Source of the DNA: a virus
DNA length: 37,713 nt
Virus record (IMG/VR): IMGVR_UViG_3300007963_000018
Coordinates: 1 to 37,713 of that record
Reading direction: 5' to 3' (one strand)
In this document: positions 1-37,713 of the stretch, piece by piece
Layout: every line of letters begins with the position of its first letter
Position numbering within the stretch: position 1 is the stretch's first letter
Notes under the pieces: generated by a model
What the model saw: the letters and a program-made list of their open reading frames with translations, nothing else
Databases searched by the model: none
What the model was told of the DNA's origin: nothing
Program-made: the position numbers and the translations under genes

Positions 1-36
1 CAGCTACCGCAGCTACCGCAGCTACCGCAGCTACCT
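1..36 (+). repeat. 9-bp tandem repeat, four copies
   Basis: CAGCTACCG is repeated three times exactly, and a fourth copy differs only in its last base (CAGCTACCT). In frame it encodes Gln-Leu-Pro units. The array runs off the left edge, so its full copy number is unknown. Confidence 0.85.
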
Positions 37-66
37 CCTGTCACCAACTACGACACAAACCAGTAA
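1..66 (+). CDS. 3' end of a protein with QLP repeats (partial)
   Basis: The first 66 bases read as an open frame ending in TAA at 64-66. It encodes four tandem Gln-Leu-Pro units from a 9-base DNA repeat (positions 1-36), then a short tail PPVTNYDTNQ. The next gene starts 15 bases downstream on the same strand, which fits an operon. Only the C-terminus is visible, so no function can be given. Short proline-rich tails are common in phage proteins, but the frame choice rests on the regular repeat and the position of the stop alone. Confidence 0.5.
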   Translation, partial: QLPQLPQLPQLPPVTNYDTNQ

Positions 67-81
67 CAGAAAGAACTAAAT

Positions 82-585
82 ATGATTGTAACCAAAGACA
101 TGGAACCTGAGAACCTTATCCCGTTTGAGGATATGAACTTAACCGGACGCCACATAATCGTGCATGGCAGCACTGATCCTGTGGGAGTCTTCAGAGTCAC
201 CGGAGGCTTCGGTTGCTTGCCGCCCAAGACTACAAGCAACCCCACTGGAAAGGTGTACGGACAGTACGTCGCCAGCGGGGAAGAGACGTACACCTTCCGC
301 TCTGATTCCGCTGGCCTTGCCACGGATGCAGAGATAGAGAGGGCCAACCAGTGGGCAAAGCAGCCAAAGCACATCATCCTGCCAGCCATTGCCGAGAAGC
401 TGTGCGCGCAAATCTGCGACACAGCGGGGGAGATATCCCGCGATCAAGGTAACCGATGCAGCAAGGATTCGCTGCGCTCTACCGTGATGGAGTTGTCCCT
501 CTCTGCGCAGCAGTTGTGCAGGATGGTGAAGACTCTAGCGGAAAGCGTAAAGCAGACCGAGTTGGAGGGCGTCAATGCCGACTAG
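82..585 (+). CDS. Hypothetical phage protein, 167 aa
   Basis: Unrecognised soluble protein. The ATG at 82 follows an A-rich stretch with an AGAAAG-type weak ribosome site. The first half (about residues 1-75) is rich in Gly, Thr and Val and looks like a beta-strand domain. The second half (about residues 75-167) is helical, with several Cys (in CAQIC and around residues 130-150) and a closing amphipathic helix. No signal peptide or membrane segment is visible. It is the first complete gene of a small plus-strand set that ends at the terminator near 1100. The following gene starts inside its last codons, so the two are probably translationally coupled. No function is proposed. Confidence 0.7.
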   Translation: MIVTKDMEPENLIPFEDMNLTGRHIIVHGSTDPVGVFRVTGGFGCLPPKTTSNPTGKVYGQYVASGEETYTFRSDSAGLATDAEIERANQWAKQPKHIILPAIAEKLCAQICDTAGEISRDQGNRCSKDSLRSTVMELSLSAQQLCRMVKTLAESVKQTELEGVNAD

Positions 586-781
586 ATTGACCAAGCCACT
601 GACAAGGGAGGTGGATGCCACAGTGCGTGACCGTGGCAACGACCGAACACTTGTGGTTACCCTTGACCGCTCAACCATAACCTTCCGCCTTAAAGGCACA
701 CGCCAGCAAGTCACCGTCGCCTTGGACAAGTTAGCCAAGGAGTCATTTGACAGAGCGGCGCGGGCCAGTGCAGGGTTGTGA
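575..781 (+). CDS. Hypothetical small basic protein, 68 aa
   Basis: The ATG at 575 overlaps the end of the preceding gene by 11 bases. It has a clear Shine-Dalgarno sequence, GGAGGG at 564-569, five bases upstream, which decides the start. The product is short and basic, with alternating hydrophobic and charged residues around positions 12-45 that suggest a small beta-rich domain, then a short helix. It has no membrane segment and I do not recognise it. Its tight packing with both neighbours suggests joint expression. Confidence 0.7.
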   Translation: MPTRLTKPLTREVDATVRDRGNDRTLVVTLDRSTITFRLKGTRQQVTVALDKLAKESFDRAARASAGL

Positions 782-782
782 C

Positions 783-1076
783 GTGAAGCGCAGCAACAAG
801 GTATCCCCGAAGTGGGCCGAAGAGTGCAGGGATACGATCAACGATCCTATCCCTCGCTTCCGATGCATTGCCAAGCGCATGGCCTACATGGAAGTGGGAA
901 GGGTCATGCCGCTGCGTGACGCTACCCTTGAAGTGTTCCGGCAGTACATGCCCATGAGTCACCATGTGGCTGACTACCTGTACCAGTTGAAGGAAGATCA
1001 ACTCAAGGAAGACCCTGACTCTGAGGTGACGGCAGAGTCGGTGATGTCGCGTTATCGACGACCATTCAGAAGGTAA
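783..1076 (+). CDS. Hypothetical protein, 97 aa, GTG start
   Basis: The frame could be opened further upstream at a TTG (747), but that would overlap the previous gene by 35 bases. The GTG at 783 lies one base after the previous stop and has an AGGG motif seven bases upstream, so I prefer it. The product is helical and charged, with a repeated KED motif (QLKEDQLKEDPDSE) near the C-terminus and an arginine-rich end. No domain is recognised. It is the last gene before the hairpin terminator, so it closes the left plus-strand transcript. Confidence 0.65.
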   Translation: MKRSNKVSPKWAEECRDTINDPIPRFRCIAKRMAYMEVGRVMPLRDATLEVFRQYMPMSHHVADYLYQLKEDQLKEDPDSEVTAESVMSRYRRPFRR

Positions 1077-1081
1077 ACCAC

Positions 1082-1114
1082 GGGGCGCAGGCGTTTTGCT
1101 TGCGCCCCTTTTTT
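1082..1114 (+). terminator. Rho-independent terminator of the left plus-strand operon
   Basis: GGGGCGCA (1082-1089) pairs with TGCGCCCC (1101-1108). The stem can extend inward by a G-T and two G-C pairs to leave a GTTTT loop, and it is followed directly by six T (1109-1114). It sits six bases after the stop of the last left-hand gene and four bases before the stop of the converging giant gene. The other strand has no T-run after the stem, so it serves mainly the plus strand. Confidence 0.9.
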
Positions 1115-1118
1115 GTGC

Positions 1119-4100
1119 CTACTTCAACTGCGCCCGCCGTGCCGTCTGCCAATACCGATCATGCACCGTCTTGATCCGCTCCTCGTAGTCCGGCAACTCG
1201 TTCTTCACCCACAGCAGGAATTGCCGCTGCTCCTTCACTGACGCCTGCTTGCCGTCGATCAAAACCGGCTGCTTGCCACGCACGCTGGCCTTGATCGCCG
1301 TCAATGCCTTCTTCCGACTCAGTTCATCCATCCCTTCAACCAGCCGATCTCGAATGATCCGCGCTTGCTCCACGTCACCGGCCAGCAAGGCTTCGTTCAG
1401 TTGCCCGTACAGTTCCCGCTTCTCCGAGTGAACCACCTTGCCCCCACTCCAAACCAACTCCTCGTCGTACCCCTGTTGCTTGGCGAACTTCCTCGCTGCC
1501 GCACGCACCAGCTTCGCGTCCTTCTGGCCTTGCTGCACCTGTGACTCGTAGTCTTCGATTTCCAACCATCGACGCACGTTGTGTTCTATGCCGCCCCGCC
1601 ATGAAGTTCCCGGCACGCCAACGGCCCGCATCAAAGGTAGCCTGCGCACCATCTTCTCCACTGCTCCCAATACCGCTTCTCCCTTGGCGTCGTAGTTCTG
1701 ATCACTGGTCAGGATGTTCTTAACGTCCCTTACCATGTTCACACTGTCCTCGGCCAAGTCCTCGACCGGCGCACTGATCGGGATCATCTCCTTCCATCGA
1801 GCCGCCCGTGTATCCATCGGGTCGAGCCATGAAATGTAATCCGTGAAGATGCCGAAGCCGCCATCGTAAATGATATCCATCTGAAGCCGCGCCCCGTAAC
1901 CGGCAAAGGTTTCAGCCTGCTTGGCTGATGCTGGGATGACGACCTCCTTGCGTTCATCATCGTAGAACAAGGCGCGGAACAGGGTGGCGTACAGTTCCCC
2001 CTGCCCGATCATTAGGAACATGCTGCGCAGGAACGGAGCGACATCGCGCACCTTCTTCTTGCTGCCATCCGGCATCGTCACCACCGTGCTGTGCCGCATG
2101 GGTTGCCATACGTTCCGCGCATAGTCCCGTGCCCTTTGGAATCCCCACTTCTGGAACTGGAAAAGGATGCGCAGTGTCGGCTCGTCCATCCACAGCGGGT
2201 GCTGCCTGATGTTGTAGCCGTATTGCTTCTCATCCACCATCTTCCGCAGGTAATCCTGCATCGCCTGCGGGTCAGGATTCCAGTGGCCGTCCTTGTCCAC
2301 CATCAGCAGCTTCTTCACCTGCCCCGGCTTGATGCCCGCCCGTTCAAGTGCCGCCAAATGTTTGGCAAAGGCATCACTATTCGGGGCCGACCTTGACAAC
2401 TCCTGCGCCCGCCGCAGATGCTGCCGTGCCGCCAACAGCGTGATCGCACGGTTAAACTCCTCGGCCTTTCGGTTCATCACCAGTGCCCAGTGGCGAACCT
2501 TGCCCAGTGTTTCGGATACCTTGGCGTCTTTGCCAACCTTCACGTCGTCGTCACCCCACATCACCGCATCACGTCCCGCCAACACGTCATGCTTTAGCAT
2601 CCCCAGCGCATTGGCTTCAGCGATGGCATCCATCTCACCCTTGTTCACTCGGCTCTGCAATGACTTCATGTTCGGAGTGATCACTTGCCATAACACCTTC
2701 GTCGAAGAGAGCAAGGAGTTCCACATGCCAAAGGATTCGGCGTTGGCACGCATGGCGAAGAGGCTGTTACGAACCGCCGTCAACGGGCCGGAGAGATAAG
2801 CTGCCGTGGTGGCCGTCATGCCCCAACGGGAAAGGAAATCACGCGCCGTGTCACGGCCCTGATTAAGCCGGTAGATTGTGTCGATGATTCCCTGTATGTA
2901 CTTCTTGTTATTCTGCCCTTCCACTGACTCAAGGGCAGCTTCAAGTGCCGTCGGAACCTTCTGCCCATTCTTCCCAATGCCCTGCCCGAAGGTGTGGATT
3001 TGTGCTGCCCGCGTAACGAACCGGCGCAGGTAGGCAATGTACGCCTCAATCGAGGTGTCATAAAACTCATTAGGCAACCGCCACTGACGCGCCTTCTCCA
3101 TGTTCGCCATGAAATCGTTCGTGTCGGTGCGGTCATTCAACCCCATCATCCCGTGCATCATGGAGTTCAGCATTCGCTTCGCCTCTTCCCGATCCTTGGC
3201 GTTGCCGTTATCCACCATCGAATCCAGCAGGCGTCCGTATGCATCCGGGTTTAGCTGTGGGTCGTTGATTAAACTCCATGTCTGCTGGCTAAACACCCGT
3301 GGGTAATGCTCGCTGCCAAGGATGGATACGTTCACCCACTTGCCGCCAGTCTTGCTCTTGTCCGGCTGGAACACCTTGACATTATTGTCGCGCAGGAAGT
3401 TGCCTGTCTCTATACCCACGTTCTTCTGCCATGCCACCAGTAGTCGGGTTGCTTCCGATGCCTTGTTGTGCAGGAAATATTCGGCCACCCCCAAGTTGTA
3501 CATACGTTGCGCCTTGGCCCTCTCCGCGCTACCCATTCCGGGCGGCAGCGACCGCTCCCGAATGGAAAAGTATGCTGCCGCCTCACTCTCGGCCTTACTC
3601 AATTGCTTGCGAGTAAGCGGCTCTACCGTCGTTGTCCATGACACCTTCTTCCAGCCGTGCTTCTCGGCGTGCTGCATGGCCTGTTCCTTGGTGTAGAAAA
3701 ATGCCCCCGGCGGCACAACCTTGTCGATGTTGTGCCGCTTCTGATCCTTGCGCTCCTTCGGGTCAGACAGGCCACGGTAATTCCCGTGCTGGTCAATGCC
3801 AGCCATCATCACGCCGCCCTTGCGCAGTACGTTGTACCCGTTCATGTATTCGCCCAGCAACTCCTGCTCCTTATTGAAGTAGGCGTCCACTTTGTCGGCC
3901 ACCGCTGCCATCCGTGGCCCCGCCTTGCGCAGCGTGTCCGTGGTGGCCCACTCTGAGGGACTTAACACGCGCCAACCCAGCTTGCCTTCATCGACACTGA
4001 CTGGCGCACCTTCAGGTATGCCTGACGTGCTTTCATCCATGCTGGCCCCGAAGGTGAGGCCATTGGAATCGCTGTAAAGTTTATCAATTGCCGCCAGTTT

Positions 4101-7100
4101 CTTAATCCCGGTGGCCAGCGTGTCTCGCATCCACCCTTTAAGTACGGTGCGCCCCGGAATAATCTTGGGACTGATAGGCTCCCTTCTCTCGTTCAGTATG
4201 TGAACGCGGGTTACGCCCTTCTCTCCGTCCGTATTGTATTGATACACAGGCCGGGTCGGGATTGCGCTACTGTCGTACAGTTCCTTGACTACCCCTTCGT
4301 TCAAGGCCAACAAGTCCAGCACCTCCGCAGCCGACTCAAGCGTGCGCCCGTGATCCAACTCTGGAGCCAACACGGCGTTTACTACCATCAATTCCTCTTG
4401 AGTCAGGTACAGGCTACTGTTCTTGATGATCTCCATGCTGCCGCCATGCACCACCCAACGGGTAGTCGATGGTTCCTTGGCGCGTACCGCCTTGCGTACA
4501 GTCCTCTGAGAGGTGGTCTTCTCGGAAGGCAGCCGCTTGCGGAAGGTGCTGCGGCTTTGCTTCCTTCGGTCAATCTTGCGGTAACCCTTATCGGCTGCTT
4601 CATCAGCCTCCCTCTCAGTCATGGGTTTCTCGTCAGGGGAAAACTCTTCCTCCCCCATGAAGACCAACCCTTCTTCCGTGGTGATCTCCTGCTCCTCAAC
4701 CGAGTACAGAACCTCATCCCCTTCAACCACCTCCTCAATAATCTGCGGCTCCACAGACCACTCAATGCTCTGGATGTACGCTTCGGCCTGCTCCTTGGTA
4801 TGGAACGACGAAGGTGGCAACTCCACACTCGACACCCCGATGTCGGTCATCCGCTCGGTGTAATTGCGCAGGGTTGCTGCTAGTGCGAAGCGGTAAGCCT
4901 TGGCGTTGCTCTGAGAAGTTCCCGAATGGGAGTAGCTTGGGTCAGCAGCCTCCTCCAAAACCTTGGCCAATTGCTCCTCACTAAAGTTTCCATCAGCATC
5001 ATAGATGCGGCCCGCATCCATCCGCTGCTCACCCTCGCGGTTCCGTGCGTTGAGGTATTCCCCGAATGCGTTGGCGTACTCGTAGGATTTCCCCCCGGCC
5101 TTCCCCCCCTTCATGGAGGCGACCGAGATGGGTGACTTCCCTTCCCCTCTCACGTCCACTTTGCGGTCTTTGACATTCTCTAATGCCTGCGCCTTCTGCC
5201 GGTCAGTCAACTTCCTGTCAGCAGCAAGCATCAACAGCTTGTCCCTCGCCTGCTGCTGCTCGCCTTCTGATGGCAAAACAGATGGCAACACATCGTCAGG
5301 GTCTTTGCCACGGGCCATCGCCACTAACCCGCTGTTAGCGGGTGACTCAAGCACCAGCTTCAAGCGCATGACCTCCTCGGCCTTATCGATTGCCCGCGCC
5401 CTGCCCTCCTCCGCGTGATCAAAGTGAAAGGTTGTCGCCCCGAACCCTGTCCCGCTAACCCCGTTCACCTCATTGCGCCGCACTTTGAAGCGGCCCGTTA
5501 TTTCGGTCATCACATGACGCGCTATCATGGCCTCGTAGAACGAGATCGCTTCACTGATGTGTTCACCCGGCGAGTAATACCCTTGAGACAGGTCGTCGCC
5601 TTCCTTAATCGCATCCGCTTTTCGGCCGCTCTTGCGGGTGCGAAGTGACTGCGTTGAATCTAAAGCGTTTTCGCCCCACACCCGTTCGGCTTCCACGAAC
5701 GCCACGGCACGCACATACCATCCCCAGTCCGCCTTGCCTCTGGAAAGTTCTTCCGGTATATGGTTCGGGTCAGTGATCCACCCTGCCTGTTTAAATTTCT
5801 CCAGTGCCGCATCGTAGTCCAGACCCTCCAACTTATAGTAGGCCAGTGCCCTGAGCAGGGCATCACTCTTGGCCATCATCTTGGTCAGTCGGTTCCGGCC
5901 TTCCTCTCCTGCCGTACTCATGCCGCCCGGATCGGTGGCCACCAACCCTCCCACCTCACTGATCATGTCCTTGGGGGAAACCCGGTCACTTTCCCGTCCT
6001 TCAAAATTTGCCGCCGCCGCTTCTGCCAGCCTCAACGCAGCGTCATACCCTTCTTTGGTGTTCGGGTAATACGAAACCTCAGTGCCTCCTGAATGGGGGA
6101 TCGACAGCTTCAAAAGCTGGCCCGTTTGCCATACATCAGGAATGGCATCCTTCATGTAACTAACCAGTTCGCTCCCGTCAGGTAGCTTCTCAACCCGCAG
6201 GAAGTGTTCCGTGGCTTCAAGGTGCAAGGCCAGCGCACTGGGCATGTCGCGTTCACCATGCTCATCCTTGACTCGGCCTCCCAAGGATTTCATTACCTTG
6301 CGAATCAATGAGCGAACTCCCTTGTAGTACTCATGCCACAGTCGGTCGCCTCTGGCGATTGCCAGAGTCTCCAACTGGGCGGCATGGCGTTCATTGCGCA
6401 TCATTCGCAATGCCTCCATCGCCACCTGTTCCGGCGTGAGCGGGTGGGAGAAGAATCTGCCTCGCAGCTTTCCTTCCGGCTCGCCAACCGTCTTCGTTCG
6501 GGGCGCGTAGTTCCCCACGATATACTCAATCTGACTGGTACTTAACGTGCTGTAGATTGCAGCGAGATAGGAGGAGACATGCTTCATCCCCTTCGGGTTA
6601 ATGCGCAGATCAGTCAGAACATGGCGGATCACTTGAAGATCAAGTAAGTGTACCAGTTCCTCGTCCACCACACTCTCAATGCTGCGCTGGTTTTCTTTCT
6701 TGCCGACCAGCTTCCCGTCAACCAGCTTGTAATGTTTCCGTAACACCTTCGGGTTCACGAAGATCACACCGGGATGCGCCGCGTTCACCCATACGGCATC
6801 ACCCTCCTTCTCGCTCGCCGCCTTTTCGGGGAACTGCATCCGCACTGTATGCACCTCCACCCCTGAAAAATTCCCCACCATCACGTCAATGACATGATCG
6901 ATAAAGGCTTCAGCCACTGGAATCGTTTCCTTGGCCTCGCCCGCCCGCTTCAGGTTCGCCCCCTCCAGTGCGACGACTTTCTGTTTGCCACGCCGCACTG
7001 ACAAGGCATGTCGCTTCTCATCAATGCGCCGCTCCTGTGATTCCTCTTTAGCCTTGGCTTCCTGTGCCTTGCGCTGACGGCGTTCTTCAATTCCCTCTGA

Positions 7101-10100
7101 GACTTGCGCCAGCAGGGAAGTGCCCACCGGGTTCGGCAACGTCCGTCGCGATTGAACCACCCCGTCCACGATCTCTAACCCGCCATCGCTCACTTGGCGT
7201 TGAACATATTTATGTTCCTTCGAGCGTGCTGTCTGCCCCGGAGCATCCCGCTCGGCGGGGCGGTAACGGATGCCGCGCACCGAAAAAGTGGAACCTTTGT
7301 TGACCTCTGGCATGGCCCCCTTGATCGGCCTGTCAACTGCGCCATGCACCACCACCTCAGACTCCTTCTCCCCTTTCCTGCGTGGCTTTATCTCGGTGAT
7401 GATGTAGCCGTCGTGACTGCCTACCTCCTCCAAAGTTTCAATGACTCCCTCTAGTTCACTCCTGCCGGACACCCATAGGGTGGCCGTGCCCATGCCGCCC
7501 GTGGACTCAACAATTAAATCGGACTCAGGCAGGACAACCACGCTGCCCTCCTTGCCCTTGGCGGGAACCTCGTACATGACGTACTCTTTCCCGTTGACTG
7601 CGCCTACGAGTTTACGCGCCTTGATGGCCTGACCTCCACGCCGTGACAACGTGACCTCGCCAGCCTTGCCCGCACGTTTAGCTTGAGCGGCGTTGGCTTG
7701 ACGGGTCGCACCCTTGACCTTCTCTCTGGTGCGCATCGACCCCTTGAGGTATTTATGAATTGCCCGTAGCTGCTGCTCAGTGAATGGCCCGTCCGCCTTA
7801 AACTTCCCCTTACCCTCAAAGCTGGGAAAGGAAAACCTACCCCCTTGAACCGGCTCCCTGCCCATCATGTTGAGCAGTAGGTTCACTCGCTGCAAGCCTT
7901 CCTCAAACTCAGCCTTCGCCTCCTCCCGCCTATTTGCGTGCCGTGCCTGTTTCGGGGCGTTCTCCATCTCAATCAACGTGTTCAGGATTTCCCGCGCCCG
8001 GATCAATGTTTCCAAGTCCAAGACAATGCCGCCTCGCTCCTTCACCTTGTCAGGACTGTTCAGCCTGTCCAGTAGCTTTTGAACCTTGCCGGGGAACACC
8101 TTCCCTTGCGTCTGGTGCGCTCGAATCGCCTTGGCCTGCTCATTAATCTTCTCCACCAACTCTCGGTGTTCCGCCCCACGCTCACGGACGGTCATGCTGT
8201 GGCGTAACACGTCTAGTTCCGTAACTACCTTGCCATCCGAAGCCTCTACATGCCCGCCCTCCATGATGAAGCCGTCTTCGTTGATGTAGCCTCTCGCCTT
8301 GGCAGCAGCAATGGCCCCCGGCGTCCACTGCGGTGGCGGCTGCTCGCCCTCGATGATCGTGTCCAGTTCCGTGGCCTCGCGCTCCGGCCTCAAGTCCACT
8401 GCGCCTGATTCCCCTTGCGACTGGAGGATTGCCTCCACGTCCATCGCTTCATTGCGCACCTCGTACAGGTTCGGGTTCACCACGATTTCTTCGCCAGTGT
8501 TTAAATCCCGAACCAGCACCCAGCCTGCGCCCCCTTGCGGTGGCCCAGCCGCTGCAATCTTGCCTTCAGTGTCTTCAATGACTTCAAACTTTAAGGTCAA
8601 CCGACCCACCTCATCGGAGTCAGGACGAACCTTATTGCCGTCCTCCACTATCCCGCCGGTCGTCTCCTCTGCCCCAACCGGAACCAATATTGTGCCGCCA
8701 GTGTACCTCTCCTCCTGCTGTGTAGTTAGCGCAGCCGCCCTTGCCTTGCGCTGTCGCTCAAGATTCTCCTCGTACTTGCGTTGCTGCTCCTCCAGTTCCG
8801 CTTGCCTTGGGTGCGCTGGATGCTCCGTCTCCTCGCGCTCGGCTTTCTGCGCCTCGGCAAATGCCTGTGCTTCCTCCCGGCTCATCTCTCCAAAGGTGGT
8901 TCCGGTCGGAGCCGAGACACGGAAGCGAACGTCTTTGGACTCCACCTCCACCTCGCCTTTCTGGATTATCGTGCGGTCGGTGTCCCATTTGGCTTCGAGT
9001 TCCTTCAGCCTTTCTTTAGCCGCTTGCAGATCAACCTTCGTGTCGCCCAGAATATTGGCGGCGTCTTCCGATATGATCTCCCTGCCCTCAATCTCCTCTA
9101 TGTCCAACTGAAGTTCAGCGACTTCCTGCCTAGCCTCGCGACGCGCCTTCTTCAGTTCAGGATCGACCACCCGCACATCGCCCTCTTCCACCTCAGACGG
9201 AACCATCCCCGCCGCTTGCTCCATAGTGGCCTTGCTGGTGGTGGTCATAGTCCAGCCGCCACCCAGCGGGATGGAGACTGTGCCGTCCTCGTTCTGGATG
9301 TAATCATCCGAGGTCAGGGCCACGTCTTTCTCATGCTTCACCGCCTCGGAACGCTCATGGAACTCAGTAAACTCCGCGTCCGCTTCCTGAATCAGCTTCA
9401 GCATTTCGCTTTCATCTGTGCCCGTTACTAGTTCACCTTGCAGGGACATCAGTTCCTGACGCATAGCGTTTGCGGACAAGGTGTTGCCGGACATTTCCAG
9501 CCGATGAATCTCCTCATTCATTTCCACTATCCTCGCCTGAATTCGCGCCTTGCGAGCCACTCCTGCTGTAAGTAATCCGAAAACCGCACCCACCACACCG
9601 CCCGCGCCTCCGGCCCGAACCACATGCTCATACAGGTCACGGTTCTTGTCGTACTTGGCCAGTTCCGCCGCAGTGTAGTTCATCCACATGGTCTGCGCTG
9701 TCTCCTGAGCCGCCTCCATGCCAGCACCTTTAGTCGTCTGGATTAATCGCTCCCGCATCTTGCCGTTGCGAATCATCCCGTGAAGTGACCGCCCCCAAAT
9801 TCCATTGCTGCCCTTATCAAGGTTCTTGAACAGCTTCAACGCCATCAAGTTGACACCAAGTGCCTCAATTGCTCCACCGGGCGCGTTCCACTTGTAAGAC
9901 GACCAAGCCATGTCCAGTTCGCGGTCAGTCAGGCGGTCGCGCCCTTCGGCTCTTGCCCTCGCAAGCATTGTCCCATAGGCATCTTCCCAACCTTCCACCA
10001 TCTGCACTGCCATGCCTGTCGCTGCTACTCCAGCGATCTGGATATTGCGTTCCGTCTTTGCTGCCTTGGCAAAGGCCGCTGCACGATCCGCCTCCCGCGC

Positions 10101-10724
10101 CATCAGTGGAGCCTGCGTCTTCCGCCCCGCCACGCCGCCACTCTTTTGGATGTTGCTCATGTGCCGCGCCGTGATCCGGGCACTGCCCCCCATCATATTT
10201 CGGCCTACACTCCCTACGCCCCTGCCTCCAACCATGAAACCCACCGCACTGCCCAACCCTTGGGGAACATCCGAGGCTAGGAAGCTGCCACGGTACTCCT
10301 TACTCTCATCTGGCACTATGTACTCCGTCGCCTCGCGGATGCCCTGACCCACGTTGTACAGGTTCAGGTACTTGGTTCCGAAGGCTTCCGTCTCCTCAAT
10401 CGGCTTCAGATACCCGCCCTCGTCACGGATCGCATCCGGGTTATACTTACGCTCCATGTTGTACGCCCAGATGCCCAAGGCTTCAGGGAAGGAGGCAAAG
10501 GTTCCGGTGATGCCCGTGACGAAGCTGCGATAGGCTTGGCCAATCGCGCTAGTGTCGTCTGACTCTTCCTCAACCTTTTCAGGGCCAGACGCGCCTAGTG
10601 GCTCTAAACTCCAACCCTTGGCTTCAATTGCGGCATCAAAAGGGTCAGCACCCCCTTGCTCTAGTGACCAACCCTTGGCCTCAATGGCCCTAGTGAAGGC
10701 ATCGGTTTGATTTTCGGCTGGCAT
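1119..10724 (-). CDS. Giant polyvalent / internal virion protein, 3201 aa
   Basis: A single uninterrupted frame fills a quarter of the window. It comes last in the tail operon, the place of the largest ejected internal protein in T7-like phages (gp16), and its build resembles the giant multi-domain polyvalent proteins of phages. Visible parts: a duplicated ten-residue motif AIEAKGWSLE within residues 8-43; Gly-rich hydrophobic segments near 151-178, 225-245 and 368-387; charged coiled-coil stretches near 520-548 and 633-671; a zincin-like region near 1265-1480 with DEELVH at 1354-1359, where the first His of HExxH is Glu; and a helical C-terminal region (about 2620-3000) resembling large polyvalent protein-associated domains. 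The inferred role is ejection with the DNA, forming a trans-envelope conduit and perhaps carrying anti-host domains. The coding call is near certain; the domain functions are not. Confidence 0.9.
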   Translation of the reverse strand: MPAENQTDAFTRAIEAKGWSLEQGGADPFDAAIEAKGWSLEPLGASGPEKVEEESDDTSAIGQAYRSFVTGITGTFASFPEALGIWAYNMERKYNPDAIRDEGGYLKPIEETEAFGTKYLNLYNVGQGIREATEYIVPDESKEYRGSFLASDVPQGLGSAVGFMVGGRGVGSVGRNMMGGSARITARHMSNIQKSGGVAGRKTQAPLMAREADRAAAFAKAAKTERNIQIAGVAATGMAVQMVEGWEDAYGTMLARARAEGRDRLTDRELDMAWSSYKWNAPGGAIEALGVNLMALKLFKNLDKGSNGIWGRSLHGMIRNGKMRERLIQTTKGAGMEAAQETAQTMWMNYTAAELAKYDKNRDLYEHVVRAGGAGGVVGAVFGLLTAGVARKARIQARIVEMNEEIHRLEMSGNTLSANAMRQELMSLQGELVTGTDESEMLKLIQEADAEFTEFHERSEAVKHEKDVALTSDDYIQNEDGTVSIPLGGGWTMTTTSKATMEQAAGMVPSEVEEGDVRVVDPELKKARREARQEVAELQLDIEEIEGREIISEDAANILGDTKVDLQAAKERLKELEAKWDTDRTIIQKGEVEVESKDVRFRVSAPTGTTFGEMSREEAQAFAEAQKAEREETEHPAHPRQAELEEQQRKYEENLERQRKARAAALTTQQEERYTGGTILVPVGAEETTGGIVEDGNKVRPDSDEVGRLTLKFEVIEDTEGKIAAAGPPQGGAGWVLVRDLNTGEEIVVNPNLYEVRNEAMDVEAILQSQGESGAVDLRPEREATELDTIIEGEQPPPQWTPGAIAAAKARGYINEDGFIMEGGHVEASDGKVVTELDVLRHSMTVRERGAEHRELVEKINEQAKAIRAHQTQGKVFPGKVQKLLDRLNSPDKVKERGGIVLDLETLIRAREILNTLIEMENAPKQARHANRREEAKAEFEEGLQRVNLLLNMMGREPVQGGRFSFPSFEGKGKFKADGPFTEQQLRAIHKYLKGSMRTREKVKGATRQANAAQAKRAGKAGEVTLSRRGGQAIKARKLVGAVNGKEYVMYEVPAKGKEGSVVVLPESDLIVESTGGMGTATLWVSGRSELEGVIETLEEVGSHDGYIITEIKPRRKGEKESEVVVHGAVDRPIKGAMPEVNKGSTFSVRGIRYRPAERDAPGQTARSKEHKYVQRQVSDGGLEIVDGVVQSRRTLPNPVGTSLLAQVSEGIEERRQRKAQEAKAKEESQERRIDEKRHALSVRRGKQKVVALEGANLKRAGEAKETIPVAEAFIDHVIDVMVGNFSGVEVHTVRMQFPEKAASEKEGDAVWVNAAHPGVIFVNPKVLRKHYKLVDGKLVGKKENQRSIESVVDEELVHLLDLQVIRHVLTDLRINPKGMKHVSSYLAAIYSTLSTSQIEYIVGNYAPRTKTVGEPEGKLRGRFFSHPLTPEQVAMEALRMMRNERHAAQLETLAIARGDRLWHEYYKGVRSLIRKVMKSLGGRVKDEHGERDMPSALALHLEATEHFLRVEKLPDGSELVSYMKDAIPDVWQTGQLLKLSIPHSGGTEVSYYPNTKEGYDAALRLAEAAAANFEGRESDRVSPKDMISEVGGLVATDPGGMSTAGEEGRNRLTKMMAKSDALLRALAYYKLEGLDYDAALEKFKQAGWITDPNHIPEELSRGKADWGWYVRAVAFVEAERVWGENALDSTQSLRTRKSGRKADAIKEGDDLSQGYYSPGEHISEAISFYEAMIARHVMTEITGRFKVRRNEVNGVSGTGFGATTFHFDHAEEGRARAIDKAEEVMRLKLVLESPANSGLVAMARGKDPDDVLPSVLPSEGEQQQARDKLLMLAADRKLTDRQKAQALENVKDRKVDVRGEGKSPISVASMKGGKAGGKSYEYANAFGEYLNARNREGEQRMDAGRIYDADGNFSEEQLAKVLEEAADPSYSHSGTSQSNAKAYRFALAATLRNYTERMTDIGVSSVELPPSSFHTKEQAEAYIQSIEWSVEPQIIEEVVEGDEVLYSVEEQEITTEEGLVFMGEEEFSPDEKPMTEREADEAADKGYRKIDRRKQSRSTFRKRLPSEKTTSQRTVRKAVRAKEPSTTRWVVHGGSMEIIKNSSLYLTQEELMVVNAVLAPELDHGRTLESAAEVLDLLALNEGVVKELYDSSAIPTRPVYQYNTDGEKGVTRVHILNERREPISPKIIPGRTVLKGWMRDTLATGIKKLAAIDKLYSDSNGLTFGASMDESTSGIPEGAPVSVDEGKLGWRVLSPSEWATTDTLRKAGPRMAAVADKVDAYFNKEQELLGEYMNGYNVLRKGGVMMAGIDQHGNYRGLSDPKERKDQKRHNIDKVVPPGAFFYTKEQAMQHAEKHGWKKVSWTTTVEPLTRKQLSKAESEAAAYFSIRERSLPPGMGSAERAKAQRMYNLGVAEYFLHNKASEATRLLVAWQKNVGIETGNFLRDNNVKVFQPDKSKTGGKWVNVSILGSEHYPRVFSQQTWSLINDPQLNPDAYGRLLDSMVDNGNAKDREEAKRMLNSMMHGMMGLNDRTDTNDFMANMEKARQWRLPNEFYDTSIEAYIAYLRRFVTRAAQIHTFGQGIGKNGQKVPTALEAALESVEGQNNKKYIQGIIDTIYRLNQGRDTARDFLSRWGMTATTAAYLSGPLTAVRNSLFAMRANAESFGMWNSLLSSTKVLWQVITPNMKSLQSRVNKGEMDAIAEANALGMLKHDVLAGRDAVMWGDDDVKVGKDAKVSETLGKVRHWALVMNRKAEEFNRAITLLAARQHLRRAQELSRSAPNSDAFAKHLAALERAGIKPGQVKKLLMVDKDGHWNPDPQAMQDYLRKMVDEKQYGYNIRQHPLWMDEPTLRILFQFQKWGFQRARDYARNVWQPMRHSTVVTMPDGSKKKVRDVAPFLRSMFLMIGQGELYATLFRALFYDDERKEVVIPASAKQAETFAGYGARLQMDIIYDGGFGIFTDYISWLDPMDTRAARWKEMIPISAPVEDLAEDSVNMVRDVKNILTSDQNYDAKGEAVLGAVEKMVRRLPLMRAVGVPGTSWRGGIEHNVRRWLEIEDYESQVQQGQKDAKLVRAAARKFAKQQGYDEELVWSGGKVVHSEKRELYGQLNEALLAGDVEQARIIRDRLVEGMDELSRKKALTAIKASVRGKQPVLIDGKQASVKEQRQFLLWVKNELPDYEERIKTVHDRYWQTARRAQLK

Positions 10725-10766
10725 GAGGTACGGCTATTTCTTCTTTTCAGGGGAATGCTTCGTAGA

Positions 10767-12824
10767 TCACGACGGGGCGGTAACTCCCGGCTCAATGCGC
10801 TCCTTCTTGAGGAGGGAAGGATCGGGCCAAAGGCTAGTTCCAAACGGTATGTCCATTTCTTGAAGCCGACGATCCCACCCTTCAAAATACTCAAGGCTAC
10901 GACGTGCATCTTTGAGGTCTTGATACGATTTGGGTCTGTAAAATTTCGTCCCGTTACTGGTGGAAAACTCCTTGGGCCATTGAGTGGCAGGCTTGTCCAT
11001 ATAGGGTTTAAGTTTTTTGTACACCTCCCTGCCTGTGGAGGGAAGCATCACTCCAGACCTTCCCCCTTCATAGTTTTTCCACCAGTTGCTGCGTCCATCT
11101 CCTCCGTACTCACCAAGCGCATCGCCTAGTTTTTCCAGAGAGACATCCCTTTTGTCATAAGCAAAAGACTGAACGCCATCGACTAATTGATCAATGCTAT
11201 CATCGGAACCCCATTCTATATCGTCCGAATAATTGCGGGCGGTGTCTAGCATCCACCGGGCAAGGAACTCAGGAGTCCCGCGTGCCGCCAAGTCTTTTGC
11301 GATATCTCCACGGAATTCATCCACGTTGCCACGAATCTTATCGGGCGGTTGATTGACTAATGGTGGACTGTCCGATGGAGCCTTGCTCGCCCCTTGCCCT
11401 GCCCCTTTGGCGGAATTGTTCGCATTGATGATGCTCCTCTCAAGGCTTTCGATCTGCCCGTCACTACCTATGACCGGCTTCCACACCATGTCGCCCGGTT
11501 GCACCAGCTTCCCTGTCAAGGCATCGACTGGAAGGCCGTCCTTTACTACTCCAATCTTGGATTTTCCATATGCCATTCCAAGAACATCAGCAGCACTTCC
11601 AAGTGCTTGGAGGGAGTTCAGGTCGCCACTCTCCATGAAGGCATTGTAGGCATCAGTAAATATCTTGGCCTTTTCAGGGGCCAGTTTGATCATCTCAGCA
11701 CGATCCTTCGCCGCCACGCCACGATCATGAGCCATTTTATTCAGTTCTTCGATCTGCTCGCGTGACGGGATAATAATATCCCCGCCAGAGAACCGTCTGG
11801 CCGGAGCATCCAACCCCGGCACTGTGCCGCCGCCGCGAGTCACACTGGCCCACGCCTCCTGCCCTAGCACCTTGCGGAGTTCCTCGCTCTCTTTGTAGCG
11901 TTTCAGGGCCGCATGGCCAGCGTTGTTAATCCTCCCGTTCTGGTCATGGAATCCAGCATTGGCTGCTTCGCCACCCTGCTCCCTAAAGAATTGCCCTGCC
12001 GGGGATTCCTTCATGGCATTCAATGACTCGATTTGGCTCTGCGCCTCCGCCTGAACCGAAAAGCCATTTGCCATCATGTATTCCTGAGCAGATTTCCGCC
12101 GCAAAAGCTGGAGGCGATGTGAGTTCGCATCGTTCTTCTGTGCCGTGGTTAATTCAGCGGCTGGCACATAATTATAAATCGTCTCCCAGTCATCGCTCTC
12201 CGCTGCCGAATTCATTGAGCCGATATCCCTGTACAGTAGGTCGCGTGACGCACCCTCGCGCTGCCTGCGCCTCATTTCTTCCCCGTTCTCGAATTGGGTG
12301 TGGTACAGGTTTTCCCACCCCGTCGCCACATTGATGTCACTCCGGTCAATCTGGTTTTGCAGTGTCGCGCCACTGATCAGCGCGGCATCCTGAAGCAGGT
12401 GGGTCTGTGCGTTATACCGATCCATCTGGCTTTGCTGGGTTCCTTCGGCCACGCTCGCATTCACTGCCGAACGGCGGGCCAATGAGTCAGCCATGCTGAT
12501 TTTGGATTCCTTGGTCGCCTCATTGAAGTCATAAGATTGACGACTAATCAGGTTGCGTAGGTTCGCTGACGTAACGGCGTGTGGTTGCAATTGTTCACGA
12601 TGCAGATAGGTCTGCTCGTTCAGATTCGTTGCCGCCTTGGACGCTTCCATCTTCAGCGGGTGCATGTCTGCACTTTGACTCATCGCTTGCTGTTTCGCCG
12701 CAGCGTCCTGCTTCCGCGAGGCAAAACTCTGTCCCTGCTCCATGCCTCTAGCAAAAGATTCAGCCGGATCAGCCGGTTTCCCCAGCCACGGCATATCGCT
12801 TAATGAAATGTTTCCAAGTGCCAT
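10767..12824 (-). CDS. Putative internal virion (ejection) protein, 685 aa
   Basis: A large, mostly helical, Gln/Ala/Ser-rich protein with no signal peptide or clear membrane segment. The ATG at 12824 has an AAAGGA ribosome site nine bases upstream, a pattern shared with several genes of this operon. Residues about 15-150 are a low-hydrophobicity helical region with many Gln, and 440-485 is a Gly/Ser/Pro-rich linker (around KGAGQGASKAPSD). The C-terminal 200 residues look globular, with many Trp and Tyr. It lies between a 355-aa internal-virion-like protein and the 3201-aa giant, matching the gp14-gp15-gp16 order of T7-type ejection proteins. I assign it by position and composition, not by a recognised domain. 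Confidence 0.75.
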   Translation of the reverse strand: MALGNISLSDMPWLGKPADPAESFARGMEQGQSFASRKQDAAAKQQAMSQSADMHPLKMEASKAATNLNEQTYLHREQLQPHAVTSANLRNLISRQSYDFNEATKESKISMADSLARRSAVNASVAEGTQQSQMDRYNAQTHLLQDAALISGATLQNQIDRSDINVATGWENLYHTQFENGEEMRRRQREGASRDLLYRDIGSMNSAAESDDWETIYNYVPAAELTTAQKNDANSHRLQLLRRKSAQEYMMANGFSVQAEAQSQIESLNAMKESPAGQFFREQGGEAANAGFHDQNGRINNAGHAALKRYKESEELRKVLGQEAWASVTRGGGTVPGLDAPARRFSGGDIIIPSREQIEELNKMAHDRGVAAKDRAEMIKLAPEKAKIFTDAYNAFMESGDLNSLQALGSAADVLGMAYGKSKIGVVKDGLPVDALTGKLVQPGDMVWKPVIGSDGQIESLERSIINANNSAKGAGQGASKAPSDSPPLVNQPPDKIRGNVDEFRGDIAKDLAARGTPEFLARWMLDTARNYSDDIEWGSDDSIDQLVDGVQSFAYDKRDVSLEKLGDALGEYGGDGRSNWWKNYEGGRSGVMLPSTGREVYKKLKPYMDKPATQWPKEFSTSNGTKFYRPKSYQDLKDARRSLEYFEGWDRRLQEMDIPFGTSLWPDPSLLKKERIEPGVTAPS

Positions 12825-12836
12825 ATTGTTAATCCT

Positions 12837-13904
12837 TTATTCTATCCTGAAACCGGGCATTGCCTTGTCTATGTCTAGTTGAGGCGGCGTTCCTGCGCCG
12901 TAAATCATCTGATTCATTGCTGCCCCAGCCGGTAGCATCTCCCCGCCAAACGCCCTAGATGTTGCGGAGCCGCTAATGTTTGTGCCCTGTTGCGGCATGA
13001 AGGGCGCAAATCCTCTGGCCATGTTAAGCATTGACCGTCCCGGTTGAGCCGTGGGTTGAGAATACCAAGATAAATCAGGGATGGATGGTTGAGCAGCGGG
13101 GCCGTAAACCGGAGCCGAAGGCCCGTACCAGCTAGATTGGGCCGGTGTACCCCACCACGAATCGTTCATCATGGCTGGCGCAGCGGCTTGCGGCGCAGCA
13201 GCTTGCGGCGCAGCGACTTGCGGCGCAGCGGCTTGCTGTCTACCGCCAATCGCATTGGCCATCGCCATCGTTCCTGCATGGCCAAAGTACATCCCCGCCG
13301 CTTGCATCCCGGTATTGAGCAAGCCGCTAAACCTCGGATCAGGCGCAGCCGCAGTCTTGGCAGCCAGATAATCGCGTGTCCATTTGGTGTCACGCTCTTG
13401 GGTCTTGTGCGCGAGGCGTTGCGCTGGGGTCTGAAACATTGAGGACACCTGCATCACCTTTGGAGCCACAGTGCGATGCTGCTGGTTGACGAATCTTTCC
13501 GCCATGTCGTACCCGCGTTGCATCAGGTCGAGGCTGGTGAGTCCTAAGTCTCTCGCCTCAAGATTTCTAATTGCCCCGCTCCCTGAAGTGCCTGAACTGA
13601 TCCCCCTAGACGCCGCCTTGTCTGCAATCTTAGCCGCTAAATCTCCGGGCACTCTGCCCGACAGGAAATCCTCGGCCACGTTTTTCTGCGAGCCTATGAA
13701 TTTATCGTAGCCAGAGATGCCGCCACGCATTACCTGAAGCAATGCTTCCTGATCCTGCTCCGCAGCTAATCTGGCCAGCTTCCCTGCCTTGCCGACATTG
13801 CGAAGGTTCGCGTCGATTGCGCCTTCCTGCTCCTTGTCGATGTCTACGCCAACAAAGGCTGGGATGTTAGGCTTCTTGCCGAATAATTTACTGAGTAGTC
13901 CCAT
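12837..13904 (-). CDS. Putative internal virion protein (gp14-like), 355 aa
   Basis: The product opens with MGLLSKLFGKKP, a short amphipathic basic start seen in phage internal proteins. A helical Ala-rich region follows (about 25-200), containing a Gly-rich segment (SRGISSGTSGSGAIRN) near residue 100, then a hydrophobic stretch around 205-225 (GMQAAGMYFGHAGTMAMANAIGG). Next come four AAPQ-type repeats and a Pro/Trp/Tyr-rich tail. An AAGGA ribosome site precedes the ATG at 13904. Its place between the neck-like protein and the 685-aa and 3201-aa proteins fits the first of three ejection proteins. The family link is inferred from order and architecture. Confidence 0.75.
   Translation of the reverse strand: MGLLSKLFGKKPNIPAFVGVDIDKEQEGAIDANLRNVGKAGKLARLAAEQDQEALLQVMRGGISGYDKFIGSQKNVAEDFLSGRVPGDLAAKIADKAASRGISSGTSGSGAIRNLEARDLGLTSLDLMQRGYDMAERFVNQQHRTVAPKVMQVSSMFQTPAQRLAHKTQERDTKWTRDYLAAKTAAAPDPRFSGLLNTGMQAAGMYFGHAGTMAMANAIGGRQQAAAPQVAAPQAAAPQAAAPAMMNDSWWGTPAQSSWYGPSAPVYGPAAQPSIPDLSWYSQPTAQPGRSMLNMARGFAPFMPQQGTNISGSATSRAFGGEMLPAGAAMNQMIYGAGTPPQLDIDKAMPGFRIE
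13177..13236 (-). repeat. 15-bp tandem repeat, four copies, encoding Ala-Pro-Gln linker
   Basis: Four consecutive 15-base units of the form GGCGCAGCRRCTTGC (plus-strand reading) differ at only one or two bases. On the coding (minus) strand they give repeated AAPQ-type pentapeptides, a flexible linker in the 355-aa protein. Such an array could vary in copy number by slippage without shifting the frame. Confidence 0.85.
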
Positions 13905-13913
13905 AACGTATCC

Positions 13914-14882
13914 TTAGATCAAGTTAGCCACGCCGCCGCCTCCGTAGGTGGAGGTGTTCTGAAAGCGCGGGATAGCTGCTGCCCCATCGCCGAGGTAATG
14001 CATTAATTGCTCCTCAAGCAACTTCACCGCCCTGCCCTCGTACATTGAAGCCTCTTGCGGTAAATTGTTCTCTGCCTTCCTGATGCTCTGAACCATCTCC
14101 TTCAAGGCTGGTTCGTGGTTAATCAGGAGCCAGTCTGTGTCAGCAGACACAGGTATAAAGCGTAGCTTACCAACAACAGTAACAGTCTTTGTGGATGTGT
14201 CGGGTAGTCCGGGGATCAGGCTGCGTCGATACCCCGGACGCTTCTCTCCCGGTTCGTATGTAGCGATGACGCGCTCAGTGGCGGTGGATGTGTCGTACTC
14301 TTTCACGGTCACGTTTCCCCCGGTAACCGGCTTCTGCACCCCCACCAACTCAGAGAACAGGTTGACTGTCTCAACATAAGACGCGGTCAAGGTGACATAC
14401 TCTCCATCAATGTAGCTGCCACTCTCTAAAGTCCTTATCCAGTTGCCGTTCTGGTCGTACCCCTGAAGCAGAACCCTTAGACCGGCGTCAGCAGTGACTC
14501 CGCTATAAAGCCGCAACTTCTTATTCACTCCATCAATGTCACTGAACGCGACCGCCTCACCCCGGTCAATCAGGGTTAGGTCGTCACCATCCGCGCTGTC
14601 GCGAAGGCCGGGGCCATTCTCCAAAAACTCATACCACTCATTGCGAACTACTCCGGGGTTGTCACTTACCGCCACCGCCTCAATCGTTTCAAGCTGGCGC
14701 GGCCATGTGATGGTGCCGTTGCTGTTGGCTACGGCGTACTTAGCGTAGGTTCCTACCCATTTGCCTTTGTAGAGCAGTCGCTCCTGCGCTTCGTTAATGT
14801 ACCCCACAACGCGACTATCCGTGCTGCTCATTGACAGCATCGTCGCTATGTTTTGCTTAATGTCTCCAAGCGTTATTTTCAT
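13914..14882 (-). CDS. Putative neck / tail tubular protein A-like, 322 aa
   Basis: The N-terminus (MKITLGDIKQNIATMLSM, then a VVGYINEAQERLLYKGKWVG stretch around residues 24-44) has the helix pattern of podoviral adaptor proteins that close the portal ring, where an INEAQ-like helix is typical. A beta-rich middle and a C-terminal helical pair (about 265-300) follow. The start overlaps the stop of the upstream collar gene by four bases (ATGA), so it is translationally coupled. In T7-like order the tail tubular A and B proteins come before the internal proteins, as here. Gene reality is high, the exact family moderate. Confidence 0.7.
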   Translation of the reverse strand: MKITLGDIKQNIATMLSMSSTDSRVVGYINEAQERLLYKGKWVGTYAKYAVANSNGTITWPRQLETIEAVAVSDNPGVVRNEWYEFLENGPGLRDSADGDDLTLIDRGEAVAFSDIDGVNKKLRLYSGVTADAGLRVLLQGYDQNGNWIRTLESGSYIDGEYVTLTASYVETVNLFSELVGVQKPVTGGNVTVKEYDTSTATERVIATYEPGEKRPGYRRSLIPGLPDTSTKTVTVVGKLRFIPVSADTDWLLINHEPALKEMVQSIRKAENNLPQEASMYEGRAVKLLEEQLMHYLGDGAAAIPRFQNTSTYGGGGVANLI

Positions 14883-15706
14883 GCGGACTTGATTAGAAAG
14901 TTAATCGCCAGAAATGGCGGTAGGTTGTTATGGGCCGATCCGCCGCCCGCATCTTGCGTGCTGGTCTGCTGCGGTGCGCCAGTACCATGCGCCCCGCGCC
15001 AACCATCAATGCTTTTGCCGTCCCAGCCAGATGTTCGGGTTTCGATTCCGTTGCCGGTAAAATTGTAACCCTGCTGCGTGAACAAACCGCCCCAGTGATT
15101 ATGGGCGGGAAGCTGGCTTTCAGTTAGCGTCACATTTTCTGTTCCACCCGTGTCGCCCAAACTTCTGTCGGTCAGCGCAGTCCCTCCTGCATCACCATCA
15201 CCGATACCCACTGGCATACGACTGCGAAGGTCGGGCAAGTTGAACGTGCTGCTGCCGTCTCCATCGCCATAAGTGGTTCCGATGATTCCGAAAAGAGTGG
15301 CGTAGGTAGTACGGCTTTGAGGATCACCGTTACATATCAGCCAGTTCGTTGGCGCAGCGGAGGCTCCGTACATGATTATAGTTCCAACCGGCGTCAGGCT
15401 GGAGGGTAGTGCCGCCTCCGGCACGGGCACATCTTCCCAAGCCGTGTTCGACCCGTTGTACCAATGCCAGCCTTCAGGCACGCAGGTCGATGCGTTCTGC
15501 TTGAGCCATAACTTGTCCTGATCACCAGAGGCGGGGGTGTCATCCCCCGCAGTAAACGCTGCCATGTTCCCAGTCAGGCTTCCAGTGGTTTTGCTGATGA
15601 ACTCCTCGTACGTTGTTTGAAGAGACGTATGGCAGAAGCCGCTGGTCAGAGTGCCGCTGGAGAGCGTCACTGTTTGTGAGTTAGTAATGCTGCTACAGTT
15701 TCCCAT
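14879..15706 (-). CDS. Tail collar domain protein, 275 aa
   Basis: Residues about 105-185 carry the phage tail-collar signature: PVGTIIMYG, then WLICNGDPQSR, YATLFGIIGTTYGDGDGSSTFNLPDLRSRMPVGIG, and LTESQLPAHNHWGG. The C-terminus NNLPPFLAINFLIKSA is the usual ending of this family. Such proteins form tips or collars of tail fibres in T4 gp12-type assemblies and microcystin-dependent-like proteins. The N-terminal 100 residues contain an LWLKQN...GWHWYNGSNTAWEDV element, typical of virion-binding fibre stems. An AAGGA ribosome site precedes the ATG. A second, His-rich paralogue lies three genes upstream. Confidence 0.9.
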   Translation of the reverse strand: MGNCSSITNSQTVTLSSGTLTSGFCHTSLQTTYEEFISKTTGSLTGNMAAFTAGDDTPASGDQDKLWLKQNASTCVPEGWHWYNGSNTAWEDVPVPEAALPSSLTPVGTIIMYGASAAPTNWLICNGDPQSRTTYATLFGIIGTTYGDGDGSSTFNLPDLRSRMPVGIGDGDAGGTALTDRSLGDTGGTENVTLTESQLPAHNHWGGLFTQQGYNFTGNGIETRTSGWDGKSIDGWRGAHGTGAPQQTSTQDAGGGSAHNNLPPFLAINFLIKSA

Positions 15707-15715
15707 AAGTAATCC

Positions 15716-17533
15716 TTACTGATTAGTTGCTGACGATACACCAGTTAGGCAGTCGCACGCAATCGCCTTGGCGGTGCCGTCCATATCTACGTTGGCATAC
15801 GGCTCCTCTTGAGCCTCCCTGCTATTAAGTCGGAATAGTTTAAGTCGTGCGTGCCCTGTCCATTTAAGCCGAGCAGCAAACTCCCAGCCGTAGTTGAATG
15901 GCTTGCCCGTCGCTGGCTCCTCTACCTGAGAGGGCATTCCGAGCCTCATCCGTGGCCGGTACTGCTTCTGATAGTCCACCAGACTCTCGCAGTCGGAGGA
16001 CTGGTACTCTGCTATCACGCTCCAGTCCTGCCACGAAACCCAGCACGGGTACTGGTCTGGGTGGAAGTCAGCGTGGAACGTGACTGTTCCTCCAGTAACT
16101 TCGTCCATCCAGATGTCCCCGCTCTCCAGCATCTTCGCGGAGCCAGTGGTGCCGAAATCAAAGGAGGGAGTCTCCAGTTCAGATGTAATCTTATGCTCGG
16201 TAGTCCCGTCAATGTCCTCGATCTGGTCGCCATCATTAGTTAATTCCCATATCTCCGTGTCCCCGTCAGCGTTGCGAACAAAGGCAAAGCAGCGTTCCAC
16301 GCCATCAAACCGGCCCTTAACCAGTTGGAGGAAGTTCATGTTATGCGTCGTACTGCCGCGTGTTATGTCCAGCTTCCAAAATCCATCATAGGCTGGCGGT
16401 GCCTTGCCGCTTAACCCGCTGATTAAATCAAAGTCCAGTGCCATCAACCCCTTGTAGCCAATTCCAGTGCTGCTGTTGTGGCTGCTCTGCGCCGTAAGCA
16501 GGTATCGGTTGTCGAATAGAACACCGCTGGTGTACTGGAGATATTTCGGTTCATCATACTTAATGATCCGGTGCATCTCTCGGCTCATGGGAGTATTCCC
16601 AAGGCTTTGGAAGTCGCGAACGGCCTGCACAATTGACCGTATCCCATCACGGCTCCGCATGAATATGTCGCCATTAACTAACTCGGTGCTGAAGTGCCCC
16701 ATCGCTCCGTTATGGATCAACACAACACGCTGCTGCGGGTCGCTCACCGCAAACCAATCATAGCGATCAGCGGGAACCACAACGCTGTAAGCTGCGTCAC
16801 TGGTCATCACCATCAACTCGCCCTGACCCAGAGCGGTGTTGGGGGAGGAGACGAACCTCATCGCAGTGATGTTGCCGCTGGCAGTCGGAACAGTGAACGC
16901 CCCTCCGCCCGCTAAATAGTTGTTCTCGGTAAACTTCAGCACTCCGTTACTGCCGCCAACAATGTCTCCAGCAATGAAGTTTCGGCCCTGCGCTACCCAC
17001 AACCGGCCCTGACCGTAAGCCATCGGGCCAGTCCCTACAGGCACTTCGCTTGCCCCTGTGTTCGAGTGTCGGCTCGCGCTGCCATCCCATATGAACGGAG
17101 CAGTGGTGCCGTCTTGAATAATCAGGTAGTTCTCAGCCTGCACCATATGGACGCGCTCTCGCGTCGTAGACATTACAGTGTCGCTGCTGCCGTCGTTGTA
17201 GGTGATGTCGCTTACCGCCCAGTCTGTCCCAGTGCTGGGGGGAGTCAGCGTGTAAGTCCTCCCTGCGACCACCGCCACCAGTTGCCCGTCACTATAATCA
17301 TAGTAACCAGCACCCTGAAAGCGGTTGGTCGTGAGGGCGGTAGCGGCTGCGCCAGTCGCTAGTGAAACGCGCTTGAATCCCGGTCGGGTCTTGGCATAGC
17401 CGCCACGAAAGGTTACGTTCTGTGCGTAAGCACACTGGTTCTTGCCGATAGTGCCGGGAGAGCGGCCACTGTCCATCCCCCCACTGAGGGACGTTATGCC
17501 GTCCACTACCCTGCCTGCATCAACAATTGCCAT
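15716..17533 (-). CDS. Putative tail nozzle / tail tubular protein B-like, 605 aa
   Basis: The product is beta-rich throughout, with many Trp, Tyr and Gly. It starts with a pattern (SLSGGMDSGRSPGTIGKNQCAYAQNVTFRGG, then KTRPGFKRV) common in podoviral nozzle and stabilisation proteins, where 'N-x-xF-R-G-G-x-x-x-x-RPG' opens a propeller-like body. Length and position next to the neck-like gene match T7 gp12 or P22 gp10-type roles as the distal tail tube. The ATG at 17533 overlaps the protease stop by one base (TAATG), giving coupled translation. Function is inferred from pattern and order. Confidence 0.7.
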   Translation of the reverse strand: MAIVDAGRVVDGITSLSGGMDSGRSPGTIGKNQCAYAQNVTFRGGYAKTRPGFKRVSLATGAAATALTTNRFQGAGYYDYSDGQLVAVVAGRTYTLTPPSTGTDWAVSDITYNDGSSDTVMSTTRERVHMVQAENYLIIQDGTTAPFIWDGSASRHSNTGASEVPVGTGPMAYGQGRLWVAQGRNFIAGDIVGGSNGVLKFTENNYLAGGGAFTVPTASGNITAMRFVSSPNTALGQGELMVMTSDAAYSVVVPADRYDWFAVSDPQQRVVLIHNGAMGHFSTELVNGDIFMRSRDGIRSIVQAVRDFQSLGNTPMSREMHRIIKYDEPKYLQYTSGVLFDNRYLLTAQSSHNSSTGIGYKGLMALDFDLISGLSGKAPPAYDGFWKLDITRGSTTHNMNFLQLVKGRFDGVERCFAFVRNADGDTEIWELTNDGDQIEDIDGTTEHKITSELETPSFDFGTTGSAKMLESGDIWMDEVTGGTVTFHADFHPDQYPCWVSWQDWSVIAEYQSSDCESLVDYQKQYRPRMRLGMPSQVEEPATGKPFNYGWEFAARLKWTGHARLKLFRLNSREAQEEPYANVDMDGTAKAIACDCLTGVSSATNQ

Positions 17534-18414
17534 TACTTCGTCGCTTTCTTTTCCATCTTGATGAGGAACGGATATAGCTTGCTTTCGCCGCTGCCCTTGC
17601 CATCCCCCTCACTCGGCCCCTCAATCGGGAGGCTTTCAATTTCCTTCATGGTCACAGGCAGATTAGGATTCATCGCCCACTCCACCTTGTTGTCCTCGCT
17701 CCACTTCCACATCCGAGCCACTGGCACACATAAGTTGTAGTCACTGCCAGCACCACGCACGATCATGCCAATATATTTCCCCGCATCATTGGCCATGACA
17801 CCGCCACTGCTGCCCGGATAGGCCGGGGCCGTGGTCTGCATGAACGGAACCTTGAACAGAATGCGCCCGTGCGCGGACAACACTCCCTCGCTGTAAGAGT
17901 TGCTGCCATCCCCGCCAAGGAAACTGCCGCAATGATGGATGTGCGTCCCAATGCGCGGCAACTTGCCGTCCTTCGGATAGAACTCCGTAGTCGCATCCGC
18001 CTTGAAATCCTCACTCAAGACCAACATTAGGCATAGGTCATGCTTATTGGCTGGGGAGTAGCGAATGATCTTCGCGTCCACCACCACTTCACCCGTGCGA
18101 CGGCCATCCTTGTTCCGCAGTTCGCGCACCAGCTTCGGGTCTTCAAAGGTGATCTGCTTGGTCGGCTTGCCGTTCACGATGCGTTCCTCCACTTTGCGAA
18201 GATGCTCCACTACATGACCAGCACTCCAAGCGAACCACACATCCTTCCCGTCCACCTTGCGAACGTACAGGTTGCCGCTGCCTTCAGACTTCTGGTATCC
18301 CAGTTCCGCACGAACCGTGACACTGATCTTGTTAAGGTACTCAGGGACGTACCGCTCTGCTGCACAAAGAGTCATGCCCCCCAGCAGCCACATAGTTGCA
18401 ATGATAGCTTTCAT
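17533..18414 (-). CDS. Secreted trypsin-like serine protease, 293 aa
   Basis: All three chymotrypsin-fold landmarks are visible: His67 in WSAGHVVEHL, Asp126 in KHDLCLMLV, and Ser203 in PGSSGG. Residues 1-19 (MKAIIATMWLLGGMTLCAA) form a classic signal peptide with likely cleavage before ERYVPEY, so the enzyme should leave the cytoplasm or sit in the virion. A GTG further upstream (18444) would extend the frame, but the ATG at 18414 overlaps the upstream stop as ATGA and starts exactly at the signal peptide, so I chose it. It lies between a His-rich collar gene and the nozzle gene, inside a structural operon. Possible roles are virion protein maturation, degradation of host surface proteins, or lysis; none is proven. 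Confidence 0.9.
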   Translation of the reverse strand: MKAIIATMWLLGGMTLCAAERYVPEYLNKISVTVRAELGYQKSEGSGNLYVRKVDGKDVWFAWSAGHVVEHLRKVEERIVNGKPTKQITFEDPKLVRELRNKDGRRTGEVVVDAKIIRYSPANKHDLCLMLVLSEDFKADATTEFYPKDGKLPRIGTHIHHCGSFLGGDGSNSYSEGVLSAHGRILFKVPFMQTTAPAYPGSSGGVMANDAGKYIGMIVRGAGSDYNLCVPVARMWKWSEDNKVEWAMNPNLPVTMKEIESLPIEGPSEGDGKGSGESKLYPFLIKMEKKATK

Positions 18415-19352
18415 GTCTTTATTAAAAATTTCAAACAGAGCCACGGACTCATGTTGTCATGCTCTCCTCCGCTGCCAGTGCTGCCAACACTGATGTTGGA
18501 TGAGCCACTGGAAATCGTGATGCCTGTCGTATTGCTGTCTAGGCTTATCCCTGTTGTTCCGCTGTCAATTGTGATGTCTTCAACATCCTGACTCTGCGTA
18601 GTTAAACTTGTTGAATTAGTGCCGCCAACGTCGTAGTAGCCTGTGCTTCCATAGCTATGTTCATTTAACGAAGTTAGGACGGTCTGCGATGAAGACCCAC
18701 TCTCATAACTGATCGTAGTATCATAGGCTGAGTACTCATTTACAGAGTGCTGGTGGTTTGAGTTACTTATGCTATGGGTGTGCCCGTCGATGGAGTGCGT
18801 GTGTCCGCTGTAGTCAGTAACGTCATGCGTGTGCCCGCTGTCGTTTAAGGTGTGGCTGTGCCCGCTGTCGCTCAATGAATGGCTGTGCCCGCTGTCTGTT
18901 ACGGCATGGCTGTGCGACGGCAACTGCGCCGTTGTCAATTCCACTCCCTCAACACCGCCCGTGTTCCCAAGGGATCGGGCGGTTAAGCTGCTGCCCGTAC
19001 CTGCACCAATAGGCATTCGCCCACGCAGGTCAGGCAACAGGCTGCGACCATTCCCGCCCGTGCCGTACAAGCCGTTGAGTACCGTGTTCAGGTCTGAGTA
19101 ACTTGCACTCACTTCATCTCCATTGCATTCAAGCCACCCTGCCGGGATGCTGGCCCCGCCATAGCTGATGACGGTTCCAACCGGACTCCCTGCGTTTTCT
19201 CCAGCCAAATCCGCTAACTCAACAGCGTTCTGTCCCTGCAACTGAGCGTACAACTTGCCATCCTTGGCAAAGATTTGCGCCTGATTGCTGCCTGTCGGCC
19301 CCACATCGTGTGAGGCGTTCAGGTTGGTCACGCTGACTCGTCGGACTAGCAT
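18411..19352 (-). CDS. His-rich tail collar / fibre tip protein, 313 aa
   Basis: Residues about 58-145 hold the tail-collar domain (PVGTVISYGG, AGWLECNGDEVS, LLPDLRGRMPIGAG, LTTAQLPSHSHAV). A tract with about eight His-x-His motifs in a roughly nine-residue rhythm (SGHSHSL, SGHSHTL, SGHTHDV, DGHTHSI and so on) follows, then a Ser/Thr/Gly-rich beta-repeat region, and the family ending NMSPWLCLKFLIKT. Iron or zinc bound by HxH tracts staples trimeric fibre tips in T4 gp37-like proteins, so a receptor-binding tip is plausible. The start abuts the stop of the 64-aa gene and has a GGAGAG site. It is a paralogue of the 275-aa collar protein. Confidence 0.9.
   Translation of the reverse strand: MLVRRVSVTNLNASHDVGPTGSNQAQIFAKDGKLYAQLQGQNAVELADLAGENAGSPVGTVISYGGASIPAGWLECNGDEVSASYSDLNTVLNGLYGTGGNGRSLLPDLRGRMPIGAGTGSSLTARSLGNTGGVEGVELTTAQLPSHSHAVTDSGHSHSLSDSGHSHTLNDSGHTHDVTDYSGHTHSIDGHTHSISNSNHQHSVNEYSAYDTTISYESGSSSQTVLTSLNEHSYGSTGYYDVGGTNSTSLTTQSQDVEDITIDSGTTGISLDSNTTGITISSGSSNISVGSTGSGGEHDNMSPWLCLKFLIKT
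18749..18914 (-). repeat. Degenerate ~27-bp repeats encoding HxH motifs
   Basis: Within the collar gene, units of about 27 bases encode xDSGHSHxL-type peptides. On the plus strand they appear as recurring GTGTGCCCGCTGT or GCTGTGCCCGCTGT segments. The repeats decay toward the 3' end of the gene. They form the metal-binding-type histidine tract. Confidence 0.8.
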
Positions 19353-19547
19353 TTACTCTCCACCCGAGTTATCCAAAATTTCCAATTCTCCAGCCTCCAC
19401 CAACTTCATCAATTCTGCGTAATCAGTGTTGTTCGGGTCTGTGGGAATGAAATAGATAGCACCGTCCACGTTAACCTTAATCGTTTGATTCTTGGGCAGT
19501 CCCTCAAGGTTAACGTATTCAGCCGATGTAATGTTTAGCCTAGCCAT
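19353..19547 (-). CDS. Small fibre-associated hypothetical protein, 64 aa
   Basis: An acidic, soluble 64-aa protein (MARLNITSAEYVNLEGLP...) lies between the long tail fibre and the His-rich collar gene, one base after the first and directly abutting the second. A GGAGA ribosome site lies six bases before the ATG and decides the start. The composition (VNVDGAIYFIPTDP, then a helix AELMKLVEAGELEI) suggests a small alpha/beta fold. Position suggests a fibre chaperone or a small virion part, but no family is recognised. Confidence 0.75.
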   Translation of the reverse strand: MARLNITSAEYVNLEGLPKNQTIKVNVDGAIYFIPTDPNNTDYAELMKLVEAGELEILDNSGGE

Positions 19548-19548
19548 G

Positions 19549-22500
19549 TTAAATCTCCGCTTCAGCGTTTCCTACGGCAGACCAACCATCATTCCCGCCA
19601 GCTGATACTGCCCCGCACAGGCCGCGAAAACCATTCCCACCGCCACTGGCGGTTGCCCAGTTGCTTATAGGAAAACGGGTGCTGAATGAACTTGCTGATG
19701 AATCCACATTAAGGGTTGGGGATGCTCTCATCTCCGTGGAGAACTGAACACTGCCGCTAGTGTACCATGCTGCCCCCTCACTGTGTCCATACCATCCAGA
19801 GTGCCATGTCTGATAATACCGCTCACACTTCGATAAGTCCTCTGCGTAGGTATCATGGGTGAAATCCGTAGCAGATGAACCAATCTCGATCTTAACTCCC
19901 GTTAGGTGGAAGGTAGCACCAGAGGTTTCTGCCCATTGCGTCTGGCCGTTTACGAAAATTTTATTAGCAGCCTCCCATGTATCCGCAGAAGTAAACTCCT
20001 TGTAAGCCTCCGCGTAGAGCGTCCAATCAATGTAGCACGCGCAGTTAGTCCCCGTACCCCAAGTGCCATCGGTGGGAAGTGCTATGGTTTTCGTAACCTC
20101 AGTCCAAGTGTCAGCGGTTAACGTGTAGCTTGTGCCGTAACACTTTCCGCCATCACTCGACCTTACGGCTAGGGTGTAGTCTCCCGCGACACTGGACATT
20201 GCCCGAAAAGAAATAGTTATGGTCTGTGCGTCAGAAGTGCCGCTGCAAGTTGCCTCCCAATCCCAGCCTTCTGGGCGGTACTCGATAGCCACAAAGTCAG
20301 TGCCACTCCCCATCCCGCTCGCCTCGTAGTCAGACGGCGCAGTAACCTTTAAAGAGTTTACGAAGCCAGCAGGGTGTGTCGAAGCTTGTTCTTGTGTGAA
20401 CGACCCAGTTCCCATCCCGCCTTGGTTAGTCCTCAGTTGAAACCTGTCTACGAGATACTTGGAGTCGGCATCTGAACTTGATGAGGTTCCCCTCTGCGAA
20501 ATCCGCATCCCTCCGTTGATGACTATATTCGGCATGACGCCACCCCCGCCAGAGGCGGCCCATGTTAAGCCGCCCGTGTTGCCGCTTTGCTTTTGGAGGA
20601 ACTGGCCGTCACTCCCTGCATTGCTAACCTTCAGATTGGCTTCATCTACAACGTCATCTGCAATAGTCAACGCACCTGACCCCGTGACTTCTCCTGTGTG
20701 AGTGCCGCCGCCGACTGCACCCCAAGACGTTCCATCGTGTCCCTCAAATTCAGCGGTATCAGTGTTGAACCTAAAGTAGCCAGCGTCTCCGCTGTCCGGT
20801 CTGGCTGAAGTTCCTCCCGCTGGCAGAACTGCGGCGTCACCGGAGACGGCCCCAGCCTCGGCTGAGTACCTTAATATGTAGTCATCATCGTGGTCGTGGC
20901 CGCCAGCCGCTTTGGCGTTCCACGTTGCAGCGGATGAAATTGAGGAGTCGGGAATGTTCGACAACCCCAAAGTGATTGAGCCACTTGATGTGACGGGCGA
21001 GCCTGAGTCAACGTCGATCCCGTCCGTACCAGTTATCCCAACGCTGGTGACTGTGCCGCTCGCACCGCTGCTCCCGTCCGCAGCCGCTGTCACCCGACCT
21101 TGAGCGTCCACGCTAATGTTTGCGTTTGTGTACGAGCCTGCGCTCACACTTGTGTCCGCCAGTTTGTCGGCGGTGACAGCATCGTCAGCGATGTTAGCTG
21201 TCGGAAGGCTGCCGGTCACATCATTGGCTAGGTCTATCTGATTCCGAGTAATCTCCTGTCCACTGATAGTTAGATAGTCTGGCGTCCCGGCGAGCGTGAC
21301 GTTCGTTGAATTATCAGTCCCGCTGGCGTCCACCCCCAAAGTCGTTCTAGCCGCAGCGGCATCAGCGTCATCAACCAACGTCTTGCCAAAGTCCGAAATA
21401 GTTGTTGAGGCGGGGAGGGATAGGGTTTTGATGTCGGCGTCTACCTCCGAATCCATCAGCGCACCAGCGGCGGTGACGTTGGCTGTGTCCGTTACATCTG
21501 CCCCAGCCTCTATCCCGTCCAGCTTTGTCTTATCGCCGTCAGCAAAAGCACCTTCAGACGGCTTTTCTTGTAAGGTGGAAATTGTGACTCCCTTAACCCC
21601 TGCCAAGTCAGTCAACTCCGAATCCATTAGCGCACCAGCCGCAGTGACGTTGGCTGTGTCAGTCACATCCGCGCTGGACTCAATGCCGTCTAGCTTCGTC
21701 TTGTCCTCATCCGTCATCGCACCCCACGCAGAGGTAGTGGCTGCGGGAATGGAGGCATCATCGCCCGAACTGGAGGCGACTGTTAGCGATGTCCCGTCAG
21801 CCGATGCTGATAAGTTTGTCGTGCCACCGCCGCCGCCGCCGCCAGTGCTGTCCGTGTCCGGCCCCCAGCTTGAGCCATCCCACTTCAGCACCTGCCCCGT
21901 GCTGGGCGAGGTAGTGTCTACGTCTGAGAGGTCAGATAGGGCCGCATTAAGTTTTGCGCCCGTCACAGCATCGTCAGCAATTTTTGCCGTCTGCACGGCG
22001 GCAGTTTGAATGGTTGCTGTGCCTACCACATTGTCCTGCAACTCAGAAGCGCCTACCGAGTCGGCTCCAAGCTGGCCCGCAAAAATACAATCGGCGGAAA
22101 TCTTATTTGTAGTAATGGCACCGTTGGCGATCTTGGCTTCGGTCACGGCAGCGTCAATGATGGCCGCAGCGTCTACTGCATCGTCTGCCAATTCGCTGGC
22201 CCCCACAGCATTCGCCCCGATTTGACCAGAGCCAATAGAGTCGTTGGCTATCTTGACCTGAGTCACAGAACCGTCAATGATGGCCGCAGTGTCCACTGAA
22301 TTGTCGGCCAACTCATCGGCCCCTACGGCATTCGTCCCGATTTGATCGATACCAATACAGTTCGTAGCGATTTTGGCAGTAGTTATAGCACCGCCAGCGA
22401 TCATATCAGTTTGAACAGCACCACTAGCTATCGTTAGTGCTGTGCTCCCAGTGACATCGCCTGTGTGGCTGGCGTTTGTAACTTTAGCGGTGTTAGCGGT

Positions 22501-22836
22501 GACTGCGCTGTTGTTGGCCACCTCGGTGTCAAAATCAGAAACCTCACTGGCCGTATGGGAGTGGCTAGACGACGCCCAAGCCGGAGTAAACCAAGTGGTG
22601 TTGTTGTCTGTCCCATCGACCTTCTTCAATAGCTGGTCAGTCGTGCCTCCGCTGGGAACCCCTAAACCATCAGCACCATCAGCACCGTCACTTCCTGCTG
22701 GGCCTTGGGGGCCGACTCCGCCATCAGCACCGGCAGGGCCAGCAGGGCCAGTATGGACGCTAGTTGTAGCTGCCCGTGCAACTGACCCTGAAAATTTTGA
22801 ACCGTCTGAATCCGATTTAGAAATTATCTTTGACAT
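19549..22836 (-). CDS. Long tail fibre protein with collagen-like and degenerate repeats, 1095 aa
   Basis: Residues 30-57 are collagen-like Gly-x-y triplets (GPAGPAG... GPQGPAG...) with one break at 39-40. Residues about 120-300 are tandem fibre repeats (TAKIANxxIGxxQIGxNAVGASELADxxV). Residues about 370-480 hold two near copies of DKTKLDGIExxADVTDTANVTAAGALMDSE. LKWDGSSWGP-type stem motifs recur. The last 320 residues start at MPNIVINGGMRISQRG and form a beta-rich, carbohydrate-binding-like head ending in an AEDLSKCERYYQTW motif typical of fibre C-termini. It is the first gene of the minus-strand tail operon and the likely host-recognition fibre. The ATG lacks a good Shine-Dalgarno sequence. 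The start codons of this gene and the divergent terminase gene are only eight bases apart. Confidence 0.9.
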   Translation of the reverse strand: MSKIISKSDSDGSKFSGSVARAATTSVHTGPAGPAGADGGVGPQGPAGSDGADGADGLGVPSGGTTDQLLKKVDGTDNNTTWFTPAWASSSHSHTASEVSDFDTEVANNSAVTANTAKVTNASHTGDVTGSTALTIASGAVQTDMIAGGAITTAKIATNCIGIDQIGTNAVGADELADNSVDTAAIIDGSVTQVKIANDSIGSGQIGANAVGASELADDAVDAAAIIDAAVTEAKIANGAITTNKISADCIFAGQLGADSVGASELQDNVVGTATIQTAAVQTAKIADDAVTGAKLNAALSDLSDVDTTSPSTGQVLKWDGSSWGPDTDSTGGGGGGGTTNLSASADGTSLTVASSSGDDASIPAATTSAWGAMTDEDKTKLDGIESSADVTDTANVTAAGALMDSELTDLAGVKGVTISTLQEKPSEGAFADGDKTKLDGIEAGADVTDTANVTAAGALMDSEVDADIKTLSLPASTTISDFGKTLVDDADAAAARTTLGVDASGTDNSTNVTLAGTPDYLTISGQEITRNQIDLANDVTGSLPTANIADDAVTADKLADTSVSAGSYTNANISVDAQGRVTAAADGSSGASGTVTSVGITGTDGIDVDSGSPVTSSGSITLGLSNIPDSSISSAATWNAKAAGGHDHDDDYILRYSAEAGAVSGDAAVLPAGGTSARPDSGDAGYFRFNTDTAEFEGHDGTSWGAVGGGTHTGEVTGSGALTIADDVVDEANLKVSNAGSDGQFLQKQSGNTGGLTWAASGGGGVMPNIVINGGMRISQRGTSSSSDADSKYLVDRFQLRTNQGGMGTGSFTQEQASTHPAGFVNSLKVTAPSDYEASGMGSGTDFVAIEYRPEGWDWEATCSGTSDAQTITISFRAMSSVAGDYTLAVRSSDGGKCYGTSYTLTADTWTEVTKTIALPTDGTWGTGTNCACYIDWTLYAEAYKEFTSADTWEAANKIFVNGQTQWAETSGATFHLTGVKIEIGSSATDFTHDTYAEDLSKCERYYQTWHSGWYGHSEGAAWYTSGSVQFSTEMRASPTLNVDSSASSFSTRFPISNWATASGGGNGFRGLCGAVSAGGNDGWSAVGNAEAEI

Positions 22837-22844
22837 AGGACAAC

Positions 22845-24581
22845 GTGCGCAACAACCGCTTGACCATAGGTATAGTATCCTTTAACGATACAGTCAAGTT
22901 GGGTGACACAAAATATGGCATGAATTTTGACCACCCCGTTTCCGATCTGGAAGCGGAGTTGTATGCGTTCCGCATTGGCCTCACACCGGACGAGGGTGGA
23001 CTGGGAAAGTTCGGGCATTTCCAGAACGCGGCCAACTTGATCTGGCCAGACCTAATTTGGAACCCTTGGCTTGAGAGGCAGATTGAGTCCATGTGCGAGA
23101 ATGATTGGGTTTCTTGGACTGGCTGCGCGGCCAGCGGGAAAACATACGGGTCGGCTCTGTACTGTATGCTTTGGTGGATCGCAGACCCGCAGCACTCAAG
23201 CGTTATACTCACCTCCACCACTGCCAAGATGATTAGAAAAAGGGCGTGGGCGAACATCCAGCACTTGTGGAGGTCGGCGCAGGGGCAGTTCCCCGGAAAC
23301 ATGGTGGACTCGAAGACTACATTGCAGTCCGTAAAAGGTGACGACAAGAACGCCATCTTTGCCGTAGCTGTGCTGGACGGCTCCACCTCCAAGGCTGTCG
23401 CAAACATCCAAGGCATTCACTCCGAGCGCATTCTCGCCATCGTGGATGAGGCGACGGATACGCCAGAGGCTGCTTTCATGGCTACGGCCAACTTGTCAAA
23501 AGGTTGCCGGGAGTTCCAGTTCCTAGCAATCGGGAACCCTCACTCTACTCTGGACGAGCATGGTCGGTTTTCTGAGCCTGCTGACGGGTGGGACAGCGTG
23601 TCTATTGACACACAGGAGTGGGCAACAAAGAGGGGTGTTTGTGTCAGGTTTGATGGCCTTCAGTCACCAAATATCAAGGCAGGGAAAACGAAGTGGGAGT
23701 TTCTGATTACTCAAGATCAGGTTGATTCATCCCGTAAATATGAGGGGGAAAACTCCCCTCGCTACTGGAAATACTCTCGCGGCTTCTGGCCACGGGAAGG
23801 TGTCGTGTCAACCGTCCTGTCGGAAACCATGTGTCACAAGTACAGAGTTAGGGATAGGCATACGTTCATATCGCGATCTGAAATGATAGCTGGCCTTGAC
23901 CCCGCATTCGGAGGGGATCGCTGCATACTTCGCTTCGCTAAGTACGGCGACCTTGACGGGGGACTCATGGGGGTGGAATTCACTGAAATAATAACAATCA
24001 AGTTGGACGCCAGCGCGGCAGAACCGATACACTTCCAGATAGCGAAGTCAGTAAAACAGGAATGCATCTCCCGTGGGGTCGAGCCGCGCAATCTGGCTAT
24101 TGACGCGACTGGAGAGGGAGGCGGACTATGCGACATTATCAGCAAAGAATGGTCACCAGACATTATGCGCGTCGAGTTCGGGGGGAAGCCGAGCAGCCTT
24201 CCTGTTTCTACGGAGGACAGGCGTCCAAGCCATGAGGCGTACACGAACAGGGTCACTGAGTTGTGGTTCTCGGTTCGCGAGTGGGTGATACGAGAGCAGG
24301 TAAGGGGCATGGACAACGGAACCATTGTCGAATTCTGCCAGAGAATGTTCGACGACCAGAGGAGAAAGATAGTGGTAGAGCGGAAGGTTGACATGAAGGG
24401 GCGCACTGGGCAGTCCCCCGATTTAGCCGACGCCGCTGCCCTGATTATAGAGGTGGCAAGGAATCTAGGAGCAGGACGGTTGCATAAAGAAACGCGATCT
24501 GATAAAGATTGGCTTACTTTATCGCTAAAGTACGACTCTCTATACAACCCAGAAAACTTGTATGCAAGCGTGGAAGAATAA
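22845..24581 (+). CDS. terL: Terminase large subunit, 578 aa
   Basis: The DNA-packaging motor. The ATPase domain shows Walker A GCAASGKT (residues 93-100) and Walker B ILAIVDEA with Asp201-Glu202. The nuclease domain shows GLDPAFGGD (Asp352), LAIDATGEGGG (Asp420) and SPDLADAAAL (Asp526/Asp529), the expected RNase H-like acidic residues. Length is normal for the family. The GTG at 22845 has an AGGA site four bases upstream. The first ATG, at 22920 (residue 26), would instead leave room for a divergent promoter, and I cannot decide between them. It heads the plus-strand packaging operon and overlaps the next gene by 20 bases. No small terminase subunit is recognised nearby. Confidence 0.95.
   Translation: MRNNRLTIGIVSFNDTVKLGDTKYGMNFDHPVSDLEAELYAFRIGLTPDEGGLGKFGHFQNAANLIWPDLIWNPWLERQIESMCENDWVSWTGCAASGKTYGSALYCMLWWIADPQHSSVILTSTTAKMIRKRAWANIQHLWRSAQGQFPGNMVDSKTTLQSVKGDDKNAIFAVAVLDGSTSKAVANIQGIHSERILAIVDEATDTPEAAFMATANLSKGCREFQFLAIGNPHSTLDEHGRFSEPADGWDSVSIDTQEWATKRGVCVRFDGLQSPNIKAGKTKWEFLITQDQVDSSRKYEGENSPRYWKYSRGFWPREGVVSTVLSETMCHKYRVRDRHTFISRSEMIAGLDPAFGGDRCILRFAKYGDLDGGLMGVEFTEIITIKLDASAAEPIHFQIAKSVKQECISRGVEPRNLAIDATGEGGGLCDIISKEWSPDIMRVEFGGKPSSLPVSTEDRRPSHEAYTNRVTELWFSVREWVIREQVRGMDNGTIVEFCQRMFDDQRRKIVVERKVDMKGRTGQSPDLADAAALIIEVARNLGAGRLHKETRSDKDWLTLSLKYDSLYNPENLYASVEE
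22869..22897 (-). promoter_or_regulatory. Candidate sigma70-type promoter for the tail operon
   Basis: On the minus strand TTGACT (22897-22892) is followed, after exactly 17 bases, by TATACC (22874-22869). These match the -35 and -10 consensus at five and four of six positions. Transcription would start near 22862 and give a leader of about 25 bases before the fibre ATG at 22836. The site lies inside the first codons of the divergent terminase frame if its GTG at 22845 is used. A plus-strand TATAGT at 22871-22876 overlaps it and could serve the terminase operon, but its -35 is poor. Confidence 0.55.
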
Positions 24582-25146
24582 GAGCAGCACCCCTTTTGGT
24601 GGGTGGCGTTATTACCAGAAAGAAACAGGCCAGCTTATTAAGGCCAATAATTGGAGTGCGCTGATTAACGCAGTTTACGATCACAGGGTTGCGAACGAGT
24701 TGCCGGTCGATCCGGGGTTAGAGGGGGAGATTGAGGAGTTCATGTGCCATGAAGTGCCGGATGGGTGCGAGGAGGCAAGGAAGGGGCCAACGAGAGCGAT
24801 CAATTTTAATGATGTGGTCACCTTCACGAAGACATTGGTTGAGACGTTTTTGCGCGGGAACCCTCGCGTGGATCAATCAGAGGCTGATCGACGCGCAAAA
24901 ATATGCGGGCACTGCCCGGACAATATCGACGCCGAAGGGTGCAAGTCGTGCAAAAGGGGTGCGCTGGAAAAGCTAGTGTCGAGGCTGTCGGGCGATAGGC
25001 AGACAAAGGGTGACGAATTGTTAAAAAGTTGCAGGCATTGTGGATGCTTTAATCGTGCGCAGGTCTGGTTCCCATTGGATATTTTACAGAAAAACCAACG
25101 CGATGAGGTGCGTGACGCCTTACCGCAGAAATGCTGGAAAAAATAA
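24562..25146 (+). CDS. Cysteine-rich zinc-ribbon-like protein, 194 aa
   Basis: The C-terminal half has clustered cysteines. Cys115-x2-Cys118 and Cys127-x2-Cys130 form one likely zinc site; Cys157-x2-Cys160-x-Cys162 and Cys191 form a second. The N-terminal half (FGGWRYYQKETGQLIKA, then a helical stretch) is globular, with no membrane segment. It starts 20 bases inside the terminase gene and its stop overlaps the portal start (TAATG), so the three genes are co-translated. Location between packaging motor and portal suggests a packaging or DNA-binding role, possibly that of a small terminase or adaptor, but no family is firmly recognised. Confidence 0.75.
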   Translation: MQAWKNKSSTPFGGWRYYQKETGQLIKANNWSALINAVYDHRVANELPVDPGLEGEIEEFMCHEVPDGCEEARKGPTRAINFNDVVTFTKTLVETFLRGNPRVDQSEADRRAKICGHCPDNIDAEGCKSCKRGALEKLVSRLSGDRQTKGDELLKSCRHCGCFNRAQVWFPLDILQKNQRDEVRDALPQKCWKK

Positions 25147-27380
25147 TGAACGAGTTAATGAACATCACCGAGAGCGGCGTACCGGAGTCCCGCCTCAATG
25201 ACCCCAAGTCCGTCAAAGAGATGGTGCTACAGATGATTCAGGCCGATGATACCCGGTCTGGCGTGCGGTCTAAGGTTAAGGGTCTAGTGGACGGGAACGC
25301 TCCATACAAGAACAGCGACCTAACCCGCACTGGCCAATCCTTCCGAACCAACGTGAACTTCCGAGAAGCCGAGTCCTTTCTTAATATGGGGGTGAGCGCA
25401 TTCTTTGACGTTTTCAGCGAGGTGCCTACATACGCCACAGTTAAGATCGATCACGGCGATGTTAATGACTCTGAGAGGTATTCGCGCATCATCACTGAGG
25501 AGTTTGACAAGATGCAGAAGAAGGACGGGAACTTCGATTACCTCATGCAACTCTCTCAGCATGAGATGGTTCTCTACGGCACTGGCCCGCTAATCTTTGA
25601 AGACAACTTTGACTGGAGATGCAAGCCAGTGAAGTCAGCCGACCTTCTTGTGCCGGATGGCACAAAGTCGAACGTGGCAGATTGGCCTGCGTGCGCTGTG
25701 CGAAGCAACTATCAGGTGCATGAACTATACTCCTTTATACGAAATCAGGAGGCAGCATCGAAGGCTGGCTGGGATGTTTCTGCGGCACGATCTGCCATCA
25801 TAGCTGCCGCACCAAAACCGCACGGGTTAGGCTCGCGCAACACATGGGAGGATGCACAGCAGGAGTTGAGGAATAACGACCTTTCGTTCTCCAGCCGTTG
25901 CGATACGGTCGAAGTCGCGCACGTTTTCTACAGGGAGTTTCCCACAGAAGAACACCCGAACGGGGCAATAAGTCATTGCATTGTTGATATGCGAGGCGAG
26001 GTTGAGTCGTTCTTGTTCCGCAAAGTTAATAGGTTTAAATCGTGGAGCGAATGCGTCCACTGTATGTATTACGACAAGGGTGACGGGATGCACCACTCGG
26101 TTAAGGGCATGGGCGTTAAGATGTACTCTGCCTTGGAGTTAAAGAACCGACTTCGCTGCTCGCTTGTGGATGCGGCAATGGCCCGATCTCAGATCATGCT
26201 ACAGCCAGAGTCCCCTAATGACCTGAACCGATCCAACGTAATCCAGATGGGGCAGTATAGCGTGCTGCCCCCTAATTGGAACGTGATTCAAACTAATTCC
26301 AGTGGAGTGCTTGATGCCCCAATGGCGGTTCAGAATGATCTTGAGGGGTTAATGCAGGCCAACCTCTCCCAATACAGGCAACGCCTTGAGAAACAGGGCA
26401 ACCCAAGAACCGCCACAGAGATTGAGGCTATTACGGCGCAGCAGTCCATCTTAGGAAAGACCCAGCTAAACCGATACTACACCCAGTTGGACACGTTCTT
26501 TGCAGAACGATACCGCAGGGCCATCAACTCAAACCTCACGTCCGATATGCCCGGAGCAGAGGAGGCGTTGGCATTTCAGAAAGCCTGCATTGACCGAGGT
26601 TGCCCGCGTGAGTGCCTTGATAAGGTTCAGATGGTGCAGGCCACTAGGACGGCAGGCAGAGGGTCATCGCTTGAGAAGCGGGCCATTATGAACCAACTAA
26701 TGTCGATTGTAACAATGCTTCCAGAGTCTGGGAGGAAGCACGTCATTGAGGATCACATCGCATCTCTCGCCGGTTACCACTCCTTGAGCCGGTATTACCC
26801 AATGCCTGAAGAGGACGTGGACACCCAAGAGCAGCAACAAGAGGCAGCAAGGGAGAACGCGCTATTTAAAACTGGGGCCGCTATCCCGATAGCGGGCGGG
26901 GATAACCATGCCGTCCATGCCACCGTACACTTGCAGGCTGCTACTGAGGCTATTCAGGCTGCGCAGCAGGGCGTGGGTGACCTCACTGAGGTGGCAGCAT
27001 GGATGATGACGACCACGGAGCATACTGCTGGTCACCTTGAGGAATTGTCCACTGACCCAACCCGTAAAGAACTGCTGGAAATGTTGTCAGTACAATATGA
27101 TGAAGTTCAAAAAGCAACGGACGAAATGGCAGCAGAGGTGCAGAAGCAGCAGGAAGCGGCAATGCAGCAGCAGCAGCAGCAGGAAGCGCAGATGGCAGAG
27201 ATGCAGGCGTTGCAGAATGGCCAAGACCCTAAAGATCAGTTAGCGCAGATGAGGGCCGAGAGGGACGAGGCACGCCGTGACATGAAGGCGCAAAACAGCC
27301 TTGAACGCAAGACGGCAAAGACCCGTCAGGACATGGCCCTGAAAGACGCCAAGGCCGCACAACAAATTAGGAACAAATGA
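25146..27380 (+). CDS. Portal (head-tail connector) protein, 744 aa
   Basis: A large protein directly after the terminase, with the composition and motifs of podoviral portals: an N-terminal helical region, a beta-rich wing (VPTYATVKIDHGDV, about residues 90-100), a RTATEIEAITAQQ helix (about 415-430) like the portal core helix of T7-type connectors, and a long Gln/Glu-rich coiled coil at the C-terminus (about 640-740, with a run of poly-Gln encoded near 27165-27181). Two starts are possible. I take the ATG at 25146, which overlaps the upstream stop as TAATG, over the one at 25131, which lacks a ribosome site. The ring would thread DNA into the head and join the neck. Confidence 0.9.
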   Translation: MNELMNITESGVPESRLNDPKSVKEMVLQMIQADDTRSGVRSKVKGLVDGNAPYKNSDLTRTGQSFRTNVNFREAESFLNMGVSAFFDVFSEVPTYATVKIDHGDVNDSERYSRIITEEFDKMQKKDGNFDYLMQLSQHEMVLYGTGPLIFEDNFDWRCKPVKSADLLVPDGTKSNVADWPACAVRSNYQVHELYSFIRNQEAASKAGWDVSAARSAIIAAAPKPHGLGSRNTWEDAQQELRNNDLSFSSRCDTVEVAHVFYREFPTEEHPNGAISHCIVDMRGEVESFLFRKVNRFKSWSECVHCMYYDKGDGMHHSVKGMGVKMYSALELKNRLRCSLVDAAMARSQIMLQPESPNDLNRSNVIQMGQYSVLPPNWNVIQTNSSGVLDAPMAVQNDLEGLMQANLSQYRQRLEKQGNPRTATEIEAITAQQSILGKTQLNRYYTQLDTFFAERYRRAINSNLTSDMPGAEEALAFQKACIDRGCPRECLDKVQMVQATRTAGRGSSLEKRAIMNQLMSIVTMLPESGRKHVIEDHIASLAGYHSLSRYYPMPEEDVDTQEQQQEAARENALFKTGAAIPIAGGDNHAVHATVHLQAATEAIQAAQQGVGDLTEVAAWMMTTTEHTAGHLEELSTDPTRKELLEMLSVQYDEVQKATDEMAAEVQKQQEAAMQQQQQQEAQMAEMQALQNGQDPKDQLAQMRAERDEARRDMKAQNSLERKTAKTRQDMALKDAKAAQQIRNK

Positions 27381-27595
27381 AGATTGTACTCGATAAAGAT
27401 GATATGATTCATATTGCTGAACTGCTCCGAGAGGATTTGATATGCAGTAAAGCGATGCTTGATGACCACCCACTAGACGAAGACGCAATGGAGTCGTTCC
27501 TTCGATCCAGAAAGATTTTACAAAAGGTGGCCGTTGAGGCCATCGCCGTAAATTATGAACCTACAACAATGGCGACAAGACCCGAACTTAACTGA
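27377..27595 (+). CDS. Hypothetical small acidic protein, 72 aa
   Basis: The ATG overlaps the portal stop (ATGA), so it is coupled to portal translation. The product is helical and acidic in its first 45 residues (DKDDMIHIAELLREDL, HPLDEDAMESFLRSRKIL). This resembles small phage proteins lying between portal and scaffold, but no family is recognised. The next gene starts 41 bases before its end in another frame, so both frames are used briefly there. Confidence 0.65.
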   Translation: MKIVLDKDDMIHIAELLREDLICSKAMLDDHPLDEDAMESFLRSRKILQKVAVEAIAVNYEPTTMATRPELN

Positions 27596-27827
27596 TTCGG
27601 CAAGAAAGCAACTGAACAACAAGACCTTCCCTAAGATGTTGGAAGTCTTAAAGAATGAACTACCCACTAACCGCGTGCTACCGGCAGTCGGCACTGAGCC
27701 GCACTCGTTCGTGTACGCATACGGAGTGGAGGTTGGATACCGGCAAGCTATAGCTACGCTGGAATTAATGGGTGCGCCCCTACCTAATCAAGAGCAAGTA
27801 GAGGCAACCTTTGAAGGGCAACAATAA
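27555..27827 (+). CDS. Hypothetical protein, 90 aa
   Basis: The start at 27555 overlaps the previous gene by 41 bases. The N-terminus (MNLQQWRQDPNLTDSARKQL) reads as a normal folded start. The centre (TEPHSFVYAYGVEVGYRQAIATLELMG) resembles short phage proteins with a G-x-E-x-G-Y-R-Q-AI pattern found near capsid assembly genes. It is soluble and unrecognised by name. It ends 15 bases before the scaffold gene. A role in head assembly is an inference from position only. Confidence 0.7.
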   Translation: MNLQQWRQDPNLTDSARKQLNNKTFPKMLEVLKNELPTNRVLPAVGTEPHSFVYAYGVEVGYRQAIATLELMGAPLPNQEQVEATFEGQQ

Positions 27828-27842
27828 GAAAGGACGACGACA

Positions 27843-28949
27843 ATGGCTAAAGAACTCGAAATGGGCGGCGTGGAAACACTGGAACTTCCGGTGGAAGAAG
27901 ATGCCGTGGAAAATGTGGAAGAGATTTCCACTGAAGAAACACAAGCTACTGATAGTAAGACGGATGATGACGAAGATTCCTCCTCGTTTTTAGACACGAT
28001 GAGGAAGCACTTGGAGGGCGAACCGGAAAGCAAGGAACCGGAAAGCAAGGAACCGGAACCGGAGCCAGAGCCTGCCCAAGAGCCAGAGGATTCAATGAAG
28101 GAGTCCCGATCCTCTTCGGATTTTAAAAAAATCAAAGAAGACCGAGATAATGCACGGCAAGAATTGTCTGAACTGAAAGCAAAACTTGAGGGTCTGGACA
28201 ACTCTGACGTGGACAACTTGCTGGAGTCCGTGACGAAGGAAAGGGATGACCTTTCTGCGCGGCTAAGGCTGGCGTCAATCGAGAGACACCCCAACTTCCA
28301 GAAGGAGTATCAATCTAAGATTGATGGCATTGTGGCGCGAGCCAAGAAGTTGGTCGGGGCAGATCACGGTGACCGCGTGGCCGACCTGCTGGCGATGAGC
28401 GACAGTGATTACCGATCTAACGGACTTGAGGAAGTAATGCTCGACCTGCCCACATCAAAGCAGGCTCAGTTGGGTGCCATGCTTGCAGGGATCGAAGAGG
28501 TTCGGTCTGCTAAAGAGGATGCGTTGGCGAACAGCGAGGAAACCTACAAGCAAATGTTGGCGGATCAGGCAGCGCAGAGGGAATCGGTGATGGGGGAAAC
28601 CCACAAAACATTCGACTCTGCGCTCGGAGAAGCCTCTCAGTTGGAGATATTCCAGAAGAGGGATGATGACGAGGGGTGGAATGGTCAAGTTAACGAGCGC
28701 ATAGAACTCGCCAGAAACATATTCTCAGGAGAGAATGACGCGAAGGACTTGGCTCGCGCATCACTTTGGGCCGCAGCGGCACCTGCTTACAGGGAGTTGT
28801 TGGCCACCCAAATAGAGTTAAATCGAAGGCTTCGCGCCCAACTAAAGGATCAGTCAGCAGCCACGCCGGGAGTTACTGGCACGGGCGGCGGGAAGCCAGA
28901 CGCAGAAAAGGACTTCCTGTCTGAAATGGAAGAACTAATGAGAGGTTAG
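27843..28949 (+). CDS. Putative capsid scaffolding protein, 368 aa
   Basis: Very acidic, low-complexity and predicted largely coiled coil. Residues 1-85 are Glu/Asp-rich with a repeated PESKE unit and a PEPEPEP run. Residues about 90-150 form a long charged helix (KKIKEDRDNARQELSELKAKLEGL). A helical middle and a C-terminal Gly-rich linker with a short helix (DFLSEMEELMRG) follow. That build, and the place straight after portal, are typical of podoviral scaffolds such as T7 gp9, whose C-terminal helix binds the capsid protein. A GAAAGGA ribosome site lies upstream. Oddly, the capsid gene is not next on this strand but about 1.3 kb away in the opposite orientation. Confidence 0.85.
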   Translation: MAKELEMGGVETLELPVEEDAVENVEEISTEETQATDSKTDDDEDSSSFLDTMRKHLEGEPESKEPESKEPEPEPEPAQEPEDSMKESRSSSDFKKIKEDRDNARQELSELKAKLEGLDNSDVDNLLESVTKERDDLSARLRLASIERHPNFQKEYQSKIDGIVARAKKLVGADHGDRVADLLAMSDSDYRSNGLEEVMLDLPTSKQAQLGAMLAGIEEVRSAKEDALANSEETYKQMLADQAAQRESVMGETHKTFDSALGEASQLEIFQKRDDDEGWNGQVNERIELARNIFSGENDAKDLARASLWAAAAPAYRELLATQIELNRRLRAQLKDQSAATPGVTGTGGGKPDAEKDFLSEMEELMRG

Positions 28950-28951
28950 AA

Positions 28952-29077
28952 ATGCCCAAGGTAGGAAAAACAAAATATCCTTACACTAAAAAAGGTGTAG
29001 CTGCCGCAAAGTCTGCCGCGAAGCGGTCAGGCAAAAAGGTTACCACGACCAAGAAGCCTAAGAGAATGGGTTACTAG
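28952..29077 (+). CDS. Small highly basic protein, 41 aa
   Basis: A short frame of 41 codons: MPKVGKTKYPYTKKG, then an Ala/Lys-rich helix (VAAAKSAAKRSGKK) and KKPKRMGY. It starts two bases after the scaffold stop. More than a third of its residues are Lys or Arg, with no acidic residue, suggesting DNA or nucleic-acid binding in the capsid. Very similar short MPKVG-type basic proteins are, to my knowledge, common in marine and environmental podoviruses near capsid genes. Its stop overlaps by three bases the stop codon of the converging nuclease gene on the other strand. Confidence 0.8.
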   Translation: MPKVGKTKYPYTKKGVAAAKSAAKRSGKKVTTTKKPKRMGY

Positions 29078-29508
29078 AACAGGGGCGACCACGCATTCCG
29101 GTAGTCTTCATAGATGCACCGCACCCATTTGTCCGGGTGACGTGGATGCTTTCCTTGCTCCCAGAAGATTCCCCGTGCGCCCTTTAGTGCCCCAACGGGA
29201 ATGACGTAAAAGGATGGGCCGGTAACGTAGTAGATTACACACACCATGTAGTCGCAATCATCAATGCAGTACTCAATATTCGATGAAGACCCACGCCGGA
29301 AAAGGACTCGGAACACTCCGTCCTTCCCGGCGTGGGTTGATTTTACTTGCAGGCGACTTAGCTTGCGCTTGTGAGTTGCTATTAGGTCATAAGGCTCACT
29401 ATCGCCTAGAGGCATTGATATCCCAAGGCCCATAGACATCAACTCATGGGCAACCAACATTTCCGCCGCCGCCCCCAGCGGCTTTAGGTCTGCCCACCGT
29501 TGCGCCAT
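29074..29508 (-). CDS. PD-(D/E)XK-fold nuclease-like protein, 144 aa
   Basis: The N-terminal part carries the motif set of PD-(D/E)XK endonucleases: Glu16 in LGAAAEMLVAHEL, Asp41 in SEPYDLIATH, and Gln54-Val55-Lys56 in SRLQVKS. The rest is beta-rich (YCIDDCDYMVCVIYYV, FYVIPV) as in the group-I-intron-endonuclease-like and resolvase-like branches. The length is normal for a stand-alone small nuclease. It is the last gene of the minus-strand capsid-lysis block, one base after the lipoprotein gene, and converges on the scaffold operon. Likely substrates are branched DNA or host DNA; this cannot be settled here. Confidence 0.85.
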   Translation of the reverse strand: MAQRWADLKPLGAAAEMLVAHELMSMGLGISMPLGDSEPYDLIATHKRKLSRLQVKSTHAGKDGVFRVLFRRGSSSNIEYCIDDCDYMVCVIYYVTGPSFYVIPVGALKGARGIFWEQGKHPRHPDKWVRCIYEDYRNAWSPLF

Positions 29509-29745
29509 TCAATCACCTTCAGCCTCGATTTCCAATGCTCCTGCGTACCAGCCTTCCGGTAGCCGCACCTTGTTCTTCGAGAGAACCCATTCCCCGTCTT
29601 GCAGGAAGTAGACCTTCCCTCGAACGTCTGGGCCGATTCTTACTACGTCACTCGTCTGGTGTATGAACACCACCTTGTTGCTTCCGCAGCTTGTCCCGAA
29701 TACCAGAGCGAAAGCCATCGCGCACATGGTCAGGAGTATTCGCAT
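29509..29745 (-). CDS. Rz1-like small lipoprotein, 78 aa
   Basis: From the ATG at 29745 the product begins MRILLTMCAMAFALVFGTSC: a short positive end, a hydrophobic core and a lipobox-type GTSC with Cys20, so the mature 59-residue part should be lipid-anchored. That part is small and beta-rich (KVVFIHQTSDVVRIGP, then LPEGWYAGAL). An AAGG site six bases upstream supports this start over the longer one at 29781. About 98 bases overlap the 60-aa gene in another frame, recalling nested Rz/Rz1 spanin genes, and it follows two holin-like genes. A role in outer-membrane disruption is inferred. Confidence 0.75.
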   Translation of the reverse strand: MRILLTMCAMAFALVFGTSCGSNKVVFIHQTSDVVRIGPDVRGKVYFLQDGEWVLSKNKVRLPEGWYAGALEIEAEGD

Positions 29746-29830
29746 CTTTTGCCTTAACATCCTTTTTAATCTCCCTGCCAATCAACCCTGTTAGCCAGTC
29801 TAGGACTGCCTTTAGGATAGAAGCCAGCAT
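29648..29830 (-). CDS. Small lysis-cassette protein, 60 aa
   Basis: The N-terminus (MLASILKAVLDWLTGLIGREIKKD) is an amphipathic helix rather than a full membrane span. The remainder is hydrophilic and basic (DHVRDGFRSGIRDKLRKQQGG). It starts three bases after the stop of the 85-aa holin-like gene, and its 3' half overlaps the start of the lipoprotein gene in another frame. This arrangement suggests an inner-membrane-peripheral partner of the lipoprotein, but it lacks the long coiled coil and anchor of a usual i-spanin. Function is inferred from context only. Confidence 0.65.
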   Translation of the reverse strand: MLASILKAVLDWLTGLIGREIKKDVKAKDANTPDHVRDGFRSGIRDKLRKQQGGVHTPDE

Positions 29831-29832
29831 GG

Positions 29833-30039
29833 TTATTTGGATTTGGCGATTCCGCGAGAAATGGTGTACCCCAAAGCCGCAGCCGCCGAACAGACAAAGC
29901 CGAAAACCTTGTCAGCCGCAGATGCTCCCTCTGGGTCTACAACGCCCGCACCCCAAAGCAGGGAACAGACAGCCACGATAACCGTGACCCAAAACTCGGT
30001 ACTTAAATAGCCGGGTTTAATATTTTTACTAGTAGCCAT
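29833..30039 (-). CDS. Putative holin-like membrane protein, 68 aa
   Basis: I start at the ATG at 30039 (MATSKNIKPGYLSTEFW), which overlaps the upstream stop as TAATG. An extension to 30090 would overlap the previous gene by about 50 bases. Two hydrophobic segments are visible, about residues 16-33 (EFWVTVIVAVCSLLWGAG) and 43-60 (VFGFVCSAAAALGYTISR), followed by a basic tail. That two-span layout with a KPGYxSTEFW start is typical of small phage holins. It sits in a set of membrane and lipoprotein genes after the capsid gene, as in many lysis cassettes. Confidence 0.75.
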   Translation of the reverse strand: MATSKNIKPGYLSTEFWVTVIVAVCSLLWGAGVVDPEGASAADKVFGFVCSAAAALGYTISRGIAKSK

Positions 30040-30209
30040 TATTTGTCGTCTTTCTTTTTGCTGTCTCTTAGCCACTTCCAAATTGTCCACGAAATCGTAA
30101 CAGTCAGAAGCACTATAGAGAGAGCGGTTTCAATGGAATCAAGTGACACGGCAGCAAGGACGCCGCCGTTGATTCCGAAGGTTTTTAAATAGTCGCTTAT
30201 GTCGTTCAT
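30039..30209 (-). CDS. Single-span membrane protein, T7-holin-like layout, 56 aa
   Basis: The ATG at 30209 gives MNDISDYLKTFG, an amphipathic helix, then one membrane segment (ETALSIVLLTVTISWTIWKWL, about residues 27-47) and a strongly basic tail RDSKKKDDK. T7 gp17.5 holin has the same layout of about 60 residues with one span and a charged tail, so this may be a holin or a holin partner of the next gene. A longer start (30227) would reach into the hairpin upstream. No clear ribosome site is present, which may limit its expression. Confidence 0.65.
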   Translation of the reverse strand: MNDISDYLKTFGINGGVLAAVSLDSIETALSIVLLTVTISWTIWKWLRDSKKKDDK

Positions 30210-30218
30210 GTTAAAGGA

Positions 30219-30246
30219 GGGTGGCACCCTCGAAAGGATGCCACCC
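30219..30246 (-). terminator. Hairpin after the capsid gene, possible partial terminator
   Basis: GGGTGGCA (30219-30226) pairs with TGCCACCC (30239-30246). The loop can itself pair partly (CCCT with AGGA-like bases). On the minus strand the stem is followed by TCCTTT, a weak T-run. It stands between the capsid stop (30265) and the lysis genes, so it may reduce read-through and keep lysis gene expression below that of capsid. Confidence 0.65.
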
Positions 30247-30264
30247 TTTGACGACGACTACTTT

Positions 30265-31521
30265 TTACGAAACGCCGGGACGCTTGAACAGGACTGTCGC
30301 GCCGTGATCGCCAAAGACAGGCTCAAAGGCCATCTCATACGAACCAACGTGACGACCGAAGGATTCCAACGGGTCTTCGCAGGCTTCATCAGATGAGCCG
30401 CCAGACCACTTGTATCCACCAGTGATGAACTTCCAGTCACCGCTGTAGCTATCAGGCGAGAATCCGAGATTGCCGGGAACTTGGGCCGGAACCACTAGTT
30501 GCCGCATAACGCTCGGAACCAGAGCAATCGCACCTTCGTAGATGCCCGCTCCCGTGCCGGTCTTGGCCGTGTAAAGCGCACGAACCTTAGTGCCGGTGCC
30601 TTTTGTGATCTCACTGCCGGTCAGTGCCTCGTTCTCGCTTACTCGGTCGTAGCCAGTTCCGCCACCGTTTCGTTTGAAACGAGGTGGGTTGGTTACAACG
30701 ATCAAGCGGAAGTTGCCTACCACCTTATCCGCGCCAATAGCAGCGAGCAGTTCGTTCGACTTGCTGCTTTCGCGGTAGTCGGTACGGACATTGCTGTCGG
30801 CCTTGATCAGGTTGTTTGCTGCTTCCATGCCGATGATTAGCGGGAACACAGGGCCGTTGGGGCCGAGTTCAACGAATCCATTGCTGTCACCTTCTGTGGC
30901 ACCGGACTCAATCAGCTTGATTGCAAGCTGGTCAAGGTGACCGGGTAGCAGGTTCACGGTGTCGGCAAGGGTGGCAGAGGTCAGCGCACCTGCGCCAGCG
31001 TCTGTGTCGTTCAACGCTTCTGAGCCAGAAGCACCACTAAGGGTAACCTGACGCGCCTTCTCCATGTACTCGTTGGCAATCTTGTTTTCAAGGATGCGCT
31101 TGGAGTGCTTGGTGATTTCCTCAAGGTATGCGCGAAGAAAATTTGCCGCGTTATGGCGGTACTTCAAATTCTCCTTACACACCTGTGGGCCGCGAATTGA
31201 TATGCGCTGTGGCGAGAAGGTTTGCTCCTTCATGCCCCACTCAACATCGTTCCATGTCCGTGCGCACAAACCGTCGCCTGCGTCCATGTTCACTTGGCCA
31301 GCGGCGGTCGTGGTAGCAATATCCTCCCACGCCAATTCATCATTGGTGGGCATTGAGTTTTCCACGCGGAAGGTCGTTTGGGTCAGGCCAGTGCCGAGAG
31401 GGTAGCTACCCTTCGGTAGCGCGTTCAGCCAAACGGACTTGCTTGAAGCCTTGCGGTGGATTGATTTTCCCAGCGATTCGCTGGCCATTTGTAATGCCTG
31501 AAAAACGTCTGTGCAGGCCAT
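30265..31521 (-). CDS. Major capsid protein, 418 aa
   Basis: Length and composition fit an HK97-fold capsid subunit. There is an N-terminal helical arm, a hydrophobic beta-rich core (FPLIIGMEAANNLIKAD, NFRLIVVTNPPRFKR), and the C-terminal motif GRHVGSYEMAFEPVFGDHGATVLFKRP seen in podoviral capsid proteins. AAAGG lies nine bases before the ATG. It is the only large gene between the lysis block and the integrase. It is encoded opposite to the portal, scaffold and terminase genes, although its product must assemble with them. A hairpin in its 5' leader (31548-31595) and another after its stop may tune its level. The capsid call is inferred from pattern and context, without a structural match. 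Confidence 0.85.
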   Translation of the reverse strand: MACTDVFQALQMASESLGKSIHRKASSKSVWLNALPKGSYPLGTGLTQTTFRVENSMPTNDELAWEDIATTTAAGQVNMDAGDGLCARTWNDVEWGMKEQTFSPQRISIRGPQVCKENLKYRHNAANFLRAYLEEITKHSKRILENKIANEYMEKARQVTLSGASGSEALNDTDAGAGALTSATLADTVNLLPGHLDQLAIKLIESGATEGDSNGFVELGPNGPVFPLIIGMEAANNLIKADSNVRTDYRESSKSNELLAAIGADKVVGNFRLIVVTNPPRFKRNGGGTGYDRVSENEALTGSEITKGTGTKVRALYTAKTGTGAGIYEGAIALVPSVMRQLVVPAQVPGNLGFSPDSYSGDWKFITGGYKWSGGSSDEACEDPLESFGRHVGSYEMAFEPVFGDHGATVLFKRPGVS

Positions 31522-31779
31522 AATGTTTTACCTTTCTATTCCGGTTAAGGCGAGGTTTTGAAGTCACACCACCGTGGCGCAGACAGACCTCGCCTGTCGT
31601 TACATCGGTGGCCATTCCGAAATAGGGCCAAGCGGTCGCCACGCCGCCAGTAGGGCATCAGTTGCGAGTTTAGGCAGCACGCCGCTGCAAGGACAATATG
31701 GCAGATAGGACATTCGATGTCCAGCCTGCTCAAAAAAAAACTTGCCAACGTATTCGCTTTGACGTACGTTTGACAGCTT
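31522..31779. promoter_or_regulatory. Divergent control region between capsid and integrase
   Basis: 258 bases with no convincing gene. It contains: a nine-base inverted repeat AGGCGAGGT/ACCTCGCCT (31548-31556 and 31587-31595) that would form a hairpin in the capsid leader; a perfect palindrome GGACATTCGATGTCC (31708-31722); nine consecutive A at 31732-31740; and two TTTGAC direct repeats 11 bases apart (31758-31763, 31769-31774), just before the integrase ATG. These could be repressor or integrase arm sites, and an attachment site may lie here, but no attP core is identifiable without the host junction. No clean promoter consensus is seen on either strand. Confidence 0.5.
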
Positions 31780-32934
31780 ATGAGGATATATGAAGAAACT
31801 AAAAACAATCGGCAGCGTTATGTGCTAGACAGGAGGCTGGCAGGGAGACGCTTGAGGAATTACTTTCCTACCCGAAGAAAGGCTGAGAAAGCAATGGCAG
31901 ATCAGGAAAAAGAACTGAAGAAGTTCGGGGATATGTACGCAAGGTACTCGGAGACAGAAAGAATTGAAATGGTTCTTGCGCATGAAGAGGCTTTGTCGGG
32001 GGACTTTAAGCTGATAGACGCTGTTCGTTACTACGCCGACAAAGAGAATGGGAGCGCGGAGGATCAGGTGACCTTGGGCCAAGCAGCGAGGGAGTTCCTG
32101 AGAAGCAAGAAAAAGCAGATAAGGCCGCGATCCTACTCGAACCTTGAGTCCACGCTGGAAAGGTTCGATTACTGGAATGCCGCCTTGGCCAGCGTGAAGA
32201 AGTCGGACATATCTTCGTGGCTGGAGGCTGGCAAACGCCGCGATGGGACTCCTTGGTCTTCAAGGACAAAAAACAACTGCCTAACAGACTTGAAAAACTT
32301 CTTCAACTGGTGCGTTTTTGAGGACTACATAGAGGCCAGTCCTGCTGTGCATATCAGGAGGTTCCGGGCGACTGACGCCGAGTTAGCAGCATCGGAGGAG
32401 TCCAAGCATATACTCACTGTTTCCGAGGCTCGCTCCATAATGAACCACCTCCAGAGGCGTCACCCAGACATGGTCGCCCGCGCCGCCCTCCTTTTGTTTG
32501 CGGGACTCAGGCCAGAGAGGGAAGCAGCAGGGGTGACTTGGGATGACATAGACCTTCAGTCTCGCCTTGTTCATGTGCGGGCAAGTCGCGCTAAAGACCG
32601 ACAGAATCGCTACATAGAAATGCCCGATAACCTCGTTAAGTGGCTCAGTAACTACCGCCGCAACCCTGACGGGTGCATGGGTGGGATTTCAGTGAAGGCA
32701 TGGGAGAAACGCTGGTTCAGTGCCAGAGAGCAGCTAGGACTTACTGGAGACAATTGGCCCCATGATGCAACACGCCACAGCTTCGCAAGCTACCACCTTG
32801 CCCTGAACGGCGAGGAAGCCACGAAGAACGCACTAGGTCACGGCTCATACGATATGCTGTTCCAGCACTACCGGACTCTAGTGAAGAAGGACGACGGCGA
32901 GGAGTACTTCCAGATATTCCCAGCCTGTTGCTAA
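31780..32934 (+). CDS. int: Tyrosine recombinase / phage integrase, 384 aa
   Basis: The catalytic domain shows Arg244 in FAGLRPEREAAG, Lys272 in RASRAKDR, the box DATRHSFASYHL with Arg332 and His333, LGHGSY with His354, and nucleophile Tyr364 in LFQHYR. The first residue of the HxxR box is Asp329 here, a variant seen in some phage integrases. The N-terminal 90 residues (RIYEETKNNRQRYVLDRR...) look like an arm-binding domain, and about 95-190 like a SAM-like core-binding domain. It implies site-specific integration and a temperate life. It stands between the capsid and replication modules, with an unusual A-tract and repeats just upstream. Its ATG lacks a good ribosome site. Confidence 0.95.
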   Translation: MRIYEETKNNRQRYVLDRRLAGRRLRNYFPTRRKAEKAMADQEKELKKFGDMYARYSETERIEMVLAHEEALSGDFKLIDAVRYYADKENGSAEDQVTLGQAAREFLRSKKKQIRPRSYSNLESTLERFDYWNAALASVKKSDISSWLEAGKRRDGTPWSSRTKNNCLTDLKNFFNWCVFEDYIEASPAVHIRRFRATDAELAASEESKHILTVSEARSIMNHLQRRHPDMVARAALLLFAGLRPEREAAGVTWDDIDLQSRLVHVRASRAKDRQNRYIEMPDNLVKWLSNYRRNPDGCMGGISVKAWEKRWFSAREQLGLTGDNWPHDATRHSFASYHLALNGEEATKNALGHGSYDMLFQHYRTLVKKDDGEEYFQIFPACC

Positions 32935-32954
32935 TAAGTTTTTCATGTATTCGC

Positions 32955-32982
32955 TTGCTATTAAAAACTAGTCATACATACT
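32955..32982 (+). promoter_or_regulatory. Candidate promoter for the regulator-helicase operon
   Basis: TTGCTA (32955-32960) and CATACT (32977-32982), spaced by 16 bases, match sigma70 boxes at four of six positions each, about ten bases before the regulator ATG. The short gap after the integrase also holds an AT-only inverted repeat, AGTTTTT/AAAAACT (32937-32943 and 32963-32969). The promoter call is weak. Confidence 0.3.
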
Positions 32983-32992
32983 CCACCCGACG

Positions 32993-33172
32993 ATGACAAC
33001 GACTACAAAGAACAAGGTGATAACTTTTCGCGTTAGCGGGAAAGTCTTCACCGAATTGTCAGAGGTTGCTGAAGGCACGGGAGTGTCTGTCAGCGACATC
33101 ATCCGAATCTGCGTGCAAGGCGAACTGCCCAACCTGAAAGAGAAATATGTGGGAAGCAGCAGAACTAACTGA
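32993..33172 (+). CDS. Ribbon-helix-helix (Arc/CopG-like) regulator, 59 aa
   Basis: A 59-residue protein: MTTTTKNKVITFRVSGKVF, then ELSEVAEGTGVSVSDIIRICVQGEL. The pattern is a short beta strand (VITFRV, residues 9-14), helix (17-28), turn and second helix (SVSDIIRICV, 32-41), the classic ribbon-helix-helix layout with a V-S-x-S-D-I-I-R second helix. It likely binds DNA as a dimer and may control integration or replication genes. It lies between integrase and helicase, overlapping the helicase start by 26 bases. It is the only visible small DNA-binding regulator and could serve as a repressor or excision-type factor. Confidence 0.8.
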   Translation: MTTTTKNKVITFRVSGKVFTELSEVAEGTGVSVSDIIRICVQGELPNLKEKYVGSSRTN

Positions 33173-34487
33173 TTACGCACCGCCGTACTCGGAGATGGCA
33201 GAATCAGCAGTGCTGTCGTGCTGCATGAAAGAGCCTGAACTGGTGGATGAGGCGGCTACCTCTCTTGCGCCTGAAGACTTTTACGCGCTGAAGAACCTGA
33301 ACCTTTTCTCTCTCATGCTTTCCATCCGTGAGGCTGGCGGGCAGATAGACGTTATCACCATCCGAGACGCCGCTAACTCCACTTACCCCGGCGGCGTTGA
33401 GGATGTGGGTGGCCTGCCGTATCTCGCTGGGTTGCCCGACCTCACTCCCTCCACTGTCGCCCTCCCTACATATGTTGCGGCAATCGCCAAGAAGGCGAAG
33501 CTGCGACGAATGATGACGGCTGCGAGGGAGATTATCTCAGCAACACAGAACAGGGAACTCGGCGACGACGAAAAGCTGGAGCAAGGAGAACAGACCCTCG
33601 TTGGCCTGCTCCAGCAGGAAAAGAGCGGCGGGGAAGTTAACCTGAAGGATGCAGTCAAACAGACTGTCGGAGAAATCGAGCGGGCATTTGCCAACAAAGG
33701 CAGTTGCACCGGCATCGCTTCAGGTTTCCCCGCCCTCGACCGCCTCACTACGGGGTTCCATGACGGAGATGTGTTCATCCTCGCTGCACGCCCTTCAATG
33801 GGTAAGACTTCGCTGGCTATGTCAATCGCAGAACACGTTGCCATGAACGACAGCGTTCCGGTCGGGATTTTCTCAATGGAGATGACGGCTACTTCCCTGC
33901 TGAAGCGGATGATGTCAAGCCGTGCTAACGTCGATGGGCACTCGCTCCTGACCGGGAACTTGAGCGAGCAGGAGATACGCAACCTGACGATGGCTGCTGG
34001 ACGCATTGCGAAGTCTCCAATGGTTGTGGATGAAACGGCCCACCTTACGGTAGCCGGTTTAGCCTCACGCGCTCGCCGCATGGTTGCTCGGCACGGAGTG
34101 AAGCTGATCGTTGTTGACTACCTCCAACTAATGCACGCAAAAGCTGACAGCAGGGTGCAGGAGGTGACGAAGATTTCTAACGGACTGAAGGCGGTGGCGA
34201 AGCAGTTGAACATCCCCATGCTGGTGCTTTCGCAACTCTCTCGCTCTGTGGAGCAGCAAGACCGCCCACCGCGCCTCTCTGACTTGAGAGACAGTGGAAG
34301 CATTGAGCAGGACGCTGACGTGGTGGCCATGCTTCACAGGCCCGACCCGACGAGCAGCCTCGTAGATGTAATGGTGTTGAAGCACCGGAACGGCCCTACT
34401 GGGGTTGTTGAATTGGAATTCGACAAGACACGCACCAAGTTCAAGGTGCCAATTTATGTAGACGATGCCAACGTGGACTCAAAGTGA
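33147..34487 (+). CDS. dnaB: Replicative DNA helicase, DnaB-like, 446 aa
   Basis: Full-length DnaB architecture. The N-terminal helical domain starts YAPPYSEMAESAVLSCC (about residues 9-26). The RecA-like C-terminal domain carries Walker A RPSMGKTS with Lys220, Walker B VDYLQLM with Asp324, and the DLRDSGSIEQDADVVAMLHRP block typical of DnaB. It would unwind phage DNA at the replication fork as a hexamer. An AGAGA ribosome site precedes the ATG. It overlaps the regulator upstream, and its stop overlaps the GTG of the RusA-like gene (GTGA), so replication genes are tightly coupled. No primase domain is fused, so priming may come from the host or another gene. Confidence 0.95.
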   Translation: MWEAAELTDYAPPYSEMAESAVLSCCMKEPELVDEAATSLAPEDFYALKNLNLFSLMLSIREAGGQIDVITIRDAANSTYPGGVEDVGGLPYLAGLPDLTPSTVALPTYVAAIAKKAKLRRMMTAAREIISATQNRELGDDEKLEQGEQTLVGLLQQEKSGGEVNLKDAVKQTVGEIERAFANKGSCTGIASGFPALDRLTTGFHDGDVFILAARPSMGKTSLAMSIAEHVAMNDSVPVGIFSMEMTATSLLKRMMSSRANVDGHSLLTGNLSEQEIRNLTMAAGRIAKSPMVVDETAHLTVAGLASRARRMVARHGVKLIVVDYLQLMHAKADSRVQEVTKISNGLKAVAKQLNIPMLVLSQLSRSVEQQDRPPRLSDLRDSGSIEQDADVVAMLHRPDPTSSLVDVMVLKHRNGPTGVVELEFDKTRTKFKVPIYVDDANVDSK

Positions 34488-34825
34488 ACTCGAAAATTAT
34501 GAACGACTATGTGGTCATCCGCATCCGTTCGCTGGGTCACGTTCCAGCGTTCAAGAACAAAAAGATAATTGCGGGCAAGCGGCTGATAACTGCGCCCAAG
34601 GCGAGAAAGTGGATGGAGCAGGCGAGGAGCAGTATCATCTCGACCTTGAAATCCTTATGTCAGACCGGAGACGGCGCGACCTCGATGGCGCACTGGCAAC
34701 AATATGCGATGTCCTTGTTGCCGTCCGACGACAATTGGAAGGTGATTCCGAGGATAACGGTAACGGCACGGGTGGTTCCAAAGGGTGAGGAAGGGGCAAT
34801 CATTAGGCTTACAAAGTTAAAGTGA
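34484..34825 (+). CDS. RusA-like Holliday junction resolvase, core shifted to another frame, 113 aa
   Basis: The frame from GTG 34484 (or ATG 34499) reads a RusA-like N-terminal part (RIRSLGHVPAFKNKK... APKARKWMEQ, about residues 14-48). Near the end it reads SDDNWKVIPRITVTARVVPKGEEGA, matching RusA's C-terminal DD region (E. coli Asp90-Asp91). The middle does not look like RusA. In the frame of the overlapping open reading frame 34465-34788, bases 34657-34722 encode MSDRRRRDLDGALATICDVLVA, nearly the same as E. coli RusA MPDRRRRDLDN with its catalytic Asp70 and Asp72. The parts of the active site are thus in two frames, as after two compensating indels or by recoding. It may be an inactive remnant or a decoded fusion. 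It follows the helicase with a GTGA overlap. Confidence 0.7.
   Translation: MNSKIMNDYVVIRIRSLGHVPAFKNKKIIAGKRLITAPKARKWMEQARSSIISTLKSLCQTGDGATSMAHWQQYAMSLLPSDDNWKVIPRITVTARVVPKGEEGAIIRLTKLK
34657..34722 (+). other. Out-of-frame RusA catalytic core segment
   Basis: Read in the frame of bases 34465-34788, one base before the annotated resolvase frame, this stretch gives MSDRRRRDLDGALATICDVLVA. The two Asp codons equivalent to E. coli RusA Asp70 and Asp72 are at 34678-34680 and 34684-34686. The matching DD codons (34727-34732) are in the annotated frame. That alternative frame stays open for 107 codons over the whole gene. No canonical slippery heptamer lies at either switch. The nearest A-rich site, CAAAAAG at 34558-34564, is upstream of residues that fit RusA in the annotated frame. 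Confidence 0.7.
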
Positions 34826-34891
34826 CGCCGCGCACTCCCGACCACTGCTGTAACAGGTGTGGCGAGTAGAAATCGGGCACGCGGCATTAAC

Positions 34892-34915
34892 AACGAAACG
34901 AAACGAAACGAAACG
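34892..34915 (+). repeat. AAACG pentanucleotide repeat in a 5' leader
   Basis: Four full AAACG units, with a partial unit before them, run directly into the AAAAGGA ribosome site of the ssDNA-binding-type gene. The A-rich, unstructured array could aid translation initiation, and its copy number may vary by slippage. Confidence 0.85.
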
Positions 34916-34927
34916 AAAAGGACTGAA

Positions 34928-35398
34928 ATGAGTGAAGTGAAACAGGAAGTAATCAAGGGCGTGCTGGAATGGGCGCACCTGACCCCCAACAAACCGAACG
35001 ACTTGTCGGGAAAGTATCAGGTGGATGTCTGCCAACTGGACGCCGACACGGTCAAGAAGCTGAAGAAGCTGGGACTGGACGTTCAGGACGGCAGCAAGAA
35101 GGGCAAGGCCGATAAGGGCCACTATGTGACACCGAAGGCAACACGCCCTGTTACGGTGGTGGATTCCAAGCGGAACACGTTTGACGCTATTGAAAGCATC
35201 GGTAATGGCACGCTGGCCAATGTGGCGATCCGTGCGTTCCCTTACAACTTCAAGGGCAAGGAAGGCATAGGTTGCGGATTGCAGGCTATTCAAATCCTCG
35301 AACTGAAGGAGTACTCACCGGCAGGGATGTTCAGCGAAGAGGATGGCTTCGTGGGGGAAAAGGCCGCTAACGATCCGTGGGCGGAGGCAACCCAGTAA
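34928..35398 (+). CDS. Putative ssDNA-binding protein (T7 gp2.5-like), 156 aa
   Basis: The start at ATG 34928 follows AAAAGGA five bases upstream. A longer frame begins at 34859 but would translate the AAACG repeat array as ETKRNETKR, so I reject it. The protein is a beta-rich OB-fold type (VIKGVLEWAHLTPNK, GKYQVDVCQL, NVAIRAFPYNFKGKEGIGCGLQAIQILELKEY) with an acidic C-terminal tail (EEDGFVGEKAANDPWAEATQ). Phage single-strand binding proteins typically end in acidic, aromatic-tipped tails. Between a resolvase-like gene and a nuclease, it fits a recombination-replication role. The family is inferred, not certain. Confidence 0.75.
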   Translation: MSEVKQEVIKGVLEWAHLTPNKPNDLSGKYQVDVCQLDADTVKKLKKLGLDVQDGSKKGKADKGHYVTPKATRPVTVVDSKRNTFDAIESIGNGTLANVAIRAFPYNFKGKEGIGCGLQAIQILELKEYSPAGMFSEEDGFVGEKAANDPWAEATQ

Positions 35399-35399
35399 T

Positions 35400-35660
35400 G
35401 TGGAAACCTTTGGGTCTAGGCGGATGTGCGAAGAAATTGTGCTTCAAGCTATGCATGACTTCGACACCGCCTACACCCGAGGGTGGATTGATTTAGATGC
35501 CCGCCCAAGGCGGGAACTAATGGCTAGGCAGGCAGAGGTTGTCGAGTCGCTGAACTGGTTCTTCTACAGGGGTGGCATTGAAATAATTTTAGAGTTCGCG
35601 GAGTTTGACGTATCCGCGACAGCAATAAGGAGGAAAATCCGTGAACGAAATACTAGATGA
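35400..35660 (+). CDS. Hypothetical protein, 86 aa
   Basis: The start is uncertain. The GTG at 35400 lies just past the previous stop, with GGAGG twelve bases upstream; an ATG at 35424 is the alternative; a start further up would overlap the previous gene. The product is helical with a charged, aromatic body (RRMCEEIVLQAMHDFDTAYTRGW... SLNWFFYRGGIEIILEFAEFD) and ends in a basic helix (ATAIRRKIRERNTR), which might touch DNA. It overlaps the next gene by 20 bases. No family is recognised. Its place in the recombination operon suggests DNA metabolism. Confidence 0.7.
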   Translation: METFGSRRMCEEIVLQAMHDFDTAYTRGWIDLDARPRRELMARQAEVVESLNWFFYRGGIEIILEFAEFDVSATAIRRKIRERNTR

Positions 35661-36708
35661 GAGACGAGGGAAACCATCGGCGTCCAATGCGGCGAGGTAC
35701 GAAGGCTGCTCAAGGAGCCATGAACTGAGCAGGCCATTCAAGAACGAGGGAAGTGCTGCGGCAGCAGACGGCACTGACTGTCACACCTTCATGGAAGGCA
35801 AGGAGGTTGACCTGCGCCCAGAACTACTCAGTCTTTGCCGGGAGGCAGAGGCGCAGAGAAGCGAGGTGCTGTCATTCGCCTTCCCAGATTGGGAAGATCA
35901 CCCACCTGAAGTGATTGCAGAAGATCGGATTTGGTATCCGGGCGACCGCTACTCAGGCGTCCCAGACCTGCTCGCCTTCCGAAACGGCGAGTGCCTGTGC
36001 ATTGACTACAAATTCGGCAGAATCCCCGTGCCGCACGCCAAGGAAAACAAGCAGCTAAAGTGGCTGGCCGCGCTGATTGACCGGAAATACTCAGTCACGT
36101 CCGTCACAGTCTGCATCATTCAGCCGTCCGCTGGCGGCTTCACCATGCACACTTACGACAAGGCTGCGCTGAAGAAGGCCCGCGCCAGCGTGTTGCGCGT
36201 GTTGCGAAAAATTGAAAAAGGCAATGGGCCGCTAAAGGCTGGAACGCACTGCAAGTACTGCCCAGCTAGGGTGACCTGTCCAGCCTCAAACAAACAGGTC
36301 AGTGCGCTCGCGTCCGTGTCCAAAGTGGACTTGCTGTCGCCAGACCAGATGGCTCAGACGCTTGATATGCTGGAAACCGTGGAATCAACCGTCAGGGCCA
36401 TACGAAAGCGTGCAACAGAGATGCTCAAAGAGGACGGCAAGGCTATCCCCGGATACGTCCTGTCACGCGCATCAACCCGCCGCAGCATTGCTGACGCCGC
36501 TGCCGCCTACGAATCCCTGAAGCGTGAAGGATTGGCAACCGAGGGCCAATTCCTTGAAGCCTGCTCTATCGGCGTAAGCAAAGTTCAGAAGCTGGTGCAA
36601 TCCGGTGCTGACGTTGGCCCCGCAGAAGCGGCCCGAATGATGAACACGCTGCTCAATGGTAACATTTCATTCAAGGAGGGAGAACCTAAACCATGCCGAG
36701 CCGAGTGA
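35641..36708 (+). CDS. RecB/Cas4-like PD-(D/E)XK nuclease with four-Cys cluster, 355 aa
   Basis: The GTG start has a strong GGAGG site. Motifs for the nuclease: Asp109 in YSGVPDLLAF and Asp122-x-Lys124 in CIDYKFGR, followed by a Gln/Trp helix NKQLKWLAALI. The cysteines Cys23 (YEGCSRS) and Cys204-x2-Cys207-x5-Cys213 (HCKYCPARVTCPA) have the spacing of the Fe-S cluster ligands in Cas4- and AddB-type nucleases. The C-terminal 140 residues (about 215-355) are a helical extra domain with PGYVLSRASTRRS. It would be an exonuclease for recombination or end processing, acting with the SSB-type protein next door. The metal-cluster claim is an inference from spacing. Confidence 0.9.
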   Translation: MNEILDERRGKPSASNAARYEGCSRSHELSRPFKNEGSAAAADGTDCHTFMEGKEVDLRPELLSLCREAEAQRSEVLSFAFPDWEDHPPEVIAEDRIWYPGDRYSGVPDLLAFRNGECLCIDYKFGRIPVPHAKENKQLKWLAALIDRKYSVTSVTVCIIQPSAGGFTMHTYDKAALKKARASVLRVLRKIEKGNGPLKAGTHCKYCPARVTCPASNKQVSALASVSKVDLLSPDQMAQTLDMLETVESTVRAIRKRATEMLKEDGKAIPGYVLSRASTRRSIADAAAAYESLKREGLATEGQFLEACSIGVSKVQKLVQSGADVGPAEAARMMNTLLNGNISFKEGEPKPCRAE

Positions 36709-37370
36709 TACGCGACGGCATACTGGAAAGTGAAGCCATCAACTCCCTGAGTTGGGAGGCGGAACTGTTCTACCGCCGGTTAATGTCCATAGTAGACGAC
36801 TTCGGTCGCTACAGCGCACACCCTATGCTGCTGCGCAGCCGATGCTACCCCATGCAGTTCGACAGAGTGAAGGATACCGACATCCTAAAATGGCTCAAGG
36901 AGTGCAAGAAGGTGGGTATCATGTGCCTGTATAGCGTTGAAAATAAGCCTTTTCTGGAACTAACAAGGTTCAATCAACGCACACGCCAACAGTGCAGCAA
37001 GTTCCCCGGCCCTGATGATTGTATTACAAATGTCGGGCAGAGGGCAGCGGCACGCGGTCAAGTGCTGTCAAGTGCGCACGAAGACGAAGGCGAAGACGAA
37101 AGCGAAGACGAAACCCGCAAGCGGGTAGTGTCTTTGCCTAAAGGCTGGAAGCCAAAAGATGCACATAAGAAATTGGCCAAGGAGAAGGGCGTAGATATCG
37201 AAGCCGCTTTCGATTACTTCAAAGACTGGGCCAAGGGTGGAGGACACAAGCGAAAGGATTGGGACGCCACATTCCGCAATGGACTGAAAACATGGCTGAA
37301 GGAACGCTGCCCGGAGGGTGTAGGGCGGGCACTTGACGCCACAGGAGAGGAATTGAAGAAGTGGAAATGA
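36693..37370 (+). CDS. Putative replication initiation / helicase-loader-type protein, 225 aa
   Basis: The N-terminal about 100 residues (PSRVIRDGILESEAINSLSWEAELFYRRLMSIVDDFGRYSAHPMLLRS) match a winged-helix-like module that is frequent in phage replication proteins. A Glu/Asp-rich linker (HEDEGEDESEDE, from a hexamer repeat) leads to a C-terminal segment EAAFDYFKDWAKGGGHKRKDWDATFRNGLKTWLKE, which resembles DnaT/DnaD-type C-terminal domains that load helicase. The ATG at 36693 overlaps the previous gene by 16 bases and follows GGAGGGAGAA. It would bind the phage origin and recruit the DnaB-like helicase encoded upstream. It is the last gene before a strong terminator. Confidence 0.75.
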   Translation: MPSRVIRDGILESEAINSLSWEAELFYRRLMSIVDDFGRYSAHPMLLRSRCYPMQFDRVKDTDILKWLKECKKVGIMCLYSVENKPFLELTRFNQRTRQQCSKFPGPDDCITNVGQRAAARGQVLSSAHEDEGEDESEDETRKRVVSLPKGWKPKDAHKKLAKEKGVDIEAAFDYFKDWAKGGGHKRKDWDATFRNGLKTWLKERCPEGVGRALDATGEELKKWK

Positions 37371-37373
37371 CTT

Positions 37374-37454
37374 AAAAGGGCACCCCTAATCCTCGCTGCC
37401 GCGACCTCCTTGCCCGCTAACGCGGGATTCAGCGGCAAGGGGGTGCCCTTTCTT
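37374..37454 (+). terminator. Large structured terminator of the replication operon
   Basis: AAAGGGCACCCC (37375-37386) pairs perfectly over 12 bases with GGGGTGCCCTTT (37440-37451), followed by CTTC. The 53-base interior holds its own hairpin, CCCGC-TAAC-GCGGG (37413-37426), plus flanking CTTGCC/GGCAAG arms (37409-37438), so the whole can fold as a stacked or branched structure. The A-run before the stem also makes it a possible terminator for the other strand. Confidence 0.85.
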
Positions 37455-37480
37455 CAAAACCAAGTACTACAGTTTTAAGA

Positions 37481-37713
37481 ATGAAGGTGACATTAGACAT
37501 AGGCGAGATTGAGATGGCGAAGGCCATAGCGCGTACAAGGTCTAGCAATAACCGCATGGCCGGTGTTGTTTGCCGTATGCGTTCGCCCTCAAACACCAGC
37601 GAGGAGGAAATAAACGGTATGGGCGCAGAACTGGCATATTGCAAAGCGTTCAACATCTACCCAGACTTTTCAGTTACACCAAGAAAAGGAGGACATGACT
37701 GCGTCCACCACGG
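37481..37713 (+). CDS. Nuclease-like protein, N-terminal 77 residues, cut by the window edge
   Basis: An open frame from ATG 37481 to the end of the window. The start is helical (TLDIGEIEMAKAIARTRSSNN). After a linker comes INGMGAELAYCKAFNIYPDFSVTPRKGGHDCVHH. The G-A-E-L-A ... D-C order recalls the first acidic residue and the central Asp of PD-(D/E)XK folds such as phage and restriction-type nucleases, for which a V-D-V-K motif would be expected just beyond the edge. It starts after the terminator, so it likely opens a new transcript, although no promoter consensus is clear. Because it is partial, the family is only a suggestion. Confidence 0.6.
   Translation, partial: MKVTLDIGEIEMAKAIARTRSSNNRMAGVVCRMRSPSNTSEEEINGMGAELAYCKAFNIYPDFSVTPRKGGHDCVHH

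What the first reader, a model, noticed from the sequence alone, without database searches (positions are those of the whole stretch)
1119..10724. A single 3201-residue ejection-type polyvalent protein with a degenerate zincin motif
Seen: one intact frame of 9.6 kb with hydrophobic Gly-rich segments, coiled coils and a DEELVH motif at residues 1354-1359, where the first His of HExxH is Glu. Known: giant phage polyvalent proteins often hold peptidase and other effector domains and are ejected with the genome. Inferred: this phage may deliver a conduit plus effector domains. The altered metal site suggests either a variant or a dead protease domain.
Basis: partly seen in the sequence, partly recalled or inferred. 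Interest (0 to 1): 0.55.

Follow-up and report, generated by a model that had tools for sequence, protein, structure and literature searches.

The report
Giant phage protein, conserved EExxH domain
This phage encodes a 3201-residue protein, probably injected with its DNA, in which what looked like a broken protease site is in fact a site kept unchanged in giant proteins of quite different phages, so it is probably a working variant rather than wreckage.

Summary
The ORF is real: 1119-10724, minus strand, 3201 aa, with DEELVH at 1354-1359. It closes a virion operon (adaptor, 355 aa, 685 aa, giant). Three related phages carry giants of 2449, 3687 and 2583 aa at the same place that share its N-terminal (~28-460) and C-terminal (~2238-3200) modules but not its middle. 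One passes Pfam's Kinase-PolyVal cut-off, so the polyvalent reading is supported by homology. Against the nearest relative, terminase and several tail proteins are 84-95% identical, but the giant's ends only 32-36% and its middle is unrelated. "Degenerate" is the wrong word for the motif: eight distinct giants, down to 14% identity, all have EExxH at this site and ExxR 63-97 residues later; with one Gly these are the only invariant columns, and none has HExxH there. A low-confidence AlphaFold model ranks zincins first. Best reading: an ejected, cassette-swapping cargo protein with a conserved EExxH zincin-like domain. Metal binding, catalysis and packaging are untested; no host was found.

The parts
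1119..10724 (-). Giant ORF, 3201 aa (P0001)
   Evidence: homologs in three related phages
9345..10643 (-). N-terminal module, residues ~28-460, Gly-rich with hydrophobic stretches; shared with P0002-P0004
   Evidence: profile E 2e-72 on P0001
9558..9614 (-). Strongest hydrophobic Gly-rich stretch, residues 371-389
8625..9224 (-). Highly charged stretch, residues 501-700, possible coiled coil
   Evidence: composition only
6225..6917 (-). EExxH zincin-like domain, residues 1270-1500
6648..6662 (-). EELVH motif, residues 1355-1359 (E at the first metal-His position)
6405..6416 (-). ExxR motif (EALR), residues 1437-1440, at the place of the third zinc ligand of zincins
4014..6224 (-). Orphan cargo region, residues ~1501-2237, no recognised domain
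1125..4013 (-). C-terminal module, residues ~2238-3200, conserved, modelled as nearly all helix
   Evidence: (profile E 1.7e-121 on P0001)
10767..12824 (-). 685-aa gene upstream; candidate ejection protein (position of N4 gp51 / T7 gp15)
   Evidence: synteny; no family match
12837..13904 (-). 355-aa gene; candidate ejection protein (position of N4 gp52 / T7 gp14)
   Evidence: synteny; no family match
13914..14882 (-). 322-aa tail adaptor, SU10_adaptor-like
   Evidence: E 1.3e-5, just below the curated cut-off

Best explanation
The ORF encodes the giant ejected cargo protein of a short-tailed phage. Shown: it is the last gene of a tail-side operon (adaptor, 355 aa, 685 aa, giant); its two ends are conserved in related phages; its middle is replaced by other domains, among them a polyvalent-type kinase; and it carries a zincin-like domain with an invariant EExxH...ExxR signature. 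Inferred: the conserved ends are the delivery parts (membrane-active Gly-rich N-terminus, large helical C-terminus for packaging) and the middle is exchangeable cargo. Inferred: the EExxH domain keeps a metal-type pocket in which E1355 replaces the first His, E1356 is the general base, H1359 and E1437 are the other ligands and R1440 is a second-shell residue; it may process the giant protein or act on a host protein, possibly with another metal than zinc.
For: Homologous ends and unrelated middles. Kinase-PolyVal in P0002 at E 9e-16, above the Pfam cut-off. Same gene order in the relatives whose operon is held. Against contig 3300009104_000038: terminase 90.7, tail 605 aa 92.1, protease 95.1, collar 88.5, adaptor 84.5, portal 82.3% identical, but the giant 32% (C-term) and 36% (N-term). 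EExxH and ExxR in 8 of 8 distinct members; invariant columns of A14 are G, E, E, H, E, R only. Four of the seven relatives (P2, P3, P4 by portal or C-terminus, P8 by a query without the motif) were found without using the motif. Model element order helix, three strands, motif helix, later helix; the first 8 VIA-align rows are zincins by title or recalled class (selecase Z 6.2, IRAP, PSA, LTA4H). Precedent for first-His-to-Glu change: zincins show this substitution about twofold more often than expected (PMC3650047, passages); ZIP8/ZIP14 EEXXH is believed to broaden metal specificity (PMC5661630, passage). Three-gene ejection operon with a giant protein in N4 (PMC12633501, passages).
Against: Sequence support that P0001's own domain belongs to the family is modest. 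A profile of P2-P4 does not find it above 200 shuffles; P2-P5 does (8.8 bits, best of 500 shuffles 6.8); P2-P7 ranks it third, behind 2 of 1000 shuffles. The model has pLDDT 54.7, and VIA-align Z of 5-6 is within the range seen for chance arrangements. No Foldseek hit reaches E 0.001. No second effector domain is recognised in the window's protein. P5-P7 were found with patterns that contain the motif, so they cannot count for the Glu. No proteomics, no host.
Confidence: 0.62

Rival explanations
1. The EExxH domain is a pseudo-zincin: no metal, no catalysis. The Glu/His/Glu/Arg cluster is a salt-bridge network and the domain serves as a scaffold or protein-binding unit in the ejected giant.
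For: The first His, a metal ligand in zincins, is Glu in 8 of 8, and an Arg is invariant one turn from the third-ligand Glu. The model also matches rows of anthrax lethal factor at residues 45-251, i.e. outside its catalytic domain, a region recalled to be a dead zincin copy. Substituted zincins without known role exist (PMC3650047, passages).
Against: A dead site need not keep the general-base Glu, the second His and the third-ligand Glu invariant at 14-41% identity.
Confidence: 0.4
2. The region 1265-1500 of P0001 is unrelated to the domain of the relatives; the motif is a chance match in a helix-rich stretch, and only the giant polyvalent protein itself is real.
For: EExxH alone occurs by chance 0.55 times per shuffled P0001; 3-member profile fails; 6-member profile is beaten by 2 of 1000 shuffles.
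Against: The best hhalign hit of the P2-P4 profile anywhere in P0001 is this region with the motif in register; a pairwise search to P5 aligns both DEELVH/DEEIRH and AMEALRM/AMEGLRM; element order of the model.
Confidence: 0.15
3. The giant protein is not ejected but is a structural or tape-measure-like tail component that stays in the particle.
For: Long, helix-rich C-terminal module and position among tail genes.
Against: Short-tail gene set (adaptor, collar proteins, no tail-tube or sheath gene recognised), extreme divergence and replacement of the middle while other tail proteins are 84-95% identical, and a kinase in the homolog.
Confidence: 0.12

Closest known systems
Polyvalent proteins of phages (Iyer et al. 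2017, PMC5512222)
   Same: Giant phage protein, cargo replaced between relatives, zincin-like domain, Kinase-PolyVal in a homolog; the paper places that kinase mainly in phages of Verrucomicrobia-Chlamydia and Bacteroidetes
   Different: The text on peptidases (section 8, read whole) describes HEXXH and HEXXXH sites; EExxH is not mentioned there. The window's own protein has no recognised Pfam domain.
Zincin-like metallopeptidases (selecase, M1 aminopeptidases)
   Same: Order of core elements and best structural rows; Glu, His and a later Glu at the expected places
   Different: First His is Glu in 8 of 8 members; low-confidence model; no activity known
N4 gp50 virion RNA polymerase and its ejection operon gp50/gp51/gp52 (PMC12633501)
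   Same: Three-gene ejection operon with a giant protein (3500/644/150 aa there, 3201/685/355 aa here); a zincin-type motif domain and a large helical C-terminus
   Different: No RNA polymerase recognised; EExxH, not HExxH; no detectable sequence relation was found in the phage collection
ZIP8/ZIP14 EEXXH metal site (PMC5661630)
   Same: Same first-His-to-Glu change in an HEXXH metal helix; believed to broaden metal specificity
   Different: Membrane transporter, unrelated fold; an analogy only

Membership tests
Polyvalent proteins | Several domains of disparate activity in one polypeptide | tested here: inconclusive
   Window protein: only the EExxH domain could be assigned. Homolog P0002: kinase above cut-off plus a sigma-like stretch.
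Polyvalent proteins | Encoded with phage virion genes | tested here: met
   Adaptor, collar, terminase in the same record and same order in relatives
Polyvalent proteins | Delivered into the host with the DNA | not testable with these tools
   Needs virion proteomics or translocation assay
Zincin metallopeptidases | HExxH active-site motif | tested here: not met
   EExxH in 8 of 8 distinct members at this site
Zincin metallopeptidases | Third-ligand residue on a later helix | tested here: met
   Invariant Glu of ExxR, 63-97 residues after the His, 8 of 8
Zincin metallopeptidases | Helix, three-stranded sheet, motif helix, second helix | tested here: inconclusive
   Model has this order but pLDDT 54.7, best Z 6.2
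Zincin metallopeptidases | Zinc-dependent peptidase activity | not testable with these tools
   No biochemistry
Podovirus ejection proteins (T7 gp16 / N4 gp50 type) | Largest gene of a three-gene ejection operon beside the adaptor/tail genes | tested here: met
   Order adaptor, 355, 685, 3201 aa; counterparts in relatives. That the two smaller genes are ejection proteins is inferred from position.
N4-type virion RNA polymerase | Single-chain RNA polymerase domain | tested here: not met
   No RNA polymerase family among Pfam matches at E up to 10 nor NCBIfam at 0.1
Podovirus ejection proteins (T7 gp16 / N4 gp50 type) | Present in virions | not testable with these tools
   No proteomics

The most novel reading that the evidence does not exclude
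The EExxH...ExxR domain is a so far undescribed class of zincin-fold enzyme with a Glu-His-Glu metal site, perhaps using manganese or iron, which giant ejected proteins of unrelated phages carry between the membrane-active N-terminus and the cargo, and which releases or activates the cargo after entry.
Probability: 0.25. Interest if true: 0.7.

Novelty: new variant of a known kind. Interest (0 to 1): 0.5.

Why it matters
If the site is live, it adds a metal-site type to the zincin fold and gives a defined, testable residue set (E1355, E1356, H1359, E1437, R1440) for the open question of what the very common peptidase-like domains of ejected phage proteins do. If it is dead but conserved, it shows a zincin reused as a structural unit in protein delivery. 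Either way, the near-identical particles with swapped giant genes give a natural experiment on ejected cargo.

Tried and rejected
Rejected: that the motif is private decay in this phage (8 of 8 members carry it). Rejected: that the motif by itself is significant. Rejected: that the giant is an N4-type RNA polymerase.

Led nowhere: Pfam, PHROGs, NCBIfam and PDB-sequence searches of P0001; isolated phage genomes by portal, by P0001 residues 1-2990 and by the L038 domain, none matched; plasmids with the L034 domain, none; two scans of genome contigs with the C-terminal and portal alignments, 0 relatives among 61 and 43 candidate stretches, so no host; AlphaFold model of 2430-3201, pLDDT 47.5, with no significant match in BFVD; profile search of the PDB with the domain alignments; sigma and kinase profiles of P2-P4 against P0001, not above 200 shuffles; N- and C-terminal profiles of P1-P4 against P5-P8, not above shuffles except one short N-terminal match in P8 (4.8 bits; 1 of 200 shuffles as good) that I do not count; Pfam and PHROGs scans of the domain members gave only single-member weak matches. 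VIA-align compared 223 of the chains Foldseek ranked highest; a family not listed there is not excluded.

Literature: PMC5512222 (abstract, sections 8, 29, 33 and passages), PMC3650047, PMC5661630, PMC7824862 and PMC12633501 (passages only). The searches for EExxH with metalloprotease, for inactive or degenerate zincins, and for polyvalent protein with sigma factor listed no paper on an EExxH domain in phage giant proteins; only this open library was searched. Recalled, not from a call: active-site numbers of IRAP (464/468), P. falciparum M1 (496) and E. coli PepN (297), which would put E1355 (model residue 101) opposite their first His if the ends of the ranges align without gaps; the zincin class of most rows; the dead copy in lethal factor.

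Full report
Observation. The window is a 37,713-base virus record. The frame 1119-10724 is open on the minus strand and encodes 3201 residues. Codon-position GC of 61.5, 41.7 and 69.2% is that of a coding frame, and long stretches are conserved in relatives. The motif reads D1354-E-E-L-V-H1359. Alone it is weak: two EExxH against 0.55 expected in 1000 shuffles.

Relatives. A portal-protein scan of IMG/VR found four related contigs, two of which, 43.7 and 47.2 kb, hold a homolog of the giant; a scan with the C-terminal module added a third phage, IMGVR_UViG_3300025110_000031. The proteins are P0002 (2449 aa), P0003 (3687 aa) and P0004 (2583 aa). Two further contigs carry the same 2449-residue gene as P0002 and were counted once. 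Profiles of the three match P0001 at 117-438 (E 2e-72) and 2238-3200 (E 1.7e-121); 200 shuffles of P0001 do not come near. The middle of P0001 matches nothing clearly in the other seven giants.

A swapped gene on a constant particle. Between the window and contig 3300009104_000038 the identities are 84.5 (adaptor), 92.1 (605-aa tail protein), 95.1 (trypsin-like protease), 88.5 (collar), 90.7 (terminase) and 82.3% (portal). The 685-aa gene matches at 54.5% over residues 1-118 only, and the giant at 32% (C-terminus) and 36% (N-terminus) with no match in the middle. Other genes vary as well: the 1095-aa fibre matches over its first 62 residues only, the integrase is 36% identical, and three small genes have no match in that contig. 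So the giant belongs to the variable set, with the fibre and the integrase, beside a nearly constant packaging and tail set.

What kind of protein. P0002 carries Kinase-PolyVal (PF18762, E 9e-16, above the cut-off) and a weaker sigma-like stretch (PF07638 E 7e-4; TIGR02937 E 3.9e-5; both below their cut-offs). P0003 has two intact HExxH sites elsewhere in its cargo. The paper that defines polyvalent proteins places that kinase mainly in phages of Verrucomicrobia-Chlamydia and Bacteroidetes (PMC5512222, passage); whether this phage infects such hosts is a guess. The window's protein itself has no recognised family and no Kinase-PolyVal. The order adaptor, 355 aa, 685 aa, giant resembles the N4 ejection operon gp52 (150 aa), gp51 (644 aa), gp50 (about 3500 aa), whose giant also has a zincin-type motif domain and a large helical C-terminal part (PMC12633501, passages). 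This is a likeness of layout; no sequence relation was seen.

The EExxH domain. BLAST links P0002, P0003 and P0004 in this region (E 7e-6 to 3e-43), and each has [DN]EExxH. A scan with that region found a fourth, unrelated giant (L034, at least 4642 aa, with helicase and methylase matches), and a second scan two more (L038, L039). The patterns of those two scans contain the motif, so those three members are biased for the Glu. A last scan used only the part behind the motif and found a further protein (L043; four near-copies L044-L047 counted once), which again has DEEVRH. In all, 8 of 8 distinct members have EExxH followed by ExxR 63-97 residues after the His, and 0 of 8 have HExxH at that site. 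In the 8-member alignment, with identities of 14-41% to the first sequence, the invariant columns are one Gly, E, E, H, E and R. Of the seven relatives, four (P2, P3, P4, P8) were found without use of the motif.

How sure is P0001's place in the family? The region is the best hhalign match of the P2-P4 profile in P0001, in register, but weak (P 0.035 over the whole protein, 0.006 for the region alone). With hmmsearch the P2-P4 profile misses it, the P2-P5 profile ranks it above all 500 shuffles, and the P2-P7 profile ranks it below 2 of 1000 shuffles. A direct search with P0001's domain matches P5 at both motifs. I judge membership likely, not proven.

Structure. AlphaFold on residues 1255-1515 with four sequences gave pLDDT 54.7 and pTM 0.46, with the order helix, strands, motif helix, later helices. 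Foldseek's best match of 350,542 chains is selecase, a minimal zincin (E 0.53, probability 0.66), then PepN (E 1.5); no match reaches E 0.001. In VIA-align ranks 1-8 are selecases, M1-type aminopeptidases and LTA4 hydrolase (Z 5.1-6.2), followed by a mixture of zincins and unrelated rows such as a baculovirus capsid protein and ion channels. The tool warns that Z under 8 may be a common arrangement. Since the alignment given to AlphaFold already joined P0001 with the relatives, the model is not an independent test of that homology.

Mechanism. Shown: conserved ends, replaced middle, invariant EExxH/ExxR. Inferred: delivery by the ends; a metal-type pocket with Glu in place of the first His. 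Precedents are that the first His of zincins is replaced by Glu or Arg about twofold more often than expected (PMC3650047, passages) and that EEXXH in ZIP8/ZIP14 is believed to broaden metal specificity (PMC5661630, passage). The main rival is a conserved dead site held by salt bridges, and I put it not far behind.

Verdict. A known kind of protein with a variant, conserved site that I did not find described in the papers searched.

Noticed in passing
window 17533-18444 (-): Trypsin-like protease gene (PF13365, E 2.1e-8) between two tail-collar genes, with an apparent signal peptide and triad residues by eye; 95% identical in contig 3300009104_000038 and 65.5% in L003, not matched in the 47-kb contig 3300031701_000001.
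   Followed up: partly
P0002 residues ~1042-1203, P0003 ~963-1044 (L011, L014): Sigma-factor-like stretches inside the giant proteins of relatives (TIGR02937 E 3.9e-5, RpoD_Cterm E 0.0015, below curated cut-offs; PDB SigA E 0.07). An ejected sigma-like domain would fit early transcription takeover; not detected in the window's protein.
   Followed up: partly
P0003 residues 1513 and 1866 (L014): Two intact HExxH sites in the cargo of the same polypeptide that also has the EExxH domain.
   Followed up: no
L034 6629-20554 (+): A giant phage frame of at least 4642 aa, open at the 3' end, with SNF2/ResIII helicase and methylase matches plus the EExxH domain.
   Followed up: partly
window 10602-10709 (-): Tandem near-repeat AIEAKGWSLE at the very N-terminus of the giant (residues ~13-22 and ~32-41), seen by eye; P0002 has a loosely similar stretch.
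   Followed up: no
window 30265-31521 (-): A 418-aa conserved gene, possibly the major capsid protein by position, on the opposite strand to portal and scaffold-like genes; 72% and 68% identical in two relatives, no family match.
   Followed up: no
window 31780-32934 (+): Tyrosine-type integrase (PF00589, E 7.5e-11), so the phage may be temperate; 36% identical in one relative and not matched in another.
   Followed up: no
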